Origin: Trissonchulus latispiculum
Taxonomy: Eukaryota; Nematoda; Enoplea; Enoplida; Ironidae
Direction: 5' to 3'
Assembly (NCBI GenBank): GCA_030248195.1
Contig: JASAND010015839.1
Coordinates: 1 to 64,000 of the forward strand
Length of the DNA: 64,000 nucleotides
The translations under genes were made by a program, and so were the position numbers. The notes under the pieces were generated by a model. That model was not told the origin of the DNA. It searched no databases and worked only from the letters and a program-made list of their open reading frames with translations. Shown here in pieces: positions 1-64,000 of this stretch (positions within the stretch are counted from its first letter, which is position 1; each line of letters begins with the position of its first letter).

Positions 1-2530
1 AAAATTTCGAGGGGGGTCGCGAAAAGTCGATTTGGGGGAGGGGGGTAATAAAATTTTCGAGGGGGGGTCGGCGAAAAATCGGTTTTTCGTTAAAAAATTG
101 AAAAATTTCCCTCAATTTACAGCTATTTTTAACGATTTTTAGCTTTTTAATTTTGCCGTGGAATTCTAGCAATTTTTCGCTGATTTTTGGAAAAATTTCG
201 AATTTTTAGCTAAAAATTTTCAAAAATTTAGGTAGGGGCAAGGTTTTTTTAGGCCATAGCTTAGGCCATGGCCTAAATTTATGAGTCGATGGCCTAAAGA
301 ATTTTGGCCGTTGAGGCCATTTGGCCTAAATTTTTCGACGAAAACCCAGTTAAATTTTATTGATTTTTAAGTAAAAACAGCAATTTTCTAAAAATTTTTC
401 GTGCCTTCGGCGCGAATATATACATTTTCACTTGTATTTCAATGTTACCTGCCAGCTAGTTACATTGTCTATTTGCACTTATAAATACGCATTCTAGTTA
501 TAATTTCATTTACTATTATAAAGATTTCCTCAAAGAAATGCTATTTTTAATATGTATATAGTTTAACTTTATTTCTGCTAGTTAAATTTTTTCTTTCTTT
601 GGTTCTCTCTCTATATACGTATATACTCGTATTGATAATATATATAATATTGATAATATATATATTGATTAATTCATTAATACTGTCGTGCACTATTATT
701 TCTATGCTAACAAGGTTCTGTTTTTGCCATTTTAAGGTAAAAAAAGTAGTATATATTTCTGGTGTGTTAAACAGTGACGATGGCGATTTTTGTTGTTAAA
801 CAGCGATTTTTGAATATATAACGCGTGAATACATGATAACTGTAATTTTAACAATGCGTACAATAACGCACAATCTAAAAATTAACAAAATTTGGATGGC
901 CTAAATTTTTTGGCTGATGGCCTAAAAAATTGGAGTCGTTGAGGCCAATAGGCCGAAAATTCGTCGACCAAAAAACCCTGAGTAGGGGTTAGAAAATTTT
1001 TTAGGGGGAGGGGTCTGAAAAAATCGATTTGGGGGAGGGGGAGAAAAAATTTTTTAGGGGGGGAGGGGGTCGGCGACCCCTCCATTTGGGGGGGCCCTAA
1101 CACACCTATGTGTGTGTGCATAGGTGTACCACCAGTTTGGGTTGGGGGGGGGGGGGGCAAGTCCAAATCTGGCTTGAGGGGGTCTCAAAAATCGGAAATT
1201 TTCAAAAACAACTGTACCCAAACTGTACCCAATTTTTTTCAGCAAAAATGGCCCTTTTTTGACATAAAATCGACTATTTTCGACATAAATTTAATAAAAA
1301 ACCAATCCTATTGCGTTTTAAAACCTATTATTTAGCGTTTTTAACTGTTTCCAGACAATTTTTTTTTGAAAATTTTTGAAAAATTGCAAAACTTTTTGCA
1401 TTTTTTCTCTTCTTTAGAGACCCCTTTTTAGGGAGGGGGTCTGAGCTCGGCTTGGGGGGGGGAGTAGTCGAGGTCGGGTATGGGAGGTGGGGGGTCTGGC
1501 CTCTCCGGGGGGGGGGGGGGGGGGGGATCTCACAGGGGGTAAACTGTAGTCTGGTACACCTATGTGTGTGTCGTGTGTGTCTGGGCACCTTAGAGAGAGT
1601 GGCACAGTTTCCCTGGAACTGGGGGGGGGGGGGGGGTAAGTCTTGGCCGACCTTCGAAATGTGATGGCGGGTACCCCCCCCCCCAGAATTCGGACCTCAG
1701 AAATTTCGAAAAATGGCCAAAAATTGCAAAGTTTTCTGTAATTTAGCTGTTTTTTTCATCAAAATAAGGCTTGTTCTTAACGTTTTAGGTTTTTTGCACC
1801 GTTTTAAAGCGATTTTAGGCCAAAATTTTAGAAAATTTTTTCAAAAAATGACCATTTTTTGACCAAATTTAGTTAACTTTTTAGGTCCAAAAATCGTTGG
1901 GGGGGTTCGGGCTCGGGGGGGGGTAGCCAAAAGTTGGGGGAGGGTAAGTCAAAAAATCTGGGGGGGGGTATATAAATTTGGCCGAAAATTTGGGGGGATA
2001 CCCCCATAGGTGTACCTGGGGGGGGGGGTGGGGGGGGAACCCCTCCCCCCAAATAGAAAAGTGCCGACCCCACCCTCGAAATTTTGGAGGCAGACCCCAC
2101 CCCCAAATGGCCAAATCCCATACCCCACCCACCCAAATTTGCCAGACCCCACCCTCAAAATTTTGAAAATTTTGCCTCAAAATTAGTAAAAATTCGAAAT
2201 TTTTGCAAGAAATCCAAGTTTTTTCGAACAAATGAGCAAAAATGAAGAAATATTGTTGATTTTTAGTTGGAAATAACGCTTTCTTAGCAAATTTTCGTAT
2301 TTTTTTCAAATTTTTGACTAAAAAATTTTTTACCCCCCCTTTAATTCGATTTTTCCGGACCCCACCCCACCTCAAAACGGCTGACCCCACCCACCCTAAT
2401 TTCGGCTACCCCCTCCCCCAACGTTTTCTCAAGGTACACCTATGGATACCCACCCCGGCCCCCCCCCCAAAACTATGGTGAGTGGGGGAAGCCCAAAAAA
2501 GTGGGGACGGAACGAGTGGGAGTGGGGGGG
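1..2530. repeat. G-run-rich low-complexity region
   Basis: AT-rich DNA interrupted by many runs of 8-20 G on the + strand (C runs near 1670, 2090 and 2450). No coherent reading frame is visible; translated stretches are proline/glycine artefacts of homopolymers. A 12-base motif, GGTACACCTATG, recurs in alternating orientation at 1119-1130 (-), 1553-1564 (+), 2005-2016 (-) and 2433-2444 (+), about 430-450 bases apart, so the tract looks like a diverged higher-order repeat. I see no gene here. Confidence 0.7.
259..978. repeat. Pair of ~88 bp direct repeats rich in GGCC
   Basis: The segment at 259-347 (GGCCATGGCCTAAATTT and onward to a CGACGAAAACCC-like end) recurs in the same orientation at about 889-978. 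Both copies share the order GGCCTAAATTTTT, GATGGCCTAAA, CGTTGAGGCCA, CGACNAAAACCC. The ~540 bases between them are AT-rich with no gene. They could be the ends of a small direct-repeat element or units of the surrounding repeat. Confidence 0.45.
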
Positions 2531-2587
2531 AATCCAAAAACTGCCCCCCGTAAAAAACCCAGAATTAGCAATCTAACGCAAGTCTAG

Positions 2588-2608
2588 CAATATATATATA
2601 TATATATC
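2588..2608. repeat. (TA)n microsatellite
   Basis: About ten uninterrupted TA units. Confidence 0.85.
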
Positions 2609-3466
2609 CCTTCCCTCAAAAAATTTTTCAATTTTTATGCCAAGAATCGCATTTGCAGCCGTTTCTACTAATGCCAATTGAACATTCAACTAAGAAGTGA
2701 TTTTGACATTAGCCATCGTATTTAAACTCGAAAACTTGATTGCCAACATGCTTTCAAGTCCAAAATAAGGTCAGTAGTGAGTCAGAAAGTCTATAATAAA
2801 CGTGTATTTCTCGCAATAATAAAAACTTAAAGCCAAAAATTTGGACATTTTGGAAAATTTTTGCAAAATTTATATACCCTAAAAGTATATACACAAGTTT
2901 TGGCCGTTTCTCGCGCCTTCGGCACCACTACCTCCCCCACCCCCACCCCCCCTCTCCCCCCCAGCTTACACCATATATAGCCACTCCCGTAGCGCCGAGA
3001 CCACCGTGCAATAAAGCGAAGATACACCTGAAAATTTGTTTGCAAACTCATTATGTTTAATAAGATTAAAACAGAAGTTAAAATTTAGTTCATTACTCTC
3101 ATGAAAGTGGTTGATCAATCTCAAAAACTAAATGGTTTTATTGTAGCTTACATGGGCTAAGCAACAACCGGCTTGTTGGAAGTTTTTAATCAATATCAAC
3201 CAGTTGTGTTGCATGTAAGCTTTCGGAAGCAGTCTTTTTACACAGCATGACTTTCTCAGCTTTTCTAATATTATAAGTAACAGTAGACTTTATAGCTGTG
3301 TGTAATACATGTTATCTCATTTTTCGGCATAATTTATAGCGTGCTTTTCCGTGCAACTTTTGTCAAATTTACATTCCTGTGAATGAAAACATCCAACCTT
3401 GCGCAATATTTTCGTTTGTTTGAGGGCCGTTTATTTTTCTCTGTCACGACAAGGAAAGCTGCTAAT
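2609..3466. other. Upstream region of GST copy A
   Basis: AT-rich DNA with a pyrimidine-rich C-run patch at about 2930-2962. No coding region or RNA gene recognised. It should contain the promoter and possibly a 5' UTR of the following gene, but I cannot place a TATA box or start site with confidence. Confidence 0.4.
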
Positions 3467-6400
3467 ATGCCTGAGGTGTCCGGAAGAGATTCTCTGAGTT
3501 TAGCTGCTGGTGAGTTTGACACTAAAATGAGTACTAGCACGGAAACTTCTTTATAAACATACTGTCATGAGTAGGACAACATTTTTTGTATATTGCAGTT
3601 AATCTGCAATCGGGCAAGCCTAATAACAAGGAGCATGAGCGAAATGGAATAGACTGCCCAAATGTAAATGGGGGGCATTGTAAGTCTACCGGCAACTGGA
3701 AGAACAGTGGCTAACTTGATTGCGTTTTGATAATTGATTCGTGTACAATAATAATGGTTTTAAGTAGACCTGAAAACAAAAAACTTCATCAAAATTGATT
3801 TCAGTGAGCGTTAACTATAATATTGGTTGTTAAACGACTTTACGGAAAAACTTTTCTGAACTTGTGAGTTTACGCTAAGGGGTGTTGGATTGTCCGGGGA
3901 TGAATCCGCCATCGTGGCTGAAACAAGTAATTCCAAATTAGCAAATAGGATTGTTAGTCTATTTCCTTTCTTGATTGACCAAAATTAGGAAATAGGACGA
4001 CAAACGAACGAAAGTCTATCCTACTTCTTATTTGGAGAGACAAAATTTAGGATTTAGGACGACAAACTATTGTTTATTGTTTATTTTAAGCAGTTCCACA
4101 ATTTTGCTGAATGTAAGCCAAATTTGACTAAAATTTATTGTCTATTTCCTATTCCGAAAAGATTTCCCGTCATAGAAAAACCTACAAAGCTGAATTTCCT
4201 TGTCTCTGGCACCGGCACAGCTGAATCTAAGGTGGAGCGCAGAGGAATCTCCGGTGCACCCGCTGCGGTGATGGATGTAACTGTTCTCCCAAACCCTCTT
4301 GAACACCCTGATCCGGCTGCTGTTGTGACGAAAAAGTTGAGCTACATATTTGTGAAATCTTACCGTTTTCGAAATTTTGTTTGAACATTTGATTTCATGT
4401 GGGCAATCTGGCTGTGCCTGACTGGGTTTAATTCTTTAAGTTTCTCTAAGTTTGTGCCAAAAGTTGTCACAATCTTCCCTTGCTTATTATATATATGTTC
4501 GCTACAATTTAAATAGATTTCCCTATGTTGAAATTTTTGATCCTTTTGTTTTCAATTTTTTGATCTTTTGATTTTTTCGCATGCACTCCAGGGTCGCGAA
4601 CATTTTACTTTTGCTTTTAGATTTGTTTACTGTCTTAACGTTAAATATACTTGATGTTATGATTTTGAGCTTTCCAGGGCTAGTTTGCTGTGGAATACAA
4701 GGGTAAATCTGTTTTCCGGTTTCTGTGGTACTTATCGAATTATATGTATGAAGAAAATGTTATAGTTTACCTCATACTTGTCGCAGGTACGGGCTCTTGG
4801 TGACATTTGTCTTGTATTATGCTGTGTTGGATTCCTGATGCTATTGAATCACCACTTAGTTGCAGTCCATCAAGAGACAAGCAGGATATGGTTAGCCCGA
4901 AATCAAACCGAAACAAATAAAAAGACACCCTGGCGAACAAAGAATTAAACCCAGTCAGGCACAACCAGATTGCCCACATGAAATCAAATGTTCAAACAAA
5001 ATTTCGAAAACGGTAAGATTTCACAAATATGTAGCTCAACTTTTTCGTCACAACAGCAGCCGGATCAGGGTGTTCAAGAGGGTTTGGGAGAACAGTTACA
5101 TCCATCACCGCAGCGGGTGCACCGGAGATTCCTCTGCGCTCCACCTTAGATTCAGCTGTGCCGGTGCCAGAGACAAGGAAATTCAGCTTTGTAGGTTTTT
5201 CTATGACGGGAAATCTTTTCTGAATAGGAAATAGACAATAAATTTTAGTCAAATTTGGCTTACATTCAGCAAAATTGTGGAACTGCTTAAAATAAACAAT
5301 AAACAATAGTTTGTCGTCCTAAATCCTAAATTTTGTCTTTCCAAATAAGAAGTAGGATAGACTTTCGTTCGTTTGTCGTCCTATTTCCTAATTTTGGTCA
5401 ATCAAGAAAGGAAATAGACTAACAATCCTATTTGCTAATTTGGAATTACTTGTTTCAGCCACGATGGCGGATTCATCCCCGGACAGTTGGAAACAAAGTA
5501 AACGAAAATCAATGCATGTTCCATTTTTGATATGTGGTATTTAGGCGTTGATAACTTGCAGACTAAAAATGCTTATTCGTAGCATATTGCTTGCAATAAT
5601 ATGAATTAAGTAAAACAATTTGTATAAAGTGCAATTAGACTAGATAAATTGGCTTATGATGATCCTATTCCATTGAATCTTTTTTCCCAAAAGAGAGCAA
5701 ATTAACTAGGTTATTTTCATTGGTAAAAATTAAATATTTGTTACAGATTCCACGTGCCCTGCAACAGATCCAGCGAAGTTGAGAGTCTACTCAATGCGCT
5801 TTTGTCCCTATGCTGATCGTACACTCATTTCATTGATGGTAAAGGACATACCGTAAGAAAAACCATATCATATTTATATCAGTTTTTGATAGTGCAGGTA
5901 AACGGGTGTCAGTAAGTTATGAGAAGACAGCCAATGAAATGTAAATTCAAGATCAGTCTGATTTCATCTTCAATCTTGAAAGAGTAGATCTTGGCAACCG
6001 TAGATTGGACCTTTGTGAATCAAAGAAGTTAGCCCTCTATTCTTGTATTCTACCTAACGTTAGAGAATTGACACACGCCACACCTACACGCACTCAGTGC
6101 TTGTGTGTTTGAGCATTAGCATATAAACATAGAGCAAGTGAGAGTTACTTCCGTTTCGACTGGGTACTAATTTTGGAGGAAAAGGGTCAAAGGAGGAAGT
6201 TGCCTGCTTACGTAGAGTAGGGCTCTTCGTCTCTTACATTCTCTTGCTATTTGGTACTCTTGTTAGTAGGCAAGGCATGTATGCTTTTAACTGTCATCTG
6301 CTCTAGAATCTAATAATTTTATCTTTGAATGTTACCTTTTCTATCAGAAAGTACAAAGGTTCAGAAAGCTTCATAAATTTCCAAAATTGTTGACTAAGAG

Positions 6401-8109
6401 TATGTCCATCACCAGAAAGGCATTCGTCTACCCTTTTGAATCAGTAAGCCTTTGCAATGTGTAGTTTACCAGCAAGTGTTGTGAATTTTTCAGTCATGAA
6501 ATTGTGAACATCAACTTGAAGCAGAAGCCTGCCTGGTTTCTTGCCAAAAATCCCATCGGAAAAGTGCCAACGGTTGAGTATGATGGCGAAATTGTCTATG
6601 AGAGCCTGATTGTTCCAGAATACTTAGACAGAAAATTCCCCGATAAGAAACCACTACTACCTGAGGATGCTTACAAACGTGCTCAGCAACAGATGCTATT
6701 GGAAAGACTGGGAACTGTAAGCAGTAGATGTATTATTGTTTCCCCCAAATATTTGTGGTCATTTGAAGCAGAGAATATGAGGGGTTTTGGATAAATTAGA
6801 ATATTTATTGTTTGGAACAAACGCTTTCCTTTAAATTTTAAAGTCACGACTTCCGTGACAACTTTATAGTACGTAAAGTCTTATTAAAAGTTTGATTGCG
6901 AACTCCGCCCTGTCAACTCATTGTTCTGAAGCCCGTAACGAGAGGATTCAGTAGAAAACATTCAGTGTCCACATTTCTTGTATTCTTATTTTAGCTATTT
7001 TCTGCTCTCTATCCGCTGTTCAAAAATCCCAATGATCCCGACCAGCTTGCCAAAGTCAAGGACGCTCTTAAGTTGAATTCTGATCTTCTTACGGATGATT
7101 TCTATGGAGGTAGAATCTGACAGATTTATACAGCGTTGTTTTTATCGGAATTATTAAAAATATGAATATTAAAATATAAGTATTAAACAAGTGAATATCA
7201 AAAGTATCGAAAGAGGAATCACTAAAATGATTTGTTTTGCTCCAAATTTATGGCTGGCTCTAGCTTTTATGAGATGTCAAAATGTGACAGCAACTTTATC
7301 AATTTTGTAACATACCAACAGGTTGAACTGGCCCCAGAGTTAAAGTCTGATGGGAGTTAGAGATGAGCACGGGCCGTAGTTTTTCGGCCCGGCCCGGCCC
7401 GCTCCAAAAGTTTGCTCGGCCGGGCCCGGCCCAGCCCGCTGGCATAATTGTTCGCCCCGGCCAGGCCCCTCCAAAAGAAAAATTCCAAAATTTTACTAAC
7501 AATATCATTTCAAAGCCTTCAATGCAAGATAGAGAGGCTAAATTATGCTACGAAATGTTAAATTTTGCAATAAAATAACCAGAATCAGTAAATGTGTAGC
7601 TAATTTTAGTGATTTTACAACAGTTTCTAGAGCTGATCCAGATCGTTTCGGCCAGCTCCGGCCCGCAGTTAAAAAATTTTCTCGGCCCGGCGCGGCCTGG
7701 CCCGTCCTGTTAACCAATGGAGGTCGGTTCGCGGGCCGGGCCCAGCCGTGCCGACGGGCCTAAATGTTTATCTCTAATCTAATTTTTTATACACTTTCAA
7801 GCCTTGCCGAATTTAATACAATTCTTTCATATAGCAACTGAAGGCTTTTTATTTTTAGACAAGGAACCGGGTTACGCAGACTACATGCATTGGCCTATGT
7901 TGGTGCGGGCTCATGCTTGTGACCAGATATCTGGCGGGAAATTGGGCTTTTCCACTGATTTTCCCAAATTGAAGACTTATTTTGATCGCATGCTCAGCAT
8001 TCCAGAGATCGCTGTCACCACCCGTTCAGCTGCTGATCATGTTGCTTTCATCAAATCTTTTTTAGCCGGCCAGCCTGACTATAATCTTGGGATTGATTCA
8101 AAACTTTAG
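3467..8109 (+). CDS. Omega-class glutathione S-transferase (copy A), five exons
   Basis: Exons: 3467-3509, 5747-5852, 6494-6716, 6995-7109, 7859-8109; all introns are GT-AG and phases join cleanly. The protein (about 245 aa) starts MPEVSGRDSLSL, and exon 2 carries the omega active-site motif RFCPYADR, whose Cys forms the mixed disulfide with glutathione. Exon 3 has the thioredoxin-fold glutathione site (NPIGKVPTVEYDG, then YES). Exons 4-5 form the helical C-terminal domain, with FYG and GYADYMHWP at the exon 4/5 junction. Omega GSTs are cytosolic thioltransferases and dehydroascorbate reductases. Intron 1 holds the foldback element 3891-5485 and intron 4 a GC-rich repeat. It is a tandem paralogue of copy B, with near-identical exon boundaries. 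The start is the only ATG fitting the paralogue and the splice phase. Confidence 0.9.
3891..5485. mobile_element. Foldback element with 547 bp terminal inverted repeats
   Basis: Arms 3891-4437 and 4939-5485 are near-perfect reverse complements (I noticed only a few substitutions) around a 501-base spacer. The ends read TGTCCGGGGATGAATCC. The sequence GTTGGA lies just outside both ends (3884-3889 and 5486-5491), a probable 6 bp target duplication. Each arm carries the same 104-codon open frame, which I cannot relate to any family and which may be fortuitous. No transposase is visible, so it is non-autonomous. It sits in intron 1 of GST copy A. Confidence 0.8.
7358..7776. mobile_element. GC-rich-ended short-TIR repeat, copy 1
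   Basis: The ends TAGAGATGAGCA and (inverted) TAGAGATAAACA flank GGCCCGGCCCG-rich subterminal blocks around an AT-rich core containing the string AAATAACCAGAATCAGTAAATG. The same layout and core recur at 31178-31583 and, interrupted, at 40309-41183. Short AGAGAT-type inverted ends with repeated subterminal GC motifs resemble non-autonomous hAT elements. I found no clear 8 bp duplication for this copy. It lies in intron 4 of GST copy A. Confidence 0.55.
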
Positions 8110-8204
8110 ACTTTAAATTTTTGTTTCTGCATATAGTACAACAAGTGTTAAATTAAAAGGCAGTTTCTCTGTCTTGATAGCAACCAGACATGTGCAGGAG
8201 TGGA

Positions 8205-8362
8205 AATTCTGGGGGGGGGAACCGGCTTTTTCCGGTTTTTTGCCCAAAAACCGGAAAATCCGGATTCTTGGGGGGGGGGGTAAGGGACCCCTCTGGGGGG
8301 CTGTGAGCTCCAGGTCTGGGGGGGGGGTGTGAAACCCCCACAAACCCCCCCCCCCCCCAAGC
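8205..8362. repeat. G-run and C-run low-complexity patch
   Basis: Runs of 8-12 G followed by a C run, with short CCGGTTTTT/AAAAACCGG inverted motifs between. It resembles the 1-2530 tract and lies just downstream of the GST copy A stop codon. Confidence 0.7.
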
Positions 8363-11017
8363 CCATGTATGATAGCAACATATTTTGTGCAGTACGTTTC
8401 AGCATACAGGACATATTAATGGTGTATTAGGTGAAGTGTAAGAATTCCGTCGAAAATTTACAAATTCATGCCCTGCACTGATTAGATTACTGGTTTATGT
8501 GCAGATTTCGTCAAACTAACGACGTCGGTTTAATAATTGTTTAATCGCTTTGGAAAGTTTAAAATTTTAAACAGTAGTTTGATTGTAAAAGGGGCGGTTC
8601 AATAGTATTAAATCACGGTTAGATTTTTGGTTTTGCGTAACCGCTTTTGCGATTTAGCCAAGCCAATGTTACTTAACCGAGGAACTGAGGCGGCACTCGG
8701 CAGTAACTACACAACTAATTTTAAGCATCGATGGATTTTTTCTCGCAGAGAATTAAACTTAGCATAGGGATTAAAATTAATATATTCTTTTCGTGCGCAG
8801 GTTTAAAATAAATAAGAGTTATACAGCTTACGCGATGTCTTGCTAGATGGATCAAGTCGATTTAATTAACAACTTACATGACTGAAACTTACCGTCCACC
8901 TTTATCAGCGTCACCTGGAGTTGGAGATGCGATGCAGCAAGCCAAAGCTGACTACAAAGTTTAAAGTTTAAGTTTAAACGCCAGCGCTGCTGTTTTAATC
9001 TGACGTGATATCCGCAAGAGTTACCTCATACGGCGATATCTGGGATGAATTTATCGGGAAAAGAGGCAAACACTGATGAAATCGGTAGCCCCACTCTCCG
9101 TCACTAAACCAAAATCTACCCTCAATCTGAATTTCTTTGATATCTGTGGAAGCTAAAACCGGAATAAGCTCACTTCTGCAGCCAGACAGCAAAAGTGAAG
9201 CTCTTTGAACTTTTTGCTAAAAATTCCTCGAATTCAAGTTACAGCTGCATGGAAGTTGATTCCATGCATTCTATTGTTGAGACTGTAAAGACAAATCATC
9301 AAGGTTCACACTCCGAACAAATGGGAAAACATCGAGCTAATGATCATCGATGAAAACATCCTTAACATGTCCCCCACGCCCACAATTTTTGAACTGAAGT
9401 TATCCTTGCTCACGACATCATTGTTAATCAAACTGGCGATAAGGAAACCTCAGTTGGTTACAAGTTAAATGATTTATTTTCAAAAGACTCGACCACAATC
9501 TATCAACTTTTGATTCAGAATTTAGGGAGGGAGGCACTCGTTCATCTCACCATGGAGGATTAAGACATCCTGCTGTTCCTCAGCCAGTTCTAATATATTA
9601 TGACCAGCAGCACCTGTCCAGTGCAAATAAAAGGCTGATCCAATTTTGCTTTTGAACTAGGAGACTATATCAGAACTTGACTGTCCATGTACCTTCGTGC
9701 CGATCCTTCTGTGAAGGATCAGCATCCCGAATCCTTAATTTCTATTTATTTCAATATAAAATATATTTATTTAATACGTATACTTTAATCTTCAGTAACA
9801 CTAAACCTGTTATTAACTGCAAATCCAGCGCAATAATAAATATAATCTCTGGAAATATCAAAATTTTGCCTGCCTTCACTATTGACGGAAGCTGTTTGTT
9901 AGATTGCTGCTGCAAATCTTCAAATTCTACAGTAGGGCAAATTAAGTTTACTGCTATTTGCAATTATAATAAATAAATTTATAGAATGGCGATGGAAATA
10001 TGTACGCTGTTTTGCCAAATTTTATGTATAGAAAGGTAGCAAAACAAAGTACATAAAGACAAGAATAATCTAGATTCCCAATTTAGACTTTCTAAAATTT
10101 CTAAAAGCGTGCCGTAACTCTTCAATTCCCCACCTAATTTACTCTTGAAGGAGAGTCCATATCATGTGTATCCAAGAATTTCTCTCATTAATATAACTTG
10201 TTGTGATTTGTTGCCAAGGAAACTATGACGACTGCTAGGATCGTATCAACCTCTGCAAAGGGCTTAGTTAGACGCCTTGTGGGTTAGTTGCGATTTTTTC
10301 TTTGTTGTTTTAATTTTAATTTCTTTTGTTTTCATCCACGAATTCCAGTAACCAATTCATTTGTAATGCTAAAAAAGCATTAAAATACGATGTACATTTA
10401 CAGTACATGCAGCTTGCGAAGTCATTTGTTGCAACTGTTATAATCCAGCACCATAAAATTAATTTTAGTTACAGACTGTTAATAGAAATGTTCTGGCCAG
10501 TCAAACTAATACTTAAAGAGACGCATCAACTATCGTCCCATTAATTTCCAAATTTTTTGTCGTTAGGTTGCGAAAATGCTCACAAATGCTATTATGCACC
10601 TAAAACAGTTCGTTCTATGGTTAACGGTACCCACCCTCCACACGGCCTAAATTTCCGAAAGTTATAATTCATGATGTAAAGAATAAATAACATTAGCTAA
10701 TGACACGAGACACGAGCATCTAGAAACGGTCTTCAGGATCGGGTTATGTAATCCAGAAAGCCTACATCGAAATTAAAAACAGAGCTTCATTGTGAAATTT
10801 AAAAAGCTAAAATCCTTTTCGTTAGCAATCAGCTGAAGAAGTTTTTGAATGCATTAATAGAATGCATCTAAAGTGGGCCTACTTTGTGAAGTTAAAGTTG
10901 AGTAAATTACTCCACCCCCCGCCCCCATCGAGGCCGGGTGAAGTTAAGGAAGGATGTTTGAAGAAGTATCTATTCGTATAGGCCTAATGATTATTTTTTA
11001 TGATTATGCTTATACGA
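8363..11017. other. Intergenic, no gene recognised
   Basis: AT-rich sequence between GST copy A and the GST relic. Open frames such as those near 9000-9190 and 9680-9970 are short, show no family motif and lack splice context. I see no RNA gene or clear repeat. Confidence 0.4.
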
Positions 11018-11019
11018 AA

Positions 11020-11130
11020 ATGCACTTTGTTCAGTCAGTTGCATGGTACTGTACGCAGAAAGACCAATTTGCTCTTATCAAAGGTACAATGGCTGGCAAT
11101 CCTGGCCATAATCTGCTGGCTGATAAGCTG
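11020..11130 (+). pseudogene. Relic of an omega GST last exon
   Basis: A short + strand frame contains KDQFALIKGTMAGNPGHNLL followed by ADKL. This aligns in order with the C-terminus of the flanking GSTs (DHVAFIKSFLAGQPDYNLG in copy A, DHIAFMKSMATGYPEYNLG in copy B): the F-x-x-IK, AG-x-P and NL-G/L positions agree. No other GST exon is visible nearby. It is read as the decayed 3' end of a third tandem copy between A and B. The match covers only ~25 residues. Confidence 0.45.
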
Positions 11131-11825
11131 AAACATCCAGAAACTAAAATGCTACTTCATATGACACAATTTTTACGTTAAAGGTTGTTTATCTTCAGCA
11201 TCTAGTTTTGTTTCAAGTTGGCAAGTTGGCAGAAAGTAAACATAAAGGGCTGATTAATTTTATTTTGGGTGCACACAGAGTGCATTTTATGCACATACAA
11301 GCCTTGATAAAGTCCATCAAGGCGCATGATTGGAAAACGGTGTTGTGCCTAGCAACCATTGGCAATGTGATATAAAATTATATTTCATCATGTCAAGTAT
11401 TTTTGCATTTTTTGTATTTTTGTCATTATTTTGCTTTGGTTCTATCTACAATAATGTGCTTTAGCCTTCGTTTCCTTAGGCTGGCGACTTCATCACTGGT
11501 CATCACTCTGACCTGAACAGTCAACAATCGAAGGAAACTAAATTTCAAATAAACTTGAATTGAAGCGATTTCACTCTCACTCCAGACTAGAGACTGGAGA
11601 AATTGAATTAAACCTGCACAGTCCACGAGCCTCGAATAGAATACAGTTTCTTGTACATACACACAGATTTCTTCCTGGAAAAGGCGAACCTCAGCGCTCA
11701 ATTTTGTAGCACGTATTGTCCGCTTACCAAAAGCAAAAACCGGTAGTTTTTATAAAAACGTTAGCTAAAGAGTGAAAGGGAAGCAAAACAGGCATAGGAA
11801 AGACTGATGCTCGGAGTTCAGATGA

Positions 11826-11926
11826 TGGCCCGGCGGGTCAGTGGTGTAGCATGCCTGACTCCGGGGCAGAAAGGCTGAAAGAAAGCAAGCAGAAAGTTAG
11901 AACCCCGGCTGGGCCAATTCTTTGCT
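11826..11926 (+). repeat. tRNA-derived (SINE-like) sequence
   Basis: GGCCCGGCGGGTCAGTGG at the left and GAACCCCGGCTGGGCCA at the right could pair as a tRNA acceptor stem. GGGTCAGTGGTGTAGCATG is A-box-like, and GTTAGAACCCC is a B-box with one mismatch. The middle does not fold convincingly, so this is probably a tRNA-derived repeat rather than a working gene. Confidence 0.35.
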
Positions 11927-12215
11927 TTCCATCCAGAGTGAAAAAGCTGTATGTAGCTGTATAGAAAGCAATATGCAGATGACAGTGTACTGGTAAAAAT
12001 TGTACAATTCTTTTTCTCGTCCGTGTTTAGCATAACGCTTCTTGCCTTCTGCAAATTTTTCTAATTTAGATTTAGATCTAAATTGCTAACTCTTTTAAAA
12101 TTTAGCTTTTGGTGGAAAGCTTACCAACCTTTTAATATGTTGCAACTAAATTGTTGTCTTTTCATCTGTTTAAGGGTCATTTATATTTAATACTTCAGCA
12201 GGGAAACCAGTAACC

Positions 12216-15200
12216 ATGCCTGAAGTATCAGGAAGAGACTCCTTGAGCTTGTCTGCTGGTAAGTTTTTGTTTGACTTGACACCATAGGATAATGTTTGTA
12301 CATTTCAAAGAGCTTGAGACTATATGCTACTTCCAGATATGATGTTAAATCTGAAAAATGCATCCAAAATGGTCTCCAAAATTATTACAGCGGCGAGCGA
12401 TTTTACTCCATACCTGAACGGTGGAATGAGGGTCTATTATAGGTTATCTTCCACATTTCCTGATATGAAACTGATGTCAAGTGTATGCCTGTTTACCCCA
12501 AGTAGCCAACAGCGGTCAAACTTTTGAACCGTTTCTCTTTTGAAGAGCAAACTGCATAATCTTTTACTACAGAGCCTAGAGACTGGGAAAATTTAGGGGC
12601 AAATGCCAAGTGTTGAGGTACTGATACTAGTGGGAGAGAGGAATTTAAGAAAACCAGCGAAAAGGTAGTGCTAAGCTTCTATTTTCTAAATTATTTTCTA
12701 GATTTTGTTTCAGGTTCAACCTGCCCACCAGCAGATCCCGCGAAACTGAGAGTCTATTCCATGCGCTTTTGTCCGTATGCTGATCGTGCTCTAATTTCGC
12801 TGATGGTGAAAGATATACCGTAAGAGCCTCGTCTGGTTAAGTTTGCTAGGAATCGGTTGCAACAGGTGGCCAAAATTAATGCAAACTTTTTATCGGCAAC
12901 AATTATATACAACAATTAATTAAACAACACTAAATTTGGAAATTTTTCTAGATATCTTTTGAAAACTACCCAGCGTTTTGGAAAAAAATGCTGTAACCGC
13001 CTTGGGCGACCGTGCATTTTATTTGTGTCAATTAACTAATAAAGCTCATTTGAGTAGAGACACGGAAACAGACGCGCTGTACAATTGAAACCAGAGCATT
13101 AGAGAGAGAAGGGAAGTGGGAAGTTCAGCTTTTCACTCAAGATCGCTCTCTCCCATGCGGTGATCGAACCACGGCCCTTCCCACCTCGAGGCAGACCTAA
13201 AAAAACACCACCGAGTCTTCAGCTGAACTCCCATATCAGGCTTATCAATATTTCCACGTCTGCTTTCGTTTCGGTATACATTAATAGGTATGCCTGCATA
13301 TCATCCAAGGTAGTTGAACGGAATGCCCGATTTTTGGAAAGATGGTCAATTTGTTTTAAATTAATGTGATTTTCTGCCAGTTCAAATGTCATGTATCTGA
13401 TGTTTCTGTTGCATTCTCTTGCATCAAGTTTTTCAGGCATGAAATTGTGAACCTTGATTTGAAACAGAAGCCTGAGTGGTATTTTGCCAAAAATCCCATC
13501 GGAAAAGTACCAACGGTTGAATATAATGGTGAGATTGTTTATGAGAGCTTGATCGTTCCTGAATACTTAGACAGAAAATTCCCCGATAAGAAACCACTAC
13601 TACCTGAAGATGCTTACAAACGTGCTCAACAGCAGATGATATTGGAAAGACTCAGCTCAGTAAGCAAGTCTACATTTCTATACAAGACTACGTAAACTCT
13701 ATACACTTAAACAAAAGATTGTCAAATTTTCCAATTTAATTAATTAATTAATGCTAATTATAAGTGGTGTCTTCTATGGCAATGAAATCCTCATTTTGTC
13801 TACCGTAATGAGGTACAGTTTTATACTTACTTCTTGTAAAATCTAAGTTAATTTCCCAGTCCAGTCAAATAAGCCAGTCGTCATAAAACGTTTGAGCTTT
13901 ACTGTATCCTTGTTAGACCAATGACCATTCACCGCTGCGTTACTAAAAGGTGGGTTTTGACAATGCCGTTTGTAAGAAACTGGTCACTGCAAAGATTGTA
14001 AGGGCATATTCTACTGATAAATATGTTTCAAGCTACATTGACAGGGAAGTAAGGGAAGTAGGCACAGGAAAGATTGATAAGTCACAGTAAGCTGCTAGTT
14101 GTTGAACTATTTTTGATGTAAATCTTGCTTATTTGTTCGTTTTAGCTATTTCCGGCGATTTATCCTCTGTTCAGGAAGCCTGATGATCCCGATCAGCTGG
14201 CCAAAGTCAAGGACGCCCTCAAATTAAGCTGTGATCTCCTGACTGACAATTTCTATGGAGGTACAGTAAACGGGAGGAAAATTAAAAAGGGGATGAGCGG
14301 GTGAGGTAAGGACACCCTTTTGCTAAAGTGGTGAACTCTGGTTTAGGAAAGCTATGTTTTAGATAGCCCTCTTTAAGCTTCCCAAGCAAATGCATGATTG
14401 AGAGCTAAAAAATGCCGGTTCTGGCACAGGAATTTGCCCTCAGGACGTTTGCACAGATATTGGGAGACTCCTCATGGTATTAACCGTTTCGGCCACCGCC
14501 ACAGAGCCTCATCAGACGGCTAGGCAACCGTTACGGTTTTTTATTTTCTTTATTTTTTCAACGCACAACACATATTACATTCATCAGATACAAGACTAAA
14601 CGCATCAGATTTATTAGTTAACCCAACAATAAAAAATTTCCCATTGTGAAAAAGTCTAATGGTACCACCTTTCATTTTCCACATAATTCCACTGTAAATT
14701 TCTAACTCTAAACATGCACTGGAGTAGACCTTTCTCAACTTTTCGTACAAAGCTTCCAGGTCTACTTCATATCCAAGATGATGAGATACAACCAAATTAC
14801 AAACAGTGTGTTCTTTTACCGATAGTTTCAAAATTTTACTCAAGTCAGTGATGCAAGTATTAGCATCTTCTTCAGATTTAGCTCCCAGACATAGGAAGCT
14901 TCCAGTGGTAAATAGCAAAAATGTGCTGGGTTTCAGAGTAAGAATAGCCCCACTAAATCGACTAGGGTTATAAGCTGCAGCCGGAATGGTACGTAAGTCA
15001 AGTTTTGAGTTAAATTTGCCTTTCAATACCAAATTGACAATCTTCATAGCCTCTACTCTGACACGACTGCAGAGATGGATAGTGCTTATGAATTCGTAAT
15101 TTATCAACAAATTGTTTTACAATAGAATCATTCTTTTCACTCCTTTTTCTCAAATAGTCTACAATTTCATCAAAACTCCAACCTCCCGACCTTTTTATTA

Positions 15201-18200
15201 AAAAATAAATACAATATTCACCACATACAATAAGTCCTGTAAACCATGATAATTAAATTTATCAATTTTATATGCTTCTTTACATTCTTCGATAGGATCC
15301 AACCCATAGCTATCAAAATACTCTGTATATTGACCAAAATACATTGCGATCCAGTGTCGTCCAGGAGCAACTGCGGGATCAGTGTTGAGAACCAAGCATG
15401 CCGGTCTAGCTTTTACTACAGGTAATTGATCACTCGGAAATACCCCCAGGAAGCATCTTTTTACCAAAGGATCCCTTTTTAAAGTTTCAGCAATCTCTAG
15501 ACTATTCATATTGCGTAGTCAAAGAATGGAGTCCGATTCTGATCGATGGATATTAAGTTATCAAATTCTCCATATATGATAATTTCCACCCCTTGTGGGT
15601 TTGAGTTGAGTGGTTCCTTAAGTTGCATATATAGAGATAGATCACCTTCTCTAATTAACTCCAATGCTCCCCCATCCACACTATCTGCTGTCAAATCAAA
15701 TACAAAGACTGTGTTTCCCTTTTTATAGTCATCATATTAAATATCGATCCCTCTATCACTTTTAGCTAAATTGATCCCTTCAAACAGATACATGTAAGGA
15801 ATAGTGTACTGGAACTTGTTCCAGTTCATTTTCATAGGATGCTTAGGAATGTATTCATCTCCACACTTTAGGGATAATTCACTAATGTTACAGTTTTCAA
15901 ACTGTAGCGGATGCTTAGTAAAAGAACCATTGAATGCTTCGGAATCGACCACAACCATGACTACTCTTCTAGGAAGTTGACCAGAAAATATTGAATTTTC
16001 CACTATTGTTTGAGACTTTGGTGCAATATGTCTAGTTACCATTTTGATTCGTCTAACAGGATATTTTTCAGTATTGTTGCTTATTAAAATCTTTTCGATA
16101 GCCAAACTTAATGATTCTTGAGGCTTCACCTTCCATACATGCCATTTAACATCTTCCACCTTCACTTTATATTCTGTACCATCACTCATTAACAGAAACT
16201 TGTCCACGTTTCTATGTAGCTCAATTGTTAGATCAGTATCACTTAACATATATCTGTCTTGTTTGAAAAGGTCGCAGTGTAATGGAGCCACCAATTCAAC
16301 GCCTTTGTTTGTCATAAAGGGTTTGCCTCGCCATTTCATTGCACCACTTGTAATATCATTAAAATTGCCTACAGCATCTTTATAAAACATTGCAAGTTGT
16401 TGGTGATTAGACTTTGCATCCCATCCATAGCTAAGCAAGACCTCTAGATAAGCCTTGTAAGCATACAGCGGTCCACTATTTTCAATCTCCTTATCACTGA
16501 GTTTTACAATAACTCGTTCAAACAGGGTAGATCCAAGTAGGTTGATTGGAGAAACAATAACATTACTCTTGTCTACAGTTCCATCAGCCAACTTTGGGTA
16601 AGCCAAATCCTTTCCATCTTTAGTGACAATCTTAAGTTTCATGTAGAGATAATTTTTATTTAAATCCAACATGTAGCTATCTTTAGGGATATGAATTCTG
16701 TATGGTCCACTATCTGTAACAGGATTCTGAGGATAATATTCAGCCCAATACCCCTTTTCTACAGCAACCTGAGTTGGTGGGAGGGTAAACAGGTCCAGTT
16801 CACTTTTGAAGCCTGGATAGGACTGTGCATCAACTTGTTTAGCCATGTCCAAAAACGTCTGAATTTGTTACTTTACGACGTTTCTTTAGCCTTTTTATGT
16901 TCTTTTTAGCAGGTCTATAGCCAATGCCTTCTCCTTCTTGCTGTAAGTCTTCCCCAATGTACGTCCAAGAGCTTGTCTGCCACGTTTCTTTAACGAGCTT
17001 CTTATGTCCTTTTTCTCATTTAGATTTCACTACCAGTTCTTAGAGCCTCTTTACCAACGTGAACACCCACCTTTCTAACTGTAGGCCAAATTGCGCGGAA
17101 TAATCCCTTGAAGAAACTTCCAATACCTTCTCCTCTTTGATAGGGATGACCTGCATATGTGGGAAGTGCACCACCAGTTTGTAGTAAGGCATCTTCCCAT
17201 GTCTTAATGTTTTCTGGATAATATAGAGTCCTCATGGTCGCAGCTTTCTAAAGTGTAGCTTTAGGTATATCTTACCATAGGAAAAGTTTACAGGCTCCCC
17301 TGCGTCATCGTTTATATTGATTTCAACACTTTCAAACTCCTTCTTTAGTACAGGTACATAATGAGGGTTATGATATTCTCGATCAATGCATTCGCCATGC
17401 TCTGTTGAAGTGTTGACAACACGCAGCAGTGGAGCTATTGCATTTCCAATCACTTGAGGAGCCACTAGATCACAGTATACATACATTGAGTAAAAACCAG
17501 CCTTCATATCTGGTTCGCTTCCAGCAACAAGAACCTTTTCCTTTTTGTTTACATGAGTTGGAGACTCTCGCTCAATTATACCTTGAGGATCAAAGCTTTC
17601 ACCGTTTTTAAAACCTAAGATGTATTGTAGCCGCTTACTCATGTTTAGGGCAACAATGTCAAGTGATACTCCTCGTTCTCTTGCAAAAATGATGTGCACT
17701 CGATGAGTATACTGGTCAAATTCCACTTTGATATCAGGGGGATTGCCATCCCGATTTGTCATTGTAGCTAGCGTAGCATTTATTGTTTCACATAATTCAG
17801 TAATGGATGCATAATATTTTAATGGCAAGGATTTGCTTTTCGATGTTCCATGACTGAATGATATTTGAATTTCTGAATCTTCGTCTTCTGAAAAGGTATT
17901 CCCTGTTACGGGATACATAAATTCAACTAAGGCAACTTCCCATTCACCTTCTAAATCTATGCGATGAGGTAGCTTTACTCTAAAATCATTTAGTGTATTG
18001 GTGGACTAATATTTAGTATTACTTGGTAGTTGTAGGCATTTATCTGGATATCTTAGCCACTTTACTAGAAATTCTGTTTTACCTCTTCGTCGTCGTCTTT
18101 TTATGACCTTCTCCACCCAATAGCTGTCAGGTTTAGCTACCGATTGCAATTCAGGTTCATAGAAACCGCCTTGTACTGGTTCATCTTGTAAATCAACAAG

Positions 18201-21200
18201 GTGATACATTGCAGGAAATGAATTTGTTGTAGTTTTCACAATTTTAAACAATTCCTCTGACCAATTTGGTAAATATCCTTTATCAAAAATGCCTTTTGCC
18301 TTGCGTATTCTCACAATATCTCCATCTTGCAGCTTTGCATTTGCAAACGGTTGTTTACCATACAATTTGTGGTAAACTGCATGATGGGGTTACAGGATCA
18401 GAGGCTTCTATAGGGCTCTTTCCAATACTGGAATGCTTAGTGTTGTTATAAGCATCAACAAAATGCTGCAACACATCTAGATATCTGTAGTTTCTGGTTT
18501 TGGTAAAATGCTTCCATAGCTTAGTCTTAATAGTCCTGTTGAATCGTTCAACAATACTACATTTTATGTCAGGATTGTTACAAGTGTAGTAGCGAATATT
18601 GTTTTCCTTGAGAAGCTGCTGAAACTGTCTATTTTGAAATTCCTTTCCCCTATCAGACTGAAGCTTTTCAGGACTCCTTTCAGACTGTAGGATGCGCTGA
18701 AATGCTTTGTAAATATAGTAAATATTGTAAATATATTTTCGATTTAGTTGGTACAACCCATGCAAACTTTAAAAATACATCAATGCAGGTGAGCAGGAAT
18801 TTATGACCATCACTTTCGTCGGATATTCTTGACATGTCAGCTAGGTCAACTTGCCAAAGCTTATCAACACCGTCTACAAAGTACCTTCTTCTAGAATAGT
18901 TGCGACGAATAGGTTTATGCAGAGTATAGGTATGCTGTTTCTTTAACCAGTCTTTGAATATATCAAAAGTGATTCCTGCATGTTTGGTTTTCACAAAGTT
19001 GTATAGCTTTAATGGACCGGAATATGCAACAGGGCTTGTAGGTGAATAATAGTAGTAGGCTAAAGTGTCCTCCATTTTATTTTCTTTAAAACCAAGCCAG
19101 TTCCAGTTTGAAGTGTTTGAGGTAGAGCGTCAATTCGTTGGGCTGCTGGTCTTCTTGGTGTAACAGGCTCTTTTATGTACTGCCATCTGGTAGGATTTCC
19201 AACAAATTCGCGAGGAACGTTACTACTACGTAAGGCTTCTGCCAAAAGTTCCCAACCAATGGCGGGACTTTTAGTTGGTCTATTTCTCACAAAATCATGA
19301 ACAAGATCAACAATTCGAGAATCTTTTGCTTCTCTACCTTTGTAAGAAATGTCACCTCTTTCGTTGACCTTAAAGTCTGGGATGCTTCGTAAATGCGTAA
19401 TCAGTTTTTCACCAGTTGGTTGAAGGTTTTTTGGTAGCGTAGCAATTATGGGATCGATTTGTTCATATTCAGAATGCTGAGAAGTGGTTTGGTGCTACTT
19501 TATTTGAATTTCTTGTCCCTTGTCTTTTAGCAAACGTCTTCTATAGTCCTTTTGTCTGTAAAGTGCCAATTTGACATCGCTATGGTATTTTCGCTTACGC
19601 ATTGTTCTTTCCATGTCCAAGTCAGCTTCTTTCATATGCTGCTCAAAGTAATCTGGTCGAACCAGTATAGAGTATTCCATTATCGTTTGAGTACAAGATC
19701 AGTAACTAGACCACCAACAACACCGAGTAACGGAGCAAGCAAAGCAGGTAAGAATCCTCCTTGTTCGACAATTAACTTCTTTTTAGATTGAATACTCTTT
19801 TGTTTATCCCTCAATTGACGTAAGACTTTCTTGTGTCGCTTCAAACGGCGTAAATCTTCTTCAGGAAGCATAACATTGCCAGATAGTACATTTTCAATAC
19901 AGTCACATATGGTTTTTATTAACTCTGGATTTGAGTTTTCAATAATGCCACGCCTCTGCTTTAGATTAGACTTACAGAGGACTTTTAAGTAGTCTACGTG
20001 CTTTTCAAATCGTTTCGCCATAGTGAATTAGTGGATTAGTAGATTATTTTCAATATATTCTAATCGTTTTTATGTACTTTTTAGTTTATAGATTCTATTA
20101 GGCTCGTTGGGAAATATCGTTGATCGTAGTCTGAAATCATCTGGAGTGTTTTGATCCAAGTCAATTAGCAGATAGCCATGAGGTTTAAGGGTAGCATGAT
20201 TATATGCTTTCATGAACCCATCAACTTTACCAGGAAACATTTGCTTAGCCAGGTTGATTGGAGTTAGTTTATCAGCAGGATTCTTCATTAATATTATATA
20301 CTGAGCATTTATTCTGCTAGTTCTCTCTCTTTTTATCATAGAAAATATCTTGAGTGATATGGACCACGCTACACGACCAATGATGACATCCTCGAGAAAA
20401 CAGTTCAATTAGTTTGGAATTTCTCTGTACTTCAGTCATTAAATCATGAAGTACTATTAACGTAGGTTTACCGGTTTTTAATTCATCCAAGCTGGGTGTT
20501 CCATGATGAAACTCAACTTTTGAAAGATTATCATAGACATTTTGCCATTCACTGTAACACCATAGGATCCGCTGTGGAGGGGGATTAATCATTTCATTCG
20601 CAAAATGTATAAGTTTAGATACAAATGTTGTTTTACCTGCTTTTGTAGGCGCAGCTACAATACAGGTAAAGGGGTGTTGAAATTTAAGAAACGGTGTAGC
20701 AATCATAACTGTTTCAACCCTGCCAAAGGTCTCATCATGTGACTTTAACGGCTGTCACTGCAGTTTTTTCAACCTTTTATTAATTCACAAGCACAACATC
20801 ACACATAACGCAATCAATACATAATATTATAACTGTTAGTTTTCATTTACAATTTCTTCTCTAATCTTCATTAGGATTTCACCAAGTTTATTCTTGCCTA
20901 CCCACTGAGATGCATCACTGATGGTGGGTTCACTTATATCCATTCCATTAGCCCAATATGAATCATATTTCGTTGCTTCTGTGATGATATCCTTTCCAGT
21001 GTCCTTCAAGAGCTTCTCAATTTTAGGGTGTTGACGTATCTTTTCTTTCACTGCGAACGACATTACGCTGTCTGCAATTTGAAGCCAGCGCTCTTCGTTA
21101 TATCCTTCAACTGATTTACCCAATGTTTAGCGACTGATGGTAACCAAGTAGCCATAATCTTATCATAAGTTTTAAAATCGTTGAAATACCTAGCTTTTGC

Positions 21201-24200
21201 AGCTTGGTAATATTGTTCCACGTTGCGGTATACCACACATTGGATAGTGAAAGGTGCTCTATAAAAGTTGCTGAATGGATGCCACCCAGAGTAGAATAAA
21301 GTAATCATTTTACCATCCACTCCTTTAATTCGCAAAGTATTCTTTGTAGGCTCAGAGAGTGTTGTCGACTCTGGTTTGTGAGATTCCTTTTTGTGCTTTT
21401 GAAGAGATCGTAGCGTTTTGAATTCTTCTCCACAACATGTTTTAGCTTTTGAATGTTCCTTTATAACATGACGTCTCCTTTCAATTTTATCAGAAAAAGT
21501 CTTCGCACACTGAGTACACTTGAAGAGAGCCATTTTAAAAACACGACCGCACTCGACAAAAGCAAAAGTATAAAATGAAAGGCGTTTTATTAACTCAGAG
21601 TCAGAATAATATGATAAGTCATCACTGCGCAATATTACGCAATAAGCCAGCGTTTCTACACAGCAGTAATAGTTAGTTTTATCGTTTCACTTCATAAATT
21701 TTTAACAAATCTTCTCTAGTTATATGAATGGGTCCAATGCTAGCAAACATTACTTGCTGCTCGTCCACCATACAAAGCTGAACGTCAAATTTCTCAGCAA
21801 TAAAGGGACACAATGAGCTATCAGTCTCTGCTAATGGACAACCTTTCCCATTGAAACACTGCCACAAAAACTATTGAATCTTGTGAAACTGTTTAAGTGG
21901 ATATACTCGTCTAATTGCATCCTGTTTGATTCCAATCATTCCATCAGGTAACAGTTCCACTGTAATTGGATTGAACGTTGAATTCTTTCCCCTTTGTTCA
22001 TTTAAATGTCCTTTCTGTGTGCATACTATTATTAAAGTTGTTATTGTAACAACAAAAATTGTTCCCAGCAGAGCATACAAAGCATAAACGGTGCACTTAC
22101 TTTGAAATAGTTGTTGTTTTTCCATTCTAAACTCCATTGTGACAGATATAAACTTTTATCTGTGCTCTTGTTGTTCGTTTACTGCTCATTTATCTGTGCT
22201 TTTTATTCCTGCTGCGCCAGCAGGTCTCTTAAATTTGCTCTGCCCCGGGGACTCACATACATTTTGCTTGATAAAGATACTTCTGTTCGTAATTGCGTGT
22301 AAACAATGGTTTAAGATAGGGATAGCATGATTTGTGTGTGCAATCTTTCCTTATAATTCCAAAGAACTTCTTGTTTCGATTCATGTAGATATTACGCATA
22401 TATACGTTTGCTCGTGCATTAATGGATTCGGAAAAGACTATTCTTTGCTCTGATTGATGACTCATAGTTAAAGTTAAACTTCTTGATCTTAACAGCTCAC
22501 CAGCGATTTCTCAAATACACGGAACTTACAGAAACAAATGCTAGCATGTATCTAATACTTAATTGTTTGAACTTTATTTGCGACATAAAAGTTAAATTCA
22601 TCAACTTTAGGAAAAATCTTCCGACAATGTTTTGCACGTATATTTTCTGTAGTAAGCAAGTAAGAGCTCCTTATAAAATAATTAGCTGCGCAGCAGGTTT
22701 ACAATTACTTAAATGTCCGACCAGCGGAAACTGAACCTTTTGCATAAAATCTTGCTTGTTAACTCAAAGCTTGCATGCAAGGCAGGCTGCTTACATATAT
22801 TGACTTCCATACGACAGGCTGTTAAAGTCTCCTAGTTCCTGCTTTTGTCTACATAAACCTGTTTTAGATAGAAATATTCTAGTCAGCGTGGTCGAGTGGG
22901 CCAAGGCGCTGTATTCAAGTCTGGGCCAAGGCGCTGTATTCAAGTCTAGATTAATCCAAGTGGTGGTTCGAATCCAAGTTCGGAATATTTCTTTATATAA
23001 TATCTTGAATAATATAGAAGTTTTTTAAAGATTGATTATCCCGTTGCCATGACAACAAAAGTTGTGCAATATTGTGAAATTGATGAGTCATCAAACACCT
23101 AAAAGTTGGCTTATTACAAAGATAGATCATCCTGTTGCTATGACAACAAACATTGCACAATATTACTCAATGCTGACAAGAAAAGTTTCAGTTTCGAAAG
23201 ACATAAAAAGGTTAGTCATTTGTGTTTCTTGCAAGCTAGAAGTATGTCGCGTTTTCAGTGCTCGCTCTGTGCTTAGCTGTTTTCACAGCGATATAATATG
23301 CTAAGACATGTGCATGAAGTGCATGAGAAGCGTTGTTTATATGCTTGTGGAAGTTGTGGAAAATCATTTGCTCGCCGAAACAATTTAAAGGAACATGAAC
23401 TAACACATTCCTGTGTTAGAGTATTTGCACAGCCTCAAGAAAAGATCAAGCCTATCAGTGAATTTATCTTTATTCCCAAAGATCATGGTCGATATCATAA
23501 TGTCAAGACATTTACTCTGGAATCAGATTACCTGTGGATTGATTTATGGGAAATGTATAAGAAGTTGAAGAAAAGCTTGAAAGCTACATTATCAACGATA
23601 CTACAGGACCTCAGCTGTTTTAAGTTTGATTTGATTTCACGGATTACATTTGAAAAGGCAACTGATCCTGACGAGACTATTACCTGCTATTTTCATAGCA
23701 GTGTACATCGCATTGTTAATGGACGTGAAGTCAGTGGAATGATATTGCAATCATTCAAAAATTTAAACAAGAAGATGGAGGACTTTATGGAGCGTGGTAG
23801 TGGATGGGTTGTCAAATCAATCGATAATTTGGACTTGCGTGTCTCAAAATATGAACCTGTCCGTGGATGTTCTTATTTACCTTTGCCTTCTAAATTACAA
23901 AACAAGAAGGCTATTGTTAATGTTAAAAATGCTGACAACAAATGCTTTATGTGGAGCATTTTGGCAGCACTTTATCCCCCTGTCACCAATCCTCAGCGAG
24001 TTAATTATTATCTTGATTACGAAAACGAACTTGTTTTTGATGGTATTGATTTCCCAGTTAAGGTGGAAGATGTTCCAAAATTTGAAGAATTGAACAATTT
24101 ATCAATTAATGTCTGTGGGTACGACGATAAATTGACAATTTTACATATTTCAAAGAAGAACGCTGATCGGAAAATCAGCCTGTTGTTACTGAAAAATCAA

Positions 24201-27200
24201 CACTATTGTTGGCTAAAAGACCCAGGCCGTTTCTTTCATACAGAAACAAAGAACGAACATCGGCGATTTCAGTGTCACTGCTGTCTATGTATGGTTAACA
24301 AAAGGGAAAAGAGAGATAAGCATATGGAACGATGCGAAAATCCTGATATGGAGTGCATTGAAATGCCCGAAGAAAGGTGGTTGTACTTTAAAAATTTTCA
24401 CAAGATGCAGCGACAACAGTATATTATTTATGCAGACTTTGAATGCATTTTGGAGAAGATTGTTGGCTGTGAACAGAACCTATGATACACAGAAACTGGG
24501 TCGAATTGATTTGTACAGAGGAGAAGGGACTGTGGAGAGGTTTTTAGATACAATAATTAAGTGGGGAAGAGACTATCAGGAACTGTATGATCAGCAAAAG
24601 TCTCCTCAAATGACTCAACAGGATTGGTGGCATTACTGGGGAACTAGGAAATGTAATATATGTGGTGATGAGTTGAGTGAAGAAAGAGTATTGGACCACT
24701 GTCACTTTTGTGGTAGCTATAGAGGAGCTGCTCATAATGAGTGCAACCTTAGCTATAGACTATCACGTGATGTGGTGGTGGTATTTCACAACCTTCGACG
24801 TTATGACAGACACCTCATTCTCCAAAAACTGGGAGTTGCTATGAAGAACATTAAAGGAAGCAACATCTCAGTGATACCAAAAGGCTTTGACGACTGTCTT
24901 ACATTCTCCCTGGATCTTAAACATAAAAAGAAGAAGTGGTGGCACATTAAATTTATCGATAGTTATCAGTTTATGGCGGCTACCTTGCCTCAACTTACAA
25001 AAAACCTACGAGATAAAGGTGAAGAAAAGTTTACCCTTACATCAACCCATTACAAACCCGAGCAACTACCTTACCTTTTGAGAAAAGGTGTATACCCTTA
25101 CGATTATATGGACTCTTGGCAAAGATTTAATAAAGTCACACTACCACCGAAAGAACAGTTTACCAGTACTCTAACTGGTGAAGAAATTTCAGACGAGGAC
25201 TATCAACATGCTCAGACTGTATGGAACGAGTTCAAAATGAAAACATTAAAAGACTACCACGATCTATACTTGGAAACTGATGTTCTCTTACTTGGAGACG
25301 TTTTTGAAAACTTTAGATACTTTTGTCTATACAACTATCAATTGGATCCTGCTCATTATTTTACATCACCATCATTTTCTTGGGATGCTTGCTTAAAGAT
25401 GACTGGAGTAGAGCTGGAACTACTACAGGATCCTGACATGTACACGTTTCTCGAAAGGGGGATTCGTGGAGGAGTATCAGTGATTAGTCATAGATACGCT
25501 AAAGCAAATAATCCCTTAGTACCTGATTATGACTCAACTATACCGACGACCTGGATTACCTACTTGGATGCAAATAATTTATATGGATGGACCATGGCAG
25601 AGCCACTACCTTTAAAAGACTTTAAATGGATTTATGCTCCGATAGAAGTTGAGACTATACCTGATGATTCACATACTGGTTACATCATGGAAGTAGATTT
25701 GGAGTATCCTGACTCGTTACATGAATTACACAACGATTATCCTTTAGCCGTTGAAAAGATGCAAATTACTGACGAAATATTATCTCCTTATTCTCGAGAG
25801 GCAAAAGAAAAATTGAAAATTAAGAGTGGTAAAATTAGGAAGCTTGTCCCCAATTTATATGAGAAAGAGCACTATATTGTGCACTATCGAAATCTCAAGC
25901 TCTATTTAGAGCTGGGATTAAAACTAACAAAAATACATCGAACTCTTGCGTTTACTCAGTCAAAATGGATGGCTCCTTATATCCTATTCAATACCGAACA
26001 AAGGAAGAAGGCAAAGGACAACTTTGAAAAGGATCTATTTAAACTATTTAAACAGTGTGTTTGGGAAGACAATGGAGAACGTGCGCAACTACATCGATAT
26101 TAAACTTGTTATCGATGAAAAGAAGGTAACGAAACTGACAAGGAAGAACGAATACAGTGGATTTAAGGTGATTGGTGAAAGTCTGTGGGCCGTAAAAATA
26201 AAAAGACCAACAGTGGAGCTGTGTAAACCCATCTACGTGGGGTTTACCGTATTGGACCTATCGAAATGGCTCATGTACAGTTTCCACTACAAATATGTGA
26301 AACATAAATATGGGTCCTCCGCTACCCTATTAATGACTGACACCGACAGCCTACTGTATCCAGGCTAATGATATATATGAAGATATGGTAAAGGATGCTC
26401 ACTTATTTGATGGTAGTGAGACTACCCTAAAGAACATAAATGCTATGACGTCACAAACAAGAAGGTAATGGGAAAGATGAAGGATGAGATGGCTGGAAGG
26501 ACAATTTGGGAATTTGTTGGATTGAGGTCGAAAATGTATAGTATATTAGATACGGAAGGAAAGGAAAAGAAGAGAGCGAAAGGTGTAAAAAAGGATGTAG
26601 TATCGAGACGAATCAGACACCAGCTGTACAAAGATACCCTATTTGATGGGTCTCAACATAAACATTTAATGAGAATTATAAGAAGGGATGGTGGAGAAAT
26701 TAACAGCATTGTACAGAATAAGACTAGCCTTAGTGCTTTTGACGATAAACGTTACATTTTAAATGATGGTTATTGTAGTTTTGCGTATGGTAATTGTAAT
26801 GTTATGCAGTAAATTGTTGTACAGTAAATTGTTGTAAATAAACAAAAAAGAAAAAACCGTAACGGTTGCCTAGCCGTCTGATGAGGCTCTGTGGCGGGGG
26901 CCGAAATGGTAATTAATCATAAGCTTAGGAGCCCCAAATGTCTGTGCAAACGTCCTGAGGGCAAATTCCTGTGCCAGAACCGGCATTTTTTAGCTACTGC
27001 CAATCTTGAAATCAAATCTCAGACCATAGGCTATTGTTGATTATGGTATTATTACAGCTAGACTACAGACTTCAATTGAAAAAGTTTAATGAAGAACTAC
27101 CTGGACACTGCCCTGAAATGCTCAATTTCGGTTATACTTTAGATTTTTGTTTTAGGCAAGGAACCGGGCTACGCCGACTACATGCATTGGCCGATGTTGG

Positions 27201-27406
27201 TGCGAGCTCATGCCATGGATCAGATATATGGCGGAAAATTGGGCTTTTCCACGGATTTTCCTAAGTTGAAGGCCTATTTCGATCGCATGCTCAACGTTCC
27301 AACGATCGCTGCCACCACGCGCTCTGTGGAAGATCACATTGCTTTCATGAAATCCATGGCGACTGGCTATCCTGAGTATAATCTTGGAATCAGCGCAAAA
27401 GCCTGA
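12216..27406 (+). CDS. Omega-class glutathione S-transferase (copy B), five exons, Polinton in intron 4
   Basis: Exons: 12216-12258, 12714-12819, 13437-13659, 14146-14260, 27156-27406, with GT-AG borders and the same phases as copy A. The protein begins MPEVSGRDSLSLSA, has the catalytic RFCPYADR in exon 2, the glutathione-site motif NPIGKVPTVEYNG in exon 3 and GYADYMHWPMLVRAHAMDQ in exon 5, ending in KA. All exons are open, so the coding capacity is intact. Intron 4 is 12.9 kb because a Polinton (14403-26995) sits in it. Expression therefore needs splicing across the whole element, whose left block runs antisense to the gene. Expected role: cytosolic glutathione-dependent thioltransferase/dehydroascorbate reductase. 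Confidence 0.9.
14403..14556 (+). repeat. Polinton left terminal inverted repeat
   Basis: It pairs with 26838-26995. The outer ~58 bases and the block from GCCACAGAGCCTCATCAGACG to GTTACGGTTTTTT are nearly identical to the other end; ~40 bases between them have diverged. The inner edge overlaps the stop codon of the TBP-like gene. Confidence 0.9.
14550..15047 (-). CDS. TATA-box-binding-protein-like (TBP-fold) protein
   Basis: It has about 165 aa from the ATG at 15047 (MKIVNLV); the frame is also open further upstream. Two imperfect direct repeats are visible, as in the TBP saddle. Repeat 1 has KLDLRTIPAAAYNPSRFSGA, then a FTTGSFLCLGAKSEEDA block. Repeat 2 has VDLEALYEKL, YSGIMWKM, then FHNGKFFIVGLTNKSDA. 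The order (LD-L-T-I, YNP-RF, F-x-x-G-x-x-x-x-x-GAKSEE) is that of eukaryotic/archaeal TBP. The frame has no stop. It is the last gene of the leftward block, ending inside the terminal repeat and overlapping the protease remnant upstream. A role in recruiting or redirecting host RNA polymerase to the element's promoters is inferred. DNA-contacting phenylalanines cannot be assigned with certainty. Confidence 0.8.
   Translation of the reverse strand: MKIVNLVLKGKFNSKLDLRTIPAAAYNPSRFSGAILTLKPSTFLLFTTGSFLCLGAKSEEDANTCITDLSKILKLSVKEHTVCNLVVSHHLGYEVDLEALYEKLRKVYSSACLELEIYSGIMWKMKGGTIRLFHNGKFFIVGLTNKSDAFSLVSDECNMCCALKK
15010..15509 (-). pseudogene. Adenain-like cysteine protease (PRO), frameshifted
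   Basis: The ATG at 15509 overlaps the capsid gene's stop as ATGA. The first ~90 codons include RHWIAMYFGQYTEYFDSYG, carrying the catalytic His and the acidic residue of the adenovirus protease family. The frame then shifts at about 15225-15236. The part after the shift still shows a CGEYC motif with the candidate nucleophile Cys and continues open to about 15010. One frameshift therefore separates the His from the Cys half. In Polintons this enzyme is expected to mature capsid proteins. The alternative, a functional shortened protease, is unlikely because the nucleophile is lost. Confidence 0.8.
15506..16846 (-). pseudogene. Polinton major capsid protein (double jelly-roll), one nonsense codon
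   Basis: The open frame from ATG 16846 (MAKQVDAQSYPGFKSELDLF) runs 369 codons to TAA at 15737-15739. The same frame then continues 76 more codons to TGA at 15506-15508, and the continuation carries the family's conserved C-terminal segment (IIIYGEFDNLISIDQNR). The family match is to Polinton major capsid proteins, the group often labelled F54H12.2-like in databases. The total of ~446 codons fits that family, so a single base change split an otherwise complete gene. It overlaps the protease start (ATGA) and the preceding small virion gene, typical of tightly packed viral operons. Confidence 0.88.
16839..17235 (-). pseudogene. Small basic virion protein, frameshifted
   Basis: The ATG at 17235 overlaps the penton stop (ATGA). 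The first 71 residues include GEGIGSFFKGLFRAIWPTVR, a glycine/amphipathic segment common to Polinton minor virion proteins and reminiscent of adenovirus membrane-lytic or core proteins. After the stop at 17020 the other two frames show basic stretches (KKDIRSSLKKRGRQALGR; then KKNIKRLKKRR with DVFGHG just before a stop at 16839). So two frameshifts break a ~130-codon gene. Assignment to a specific adenovirus counterpart is uncertain. Confidence 0.6.
17232..18005 (-). pseudogene. Penton-like minor capsid protein (single jelly-roll), start lost
   Basis: An open frame of ~257 codons reads from 18005 to TGA at 17232, with EGEWEVALVEFMYPVTGNTF near the start and HNPHYVPVLKKEFESVEINI, then a GEPVNF...LHFRKLRP C-terminus. 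These match the Polinton minor capsid (penton) family. No in-frame ATG precedes the conserved N-terminus. Upstream the same frame passes a TAG (18006-18008) and the penton-like string LQLPSNTKY, then runs directly into the integrase chromodomain. A deletion has evidently removed the end of the integrase and the start of this gene. Penton proteins occupy the five-fold vertices of the virion. Confidence 0.75.
18006..19075 (-). pseudogene. Retroviral-type integrase (DD35E) with chromodomain, frameshifted
   Basis: The ATG is at 19075 (MEDTLAYYYYSPTSP). The N-terminal helix-rich part is followed by VDKLWQVDLADMSRISDE (first catalytic Asp). LQSDRGKEF supplies the second Asp and IVERFNRTIK the Glu, with 34 residues between, i.e. 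DD35E. The C-terminus has a chromodomain core (YWVEKVIKRRRRRGKTEF, KWLRYPDK). Two defects are seen. A short imperfect tandem duplication (TATATTTACAA units, about 18705-18740) shifts the frame between the first and second Asp. A further frame change near 18355-18365 separates the catalytic core from the chromodomain part. The chromodomain is also cut short by the junction with the penton gene. This enzyme would insert the element and make the target duplication. Confidence 0.85.
19060..19680 (-). pseudogene. Conserved Polinton protein of unknown function, one nonsense codon
   Basis: The ATG at 19680 overlaps the upstream gene's stop as TAATG (MEYSILVRPDYFEQHMKE). The frame meets TAG at 19495-19497, then continues without shift to a TAG at 19060-19062, about 207 codons in all. 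The second half has IVDLVHDFVRNRP, GWELLAEALRSSNVPREFVG and NPTRWQYI, a pattern I recognise from Polinton gene sets but without a known function. It precedes the integrase, overlapping by a few bases. A single base change accounts for the break. Confidence 0.65.
19680..20021 (-). CDS. Small Polinton protein with hydrophobic C-terminus
   Basis: An intact 113-codon gene (MAKRFEKHVDYLKVLCKS...). The first ~85 residues are basic and helix-prone, with VLSGNVMLPEEDLRRLKRHK. The last ~25 are hydrophobic (GGFLPALLAPLLGVVGGL), a likely membrane-interacting helix. The layout is typical of a conserved small Polinton protein and suggests a virion or membrane-penetration role by analogy only. One of the few genes in the element with no lesion. 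The stop and the next start overlap (TAATG), indicating coupled packing. Confidence 0.65.
   Translation of the reverse strand: MAKRFEKHVDYLKVLCKSNLKQRRGIIENSNPELIKTICDCIENVLSGNVMLPEEDLRRLKRHKKVLRQLRDKQKSIQSKKKLIVEQGGFLPALLAPLLGVVGGLVTDLVLKR
20070..20706 (-). pseudogene. FtsK/HerA-type DNA packaging ATPase, frameshifted
   Basis: The ATG at 20706 begins MIATPFLKFQHPFTCIVAAP, with Walker A APTKAGKTTF near residue 20. The Walker B region is TLIVLHDLM, where the usual first Asp of the DD pair is His. A CHHWSCSVVHITQD segment follows, like the sensor region of this family. At about 20316-20335 (a short A/GA run) the frame shifts. The second part (RINAQYIILMKNPADK, INLAKQMFPGKVDGFMKAYN) continues to TAA at 20070. 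The protein belongs to the A32-like packaging ATPases of Polintons and large DNA viruses and would pump DNA into capsids. Confidence 0.85.
20836..21533 (-). pseudogene. C2H2 zinc finger fused to NADAR (YbiA-like) domain, one frameshift
   Basis: From the ATG at 21533 (MALFKCTQCAKTF): a C2H2 finger (C-x2-C...H-x4-H), then a CCGEEF...HKKESH second zinc-binding-like motif, a ~20-residue linker, and a NADAR domain. NADAR features are LFYSGWHPFSNFYRAPF, YRNVEQYYQAAKARYFND, AK-H, then, in the shifted frame, EERWLQIADSVMSFAVKEK, YDSYWANG and GKNKLGEILMKIREE at the C-terminus. One frameshift lies at about 21116-21126, just after the AKH motif. NADAR proteins are ADP-ribose-related glycosidases; bacterial members remove ADP-ribose from guanine. 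Counteracting host or competitor ADP-ribosylation is an inference. It lies between the ATPase and the membrane-protein gene. Confidence 0.85.
21679..22137 (-). pseudogene. Single-pass membrane protein, one in-frame stop
   Basis: The ATG at 22137 (MEFRMEKQQLFQSK) is followed by a hydrophobic segment VYALYALLGTIFVVTITTLI, then a polar domain. TAG at 21871-21873 interrupts the frame, which continues 64 codons with several Cys (WQCFNGKGCPL, SSLCPFIAEKF) to a stop at 21679. The topology suggests an N-terminal anchor with a C-terminal Cys-containing ectodomain. I do not recognise the family. It is the first gene of the leftward block, next to the control region. It could be a host-derived or envelope-like accessory. 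Confidence 0.5.
22882..22983 (+). tRNA. tRNA-Leu-like pol III unit with internal 25 bp duplication
   Basis: GTCAGCGTGGTCGAGTGG matches the start and A-box of eukaryotic tRNA-Leu. TTCAAGT looks like a CAA anticodon loop and GGTTCGAATCC is a perfect B-box. A 25-base unit covering the D-loop and anticodon region is duplicated in tandem (22898-22922, 22923-22947). The acceptor and T stems pair poorly, so it is probably not a working tRNA. A 10-base inverted repeat (AGAAATATTC / GAATATTTCT) flanks it. The first downstream T-run that could end pol III transcription is at about 23022. Confidence 0.5.
23043..23056 (+). promoter_or_regulatory. RFX X-box-like site 1
   Basis: GTTGCCATGACAAC differs at one position from the palindromic X-box GTTGCCATGGCAAC bound by RFX factors. 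It lies about 190 bases upstream of the polymerase ATG. Confidence 0.5.
23134..23147 (+). promoter_or_regulatory. RFX X-box-like site 2
   Basis: GTTGCTATGACAAC, the equivalent position in the second copy of the ~60 bp tandem repeat, about 100 bases upstream of the polymerase ATG. Confidence 0.45.
23244..26812 (+). pseudogene. Protein-primed family-B DNA polymerase of the Polinton, multiply broken
   Basis: Likely start ATG 23244 (MSRFQCSLCA), then a TAG at 23274-23276, after which the same frame continues. Two N-terminal C2H2 fingers (second: CGSCGKSFARRNNLKEHELTH minus its last residue) are followed by a Cys-rich knot. Exonuclease motifs: YADFEC (ExoI), FHNLRRYDRHLI (ExoII), YLETDVLLLGD (ExoIII). 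A CNICGDEL...DHCHFCG insertion resembles endonuclease VII zinc modules. Polymerase motifs: YLDANNLYGWTMAEPLP (A), NSVFGKTMEN (B), TDTDSL (C). C-terminal end: FDDKRYILNDGYCSFAYG. Breaks: a frameshift plus apparent small deletion at about 24445-24490, then frameshifts at about 26040-26070, 26350-26370 and 26430-26465. It would replicate the element. Confidence 0.92.
26838..26995 (-). repeat. Polinton right terminal inverted repeat
   Basis: Reverse complement of the left repeat, ending ATTTTTTAGCT at 26995. It begins about 25 bases after the polymerase stop codon. Confidence 0.9.
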
Positions 27407-27409
27407 AGA

Positions 27410-28224
27410 ATTTATTTTTTCTAATACTGGAGCTATTCTTGTCAAACAAATTGTGTTGTGATACCTAGTGATTTTGTGCAATAGATTTCGGCATGTTAGC
27501 ACATAATAAATATAAAGTGCCTATTAATTCCAGTTTGGGTGCACAATGTTTGGTTCTGTGCAAAAACTAGTACTTAGTGTACAAATTTTCGTGACTCACT
27601 ATCAATTTACTGGTTTATATTATTTGTCAAATAAGAATCCGTCGGCAACTTCAAAAAGGAAACTTTATGTTCCGGTGAAAACAGTGGTTGCAATTTTTAA
27701 TAAACTAAACCTTCAAAGCCATTTAATTCCCAGCAACATAGTGATCCGAAAATTATTGCTACGCGACTTTCCTAAGCTCAAGTTCTACCATTTAGCCGAG
27801 AACGCCCGGTACTACTCCCACAATGTTAGTGTATACGTTCACACGGTAATAAGCACCCCTCCGACATTTACTGTTTTGAGCACATCGCAATTTTAATATT
27901 TTGGAAGCGCTGATTGTCTTATTCTTCCTATTATAAACTCTAGTTAAACTTTATGCAACAAATTCATATGGGACAAGCTTACATAAGAACTAGTTGCTTT
28001 CCAAATACCCTAGGATTCCGTTTAACACGAATTGGCAATAGGACTGCATCATAATACGCATCATAATACTGCATCATAATCATAATGCAAATTCTCTAGG
28101 ATAGTTTATTACAAATATGTAGCTAATCTCGCAATTCAGAATTTACAGAAAGATTACACCATACTAATAAATGTTAATTAAATTAAATAAAGCAAAACAA
28201 TTTTTAAATCAAGTGTCTCAAAGG
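27410..28224. other. Region downstream of GST copy B
   Basis: It contains the GST 3' UTR and probable poly(A) signal AATAAA near 27505. A 116-codon frame at 27546-27896 has no recognisable domain and I do not call it a gene. Short ATCATAATACTGC repeats lie near 28050-28090. Confidence 0.4.
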
Positions 28225-29434
28225 TCAAGCTTTGGCATACTTTGAACAGCACAAGCTATCAATAACTGGATTGGGCCCGTGAATCATAATGTGATAGTAC
28301 ATTGCCAGATTGCTCAGGCAGGGAACGTCGCAACGATTAACGTCAGGATAAGACGCTTTCAAGTAGGGTTTTCCGCTTGAAGACGGAAAAAAGGCTGGAA
28401 AGCATAATGTCAGGTAGACGAGCCGATATGTGAGCAAAAGCATATCCAATCAGTGGTGAGAATTCATAAGATTTAGCAAAAACTGCTAGCTTCCATATTT
28501 GAGGTTAAAAACGGTGTTCTCCTTGTAATTATCACTTTAGATGCCATGAATATACAACAGAGCGAGCTAATTAGAGAGTATCCGTTAAACTCTAATTATC
28601 AGCTAATTGTAGACTTGCACCACAGAGATCTTAATCAGAAAAAGAGCGGTTTAACCTTCGGCCCGGTTTAGTATTCAGCAGATTTCATCAAACTGATTTC
28701 AAGAATATCTTAAATTCACTTCAATTTACTGTTTATTTGCTTCGGCACGCGTTTCTGACGCGGTTTGGCCTTCAAACGGCCAGCCGGCTGTTTCAAGCTG
28801 ATGAGGCCGTCGGTTCAGAATACGTCCGACCGACAAAAATTTCAGTCAGCAAACAACAATACAACAAAAGAAACTATAACAGAAACCTGACCACTCAGTG
28901 CTTGGAGAAAAACTAGATTTTAAGCTCAACTGACTTGAATGATTGATCTTAACGTGGATTGCAGATTGGTACTTTAATCTTTTATTATTCTTATGATAGT
29001 GGTTGAACCTAGCGTTCCTTATTCTTCACAGTCATTTTAAACCGAGAATAAAAGAAAGAATATTATCAACATAAAGAACGCTAAAAAAGCCTATCTGCTC
29101 AGCCAATGATGTAAATAAAAATATAACTGTTGTAGGACAGTGATAGTACCAACCGAGCCCATACAGTTTACAATCGTACGTAAATCGGTATTAAATAGTA
29201 CTGCGACCGTTTTATCATTTCTTTCATTTGTGTGGAAAATTGAGATGGCTTCGGTATCGACTTCTTGTTTGTTGCGTTAGGCTTTTGGCAAACAGGCAGT
29301 GGTAGCGCTGATCCAATCTTAGATCGAATCAGAATAGACAGAAACATAGGGTGACTCCAAAAGAATGGAGTTTGTTTGCTGACTGCAGCAGGAATAAGCA
29401 GAAGCATAAAGCACACAGCAACAGCTGTGTACAT
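28225..29434 (-). CDS. Possible small secreted Cys-containing protein, two exons
   Basis: ATG 29434 begins a clear signal-peptide-like segment (MYTAVAVCFMLLLIPAAVS) and a frame open to 29168. A second open segment, preceded by a good acceptor (TATGCTTTCCAG, exon from about 28407), encodes KPYLKASYPDVNRCDVPCLS and ends CCSKYAKA at TGA 28225. Joining them needs a donor in the first segment that I could not fix. No family recognised. It could be a short neuropeptide-like or defence-type secreted protein, or two unrelated chance frames. Confidence 0.25.
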
Positions 29435-30970
29435 TTTACAGGAGTGCTGAAATATCGACAGTTACTATTAATTAACCACTCTTAAATTAGTTATGCAATC
29501 AATAACTATTAGTATCGACTTTACCATTGCTCGATGAATTCTGACTTTGTTCGAGCTCGAGAGCTCTTCTGTATTTATTTCAGTTTTTAGTATTTATCCG
29601 GACACATGGAACCAGGTCTTTTCAGGGAGAATTTCGTTAGTGAAAATTTTGAAATGGGAAACTGTTTATTGTGTAAAATTAAATTCCTTTGTGAATAAAA
29701 AGAATATCGCAGTATAAACTAAACAATATTCAGGTTACTTTATGAGTATAATAGACATAAAACAATGCCGTAATCGAACAATCCGTTGGCACATTGCTAC
29801 CTAGCGAACAGAGAATGTAAATGTACTTGCCATAAGACCGAGTTGAAGCTCCAAAATTTTGAGTACACTTTTGGGTTTTCGACATTTAGAACATAGAACG
29901 AGCTATGCGCTTCATCTAGCTACTGATTTGCGATGGATTCAATGCATCGCCCCCGAGGTATGCTTAGGGCATTACTTAAATTTCGCAGTACTCAGTTTTC
30001 AATGTAATTGCAATCTTTAGTCCTCAAATAAAATAGAATAACTGGTGAGTACAGTTTGCGAATTAGGCAAAATCGCCTCCCTACAAACTGCTTTTGTAGA
30101 AACGACCGGCTACTTTGCGCCTTCAATTTTTCTAAATTAGACTTTTTTATTGTTACCAAAAACGGGTTATATTTTGAAAACTGAAAATTGGTTAAACGAA
30201 CAATTTGTTTTCGAAAGCGGATATTAGAATATTCTAGAATTCCAAAAACTGATCTGTGCAATTGACGCAAACTCAGTTTCTCTCCAATATATAATATATT
30301 TTTGTTTATCTGCAAAGAAATTGTCAAATGCAGCTATTGTCGTAGGTAGGTACCGTTGACAAAATTTAGAATTATAACCAAGAAGAGGGGGATCTAGATA
30401 ATTTCAAAAAGTCAAGATTTGGCCAAATAATTTTTTCAAATGTTTGCTACAAAACTGGCATATTGGGAGGGCATTAGATCATTTTTCGAGTGGCGTATAA
30501 AGACGCGTGATATAAAAGTGGCCCTGCGGAAATTACTCATTTTATATAAGCATGCAATTCAGTGCCTGTCAAAATCATATATTCCATTTAATCGGCTTTC
30601 TTTAATCTGGCAACAAAAATCCAATTCGGTTAACCAACTAAAGGGCTTAAATGAGGATTAGTCAAGTTTGGTTTAATTTGCCCACAAATAAGTATTGAGC
30701 TAACGCCTACTTCCTCCCGCGAGGTTCTTCCGAAAATCGTTTTTCGTTTTGGAGCGAAATTGGTTAAAAAACGGAATTTCGCATCGGTTCACCCCCAAAA
30801 TTCGCCTCCAGCACATGTCTGGTTTCGAAGGATATAACCTTATGTTTCTATGTGCACTCAGCACAGCGCGTTAACCTGTCTTATTTTGACGAACAGCTAC
30901 AACAAACATGCATGATGTGAAAACAATGGAAATTAACCAATACAAAACTGACAATATTAATAGGACAGTT
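29435..30970. other. Intergenic, no gene recognised
   Basis: AT-rich sequence with only short frames (29992-30327 on -, 30440-30661 on +) without motifs or splice context. Confidence 0.4.
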
Positions 30971-30984
30971 CCCAAACAACAACC

Positions 30985-30985
<1 letters not shown>

Positions 30986-31069
<84 letters not shown>
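30986..31069 (+). repeat. (CAA)n microsatellite, about 28 units
   Basis: Perfect CAA trinucleotide run. It gives polyglutamine in one + frame and polyleucine/polycysteine in - frames. No surrounding domain suggests a real protein, so I treat it as a simple repeat. Confidence 0.85.
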
Positions 31070-31177
31070 ATATGTCTCCATGGTCCAAAGGTGGTCTTCA
31101 AAATATGGGTACACTCAAACGGTTTATCTAAATTTAAAGGATACATTTCAACAGAAACCATCAAGACAACTAGGCGC

Positions 31178-31583
31178 CAGAGATTAGCACGGGCCGGATC
31201 TTTTCCTGCTGGCAAAATTTCGCTCTGGACGGTCCTGTCCACTGTCAAAGCGTTTCGGCCCGGCCCAGACTGCAAGCTGACAAAATTCGGCCGAGGTCAA
31301 AAAATTCCAACATTTTACTAACAATATTATTTCAATGGCAGGCATTTCAAAGGCAGGCAATACAGCGAGACGCTAAGTTATGCTACGAAACGTTAAATTT
31401 TGCTGCAAAATAACCAGAATGAGTAAATGTTTAGCTAATTTTGGTGGTTTCAAACCATTTTCAATAGTCTACCCGGCCCGCTCCGGCCCGCAGTTAAAAA
31501 TTTCTCCGTCCCGTCCTGCCCGGAAGTCGGCCTGACCAATGAATGGCGGCCCAGCCCGACGGGCCCCGAAATGTTAGTCTCTA
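31178..31583. mobile_element. GC-rich-ended short-TIR repeat, copy 2
   Basis: It starts CAGAGATTAGCACGGGCC and ends (inverted) TAGAGACTAACATTTCGGGGCCC. The core string AAATAACCAGAATGAGTAAATG is shared with copies at 7358 and 40309. CAGAG-type ends and subterminal GC motifs resemble hAT non-autonomous elements. Confidence 0.55.
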
Positions 31584-31743
31584 TTATTCGCTTTTCAACA
31601 TTAGCTCACGTAGGTAGTACATTTTAAATCCTTGTTATTTTAGCTAATCATATGATTTAGGTAGTTTAAAGTAGTGATTCCCTTGCGGACATTTAATTTG
31701 CCAATATTGAATTGAAAGCATCAGTTCCCTTAGCATTCTAAAC

Positions 31744-33091
31744 TAAAGTCTGACACAAAAATGTGTGTACAAAATCTGTAAGGCCTCCAGTGAACTTAAT
31801 ATACGTCGTAACTCCATAAAACCATATATTTTCGGAATCCTTGCAGCGAGACAAATATTTTTATAAAATTTAAATTTTTTTAAAATTTCAAAAACTTTAA
31901 AATATCGGTTTTTCGGGGAATTTTTTCGGACCGTTCAAGCTATTCAGCTCATTCTTTCAGAAAAATCTTCCCGTCCGAAGACGCATCGATTGATACAAGA
32001 ACGAAAAAATCGGTTGAGAAATAAGCACTTTATTCAAAAATTTCGTTTTTCCATTTCCTTTGATGTTTGCCGCTTTTTGCAACTTTGACTGGTAATTACT
32101 CGCGACTCGCTCAACGGAAAATTTTTTCGATTAGATTTTCAAGACCGCCTGGGCGTCCGCTTTCACCTGATATGTGTGGTATTTCAAATTTTGAAAGTCG
32201 ATTTTTTGGAAAAATACCACTTTTTGACCCAAAATTTCGGCATAGCGACTCTAGCAAGAGTGAGTAAAAATAACATAATCATAAAATTCAAGCTGAGCTG
32301 AATCCAACGATATAAAGCTTTTGTTGCTACGACTTATATTGCGCCAGCAATGAATTTTTAAACAATATCCCTTATTTCAGCTGGTTTTTGGCTCCCTTTG
32401 ATGTTGCCGCCGCGATTTGACGGAAGCAGTGTAAGCTAGCAAAACCAGCTGAAATTAGGGATATTGTTTAAAAATTCATTGCTGGCGTAATATAAGTCGT
32501 AGCAACAAAAGCTCTTTATATCGTTGAATTCAGCTCAGCTTGAGTTTTATGATTATATTATTTTTACTCACTTTTGCTAGAGTCGCTATGCCGAAATTTT
32601 GGGTCAAAAAGTGGTATTTTTCCAAAAAATTGACTTTCAAAATTTGAAATAGCACATATATTAAAATGTGAAAGCGGGCGCCTAGGCGGTCCTGAAAATC
32701 TAATCGAAAAATTTTTCCGTTGAGCGAGTCGCGAGTAATAACCAGTCAAATTTGCAAAAAGCGGCAAACATCAAAGGAAATGGAAAAACGAAATTTTGGA
32801 ATAAAATGCATATTTCTCAACCGATTTTTTTCGTTCTTGTGTCAATCCATGCGTCTTCGGACGGGAAATTTCTTCCGAAAGAATGAGCTGAATAGCTTGA
32901 ACGGTCCGAAAAAATTCCCCGAAAAACCGATATTTTAAAATTTTTGAAATTTTAAAAAATTTTAAATTTTATAAAAATGTTTGTCTCGCTGCAAGGATTC
33001 CGAAAATATATGGTTTTATGGAGTTACGACGTATATTGAGTTCACTGGAGGCCTTACAGATTTTGTACACACATTTTTGTGTCAGACTTTA
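31744..33091. mobile_element. 1.35 kb palindromic foldback element
   Basis: Arms about 31744-32387 and 32441-33091 are close reverse complements, with a ~53-base loop. Ends read TAAAGTCTGACACAAAAATGTG. A repeated ~67-codon frame in each arm (with SRFFGKIPLFDPKFRHSDSS or a close variant) is an arm-symmetry artefact with no recognisable family. A transcript across it would form a >600 bp hairpin. No clear target duplication seen. Confidence 0.8.
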
Positions 33092-34301
33092 ATTTGTGAA
33101 CGAACTGTCATATCAAATACATGACATTTATTTTCAACATTTACCAGACATTCAAAAGACTGATTTTACTAAGCTCTCTTCAGACCTTGTGGCTAAAAGC
33201 CCGTTTTCCTATTTTGAAGTCTGGACTTATCGTTTTGTGAAATCAAATCATCAACCAGTTACTGAGTTTCACGAGCCCTAAAGTTTCTGAAATCGGCTAG
33301 CGGAAAGAAACATTGTAGTCATGAAACAAAACGTGACTTGAGAAGCATCGCTAAGAACACTAAGTTTCTGCGTTGATGTCAACTACATCCAACCATATAT
33401 TCGCTGGAATTTATGTAGATAGGTTGGGGATAGTGTTGCTGACGGTAACAACACTCATATTGTACTGAATGATTGCTTACATTGTCAAATGTACCAGTCC
33501 ATGGCGAGTCATTGTGCACAAAAAAGGTTGCTGAAACGTTGGATGTTCTTTAACCACCATCTGAAAAAGCCAACACTGCCATATGATCCTTATAAATAGA
33601 AATATAAACCGGTGTAAAAGTGCTCTGTCGCCTTTACGCAAACTTCTGCGGATAAACAAGTTCGGTTGTTTGTTGTTATAATTGGCATTACACTTAACTT
33701 TTCGACGTTCTAACCAGCGTAGTTAGCAATATTTTGCAAGTTTGCATGACATCGCACCGATTCTATTTGTCGTTTTAAACCTGCTATCTGCTGCACGGAC
33801 CAAAACTTTATTGCCACTTAGAATGAACATGTTTGTAATGTTGTTCAGACAGTGAACCAGCAAGCTCCAGTAGCCACTCAAAAAGCAGCAGACGACCTAG
33901 AACATGTGCTTGTGCATAGTTTTCGACTGCTGCTGACACATGACATCCTTGTTGCAACTTGGTTGAGTTGTTTTTGACCAACCTTTTGGGAGTTTCCTGG
34001 CTAACGCTTTGCACCTTCGGATGATGATCATCACCGTGTGATGACTAATGCAGCAAACAACAACAACATGATTGGCCTATTTTTAGTTTTTATCGATAGT
34101 TTGATCGTCCGAAAAGTTTCCTTAGTTACAAGTTACAGTTGCCTTCGCTCAGAACGAAATATTGTTTGTTCGAATATAACCGAGTAAACCGGGGTATAGA
34201 AGTTAAGTACCACCCTATTGCAAAGAATACGTAAAACGTTTGGCTAATATTTTTACATTATAATGTTATAGAAATCAGCCTTGTCAAGCTGAGCTGCTAC
34301 C
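33092..34301. other. Upstream region of dehydrogenase copy A
   Basis: AT-rich intergenic DNA; no gene, RNA or repeat recognised. It presumably holds the promoter of the next gene. Confidence 0.35.
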
Positions 34302-37300
34302 ATGCTTACAAATGTTCTGGTAGGTTACTTATTTTTAATATGTAATTAGGTCCAAGAAATTGAATTTTTATTCGTCAAAATGAAAACTCAAAATGAATGT
34401 TGACGGTGCATCATTTCGTCTACTAAAATATTGATCGATCGCTATATGAAATATTGCAACGTATAAAATTGAATTATTTAGGTATTTGGTCTCTTAGTGA
34501 TCATTAAGGAAGTGGATGCTGGATTTGGGAAGAGTGTGCTGATTACTGGATCCAACAGAGGACAAGGACTGGAATGGGTTAAACAATTATCAACCATGGA
34601 AAATCCTCCTGATTACATATTTGCCACATGTCGAAAACCAAACGATACTGAAGTATACATTAACACCTTTACACAATCAGTTCATTATATATGCTTTGTT
34701 CCAACACCTACCTTCTTGCGCGTGTAGATGATCGGAACTGAGCCTTTTTGTTTTCGGAGTAAAATTAGTGAGCGAGCGGTAGCTGCATAGTTGAACCATA
34801 GCAAGTGGTGTTTGATGTTGGAATTACATTTGATATCCAACTCTAGCAAGCTACTATTTTAAGAGGCGTGCCTGAATGAACTTGAGTGCAAGTTGCGTGC
34901 AATTGTGTACCACAGAAGTAAACTTTACATGATCTGAGAGCTTGAAACCGCTTTGTCCGGATACCAGAGGATGCATAAGGGTGGGAGACATTTTGGCTCG
35001 GCCCATTAAAAAATTCATATTCTGACGAGCAGTAATAGTTATCATTTCCGTACTGTGAAGACGACAAAGAACTCAAATACATGCAAAAATATAATGAATC
35101 AAATGAAGATAGATGAAGTGTATGCTTGGACATCTTGTTTTAGTATGTACGAAATCTTAAGGCTGTGGCTGATGGATCAATCCGTGCAAAGGTCATTATC
35201 TCAAAGCTAGGTAATAATTAAATTGTTTTTGGTATAATTCTAATATAATTGTCATAACACTAAACTAAAGATTTTTTGCGACGGACTCATCCACTACCAA
35301 GGCACTACATGAGGCCTATATGGTGTTGCTCTCCGCAGACCTTTGAAAGTGGACAAGAAGCGGAGAAGCGAAGACCACGGATAGAAAATGTGATCCCCAA
35401 GCCAAGTCGGTGTACGGTTATTGGCCAGTGGCCGCAGACACACCCAAGGCAAACAACGTTGACTGTCAGCAACACAATTTGCCCCCCGCATAGCTCAAGG
35501 GACTAAGATGGCTGAAACCTTGCTAGGCCTACTCGGAAAGCCTGGGGACAAACAAATGGCTGCAGAAGCAAGGTTCGAAGGGGTAGAGCCGAGTCTTAAG
35601 ATAGGAAAGAAGGAAAGTCCACTTGTTGGATCTGAATTTTAGTTACTGTATTTGAAACCATTTCTAAAGCTGCTGGTTTCAATGCAGGGAAAGCTTCAGA
35701 AAAGCATACCCTGGCCAGCAGAATGCATCGAGATCAAATTTATCAACTCTACCTAAACAAGAAACTTAGTTTGAACTTAGCTTGATCGTTGACTTAGATG
35801 ATTCCTCAGCCGACTATAAAGCCAGTAGCATGAAAAAGATTTCCTTTCCTTTCTACCAGATCATGGTATTCTGTCGAACATCTTGACAAAATCAAATTCC
35901 ATACATTTATTGAAAATGAGTTATAGTGTAGAACATTTCATGTTATTTCCTTCCGCCTTCAATATGAAATATCTCACAACAACAAACCAATGATTCTTAG
36001 CCAAGTCAAGACAACTTATACTTCATTTGCTAACTTTGCTGCAGTTGCTTAGCTTATGCAGCTGAATTTCACATACCTATTCTACTTGCACTGACACCAA
36101 AGATGACTTTTAAATCATCCTTAATTTAATAATTTAACTGTCAAAGCATTAGACTACTTCCCTGAGTGGGTGGAAGCACCTAAATTATTGGTTTGAAATT
36201 ATTCTAAAAAACTTTACACTTATCGGATCAGACGCACATTGAACCAACTCAAAACTAAAGATTAGGTTCAGTGGCGAGTATGCAGAAACCAGCAAGGCAA
36301 AATAGTGAATTGAATCTTTACAGTGCTATGATTGCTGATAGTATATGAAAGGATACGGTGAAAGAGTTTGGGAGATGAGAATTCGAAAGTGAATATCTCT
36401 CTTTCGGAAGAATCTCTCTTTCCAAACCAATTTGTTTATTCATAATGGGGCCAGGTTTCTGCTTTCTTCTTTTTCTTCTTTCTTTCTGAAAGCTTCCTTA
36501 AATCGTAAAACAAATGTTTGACTGCGAGTAGATTGAAAATGTGAAATTCAAAATTATCCTAAATATTCGCACGTATGCATTTTTCATTTATTATTTACTT
36601 TCATCGGGTAATTTGTTCACCAATATGATACAATGTAATCACAGTTAACTCCGTTTTCTGAGGAAAGAGTGTTGTTTCGAGAATGCAGAATGTCTGGAAC
36701 TTCTAGCTTACGCCAACTGAAAGCTTGTAGATTGGGGTTCCCCCAACTCACGAAGTCGTTAGTTTTAGATGTCACAAATGTTGATGACATTTCTCGAGTT
36801 GTGGACGAAGTTCATCAGATAACTGGCTCAGATGGATTAAATGTTTTGATTAATAACGCAGGTGTCCTGAATTTTTCATCTCAAGCCCTTGATGAACTAC
36901 ACCCATCTTCGCTCGTTTACACATATCAAGTTAATAGTATGGGTCCTGTACTAATGGCGAAAGTAAGCTGGCTGTTTCAAGTGTTTCTGTATTTTCGGGC
37001 TTAAACAGCATGATTCTGGTGAGTGTCAATGTTAGCAGAAAGCAGCAACGGTTAAAGGGGCATAAATCACCACTAGAGCAAGTATATGCAGCCCGGTGGG
37101 AATGAAAGTCCTGAAGGCATGTCATAAGCTGGAACATGCTGAATATAGACTTGATTAGTATTGGCTAACAAAATAAGTCACAACTCTATAAGTAAGCTGG
37201 ACTAGTAAGTCAAAATGTGGAACTGTGTAGAGACATGTCAGTATTGCAGTATTGCAAACAAAATAAGGATCTTTATTTTTGAAACCCATTGCGCTGAATA

Positions 37301-38165
37301 TGTTCATTCTTTGCCTTTAAATATACGTGCACCTGAAATTTCGCTGGATACAAACAGTGAATAACCAGCTCCTCCGAGATTCATTAAGGTATGCACCGTT
37401 TTGTGAAATAGAAGCATTGACCATGGATACAGTTGACTTTTGCTGGTTTCTTTCATTTAGCATTTTGCTCAGCTCTTGAAGCTGGGTGCACAGTCCAGGA
37501 GAGAAACCTCAGGAATGAACGTTAATAAAGCTGCCATCATAAACATCAGCTCAATCGCCGGTTCCATATCTGCAGCTGTCTCCATATCTATAGCTGCAGC
37601 TGCTTGGGGAGGACTCACTGAATATTCTATGTCGAAGGTGATGCAATTTGCTTTTTCATTAAACGATTGTGTAGCTGGCGTCAAAATATAAAACAAAAAT
37701 GACACCGAGCACCATAAGTAAGTATCAATGTTACATGTATCTATACAGTGGCATTTCCAAACATGACTGAGCGCAGAAATGGGATCTAAGCAGGTCGGAA
37801 GCAACATTTTAGTAACCAGGATTACTCTTTGGTCCGGAATTAGTTTAATTATTTAACAGTCACAATTAATTAATAATTAACCTACTTTGATTACTTCGAT
37901 TGACTTAAACCTTCTAAATTAGTTAAGATGTATATTGCAGGCAGCCTTAAACATGGCTACGAGGAAGTTGTCAGTCGAGTTTCGTCCGCACGACGTCTTA
38001 GTTGTGGCCTTTCACCCAGGACACGTCAGAACGGATATGGGAGGACCAACAGCCCCAGTTACGACAGAAGAAGCCATCAATGCAATGATGCTGTCTATGG
38101 AAAGTTTTAACTCAACTCACACTGGTGGTTATTTCGAACGAACCGGAGAAGTCATTCCATATTAA
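34302..38165 (+). CDS. Short-chain dehydrogenase/reductase (sniffer/C-factor-like), copy A, six exons
   Basis: Exons: 34302-34319, 34482-34652, 35144-35210, 36770-36962, 37461-37637, 37941-38165; GT-AG, phases consistent. Rossmann cofactor motif TGSNRGQG (TGxxxGxG) in exon 2, DVTNVDD and NVLINNAG in exon 4, catalytic-Ser strand IINISSIAG in exon 5, active-site YSMSK at the exon 5 end, and HPGHVRTDMGG in exon 6; it ends VIPY. This is the classical NAD(P)-dependent carbonyl reductase layout. Relative to copy B, exon 5 carries a short SISIAA-type insertion. The N-terminus (MLTNVL, then VFGLLVIIKEVDAGFGK) is hydrophobic like a signal peptide, unlike cytosolic relatives. A likely poly(A) signal follows the stop. 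Confidence 0.88.
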
Positions 38166-38169
38166 AATA

Positions 38170-40215
38170 AAAAAAAGATTGTCTTAGATCTATAACCTTG
38201 TCTTAGTGCACTTAGTTCCTGCAGTAATAAAAATTAACCTATGATTTGCTTTTCCTGTTCAATTTAAGTCAAAATAATACGCTGACTAAAAGTTTAACAA
38301 GAATAACCTCAATCTTGGCTTTTTGAAGTTCTTAGTTTGCGCAGATGCCACGTTTCGGTCAATTTCCACCAGCAGTCATTCCCTGGAAACTACTGGAAAG
38401 TACGGCCGCCTATGGTGTTATTTATCATAATTATCTGCATTCCCAGTAATGAGAAGCATATTATACGTTAGATTTGTGTTGCATAGCCTGTGTATAGTTC
38501 GAAGTTTTGGTTGTTCGAGAAAGCTACTTTTGAAACTGCAAATCAAAAATTTCAAATTACTGGTTAATCTAGGTGTTTGTCCTTAGTGAAATTCTTTTCT
38601 TTCACAAAAAGTTTCTCAATCCGAAGAAGACACGTATATTGACAGATAACTGAAGTAGTGTCTTAACCATATCTTCCTCGGCTGATCAAGTAAATCAAGT
38701 AACAGAAGGTTCATCAAGGAGAGTGCCACCTGCGGCAGGCATTGATGGGGAAACTATGCTCCTTTTTGCAGAGTGGGCTACAGCAATTGAGGTACTGTTT
38801 TGTCCTTTTCCCAATCGTTTTGGTTTTTTCAAAGAAGTGACGGAGTAACAGAATCACGTAACAGAGCAGCCTCTCTCACAAGTACAAAAGATTTTGTTTC
38901 ATATGGTCTGCTCATATCTGGTGGAATGACTGGTCGCGAATAATATGATTACAGCATTCATAGTGAAAGGTTGGGGGTAAAGCTCATGGTCATGGTTTTC
39001 CTATTAATGAATGAACAAGGATGTAATTCGTTAATGATCGAGGATTTTAGTATGTACAGCCGGTACAGGTTCACAGTGGTAGCTGATGCCAGCGATTACT
39101 CATTTCCAGCTTATCGAACTGCAGCAAGAACATGATGGTTGTTTGCTAAACTGATCTATTAAAGAATTTACGAGTTCAGCTTGTACTCATTTTCGAGATT
39201 TTTTCCGAATTGCTGGCCTTTAGCCTTTTCTATGTTTGGTGCCGGTTCAGCTCCTTAGTGACCAGATGTGGGCAAGGACGTAAAATTATGAGGAAAGGTC
39301 AAAGTATGACTCCATATGAACTCTATTAGCCAAGCTTGACTATGAAATGCTTATTTAAAAGCCGTATTTTTTATATTTCAAAATGTGTCAGTCTTGGCCA
39401 GCTGTTTCTATCTGCATAAAGTTGTTCCGAAGCATTAGCAGTAAAAGTAGATTGTTTTAAAGATAGTGCGATGGATGCGCACAATGCGTTTAGTTGTCAA
39501 CATTGTGTGACATTACGTGTTTAAATTTGTGCAGTTTTAGGATTCAAGTGTAGAATCAGAAATAAATCATCGCACAAATTGTTTAGAAACTGATCATGGG
39601 TGCACTTTGTGCAGAAAAAGTTGCAGGAGCTGTTGATCGTACTTTAACGACTTGTTGAAAAAGACTGCAATGTCATATGATCTGTGCCGATGCTGGTGCT
39701 CTGTTTTGCTTTTATATATACGCCTGGTAAACAGGTTTCGTTTATGAACTGTTTTCCATTTTCTGTTGGACTTTTAATGTTGTAACCTTGACAGGGTATG
39801 GTATTTTTTGCGGGATTGGAAGAAACACAATGGCACAACACAAATTGTTGAATTTCCAGTGCTTCTGACCCCTTCGTATTCGAAAAATCGGAAAATTGTA
39901 GCATCGCTCGTTTCTGGAATATAAAAGTCAAAACGTTCAATATTAAGGAACGGTTGTGAGAATGGCTAGCCGTGAGAATATACGAAAAATGGATTTTAGA
40001 TAGCAGCACTCAACATATAAGCTTTTTCATGGCAAATTTCCCGTTCTTGGTAAGCTCAACGAATGTTTCCCCTAGTTAGGCACAGATGATACAATCTAAG
40101 AATAAACTATTAGAAATAAAAATTTGTGACCAGTAATTGGGACAAGTGAACTCACAATAATCTTGGTTTTAATGTTATAGTAATTATCCGTCGTCGAAAG
40201 CGCATAAACTGCTGC
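38170..40215. other. Intergenic between dehydrogenase copies
   Basis: No gene called. A 121-codon - strand frame at 39644-40009 follows an acceptor-like TATATTCCAG but shows no recognisable domain or partner exon. Confidence 0.35.
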
Positions 40216-40216
40216 A

Positions 40217-43200
40217 ATGTTTCTAAGCATTTTGGTAAGACTATTTGATTGTTGTAAATTGTGATCTACCATAAAATAAAATGTACATAGCTGAGATAAA
40301 CCGCCTGATAAAGATCAGCACGGATCGGCATATTCCGACCGCTGCAAAACGTTGCTCGCCTCAGCCCGCCCAACATTTCATTGGCCCGGCCAGCAAGCTG
40401 ACAAAATTTTTGCCTTGGCCCGGAAAACGCAAATTTACGGAAATTTTACTCACCATATTACTCAAATGTTTCAATACAACCAAGAGTACATAATAACTAA
40501 GAGTGTGACAAGCGTCACACTCTTAGTTATCAAGCAGAAAACATCATCTGCACAATAACGGCCTACCCCCCCCCCCCCCACAACTGAGTACCTGGTGACC
40601 CCCCCCCCCACAACTGAGTACCAGGTACACAATTGTGCGCGAGCACTCGCTTGTGACCCCCCCACAACTGAGTACCAGGTACACAATTGTGCACGAGCAC
40701 TCGCTTGTATGTTTACATGTTGAAGCCAAAAACATTCTATCAGCAGCTGGCCACTTTTTGGCTTCAACATGTAAACATACAAGCGAGTGCTCGTGCACAA
40801 TTGTGTACCTGGTACTCAGTTGTGGAGGGGGTCACAAGCGAGTGCTCGTGCACAATTGTGTACCTGGTACTCAGTTGTGGGGGGGGGGTCACCAGGTACT
40901 CAGTTGTGGGGGGGGGGGGTAGGCCGTTATTGTGCAGATGATGTTTTCTGCTTGATAACTAAGAGTGTGACGTTTGTCACACTCTTAGTTATTATGTACT
41001 CTTGATACAACGTATAAAATAGGAAATGTTAGCATTACTGTACAATAACCAGAACGAGTTAATTTTTAGCTAACATCAGTGTTTAGTGCTTTCACACCAC
41101 TTTACAGGTACACCTGGTCTGTTTGGGTTAGCTGCGGCTAGATAAAATAAATAAAGTGCAGCCCCGCCGAAATATTCATCTGTACCGCCTTTTAACGTTG
41201 CAGCTTTCGTCTGTTGATATTATGTAGAATGCATACTGGTTTGACTTTTAATATGTATATATGTATTACTGTTTCAGATAAGTTGCTTCTTGCTATTCAG
41301 TGAAAAAGCAGATGCTGGATTTGGAAAAAGTGTGCTGATCACTGGTTCTAACAGAGGGCAGGGACTGGAATGGGTTAAGCAATTGTCGATCATGGAGAGT
41401 CCTCCTGACTACATATTTGCCACATGCCGGAGACCAAATGATGCTCAAGTACACCTGGAGCCAGTTTCATAAAGAATCTTCTCGAGTTCTCGAGTTCTCA
41501 AGTTCTCGAGTGGTCTGTTTCAGTGCCAGCATCTTCTTCTGTAATAAAAATTATATGTAGATATATCTCCGGGCAATTTTATGGTGATTTCTTTAGTAAA
41601 CTGAGCAAACTATTGAAGCAGGAAGAAACTACTTATAAATTTAAATTTATGAAAATTTCTCGAGTACGTCTCAAATTGGCAAAAATTTCTCTGGTCAAAA
41701 TCGACGGGAGAACTTGACTCGAGAACTCGAGAACTTTTTCAGTGTGACTTGCAATGCGACTTGCGGATCTCGTCAACTTTCAACGTAGTTTAGCTACTAG
41801 ACTCAAGAACATTTTATGAAATTGGCCCCTGACCTACTGTTTCACTAACCACTTTTTGTTTAAAAACCATAGCGGGCATTGAAAGCAGAACACCACCACC
41901 GGCGGAAATTTAGGTGTACGTAAACTAAATTGCCCTGATTGTTTAAATCCCAGTTCGTTTTACCAGCTACTGTTTTGGAAGTGACTGGTCCCCAGAACAG
42001 AAGTCTCTAATACTAAATTAAAAAGGGTAGGTTTCACCATCACCAGATCTGCATTAAACTGTGATTGGTCACTATTATGTTATCGGCATTATGTTATCGC
42101 TAGTATACTTATTCTAACAAGAATTACTTCTCATTCGCAGGAAAAACCTTAATACCAACGTTGGATGCAAAATTGCTAAACTAATTCAATTAATTAAAAA
42201 GCAAATGAAAGAAATAGGCAATGATTCGAAGAACTAATTGCTAATTAATTGTAAGATATATTGTTTTTACATTTGACGAAAAGGGGCAGTGTCTCGTAAA
42301 ATTTGTTAGCGGACGAAGGCACGATCGGACCTCATGTAACAGTGGGATATCATAACGTTAACCTATGACTTGGGCTGCATAACTGAATTTTGCAGATAAT
42401 GTAGTTACTTGTCTCGGAGGCTTCTATTTTGCGGAAGGCGTTTTAGATTTAATAGGGCAAAGGTAAGAAGGTGCCATATTGCTCGGTAACAAAATGATTT
42501 TTTATTTAGTGGCATAAAGTAATAAAGGTTTTTGTAAATAAATCATTTGTTTTAGTATGTTCGGAATCTCAAGGCTTTGGTGGAGAGTTCAACCCATGCA
42601 AAGATCATTATATCGAAGCTAGGTATAATTTACTAGCATTTCATAAAAAGCAGTAAATTGTAGTTAGTTATGTAAAAGGAACGTCAGGTAATTCCAACAA
42701 ATGCAATAACCTATAAGAGAAATTCAACAATTTACCAAGACACACTATTTTATTTACGTTTTTGTTTATGTTTGACTAAATTAAGACAAAATTCTTTAGT
42801 TTTAGCGGCTTTGCGACTTGTATGTGGATTTGGAATGCACAAATAGTACAAAAAGTATTGAAAAAAGTATCTTGTATTTTGACATTTCAGTACTAACGTT
42901 CATTGGTTAACTGTTTTTATATATAAGGCGGACCCTACTCTAGGCAACCTCTTAGATCTATCTACAAAGAGGTGTTGCATCGGAATTGCTCATGTTTCTT
43001 TTCGGAAAAAAGTTCTTCACGTTTACGGTCAACTTGATGGGGTGGGTGCCTCCAGCGCTATCCTGTATATATACTTTAGATGTAACAAATGTTGATGACA
43101 TTCGACGAGTTGTAAACGAAGTTCAGCAGACAACGGGCCAAGACGGATTGAATGTTTTGATTAATAATGCAGGCGTTTTGAATCGTTCGTCACAAGCTCT

Positions 43201-46200
43201 TGACGAACTACACCCACCTTCTCTTACATACACGTATCAAGTCAATAGCATGGGTCCTGTTCTAATGGCGAAGGTAAGTTAACTATATTCTTAGCTTTAT
43301 TCCATAATGTTTTTTGTGGAAATCATTTTCAGTTTTTAAGTTCCTGGTTAGTTGGTTCACAACGTTGTTGTTCTCAACAAGGTTCATGTTGACAACTTCA
43401 CGCATTGTGCTGTTCATATTACTACCATTGTAGTGACATACCAAAATTGATTTTGTAATCCTAAGCTGTATCGAATCACGATTCGCTGTCACAACTCTGC
43501 GTTTACCAGATTTGTTTAAATGGTGCGGAGCATGCACAAATCTTTCACGTCAATTCTATTTAGTTACTGATGTTCATCAGGAAATTACTATAGTGGGACC
43601 AAAAAATGTGTGTATAAACTTTGATCGTTTATAGCAGATTAGCCTTTGGGATAACCCTAACAGTATAAATTTTTTGAATCTTCCGTAACTCTTGATTTCG
43701 AAAATTTGAAACATCCGGAAATCCAGGTTTCACTTACGAATCTAAAATCTTTATGTTGTCGCCCAATTTTTATTGCAATCAAAATTTTGTTTCAACGATT
43801 GGGTGCAATTGGGTTAGTTTTCGTAAAAGCTTGTAGAAGCAAAAATATGCAGCTGGATTAGCTCTACTCTATCGTAGAAACAAAATTTCGACTGCGGTAA
43901 AAATTGGCGAAAATCTAAAACTTTCAGATGTCTTATAAACGAAACCCGGAATTCCGGATATTTGAAACCTCGAGATTCCAGCGATTCTAAAAATACTACT
44001 CGTATATAGCTGGGGCCTACCTCCCTGCATAGAAATTGTAGCTACAGGACTTTATTATACGTACCATATATAGTATTGCACTTAGTGCTGCATTTTTAGC
44101 ACTTTGCTCCACTTTTGAAGGTGGGTGCACAGTCAAGAAGAGAAACATCAGGAATGAACGTTAATAAAGCTGCCATAATAAACATCAGCTCCATTGCCGG
44201 TTCTATATCCGGTGCAGCTGCTTGGGGAGGACTGATCGAGTATTCAATGTCGAAGGTGAACCAACTGTTGCGCGACTGTTGGCAAAGTAGATATTTACGT
44301 AATAGCATATTGCATAACATTGCATGAGTATCAGCGAACAGCTTATAGATCGGTTTTTCAGAACAGTGGCTCTCTCAGGATTGGCAGAGCTATTTCAAAC
44401 AGTATGCAGTGACCAGTATATTGGCATTACAGCAGCCGAACAGGTGGCACATTAATCCAGAACAAAAGTAGATGTCGTAATTTTGTTCCATCAAAGGGAT
44501 CATTTTCCATGATATAGTCTATACTTGTATTTTTGCTATTCTAAAATACTGAATTCATACATTTTTATTTATAATGCTTCGCTTAAGGGTGGTCTGCACT
44601 CCAGCTTGCGAATTATTTCTTAAATAGCGGGAAATGTGCAATATTCAAGGCTGAACTTAATTCAAATATCTGAACTTTAAAGCCAGGTTCATACTTTCGT
44701 CCGTTTGTCCTCTTCTACTGCCCGTTTGTCTGTTTGTCTGTTTTTAAAGTGATTCATACCTTAGCTCGGTTCATACTTATTTTCCGTTTGTCCGTTTGTA
44801 CTTTTGTCCGTTTGTCTGTTTGTCTGGTTGTCCGGTTGTCCGTTTTTAAAAAGGACAAAGTGGTTCGTACTTATTTTGCTGATTGTCCGTTTGTCCGTTT
44901 CCGTTTGTAGGTATTGATGGTGTCTATTTTCCGTTTTGAGACACTATTTAAACTTTTGCTGTATTGCTGGATTGCTGTTTCTGTTTTCGAGTCACCTGAC
45001 ACTTTCTGTTTATACTGATTGGCTACAGCATTATGTTACTTACAAATGTCATTCTCTTAAAAACCTTCAAAACTTTAAAATCAAGTTACTTTTGAAAGTA
45101 ATTTCATAATGTTGTCAATATTTCACCTAATTAATGTCAAAACCATTCAATAATCAATTACAGACGCTTACTTAACAAGCACGTGATAGTTCTGGTCGTT
45201 TCCCATTGGTTGTTGCATACGGACAAATGGAAAAAGTTAAACATTGCTCAAGTCCAAACGGATAACCCTTACGGACAAACGGACAGCAGCAAAACAGCAA
45301 AACAGCAAAGCAGCAAAACAGCAGAAGTATGAATCAACTTTTAAAACGGACAAACAGACAAACGGACAAACGGACAACAGAAACGGACAAACGGACAGAA
45401 GTATGAACCGGGCTTTCTGCTGTTTTGATGTAGGCCTATTGATGTTGTCCGTTTGTCCGTAAGGGTTTTCCGTTTGGAATTGAGCAATGCTTAAAGGCCG
45501 ATGCATAATTATTTTCCGTTTGCCAGTTTGCACTTTTGTCCGTCTGTCTGGTTGTCCGGCTGTACGTTTCTCTTTTGTCCGTGTTGATGGTGTACCTATT
45601 CTGGTTTACTACACGTTAAACTTTCACTATACGTTATTGTATTACTGTTTCCGAGTCACCTGACTCGGTCTGTTTATAAGGATTGCCTGTTGCTTCCTAA
45701 ATTTCATGCGCTTCCAAAGACATTCAAACATCGGAAACGAAATTATGTTTTAAGTAACGCTGACAATGCTGAATTATAATAGATCTTAAAAACAATCAAA
45801 AATCAAATTGCAAGTGTTAATTTATGCAGGAATGATTTGTTGAATTCAAATGAAAAGCTGCATTATGTGAGGGAAACATAAAGCAGCAACCTCAAAGAGA
45901 TAAGAAGTAGCTCTGGCAACTTCTGAAAGTTGAAACGCATCGCACAATGACTCAAGTTCCGGAATGAGTCGAGACCCCTGGTCCAGTGGCATTATTCTTC
46001 ATGCATTGAGAGACGAAATGCCCTGGTTCACCGCAGAGGAAGCCGGTCGTTGGCTGTCGGAGGTCTGCGAGAGCGGTGAACTTTCACCGGAGGCTGGTGG
46101 CACCCTGGCCCCGGCTTCCGCTAAAGGGGTGGTATCCACCCCGGTGCTGTTGACTTTGGCAGGCTTCCATGCCCACAACAATGCTTTCCGCCGTAGACAA

Positions 46201-47567
46201 CTCCAGCTCGCGGGATTTCTGCAAAGCTGAAGCGGTCTTAACTTCCAAACAATCGGCCAAGAGGATCTCCTTACGACGCTTCTTCAGCCCACAACAGACT
46301 TTCCGCAAATGGCGGAGTAACTCGGGCATTTTGGAGTCACGGGACTTGTATTGTTGCCTAATCGTTTGGGCCTTTAAGCATGTTTCCGCATGTCGTCCAG
46401 AGAAGTGAGATGGCTAACATTGGACTGTTAATTCAGATCGGACTTTTTCACCCATTTTGAGGACTTGGAGGAGCCAGAACCATCGGACTGAGAACTATCA
46501 GCCTTACTGTGCGAGGCCTTCCGTTTATAAGCCATTGCACGAAAAAGTGCAGCCCCTGCACTTTAGAGCTGAGCGTAGCCCCGCAAGTAGTAAGCATACA
46601 GCGAGAGCTAAGTATATGACCGACTTGTCAGAGCCAAACTATCTAGCGTAAGTGACAGCCTTAGGAGATTAATGACACCAGAATGTATAATTTGCATGTG
46701 CAAATGACATAGCTGCTGCAGCTGCTCCACTTATGTGCTCACATAACAACAATTAATCAGTTGCAATGCAAAGCATGACTCATACTTAATTTCTCCGTTT
46801 GTTTGAATGCAGTAACCAACCAATCGGAAATGTCTAGTACTATGACGTGTTTTGTTTGCTAAAATAGACATTCGTATTTGATTTTTGAATCGTTTCAAGC
46901 TCTATTGGTGAAATTAAATGTCAGTATAAAAGTAGTAAAAGAGTAATTATGAAATTACTTTGAGATATTTTTGAAGGTTTTTGGACAGAATGTAATTTAG
47001 AAGCAAAATAATGCTGTAGTCAATCAGTGTAAACAGAAAGTGTTAGGTGACTCGAAAAAGAAACAGCAATACTGCAAAAGTTAATTAGTGTATTAAAACA
47101 GAAAACGGATATCAAAAATACGGAAAGGATAAACAGACAAACGCAAAAGGAGTATAAATACATAAACAACTTTGAAAACGGACAACCGGGCAACCAGACA
47201 GAAAAGGTGCACGGACCAACGGAAAATAAGTATAAACCGGGCCCAGCAACAACGTTTTTCAAGATAATAGGTAATTGATTGTTTCATTTGAATTTGCACC
47301 AAATCAATATTTTAGTGGATTATGATGATATAATTATTACAGGCAGCCTTAAACATGGCTACAATGAAGCTGTCAGTTGATTTTCGTCCCCACGACGTCT
47401 TAGTTGTGGCCTTTCACCCCGGACACGTCAGAACGGATATGGGCGGTTCGGGAGCCCCAGTTACGACAGAAGAAGCCATCAAAGCAATGATGCTGTCTAT
47501 GGAAAGATTTAACTCAACTCACACTGGTGGTTATTTCCAACGAACTGGAGAAGTCATTCCATATTAA
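40217..47567 (+). CDS. Short-chain dehydrogenase/reductase, copy B, six exons
   Basis: Exons: 40217-40234, 41278-41448, 42556-42622, 43080-43273, 44100-44255, 47343-47567, with splice phases matching copy A. Motifs: TGSNRGQG, DVTNVDDIRR, NVLINNAGVL, IINISSIAG, YSMSK, HPGHVRTDMGGSG; it ends VIPY. The coding exons are open, so this is a potentially active paralogue. The first exon plus start of exon 2 reads MFLSILISCFLLFSEKADA, a clear signal peptide just before GFGKSVLITG. Introns 1, 2 and 5 hold several repeats (a nested GC-rich repeat with palindrome, a MITE, and inverted-repeat elements made of TCCGTTTG units). Intron 5 is about 3.1 kb. Confidence 0.88.
40309..41183. mobile_element. GC-rich-ended repeat, copy 3, split by a palindrome
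   Basis: The left part 40309-40480 (AAGATCAGCACGGATCGG and GGCCCGG motifs) and right part 41005-41183 (ATAACCAGAACGAGTT core, end CGAAATATTCATCTGTA) match the order of copies 1 and 2. It is interrupted by the palindrome 40481-41004. It lies in intron 1 of dehydrogenase copy B. Confidence 0.5.
40481..41004. mobile_element. 524 bp palindromic element with 7 bp target duplication
   Basis: The whole unit is close to a perfect inverted repeat, flanked by ATACAAC at 40474-40480 and 41005-41011. Each end carries its own 38-base hairpin (ATAACTAAGAGTGTGAC and its complement). The inner parts are tandem units of CACAACTGAGTACCAGGTAC plus C/G runs, and the centre is a GTTTACATGTTGAAGCC hairpin. Non-coding. 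Confidence 0.85.
41459..41828. mobile_element. MITE with CAGTTTCATAAA-type ends, copy 1
   Basis: The left end GCCAGTTTCATAAA and right end (inverted) GGCCAATTTCATAAA are the terminal repeats. The inside holds CTCGAGTTCTCGAG-type repeats in both orientations. The flanks CCTGG (left) and CCTGA (right) are a possible diverged 5 bp target duplication. Same end type as the element at 47983. It lies in intron 2 of dehydrogenase copy B. Confidence 0.6.
44679..45416. mobile_element. Inverted-repeat element built of TCCGTTTG units (A)
   Basis: Starts AAAGCCAGGTTCATACTT and ends with the complement of AAAGCCCGGTTCATACTT. Subterminal regions are arrays of GTCCGTTTGTCTGTTTG variants. A further inverted pair (45237-45285 with 45448-45494, TTAAACATTGCTCAAG-type) overlaps its right end, so at least two related units are nested or overlapping. 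No coding capacity. Confidence 0.6.
45494..47242. mobile_element. Related inverted-repeat element (B) carrying a gene remnant
   Basis: The left end (AAGGCCGATGCATAATTATT then TTCCGTTTG units) matches the inverted right end (GGGCCCGGTTTATACTTATT). The CGAGTCACCTGAC motif next to both arms is also in element A, so A and B are one family. The centre, 45985-46535, is GC-richer and holds a broken zinc-knuckle gene. It sits in intron 5 of dehydrogenase copy B. Confidence 0.6.
45985..46535 (-). pseudogene. Degenerate Gag-like protein with a CCHC zinc-knuckle remnant
   Basis: The - strand frame starts MAYKRKASHSKADSSQSDGS (ATG 46535), basic and Ser-rich. It passes a stop and frame change to a Lys/Leu-rich helical part (KKRRKEILLADCLEVKTASA), a further stop, then GFLCGEPGHFVSQC. 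The last is a zinc knuckle whose first Cys has become Gly. This order (basic, coiled, zinc knuckle) is Gag-like. Composition is clearly more GC-rich than the surroundings. The + strand open frame at 45964-46230 is its antisense shadow. No protease or polymerase follows. Confidence 0.45.
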
Positions 47568-47947
47568 AAACTGTGTGTACTTGTATTAAATTATTAAATA
47601 TATATAATTAAAAGAATTTTAGGTTATGCCTGCCAAAAATAAGTTTCTCTTGTAAAGACTTGAATGTTAAACCTCGAGTAAATCTCGGAACATCTTGGAG
47701 CGGAAAAAACATTAATCTAGGACAGTTAGACTTAATCCTTTACGATTTAGCCAGCACCCATATTTTGTGGATCTGTAGTTTAGAGCAAACCCATTCTAGC
47801 AAATCTTACTCTATGGTTCAGTACAAGGAAACTTCGCTTAATTACGAGTACATTAAACTTAGTTAAATTATACTAGGCTATATGCCTATTCAAAAACGTG
47901 TCAGTACTGTTTGGGCATGAATTCTAACTTCAGCTTGGTTTGGTTGG

Positions 47948-48636
47948 ACCTGGGTGGCTTAATCGGTAAAGCGTTGGCCTGGGCACAGTTTCATAAAAAT
48001 TCTGCTCGGTAGTACTCACAAGCCTAGTTCAAGTTACAAGTGCAAGTGTTTCATATAAATTTTCATGAACTCGACAAAATCTAGCTACGACTCTGCTGCC
48101 ACTGCTAGCACTAGCAATGTTAGTAAGCATGCTAGGCTAAGTTTTTTTGAAAACGATGATAATTCTTTAAAAACTTTTATCTTTTCTTTCTCTAAAGGAA
48201 ACCATTTAAAATTTGAGGACACCACTAAGAACACACATTCATGCCACTTTTGCAAAAATTACAAACAAAAATTTTAAAATAGCAAAAGTTATAGCAGATT
48301 TTCTGAAAGTTGTCTAGTCAAAATTCACTAGAGAACTAGGCAGCTGCTAGTAGCTGACTAGCCTGCAATAGCTGAAGTGTTATGAGACAGGGGCTAGCAG
48401 GCAGCGTTTATATCTACTCGGACTTGACTATCTACTAGACACGCAGCTCCACTGCGAGTACAAACTCGACTGCAAAACTTTTATGAAACACTTTTGCTAC
48501 TCAACTTGACAACTAGCCGAGTCTAGTTGTCGAATCGAGTAGGAAAGAAGTTGAAACTGTGAAGTTGAAAAAGTTGAAAGCATGAAACTGCCCCCTGGTT
48601 AGCCAAAGGTTGTGGCTTCGATCCCCACCTCAGGTC
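47948..48636 (+). pseudogene. tRNA-Thr(GGU)-like gene interrupted in its anticodon loop
   Basis: Halves 47948-47982 and 48594-48636 together form a full cloverleaf, sharing one copy of CCTGG. The acceptor ACCTGGG pairs with CTCAGGT (one G-U). The D stem GCTT/AAGC is perfect and the A-box TGGCTTAATCGG is canonical. The anticodon stem TTGGC/GCCAA is perfect with loop CTGGTTA (anticodon GGT). The variable loop is five bases. The T stem GTGGC/CCCAC has one C-C mismatch. A 611 bp MITE splits the anticodon loop. It may be a former tRNA gene or a tRNA-like repeat, since animal tRNA-Thr usually has AGT. Confidence 0.65.
47983..48593. mobile_element. MITE with CAGTTTCAT ends, copy 2, 5 bp duplication CCTGG
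   Basis: GCACAGTTTCAT at the left and the complement of GGGCAGTTTCAT at the right, flanked by CCTGG at 47978-47982 and 48594-48598. Non-coding; the inside has CTAGT-rich inverted motifs. Related by its ends to 41459-41828. Confidence 0.75.
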
Positions 48637-48639
48637 CGA

Positions 48640-49050
48640 TGGCAAGTATTTCTTATAGTTATTCTTATGGTTAGTCGACTAAATTATGGTGTGCGTATGT
48701 TAGGAACAGAAAAAGAGGACAAGTAGTACATTTTTAAGCATAGTTCTATAAGAAGCGCAAATGTGGCTAGCTGGTGAAAGTTTATATTTCTCAAGTTAAA
48801 GAGTTTCCAAGCTACAGAGTTTCCAAAGTTAGCTAATGCCTACAAAGTTTGAAAATATCAAAAAGGTGTGTACACTTTTTATTCTTCAAAGACTTTGGAC
48901 AAATGATTTTAGAGACAAATTATCCAACTTTTTTAGAAACCTATTCCCTTGAGGTACAATATTGCTTACCCTTAACTTAGAAACATACGTAATCAAACAT
49001 CATACTGTATGTGACGTAAACTTTAGAGTTATGTCTATTGTGATTAGTTT
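48640..49050. other. Gap between tRNA-like gene and TRPV 3' end
   Basis: AT-rich; probably includes the 3' UTR of the - strand TRPV gene. Nothing else recognised. Confidence 0.4.
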
Positions 49051-52000
49051 TCATTCCTTATCGTCTTCTTCTTTGGGAGCAACACCATGCCGTCCTTGAA
49101 ATAATCGATGAGTCGGCTTTCTTTTAAGAACAGAGTGTTTTGTGTCAGGTGGGCTGATCTGATCCTCAAAAGCTGGTGGCGCTGGAGGAGGCAATTCTTC
49201 ATCATCGATTCCTTCTGGTATGCTTGGGTAGCTGGCGTTTTGCTTAACTTCGTCCGCCGTTGTGTTAGTTTCAGGACTGCCAGGATTGGATTCGAACTGG
49301 TCAGTTGAAGAATGGTTCGAACCTGCTGAATCTGATTTCGGTATCTAAACAGGACGGAAACAGCCTGTGTGTATGTTCACATAAAGTGAAACTGACAAAT
49401 GCATTTTGACAATTATACAGTTTTTAAAACACAGCTTAGCTGAGTACGCTGAGCTGACTGATGCATTGATATGACAAAATTGATGCTAAGCGAACTATTG
49501 ATGCCTTTCAGGAAAAATAAATTTGACAAACTCTAACTCAAACTAAAGTTCCTGGAAAGAAACATTAAAGATAACGTCTAGAGAAATATTGTAGATGTGG
49601 AAACGCGCCAATAGCACCGGTTGGACCCACCTGTACCAAAATTGAACTGGTACCCAAAACAACGTTTTAATTATGTGAATTTCCCCCACACTGTTGTAGC
49701 CGTCTAGAGTACTAATATTTATGAATGGTATTTGTATTTAATTACACCAAACCATATTTCAACACGCGCTTGTTATCGGCATTTTCGTCATAATATGGTA
49801 CAGAGCGTGGATGATCCATTTTATTATTTATAGTAGTTAAGCAGTATTCTCGAAATGTACTCATACACTAAATAATTTCATTAAATTCATTGCTGCTGCA
49901 GTGTTCATGTGGATATGCAGAATAGATTTCTGCTTGCATTTTACTTGCTAAAGATACATAATAACAAGGCGGGAACCGCTGATTTATTTTAAGGAGTTTG
50001 AGAATATTGAGTGTGTAGGCGTAAACATGGTAAACCTGCGATTAAATGTATGCAAATGTACGAAACCTACTCCCTTTTTTGGAGGCAGATTTGGTCTTTC
50101 AACAGGAACTGAGTACTGATGCACAACCACGACCGGAGATCTTGCTCTTGATGTGTGATCCGAAGCTGAGCTATCGCTTGATCTTACAACATCGGGCACG
50201 TTCAAGATCATTTGATCTCGGTGAGCAACGTTTTGAGCGAATGTAGCGGCGGCTAATGAGGCAATTGCACCTGTTCGAAAAGTTTTGGGTCCCAGTCCGG
50301 CACCAGACAACCTGTGGTGCAGTACTGCTTGTTCAGCCAAATTCTTGAATTGCCCCGACAGTAAGCTGTTCACCGTTGTGTGCAATCGCTCACGAGCAGC
50401 AAATGCACCTTCTTCCAGAATGTTTTTGATTACACGATGGCCTAGTCTCTGAAGTAAAAAATAAAATAAATATAATGCGAATTAAATGTGATGCTGATGA
50501 TTAGAGTTCATCATGTTCTGTTCTTTGTTTTTTCAGCATGTTTAGAAAGATTCGGAAGGCAGAACTGCAAAAAATAGCCATAGCGGCTTACCTTCCAATT
50601 TGCTGCGGCGTTGTGTCTTTGCTGGGCTCGAGTTTTCTCAGATTGCTTTATGACTACTAATCCACGGACTTCCATTTGGTCTGTAGTTGCTTCCGAAAGT
50701 TTCATTGAATACTCTAATTGAAATTTTGCCAATTTTTCTTTGTTGATTGATCTTTCCAGAATGATTATAATCATGGCCCACTAAAATACAAGTTGTAACA
50801 CTTAGCATTTCCTAAGTGTGCATCAAGCGTTTGTATGCAGTTGAGAATGGGAGTAGGAAAGCAGAAACCAACGCGCCGACACTTTTGAAGTTAACTTAAA
50901 TTAGCTTATCCTACACTTGTTTATTCGAATACTTCGTGTTTCGAAAGTTGGGATCCTTAGGATCCTTAATCGAACGATAGATCTACTCAATCAGTCGTTC
51001 GTGCCGGCACCAGCAGGAGCCGCAGATAGCAATTCAGGGGAAACCTTGAATCCCCCCCCGGCAATTTACCGAGCACGTGCAAGGGGCGGCTGCCTGCTTA
51101 GTGAGCGCTGCCACGAAGCCTTCATTGCGGTTGAAGTAATGAACGCCTCGACAGCCTTGGAGAACACCTCGGATAATTGCGACTGCAATTATTCAGTGTC
51201 AGCTCCCCACACCCCTACAAACTTTGAAAATAAGCTGACACTACCCCTAACCGGAATACCAACTGAGGTGAGGTGGCCGAAAAAATACTTCGTGTTTATC
51301 CTGAGCCTTTTGTTTTATGTAAAGTGTTGACCACAGTAGTAGTATAAGCTCCTTTTTTTGACCCCCTTTGGAGTTGGAGCAACTTTCCTGATCTTCTTCT
51401 GCCAGTATTCGTGTCCTTCCTTGGCGTGCCCCTAATCCTACTGCCTGTTCCGTCCTCGGTCATAAAATGTAACTAGCATCCACATCCTAGCCCCCTACCC
51501 GCCACCGCTTAACGCAACACCCTGCTACCTTCCTGTTTACACTTCTACTGACCACAACCAGTACAGCTTCCAGTAACCACATCTTGTACTTTACACCCCC
51601 ACTATCACAAATCCCTGTGTTCCGTCCCTCTGCGTTCTTCCCCCGGGGCTTGGGACCCGGCGTCGGCCCATTACCTAGTCTACCTACGTACCTGCCTACA
51701 CTACTAGTCCGGCCCATCACCATCTAATGTTTTTGGTATTTTTTAGTTTTATAATTTTTATGTGTTTGTTGTATTAGTGCATAGTATACCCAGTCAGTGT
51801 ATACACAAAGAAGCAAATACTGGCAACATCAACTACAACCCATTTTGTGGTAGGTCTCAGCCGTCGGGCCCACTCCAGAACATCCATCCTGTCAAACTCG
51901 TTCTTCCAAATTTTCGCTGTTCCCGATGAATTTAGATTTTTCCAGATAATGGTCGTTGTTTGAAGGGTAAAAGAAAGCTAGCTCGTGGTCCAAAACATTT

Positions 52001-55000
52001 TGCAGAATAAAGCCAAACGAGAAGTTAATTTTGATGGAGTGGAATTGAGCATTGAAAACTGAGTAGAGGAGTTTCTTAAGGTTAGATTCCCTCCTGTCGT
52101 CCAAACGGAAGTTGTAGGTTGAATAGATTCCCGGACCGAGATTGTATTTAGTTCTGATTTTATAAAGGTTCCTAATCGGTTCAGGCAGTTGTTCCAGGTA
52201 GTCTTCTGGGGGCTCTGGCGGATCTTCTTTAGGGAGCAGTAACCGGAGGCATTTTCTTTGCATAAGTGCTTTATCGAAACTAGCATGTACTGCCATGTGA
52301 CCATCTAATCCCTTTTGTTTTAAATTTACTTGTGCAACGTTGGCATGGATACTCAGGTTCTTGCTTGCATGTACGGGTTTTCTTAGTGTCTTCTCGACTG
52401 TAACTCTTCCCACATTTATCACAAGTGGACTTCTCTCCCTCATGTTTTTCTTTGATATGCCTGTTCAGGTTGTACTTTCGCGTAAAGAGTTTCCCACAAA
52501 ATTCACATACGAAGCACATTGCCTAGATTGAAATCGCGGCGTAGACTTGTAAAATTTGTAAGAATTCGAAAATGTATTGAATGAATATATATGAAGCGCT
52601 ATATCAACTTTCCGTATTTACCAACCTGCTTTCTCCACGCCTTTTCTGCTTGAGAAATGACCGTTGTGTATGTATTTCCCATCATCGCAATCAACATATT
52701 AATTAACATAATTGGCATGATGATCATGTACATCAAAAAGAATATTTTGGTTAGTCTGTTGTAAGGCGAACAGTAGAATTCTTCATACTGCAACAAAAAT
52801 ATGTTATCATGTGCTTCCCCTGGCCTTTTCTGTGAGAAGAAAATTGTTTTCCTCACGCATTGGAGAATACTAATTCGGATAGCAAATGCAGCAAAACCTT
52901 TCAATCTTGGTTGTCGCTGTGAGGGAACAACAAATTACAATTAATAGATAGCAGACTGATAGACAGCTAGATAGATAGAGTGCAATTCTAGATACATAAT
53001 CGAAAAGACATCTTTTTGAGCTTCTTCGTTGTCACACACTCTAAACTTTTACGTTAAGGCCGTTTCACACGATCAAAGTTTGGTCAAAGTTTTCTTTGTC
53101 AAAAAACTTTGAGTCAAAGTTTAGGCGTCAAAGTCTTGCTTTCACACGTTCAAACATTTGGCGCCAAACTTTGACGGACGGTTACTTCAAAATTACATTG
53201 TTTTGCTTGCACTGTTACTGCATTGTTTAAAACATGAATTCATTAGCTCTTCCAAATAAAATTGTGTTTTTCTGACACAATTTTAAATCTAATTTCGAAT
53301 TGATTATTCTGTTCAGACTGTTCGAATAATTTTCTAAGCTAACGAGTAACCATGTCTGGAAAAGTAGTACACCTAATTCGGTTCATTTTCACATACATGC
53401 TACCTGATTTGTATTTTTAACGAGATTGTAAAATTCAAGCCGGATCTGTTTCGGTTGTTGACTTTCTTTATAAAATTTTTCATGATGGACACCCCTCTTA
53501 ACAAACTTTGTGAAGCGAATTTTGCAGCTCGTCGACGTCTTGTTTGTGGAATTTTGGGTGATGGACAAGAAGCAGTCCACTTATACTACAATAAAAACAC
53601 AGTAAAGCAAACATTACACTGAAATTCTTCTGGGTTATTCCTGCATTCTGATTGGCTATTTGATCAAATTTCTTTGATGGAGTCGCTCTTCAAACAAGCG
53701 AACTTTGATGGTTTCATCAAAGTTTGATGCCCACTTTGACGGGGTTTCACACCATCAAATTTCCATCAAAGTCCTGGTTCGTCAAAGTTTGACAAAGAAA
53801 ACTTTGATCAAACTTTGATCGTGTGAAACGGCCTTTAAAGTCACCGCAAAGGAATCAGGATCTACAAACGTGTCAAATCTAGCAATTCGGTTGGCAATTC
53901 CTACAGTTCCTACAGTACACGTTCTTTAGAGGGTGATTGCTGTTACGGTTCTACTATAAAGTGCTGGTCTTTGACATGTGCGGACTAAAGTTTTTCAATT
54001 TTTTACGATCTACAATCCCGCACGTTTGTGCATTCGCACGAGAGTTCGGATGTATGCTGAGCGGCAACCTTAAAAGCTTTGCAAATTTTGGTGAAACTGC
54101 AAATCCCAACAGGCAAATATACAGCCTTTCGAAAATTTCTATTAGGCATTTAGCTAATATATCATGTCACCATAACCTAGTAACCACCGCCGCCTAACAA
54201 ACAGCAGAGTCCTCCGGACCCGATATATTTGATCACAGTTATGCTCGATAGTTAGTAGCCAAGATTGTGTGGCGACCAGAAAGTTACAGAAAGAAACTCT
54301 GTAGCTTGATGCTACAACACAGCTACTGATTATACTCAGATCAACGGACACCGATGCAATCTCTGAGACGCTTTTATATTTATAATTAGTTTACGTTTTC
54401 TACCTACATCCGCTACAATTGAACTGGCTACTTTAAGCGGTCTGATCGACTCATACGAGTAAATCCGTTGAAGGTCTGAAGGAAATGCAATGAAAAACGC
54501 AATGCATCTACGGAAAACTTACGTCATAACCACCCATGGAAGCTTTAACCAAGGACATAAAAGTCTCAAACATAGTGTAATAGGCCCAAATGTCTTCTGC
54601 AGGCGGAGCAGGCGAGACGTCACACATGTTGCTTTCCTGGAATTTTGACATGTCTTTTCCAACGAAATAGAAAACTAGAATTAAAGAAATAAAGCATGAA
54701 TCAAAAATTGTAATGTATTTTTGAAATTTTAAAATTTGGTACCAATTCACATTTAATACTTCAAGAATTCATTAAAAGTCTTTAAGCCCTAATATACAAT
54801 TCTGTTCCTACAGACCATGGCTCGGAAACATGGAAATAATATGCTATAAAGCTGCACGGAAGCATTTCCCCATTCTCGATATTTCACTGGCGCACACAAA
54901 AAAGTGACACGTTTTTAATTTCCTATGTTTAACACATGAGTTCTTAACTTTGAGAATAGCCGTTAGACTTACAACTTCAGTTACGACTCGTCAAAATACT

Positions 55001-58000
55001 GTTTGAATAGGTTTGTAAAAATCAGCTACGTCCCACCGATGTTTAGTTTAATTTAGTGTTTGGGAACCTTATTTAGAACCTTATTTATGAAAAGTGAAAT
55101 TTAGGTTGTTTTAACAAAAAATTCTTGAGTTTTTCTTGGTATTTGTGACAAAATCGAGCACAACTCCGACTCCTTTGTACGATATCCTGGCAATCAGGAA
55201 GGTTGCATCGAGGAAATGCGGCTGCACTAACATTCTGTCCTTAATGTAGTCCCATTTGGATGACAGACTGAAGTAATTACTTTGGGAAAATGTAAGTAAA
55301 AATATCAGCGATATTATGGCAAATCGCATCATGTCTCCAGCAATCATACGGTATATCATTTGCACGAACGGTCCTGTCAGCAGCATGCCCCTAAAGTAGA
55401 ATCGCAATAATTTTTCAGTATGTCCAAGTTTTTGTCCAATTTCAGTATGTTCAAGTGTGATTGTATTGAAAGAATGATGTTTAAGTTTCAATTGCACACT
55501 ATACTTTGTCTGTCACTATGAGATGTTTAAGTTTAATCTGATATCCTTCCAATGGGAAAACGAGTTCACATACTTGAATTGGCATGGTTGCTCAATCTTA
55601 ATTTTGCACCATTATAAGATTGCGCCATCTTAACTCCCACCTTCTCAAATCGCAACCGCAATTGCGTTATTTCGACGATGCACCATCGCAATTCTTTTTT
55701 GCCAGTTAAGTTATTTCAATTATTTCGTTCATCGTCTAAATTTATTTATTCGTACCGTTGTGTACCTTTACAATGTAGTTCTAAGGCATTAACAGGAACT
55801 CTGCCAAAGAATTCTTTGCTGAACTTATTACAAATCATAATGATTCCTTAATTTCAAATTTACGCCAAGGCATGGTAGGTTGGTAGATTAGCAGAGACAG
55901 GTTGCAACGTAACAAACACAAACATACAAACAGTTGTCACACTAAGCACGTGTAGTCGTACCTTGCGAAGAAGAGCATGTAAATCCAGGAAGAAGGGACA
56001 GCAAATACTAGCAAAAAGTTTTCAAAACCCAAAAAAAGTTGATCACTTGTTTCGATGAACGCAACACGGCAAGGAATACAAAGTAGTGTGCATAGTGTTG
56101 CTACAGAATACATAGTCTTGGCGGGGGCATTGGACTGAAAACAAAGTATATATGAGTACTTTGAGAACAGCTAAATCAAAGCAAAACCGCAATATCGACA
56201 TAAACTTTATAAAACTTCAGTATATATGTGTAATAAGGAATATCAGCTGCTATAGTAATATGACTCACCATGTTTCTCAGAAATCCAACAACTCCTTCGC
56301 TTCTCACTTCTCCAAACAGAGCAAAGAGGACAAAATAGAGGCAGTGTAAGCAGGTTAGTATTTCTAATGTCCACCTTGTAAAATAGGCTACATCAGTGTC
56401 AACATTTTCAGCAACCTGAAAGCTTCAAGGTCGTTTACTAAAGTATGACAAGCCATACATTCAAACAATAAATGAACAAGCCCCCTGGCACGGTTTCAAA
56501 ACTACTGTTTCGAATATTTCAAATCTTTGAAACCGTTTCAACGTTTCAAACCTTCATTCAATCTAGTTAACTACGACAAAACTATGAGCATTGCTTCTGT
56601 TATATTGTTGGAAGCTCGAGCACTTCAGGTGTTATATATTAGATGGTCCTCCTTTTGAGTATTATTACATCGCATTAGCCCTTTGCTACTCATAACATGG
56701 AAAAATACCTGTAACTTAAATTAAAACAACAAAGCATAGCCTACATCACAATTGTTGTGTCTTGCTTTATAATCTAACTTGAATCCAGACGGACACAAAG
56801 GTCGTAAATAGACAGCCAGCATCAAGCAGAAAAGGTGCAACAGGGTCAGTATTAGACGTTCAAATAGTTTTCTCTGCAAATATAAAAATTAACGGTGATG
56901 CTACAGTATACCTGTGTCTAAAATTGGTAAAACTTAACCAATTGACCTTAACTTAACCTTTGATCTCAAATTTGGTATGGGTGCATTTTAACACATTACT
57001 GGCGGATCCATGATAAAAATTTAAAATCTTTAAAAATTTAAATTTTTAAGTTTTTTAAGGGGGTGACCATTTAAGGAAAATTCACGAATTGTATGAATGA
57101 ATGAATGTAACGAATTAATTTTGCTCAATCTGGATCCGCAAATAAAATGCTATTTACTTTTCCAAACACTTTCCATTTGTCATTAACCAGCCGCTGAATC
57201 ACATCACTGTCCACCATTTCCAGATGTTCGGAGGTGGTCCCGTTGAGCATGGTCATCAGTGCAGAATCCCAGTCTATAGTTAAGATCAGCAATAGTGGAA
57301 TCATACAAGTTTAGGATAAGATGACAGAATACGTATTATCAAGTATGTTGGAATAATGAAGCTAAATTTTGAGTGACATTAATAAATTCCCTTTATGGTT
57401 AGACTTGTTTATGTTTGATGTATGGTGAATATCGCAGTATTTAGAGCTTCCACCTGATCTCTATCACCATAAATTGGGCTAAATTCAACTTTAAGCTTGT
57501 TTGACGGTTGCCCAATGAGTTAATTAAAATGTGGTCAAATCGCTAGCTCAGTCCCGGATTATGGAAAGACACATCTTTGATTCCTTCTCTCTCTCCTATT
57601 TATTTATTTTTCATATTAATTAGAAAGTTAGTAACTGGCAACAGCTTAGCTTACAACTAAAAACTCTTTATATGCGTTATTTGATTTTCATACTTGTCGA
57701 ACCATCAGATCTAATGGTGTCCAAGGCCGTCAATGGATAAGCGGAACAAGCTACGTCACTGAAGTTCCATATTGTCTAAAATTGACATTGGTCTGAATGA
57801 GCAAATTGTTGAGCGGTGCACTGCAAATCGGTGACTTGCGTAAAGTAGGTTTAATGTTTTCACTAGCACAATCGTACATTAGCACAGCAACAATTCAAGA
57901 ACGAACCCATAGTCACAACCAGAAGCACATTAGCACTAGAACTACGCCTGCACTACGGCACAAGAGTATACAATACAACTTAGAATTAAGCTTTGCATCA

Positions 58001-61000
58001 CACGTTTTGTGAATAGGCTAAGAAATTCTACTGTTCTCAATTGTTCGTTTATTGTTGTGTTGGTTGTTATGCTTATGCAAACTTATACATATTAGCGCGA
58101 AGAGTCTGCACATGTACCTGGATTTACGATTCTGCATGTACTTGTGCTAATGAAAGCAGACAGCAGAAGTATTTTGATTATGCTGCAACTTAACTGATTG
58201 AAGGGCATAGATTGATTGATTGTAAATTGATTCATTGGTTGATTTTAACAATGATGTAGCAATACTTTTAGCATTTACCACTTTCATCAGCTCCATCATT
58301 TTTTCAAATATTTGAGATCGTCCCAGCAGAGACGCCAGTGTCAGAGGAGTATAGCCGTCGTTATTTACTATATTAACATCCGCAGGTTTGAGCCAGTGTC
58401 GAACAGCATACGTATACATATTCTGAAACAACATAAATTTAGACCAGTGTAAGCTTAGGATTACATTCTGCTATAAATGAGAATATTTTAATAAAAACAA
58501 AAGGGAAAATTAGATAAAGAAAGCTTCGCCTTTATTGACAAATCTGGAGGTATGATGCATTTTGCTCTGCAAGCTGCAATAATTAACATTTGGCTACAGA
58601 AAACTCTGCCTGTTTGTCACACGAACCACAAACTATCGATCGAAGTATTCTTTATCTTCTTAATCATCTGTGTATCACTCATGAGTGTTCGTTTACGCAG
58701 CAAATGTAGAACAATCCGTCGGCGAACCTACACAGTCGATAGTAGACTTAAGTAAGAGATAACAGCTTACAATGCTGTTTGCAATAACGCAAATGTGGAG
58801 AACTGTGTTGCCAAACGAATCCTGCCAGTTGGGATTAGCGCCATATTTGATCAAAATATCATAAGCGTCGCGGTTGCCGTAGGATGCAGCCAAAGCCAGA
58901 GGGTATTCACCAAAGTAAGTATATCCTGCAGATATAATTTCGTCAATAAGTTAACAAAATGGTAAATTAGTAATAAAATTTCGGGCCTTTTTCACTTTTT
59001 AACCATAATTTGTTACTAAGCCGAGCGTACTGTCCACACCTGTAAGTGTGAAAGCATTTCAGCATGATTTTACCTAATTGTTCGTAAAAAACGTAAATGG
59101 AAATGGCTATGTTATGTAGCAAAGCAGAAATCTTGAAATTTTCTTTTTAGAAAGGTTTTATTTCTCTTAGCAATACTTAGTTGCTGAATTAAAAACAAAC
59201 TAAAATTTATCAACAGTAGAACTGAACTGAATTGGAACAAACTATGGCATCCGATTGTGTGTTGGATCAGAGTTGTATGCGGGCCGCGGGTACCCGCGGG
59301 TACCCGCGGGTACCCGCGGGGCGGGGCGGGGCGGGCCGAATTTTACTACCCGCGCGGGCCGCGCGGGCCGATGCGGGCCGATTTTGGGCGACTTTCCTGG
59401 GCTAATTTTGCTTTCTAGAAATTTCATACATTCCAAATCATATACAAAAGGAGACAATATTTCCGATTTTTAAAGACCATTTGACTTCGTTATACCATTC
59501 GATACCTTCTGTATGCACTAACATACTCAGTTGGCATTATCAGCGGATCGAGTATTAACCTTATGTGTATGACTTAAGTATTATTGTTTTTGAACATAAA
59601 TATAAATCCATGATAACGTCTTACTGAAGTTCCACAGCAAAATAGGTCTTATCTCGATTACCCTCCACCACCACTCAAAATCCTTAAAGCTTGACCAAAT
59701 GAGCTAAGATTTGGTGTGGATATGTTTTCGACTACGCTGACTTCAAATAGCGCAAAATTTTTCGATTTCGCGAAATTAAAATTTTTTTCGATTTCTAAGG
59801 GGGGACCAAGGTAAATCGAAAAATTTTTGTCTTCGAAAGTTGTATATGGGTTTTCGGGGTCGTAGAACACGAACCTGAAGTCCGTTTTTCGATTCAGCTT
59901 TTCGATAGCTTAATAAAAGCTAAAGTTTTAAGCTTAAATTGCAAGCTTATGCTAAGCTAACGAAAAGTTGAATCGAAAAAACAGACTTCAGATTCGAGTT
60001 CTACGACCCCGAAAACCTCTATATACGACTTTTCAGCAAAATCGAAGACAAAAATTTTTCGGGTTTCCTTGGTCCCCCCTTAGAAATCGAAAAAATTGAA
60101 TTTCGCGAAATCGAATAATTTTGCAATATTTGAACTCATCATAGTCGAAAACATACCCATACCACATTTTAGCTCATTTGGTTAAGTTTTAAGGATTTTG
60201 AATGGTGGGGGTAATCGATATAAGACCCCAGGGCGTTATGGAGAAAACTGTTTGTGTTTGCTAAGGCGCCGCCGCTTTCAAAACCAATTTTCATTTTTCA
60301 TACAATTAACAGGTGGTTAGTTAAGCTCGTTAAGTGCTGATACTCGCTGTCAAGGATATATGCGACAAACATTTGAAGAAATGAGCAAAATCCCTGCCCA
60401 AAAAATGTTTCATGATGTACCCTTTAGTTAAGGGAAGCTAAGCTTTTGTTCCCACATTAAGACCAGTAAATTGGTAGACAACTAAGTTGAAATCAGACGC
60501 ACAGAAAAATTAGAGGGATCCGGAAGTATCTTTCAAAATACATCAGTTTTGATGCTCAGGAACTACATAGGTAGCAATTTTTACGTGCGGGTACCTGCGG
60601 GCCGGATTGCGCGTGTGCGGGCCGCGGGCCGGAGTGTTGCGGGCCGCGGTCATGAGGTGCGGGCTGCGGGCCGGGCGCGGGCCGGAAAAATCGGCCCGCA
60701 TACAACTCTGTGTTGGATACCCTTTGAAAATCATTATACATAATTATTTACCGAAGTAGTCGGTTTTAGTTTTAGGAGGGTCTTGTTTCTGATCCTCTGG
60801 AAGAAAAAAGGTTCCAGTAGCTCTCACGTCTGTCGCACACTCCAATTCCAAGAGTAGCCTCAACGTTTCCAAATCGTCGTGGATTATGGCCAAATGCAAG
60901 CAGCCTTGGCCTAAGGTAAAAACAAAGCATAGAACTATGGTTATGAGTTTGTATATTTATATTTATAAGGGTAGCGCTTTCCTTGATTTAGGCTTTGTTT

Positions 61001-63777
61001 CGGAAGGCTTTGGTTTTTAACAGTGAGGACAACTGGCTGGGAACATTTGATTTTACGAAAACAGTCGTTTTGCTGTATTCAGAATTCTGGACTATTTCGT
61101 CATCCAAACAGAAGCTAATTTCTTAAATTGGGAATTATGCTGGCTTTTTGAATGAGGGCTCATTAAGAACACAAGCCTTGCTTTAATAGTTTGTCTTTGC
61201 TCGCATTTAGCGTTACAGTTTCCCTGTTAATATCTTGTTACTCCTAGCTTCTGTCAGCTTTCATTTGTTCATTAGGATAAAGCTTGGTTTCAATAAAACT
61301 ACACATAGTAATGCTTGATGTTCTCCAATATATTTTGGAAGAATTACAGGCGTCGTAACTTTTCCAATTCTGAATGACACAGCTTGCATTTGCAAGGTTC
61401 CTGTAAGCGCATTTGGAACTGGCAATGCTGCATTGAATACCACCAAGAGTCCATAATTGCACTATATATTAGAAGAAGATGAAGCCACTAGAGGGCTCCT
61501 CTTCTTGGCATTGCGTAACAGTGCTTCGACCACAATTCGCGAATGTTTGGGGGGGAGGTCGACAAGCACACCCCCTTCCCGTTCGGGGGGGGGGGGTGGG
61601 TAGCAAAAAACAGGTCCCCGTTTGGTTGGGGTATGCAAAAGGGGTCCCCGTTTTGGGTGGGGGAGGTCGCCAAGTCAGGCTAAGATTGGCTGAATCTGAT
61701 TGGCTGTTCGCGACCCCGCCCCCCAAACGGGGACCTCTTTTGCCTACCCATCGCCACCAAACGGGAACCTCTCTTTGCTACCCCTCCCCCCACCAAACGG
61801 GGACTTCTTCTTCTTCTTCTTGGCTAGCGGCAATCGGTTATCCATATGGGGAGCCTCCACCTCCACGCCCAGCACACGTCTTCGCAAGGCAGACCACAAA
61901 GGGCCCGGAATAGGGCAATAAACGCGTCCACCCGCTCGGCAGCATAATTTAAGGACTGAAAGTATCCAGCTCCGACATTACTGATGATAAAACCAGAAAG
62001 GGAAAGGATCAGCCATGCCCCGCAAAATTGAAACCCATTTAGCGCCGTTGACCAAACGGATGCCAGGGGACACCTGTGGGGATCTCCATCTGATGGGGTC
62101 CTTGTCCATCGGATTTCCCACAGAGGCGGTTCCATTGCCCCCACTTCTCTTTGCTACCCCTCTCCCCACCAAACGGGGACCTCTCTTTGCTACCCCCCCC
62201 CCCACCAAACGGGGACCTCTCTTTCTACCCCCCCCCCCCAAACGGGGACCCATTTTCGAATAGAACAGAAACTACCGTAATCCTCTGCTCTACCCCTCCC
62301 CCCACCAAACAGGAAGGGAGTCTCTGCAATCTGATTTGCTGTTGGCTGCCCCCACCATATCGGGACTTCTTTTTTGCTCCCCCCCACCAAACGGGGGGAC
62401 ATTCGCGTATTGTGGTCGGAGCACCGTTACGCAGGAGCCCTCTAAGCGGTCCATCGGGAAACTAGTACAAGGCTGTTTTCAAGGCAGTGTTGAACTGCTT
62501 TTTCAAGTATTTCTAGCAACGCTTGACCAACAAGAAATGTGTTTACTCTGACGCTGATTCTGATTGTCTAATGCAGCAAATCTTAAGGGATCTATAGCTG
62601 TAATTTGGTATTTAACAAAAACGTTTTGCTAAGTTTCTCACTTCAGTTTTTTATAACTTTGAGCTAGGTTATGATCAATTTTGAGTACTTCTTAATGTAT
62701 CTCATTAGGGTATGTGGACCACCGACCAGTAAAAAATATCGACAAGTTCTTTTGCTACTTCGGCTGCGTGTTTTGATGTTAAGGGTCTCAATTTTGCGAA
62801 TTTGGTGAGATGATCTTCTTAAACTAACAATCAGACAAGTGTTTTTAAGTTTTTTAAGCTTAAGCTTCAGGCGGCCCCCATGCACTCTTGCCTCATGTGC
62901 CTGATTAATTAGTCCAAACAGTTTATCAAAAGTTACACAATATTTTAGGGAAGTATCGTCAGCCTTTGCTTTTCGTATAATTTTGGTTAAGTTCCCAACA
63001 TTGATGATGTCGTAAACAGGTTTTCACCAATTACTATTCTCGGTCTGTCTTTCGGCAACCAGGTTCTTTGGATTTGGCTAGTTTCAGTTCATCGATGACA
63101 TGATGGACAAGAGGGACAACGCTGATGGGAGGGGTTTGTTGCAGTCTAAGGTTTCAATGGCTTCTACTTATTTTTGCTTCAGTTTCCAAGTTGTAGCTAG
63201 TTGACAAGTGCGATTAGTTCAGAGCTTATATAGTTGTGTAAATGAAAAAATAGCAAAACGTTGGCTTACTAAAAACTTGTAACGATTCTCAAAGGAGAAT
63301 TTGCCCCATACGTTTTACTGCAATAGGCAATCAGGACCAGCGTCAGCGTAAGACCTTTCTTGTTGGTCAGGCGTTGTACTACTTTTCCAATGAGGCCTTG
63401 GCATTGTAGTACTATGCTAGAAATACTTGGAAAAGTAGTCCAACGCTGCCTTGAAACTATACGAAAGATACCAGTTGATGATTTCCATTAAAGCATGTTT
63501 TTAGAAAATCTTTGCTTTTGTTTACCAAACCAAACCAAATTTGCTTACCAAACTTGTCATCTCCTTCATACAAATCATGAGCAAGTCCTGGATATTCTTT
63601 CAGTAATATTCTCGCAACTTCAGTACTACGTGGGCTGTCTCGAAGAAGAAGAAGATGAATAAGTGTTTCCCCTTCAACTCCGCGCTTGTTTAGCTTCCAC
63701 TGCGCTTTATGAGGATAGAAATACATGTCGACCATTGTGTGATCGAAACTGTCTCCAGCTCCTTCAAGATTGGACTC
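49051..63777 (-). CDS. TRPV-family cation channel (Inactive/OSM-9-like), 15 exons, 5' end beyond window
   Basis: Exons in order: 63549-63777, 60752-60910, 58771-58925, 58279-58422, 57694-57775, 57158-57273, 56766-56873, 56269-56415, 55962-56134, 55281-55390, 54523-54674, 52626-52787, 50592-50780, 50071-50448, 49051-49344. All join in frame. The first four encode ankyrin repeats (GETLIHLLLLRDSPRSTEVA; GQGCLHLAIIHDDLETLRLL; GNTVLHICVIANS; DGYTPLTLASLLGRS). Next comes a pre-S1 linker with ACSAYPLTALDTI. S1-S4 span four exons. S5 has RGMLLTGPFVQMIYRMIAG, the pore helix KASMGGYD, and S6 plus TRP box LINMLIAMMGNTYTTVISQA then EKAWRKQ. The cytosolic tail is long and Pro-rich. Such channels form plasma-membrane Ca2+-permeable sensory channels. 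The intron after 56766 uses a GC donor. The upstream exons with the start codon lie past 64000. Confidence 0.88.
50800..51890. other. Unidentified GC-richer segment in a TRPV intron
   Basis: Between TRPV exons. 50930-51330 and 51480-51720 are GC-richer than their surroundings and carry open frames without recognisable motifs (for example the + frame at 50917-51330). They may be the tail of a retrotransposon or part of the element fragment at 51892-52519, but I cannot support either. Confidence 0.3.
51892..52519 (-). pseudogene. Fragment of a zinc-finger N-terminus of a mobile-element protein (PolB-like)
   Basis: ATG 52519 begins MCFVCEFCGKLFTRKYNLNR and its C2H2 finger, then CDKCGKSY, then CQRCTSKFKTKG. 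The frame shifts at about 52305-52335 and continues LDGHMAVHASFDKALMQRK and on to INFSFGFILQN and LAFFYPSNNDHYL before a stop at 51892. The order (two N-terminal C2H2 fingers, then a region with FGFIL-type and YPS segments) parallels the N-terminal zinc-finger region of the Polinton polymerase at 23244. No catalytic part follows. It sits antisense-free within a TRPV intron, on the same strand as that gene. Confidence 0.45.
53057..53834. mobile_element. PIF/Harbinger-like non-autonomous element
   Basis: Terminal inverted repeats AGGCCGTTTCACACGATCAA with further ATCAAAGTTT/AAACTTTGAT subterminal repeats, flanked by TTA on both sides (53054-53056 and 53835-53837). A TWA 3 bp duplication is the Harbinger hallmark. 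The internal frame (53389-53580, -) is too short to be a transposase. It lies in the TRPV intron between the pore exon and the S6 exon. Confidence 0.75.
59268..60710. mobile_element. hAT-like non-autonomous element with 8 bp duplication
   Basis: Ends CAGAGTTGTATGCGGGCCG (left) and its complement (right); TGTTGGAT flanks both sides (59260-59267 and 60711-60718). An 8 bp duplication and CAGAG ends are hAT features. The subterminal regions are arrays of GGGTACCCGC and GCGGGCCG. The centre contains a nested palindrome. No transposase. It sits in a TRPV intron between two ankyrin exons. Confidence 0.8.
59645..60227. repeat. Palindromic foldback nested in the hAT-like element
   Basis: Arms of about 260-280 bases (GGTCTTATCTCGATTACC left, complement of GGTCTTATATCGATTACC right) around a short AAGCTTA-rich centre, with several mismatches. 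Non-coding. Confidence 0.75.
61491..62442. mobile_element. MITE with TA duplication (Tc1/mariner-like) filled with minisatellite
   Basis: Left end GAGGGCTCCT and right end (inverted) GAGGGCTCCT are each followed by GCGTAACNGTGCTNCGACCACAAT and CGCGAATGT. TA flanks both ends (61489-61490, 62443-62444). Inside are tandem units of CCCACCAAACGGGGACCTCT, about 61720-61810 and 62150-62245, with G-run equivalents at 61580-61660 in inverse orientation. Non-coding. It lies in a TRPV intron. Confidence 0.65.
62473..63457. mobile_element. Inverted-repeat element adjacent to the previous MITE
   Basis: TTCAAGGCAGTGTTGAACTG...CAAGTATTTCTAGCA and CTTGACCAACAAGAAA at the left (about 62475-62540) recur inverted at the right (about 63350-63457). 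The right arm also has its own 20-base inverted repeat (63370-63389 with 63428-63447). The interior has no convincing gene. No target duplication identified. Confidence 0.55.
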
Positions 63778-64000
63778 CTATATATAAACCAGTAAATTAC
63801 TAATCATGATTGATACCAACGTTCCAACTGGACATCTGGCCAGAGCATGCTCGATTTCTGATGTAGATTTAATGTTCATAGTTTTCATGTCCATAGTCAT
63901 TTACATAATAAGGCCTTGTATCTAATCTCTAAACGGATGGTTTATAGCTTTATTATTAATTATTTATTAATTATTCATTTTTAATTATATAATATTAACT

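What the first reader, a model, noticed from the sequence alone, without database searches (positions are those of the whole stretch)
20836..21533. Zinc finger-NADAR fusion carried by a Polinton
Seen: two zinc-binding motifs joined to a complete NADAR signature (PFSNFYRAPF, EQYYQAAK, YDSYWANG, GKNKLGEILM). NADAR enzymes are glycosidases tied to ADP-ribose chemistry; bacterial members reverse guanine ADP-ribosylation. Inferred: a DNA-targeted de-ADP-ribosylase protecting element DNA from host or rival DNA-ADP-ribosylation, or acting on PARP signalling. This is not part of the standard Polinton core set, and the fusion could be an undescribed counter-defence module.
Basis: partly seen in the sequence, partly recalled or inferred. 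Interest (0 to 1): 0.82.

Follow-up and report, generated by a model that had tools for sequence, protein, structure and literature searches.

The report
Zinc-finger NADAR gene of animal Polintons
A virus-like mobile element in an animal genome carries an enzyme gene of the kind that strips ADP-ribose from DNA and RNA bases, here joined to zinc fingers; this copy is broken, but intact relatives sit at the same spot in related elements, so it looks like a real working gene of these elements.

Summary
Confirmed, and broader than the finding says. Minus-strand 20836-21533 encodes two C2H2-like fingers joined to a NADAR domain (PF08719), split by one frame change near 21120. The mutation-tested catalytic positions of known NADARs are kept. 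It lies in a TIR-bounded Polinton (14403-26995), between a membrane-protein gene and the packaging ATPase. This copy is broken, but the gene is no chance insertion: in the same genome all 150 scored NADAR matches pass Pfam's cut-off; of 40 neighbourhoods read, 27 hold core Polinton genes and 6 carry the same finger-NADAR fusion, open and in the same order as far as read. Copies compared show purifying selection (dN/dS 0.08-0.17). Other Polinton types there have finger-less NADARs, often beside a TBP gene; the sampled Polinton NADARs group together. C2H2 fingers also sit on PolB and, in another type, on the ATPase. Best reading: a nucleic-acid-directed guanine-ADP-ribose hydrolase used by Polintons, probably against host ADP-ribosylation. 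The chemistry rests on homology; the counter-defence role is inferred. NADAR in mobile elements (algal Gypsy, oyster Tx1 LINE) and viruses is published; I found no report for Polintons or of this fusion in the open library searched.

The parts
20836..21126 (-). NADAR domain, C-terminal piece (96 aa), with equivalents of P. nicotianae W89 (21085-21087), E125 (20977-20979), D130 (20962-20964), W133 (20953-20955)
   Evidence: PF08719 E 4.5e-22; ungapped match over 67 residues to 8bau, the P. nicotianae NADAR-ADP-ribose complex (title)
21063..21533 (-). N piece: two fingers, linker, first half of NADAR with E43 and K50 equivalents (21216-21218, 21195-21197); homology ends at about 21123
   Evidence: PF08719 E 6.7e-8, just under cut-off; zf-C2H2 E 4.3e-6; alignment
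21453..21518 (-). zinc finger 1, C-x2-C-x12-H-x4-H
21378..21437 (-). zinc finger 2, CC-x12-H-x4-H variant
   Evidence: (zf-C2H2_6, E 2.2e-4, below cut-off); same variant in six open relatives
21110..21130 (-). frame change between the two NADAR pieces
14403..14562 (+). left terminal inverted repeat, begins AG
26831..26995 (-). right terminal inverted repeat
14550..15047 (-). TATA-binding-protein-like gene of the element, open frame
   Evidence: PF00352 E 1.3e-23; PDB TBP E 8.4e-15
15198..15518 (-). adenovirus-type protease piece
   Evidence: PF00770 E 0.0037, below cut-off
15737..16867 (-). double jelly-roll major capsid piece
   Evidence: PF21738 E 1.4e-4, below cut-off
17232..18005 (-). probable minor capsid/penton gene (by position)
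   Evidence: no family above cut-off; a match lies at the end of the same gene order in L102, L109, L110
18006..19129 (-). integrase pieces (rve, chromo), frame-broken
   Evidence: PF00665 E 5.2e-7, below cut-off; PF00385 E 4e-6, above cut-off
19680..20027 (-). small basic core-like protein (weak Adeno_PX match)
   Evidence: E 0.23; matched in L100, L102, L109, L110
20070..20754 (-). packaging ATPase, two frames
   Evidence: weak Adeno_IVa2 and Pox_A32 matches; match beside finger-NADAR in 6 of 6 loci
21871..22155 (-). small membrane protein gene just 5' of NADAR
   Evidence: match in 6 of 6 finger-NADAR loci; no Pfam family
23244..26812 (+). PolB pieces with two N-terminal C2H2 fingers, the first interrupted by an in-frame stop
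   Evidence: PF03175 E 6.7e-5, below cut-off; zf-C2H2 E 1.7e-4, below cut-off; reading

Best explanation
The locus is a frame-broken copy of an element-encoded enzyme gene shared by a family of Polintons in this animal genome. The enzyme is a YbiA-family NADAR with two N-terminal C2H2-type fingers. Shown here: domain family, conserved pocket residues, fixed place among element genes, purifying selection in the copies compared. Inferred from characterised NADARs: it hydrolyses the N-glycosidic bond between ADP-ribose and guanine in DNA or RNA. Inferred: the fingers bring it to nucleic acid, plausibly element DNA, as fingers also sit on the element's PolB and on the ATPase of a sister type; it thereby protects element replication, transcription or packaging from ADP-ribosylation by host enzymes.
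For: Pfam and PDB matches; the C-piece model's only PDB match of useful probability is P. nicotianae NADAR (0.96, E 0.23). E43, K50, W89, E125, D130 and W133 of that enzyme (PMC11543638, passages) are kept in the window pieces. By pattern matching in 40 sampled genome NADARs the E43/K50 pair and D130 are kept in 40, E125 in 39 (D in one), W133 as W in 30, F in 9, Y in 1. Same gene order in open relatives. dN/dS 0.083 between two open copies (36 silent, 14 replacement changes, p 6e-15) and 0.167 and 0.153 between the window pieces and a close copy (20 against 14, p 9e-7); simple counts against site fractions. Finger pairs at the N-terminus of the two clear PolB frames seen (L109, L110) and at the same place in L100 and L101; a finger on the ATPase in 12 of 12 type II loci with an ATPase match. 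NADARs tested in two studies act on guanosine-ADP-ribose in DNA (PMC11125620) and RNA (PMC11833690) (passages).
Against: No activity, substrate or expression data. R79 and R93, which also bind ADP-ribose in the reference enzyme, are K and A here. NADARs outside DarT1 operons did not rescue well from DarT1 in E. coli although active in vitro, so in vitro activity need not be the biological role; E. coli YbiA is known for riboflavin intermediates. Finger 1 scores 22.6 and 24.4 bits in L110 and L109, just under the zf-C2H2 cut-off of 25.2, and AlphaFold did not model the fingers (pLDDT 44-55). The finger part changes somewhat faster than the enzyme part between subfamilies (dN 0.38-0.44 against 0.26-0.36). 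No host DNA-guanine ADP-ribosyltransferase was looked for. C2H2 fingers may bind protein.
Confidence: 0.5

Rival explanations
1. The NADAR removes ADP-ribose from proteins or destroys free ADP-ribose signals made by host enzymes; the fingers only place it in the nucleus or on a partner protein.
For: [quoted passage not shown]
Against: Tested NADARs act on base-linked ADP-ribose; fingers on PolB and ATPase, proteins that handle DNA, point to nucleic acid.
Confidence: 0.25
2. A metabolic or RNA-processing N-glycosidase kept for a routine step of the element's cycle, not for conflict with the host.
For: TIGR02464 (riboflavin-intermediate N-glycosidase) matches both pieces, each below its cut-off; the authors of PMC12477816 suggest RNA processing for retrotransposon NADARs (passages).
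Against: No riboflavin-pathway family appeared among the element frames scanned; fingers and recurrence across virus-like types fit nucleic-acid action better.
Confidence: 0.17
3. A host or retrotransposon NADAR that landed in one Polinton by chance (later insertion).
For: The genome also holds NADARs in long frames outside Polintons.
Against: Beside the membrane-protein and ATPase genes in 6 of 6 finger-NADAR loci, with open frames; the long-frame NADARs fall on the other side of a 99/97 branch.
Confidence: 0.03
4. Catalytically idle NADAR fold reused as a finger-bearing DNA-binding regulator of element transcription.
For: Two fingers; the element also encodes a TBP-like protein.
Against: Pocket pattern kept in 40 of 40 genome NADARs, with one E-to-D change at the E125 place.
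Confidence: 0.05

Closest known systems
Phytophthora nicotianae NADAR (PDB 8bau) and E. coli YbiA (2b3w)
   Same: YbiA-family NADAR, same pocket residues including the family-defining Glu
   Different: no zinc fingers in the matched chains; R79 and R93 differ here
DarT1-NADAR (DarTG1) antitoxin, BC4488 family
   Same: guanine-ADP-ribose hydrolase superfamily
   Different: Asp instead of Glu in the last strand and paired with a DarT toxin; here Glu, and no such gene among the neighbours scanned
NADARs of Ectocarpus Gypsy Pol and Crassostrea gigas Tx1 LINE ORF1 (PMC12477816, passages)
   Same: YbiA-family NADAR carried by a eukaryotic mobile element
   Different: retrotransposons, NADAR inside Pol or ORF1; here a separate gene of a DNA-virus-like element, with C2H2 fingers
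Viral NADARs (phages, NCLDV, nidoviruses, picorna- and hepe-like viruses; PMC9503650, passages)
   Same: NADAR in viruses, proposed to counter host ADP-ribose chemistry
   Different: 'Maverick', 'adintovir', 'virophage', 'transposon' and 'zinc finger' have 0 occurrences in that main text
Finger genes ('Ziftr') of some adintoviruses (PMC11071296, one passage)
   Same: zinc-finger protein in an adintovirus-type element
   Different: 0 occurrences of NADAR or YbiA in that text

Membership tests
NADAR superfamily (PF08719) | profile match over the whole domain | tested here: met
   two pieces cover profile 10-162 of 163; open relatives L109, L110 match in one frame, E 1.8e-37 and 4.2e-37
NADAR, YbiA family | Glu in the last strand (Asp in BC4488, His in phage gp30.3) | tested here: met
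   Glu at the E125 place; 39 of 40 genome loci
NADAR enzymes | hydrolysis of guanine-ADP-ribose | not testable with these tools
   needs an assay
C2H2 zinc finger | C-x2-4-C-x12-H-x3-5-H, finger 1 | tested here: met
   window: 27.3 bits over two stretches, cut-off 25.2; L110 22.6 and L109 24.4 bits, just under; cysteines and histidines kept
C2H2 zinc finger | same, finger 2 | tested here: inconclusive
   CC-x12-H-x4-H; 21.6 of 25 bits; conserved in six relatives; model uninformative
Polinton/Maverick | TIRs with PolB, rve integrase, protease, ATPase and DJR capsid genes between them | tested here: met
   single matches are mostly weak, but the gene order recurs in genome copies
Polinton/Maverick | 6-bp target site duplication (recalled) | tested here: not met
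   flanking six bases agree at 3 of 6 places, read; could be mutation or an old insertion
DarTG1 toxin-antitoxin | adjacent DarT-type ADP-ribosyltransferase | tested here: not met
   neighbours are membrane protein and ATPase; only the named frames were scanned

The most novel reading that the evidence does not exclude
C2H2 fingers are a shared address tag of these Polintons: on PolB for replication, on the ATPase (type II) for packaging, and on NADAR (type I), so that a base-de-ADP-ribosylating enzyme travels with the element's own DNA. That would mean animal hosts use guanine ADP-ribosylation of DNA or RNA against virus-like elements, and NADAR is a dedicated, long-kept counter-defence.
Probability: 0.3. 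Interest if true: 0.92.

Novelty: new variant of a known kind. Interest (0 to 1): 0.72.

Why it matters
NADAR reversal of base ADP-ribosylation is shown for bacterial toxin-antitoxin systems, but the role of animal NADARs is stated to be unclear (PMC11125620, passages). A conserved, selected NADAR gene in several Polinton types of one animal gives a direct handle: it suggests that base ADP-ribosylation acts on virus-like DNA in animals, and offers natural enzymes with a possible built-in nucleic-acid-binding part to test it. It also enlarges the Polinton gene set of this host with NADAR and TBP.

Tried and rejected
The bare pieces found nothing at E 0.001 in the 5.8-billion protein set; the NADAR C piece, capsid, PolB and TBP pieces found nothing in viral contigs. 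In phage records the C piece matches 498 of 50,697 records, all under 60% identity, the N piece 36. A profile search gave 4599 NADARs; 0 of the 120 listed carry a finger-like motif. With an alignment, 306 loci in viral contigs encode a relative and the best 80 were kept: 0 of 80 with a finger-like motif before NADAR, and none with a match (E up to 0.01) to seven Polinton pieces. The later-insertion reading is rejected. Foldseek with the N-piece model gave 49 weak, meaningless hits. Rfam: no match in the window. Likeness of NADAR fingers to PolB fingers: against the PolB of L110, 0, 13, 0 and 1 of 2000 C/H-kept shuffles were as high for the NADARs of L110, L109, L100, L102; against the PolB of L109, 299, 47, 148 and 118 of 2000. 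So a common origin is possible, not shown. In one search the finger print-out for L100 and L101 came out empty because of the search pattern; their fingers are seen. In one search the Walker A flag fired nowhere because of its pattern; the motif GMTGSGKT was read by eye and the frames are those matched by the ATPase query. The PolB matches of L100 and L101 (44 residues) may rest on the fingers themselves, so only L109 and L110 count as clear PolB. dS between subfamilies was mostly saturated. Papers: NADAR+Polinton 0; NADAR+Maverick 15, DUF1768+zinc finger 1, Polinton+TATA-binding protein 3, Polinton+ADP-ribosyl 3, all by listing only, none judged relevant to NADAR in Polintons; NADAR domain+transpos 4, of which two were read in passages. 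No paper was read whole. The founding NADAR survey (de Souza and Aravind 2012, recalled) is not held.
Full report
What is in the window. Minus-strand 21533 down to 20836 reads a methionine start, two C2H2-like fingers, a linker and a NADAR domain, with one frame change near 21120. Pfam recognises NADAR in both pieces (E 6.7e-8, just under the cut-off, and 4.5e-22), which together cover profile positions 10-162 of 163, and C2H2 fingers in the N piece. NCBIfam's riboflavin N-glycosidase model and PHROG 1017 match both pieces. The C piece aligns without gaps to 8bau over 67 residues; 8bau is the P. nicotianae NADAR-ADP-ribose complex (title). Its chain numbers exceed the paper's by two (a tag, inferred from the exact fit); with that offset E43, K50, W89, E125, D130 and W133 of PMC11543638 (passages) fall on identical residues here, R79 and R93 on K and A. 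Of 21 columns invariant in the 120 listed homologues and lying in the homologous parts of the pieces, 18 are kept; the exceptions are Q for M in the first half and T and K for S and P of EASPYD.

The element. TIRs at 14403-14562 and 26831-26995 are 86% alike and begin AG, end CT. Between them lie a TBP-like gene, protease, capsid, probable minor capsid, integrase, core-like protein, ATPase, NADAR and membrane protein on the minus strand, and PolB on the plus strand. Several genes are frame-broken; the TBP frame is open. Two GST-like exon pairs stand in tandem, 6486-8093 and 13429-27390; the element lies between the two exons of the second. So it is a chromosomal insertion in an intron of a host gene. 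The host is taken to be an animal from its GST, dehydrogenase and ion-channel gene pieces and the element's kind; it was not identified. The six bases on either side agree at 3 of 6 places only.

Own genome. G000 has 733.8 Mb in 21,732 contigs. Of 2478 first-look candidates for PF08719, 150 were scored: all 150 exceed the family cut-off and 10 of 150 rows list an internal stop. With the C piece as query, 150 of 1543 candidates were scored, the window itself among them, at 52-100% identity; 12 of 150 rows list an internal stop, and 11 copies are 94-97% identical with open frames of 249-261 residues. Counts are lower bounds by the tool's own note.

Neighbourhoods. I read 40 of the 150 PF08719 loci: 20 picked across frame-length classes and the next 20 by rank. 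27 of 40 have at least one core Polinton gene (tblastn E up to 1e-4 with the window's pieces) within about 3 kb. Type I (6 of 40: L100-L103, L109, L110) has the finger-NADAR fusion between the membrane protein and the ATPase in 6 of 6; core protein, integrase and minor capsid follow in the four whose stretch reaches that far, as in the window. Type II (15 of 40, defined by TBP) has NADAR without fingers; the order integrase, ATPase, NADAR, TBP, capsid, membrane protein is seen whole in 6 and in part in the others. Other loci have ATPase, or capsid and ATPase, beside a finger-less NADAR. Of the 13 without a core gene, 8 are long frames, or a piece of one, ending in NADAR (L104-L108, L118-L120), L098 groups with them in the tree, L111 has TBP, and L096, L123 and L131 are near copies of loci that do have Polinton genes.

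Selection and descent. Two open type I genes (L100, L102) differ by 36 silent and 14 replacement changes (dN/dS 0.083, p 6e-15). The window pieces, kept apart, differ from L110 with ratios 0.167 and 0.153 (20 silent, 14 replacement, p 9e-7). Between subfamilies dS is mostly saturated; dN is 0.27-0.38 for the gene, 0.38-0.44 for the finger part and 0.26-0.36 for the enzyme part. The tree had 57 distinct rows: 30 from the 40 loci and 27 of the 120 listed proteins. The 26 rows that I class as Polinton (four of them by TBP or near-copy only: L096, L111, L123, L131) lie on one side of a 99/97 branch and the finger group is one clade (100/99); the long-frame NADARs are apart (99/92). The root is arbitrary and the tool warns of long branches. 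This fits one capture by Polintons in this lineage and one gain of fingers, but no other animal or eukaryote-virus NADAR could be included.

Mechanism. Shown: a conserved YbiA-type pocket, a recurrent place in the element, purifying selection in the copies compared. From the literature (passages only): NADARs hydrolyse guanine-ADP-ribose in DNA and RNA, and E. coli C7 NADAR was more active on RNA than T4 phage NADAR and YbiA, which its authors link to nucleic-acid binding. Inferred: the fingers supply such binding. Finger pairs begin the two clear PolB frames seen (L109, L110) and lie at the same place in L100 and L101; a finger begins the ATPase in 12 of 12 type II loci with an ATPase match. 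Both are DNA-handling proteins, which makes nucleic acid the likelier partner. What ADP-ribosylates the guanine is unknown; pierisin-1 of the cabbage butterfly shows that an animal can own such an enzyme (PMC11125620, PMC11833690, passages).

Novelty. NADAR in mobile elements is published for Ectocarpus Gypsy and oyster Tx1 LINE (PMC12477816, passages) and in many viruses (PMC9503650, passages). I found no mention in Polintons or adintoviruses, in an open-licence library only and by word search. Hence a new variant of a known kind, of high interest because it is recurrent, selected and tied to fingers.

Noticed in passing
14550-15047 (-): TBP-like gene (PF00352 E 1.3e-23, open frame) inside the Polinton; a TBP-like match lies near NADAR in 15 of 40 sampled loci of the genome.
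   Followed up: partly
L105, L106, L107, L108, L118-L120: 676-731 aa frames with a C-terminal NADAR. Of three scanned, one (L105) has a 3'-5' exonuclease match, E 1.5e-4, just under cut-off; L106 and L108 have none. In L107 an integrase frame of Gypsy-like look lies upstream and a protein-kinase frame downstream; in L105 kinase frames lie on both sides. Perhaps a large LTR-type or other element with captured NADAR and kinase genes.
   Followed up: partly
L093, L112-L117, L121, L122, L125, L126, L129: Packaging ATPase with an N-terminal C2H2 finger shortly before a Walker A motif read by eye, in 12 of 12 type II Polinton loci with an ATPase match.
   Followed up: partly
23244-23409 (+): PolB N-terminus carries two C2H2 fingers, the first interrupted by an in-frame stop in this copy; uninterrupted finger pairs in L109 and L110 PolB, and at the same place in L100 and L101.
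   Followed up: partly
3891-4437 and 4939-5485: 547-base inverted repeat, 99% complementary, 501 bases between the arms: probably a young TIR element.
   Followed up: no
31740-33095: Long near-perfect palindrome in several nested arms, 94-96% complementary.
   Followed up: no
6465-8109 and 13360-27406; 36639-37004 and 42956-43282: Tandem duplicated GST-like and short-chain-dehydrogenase-like host gene pieces.
   Followed up: no
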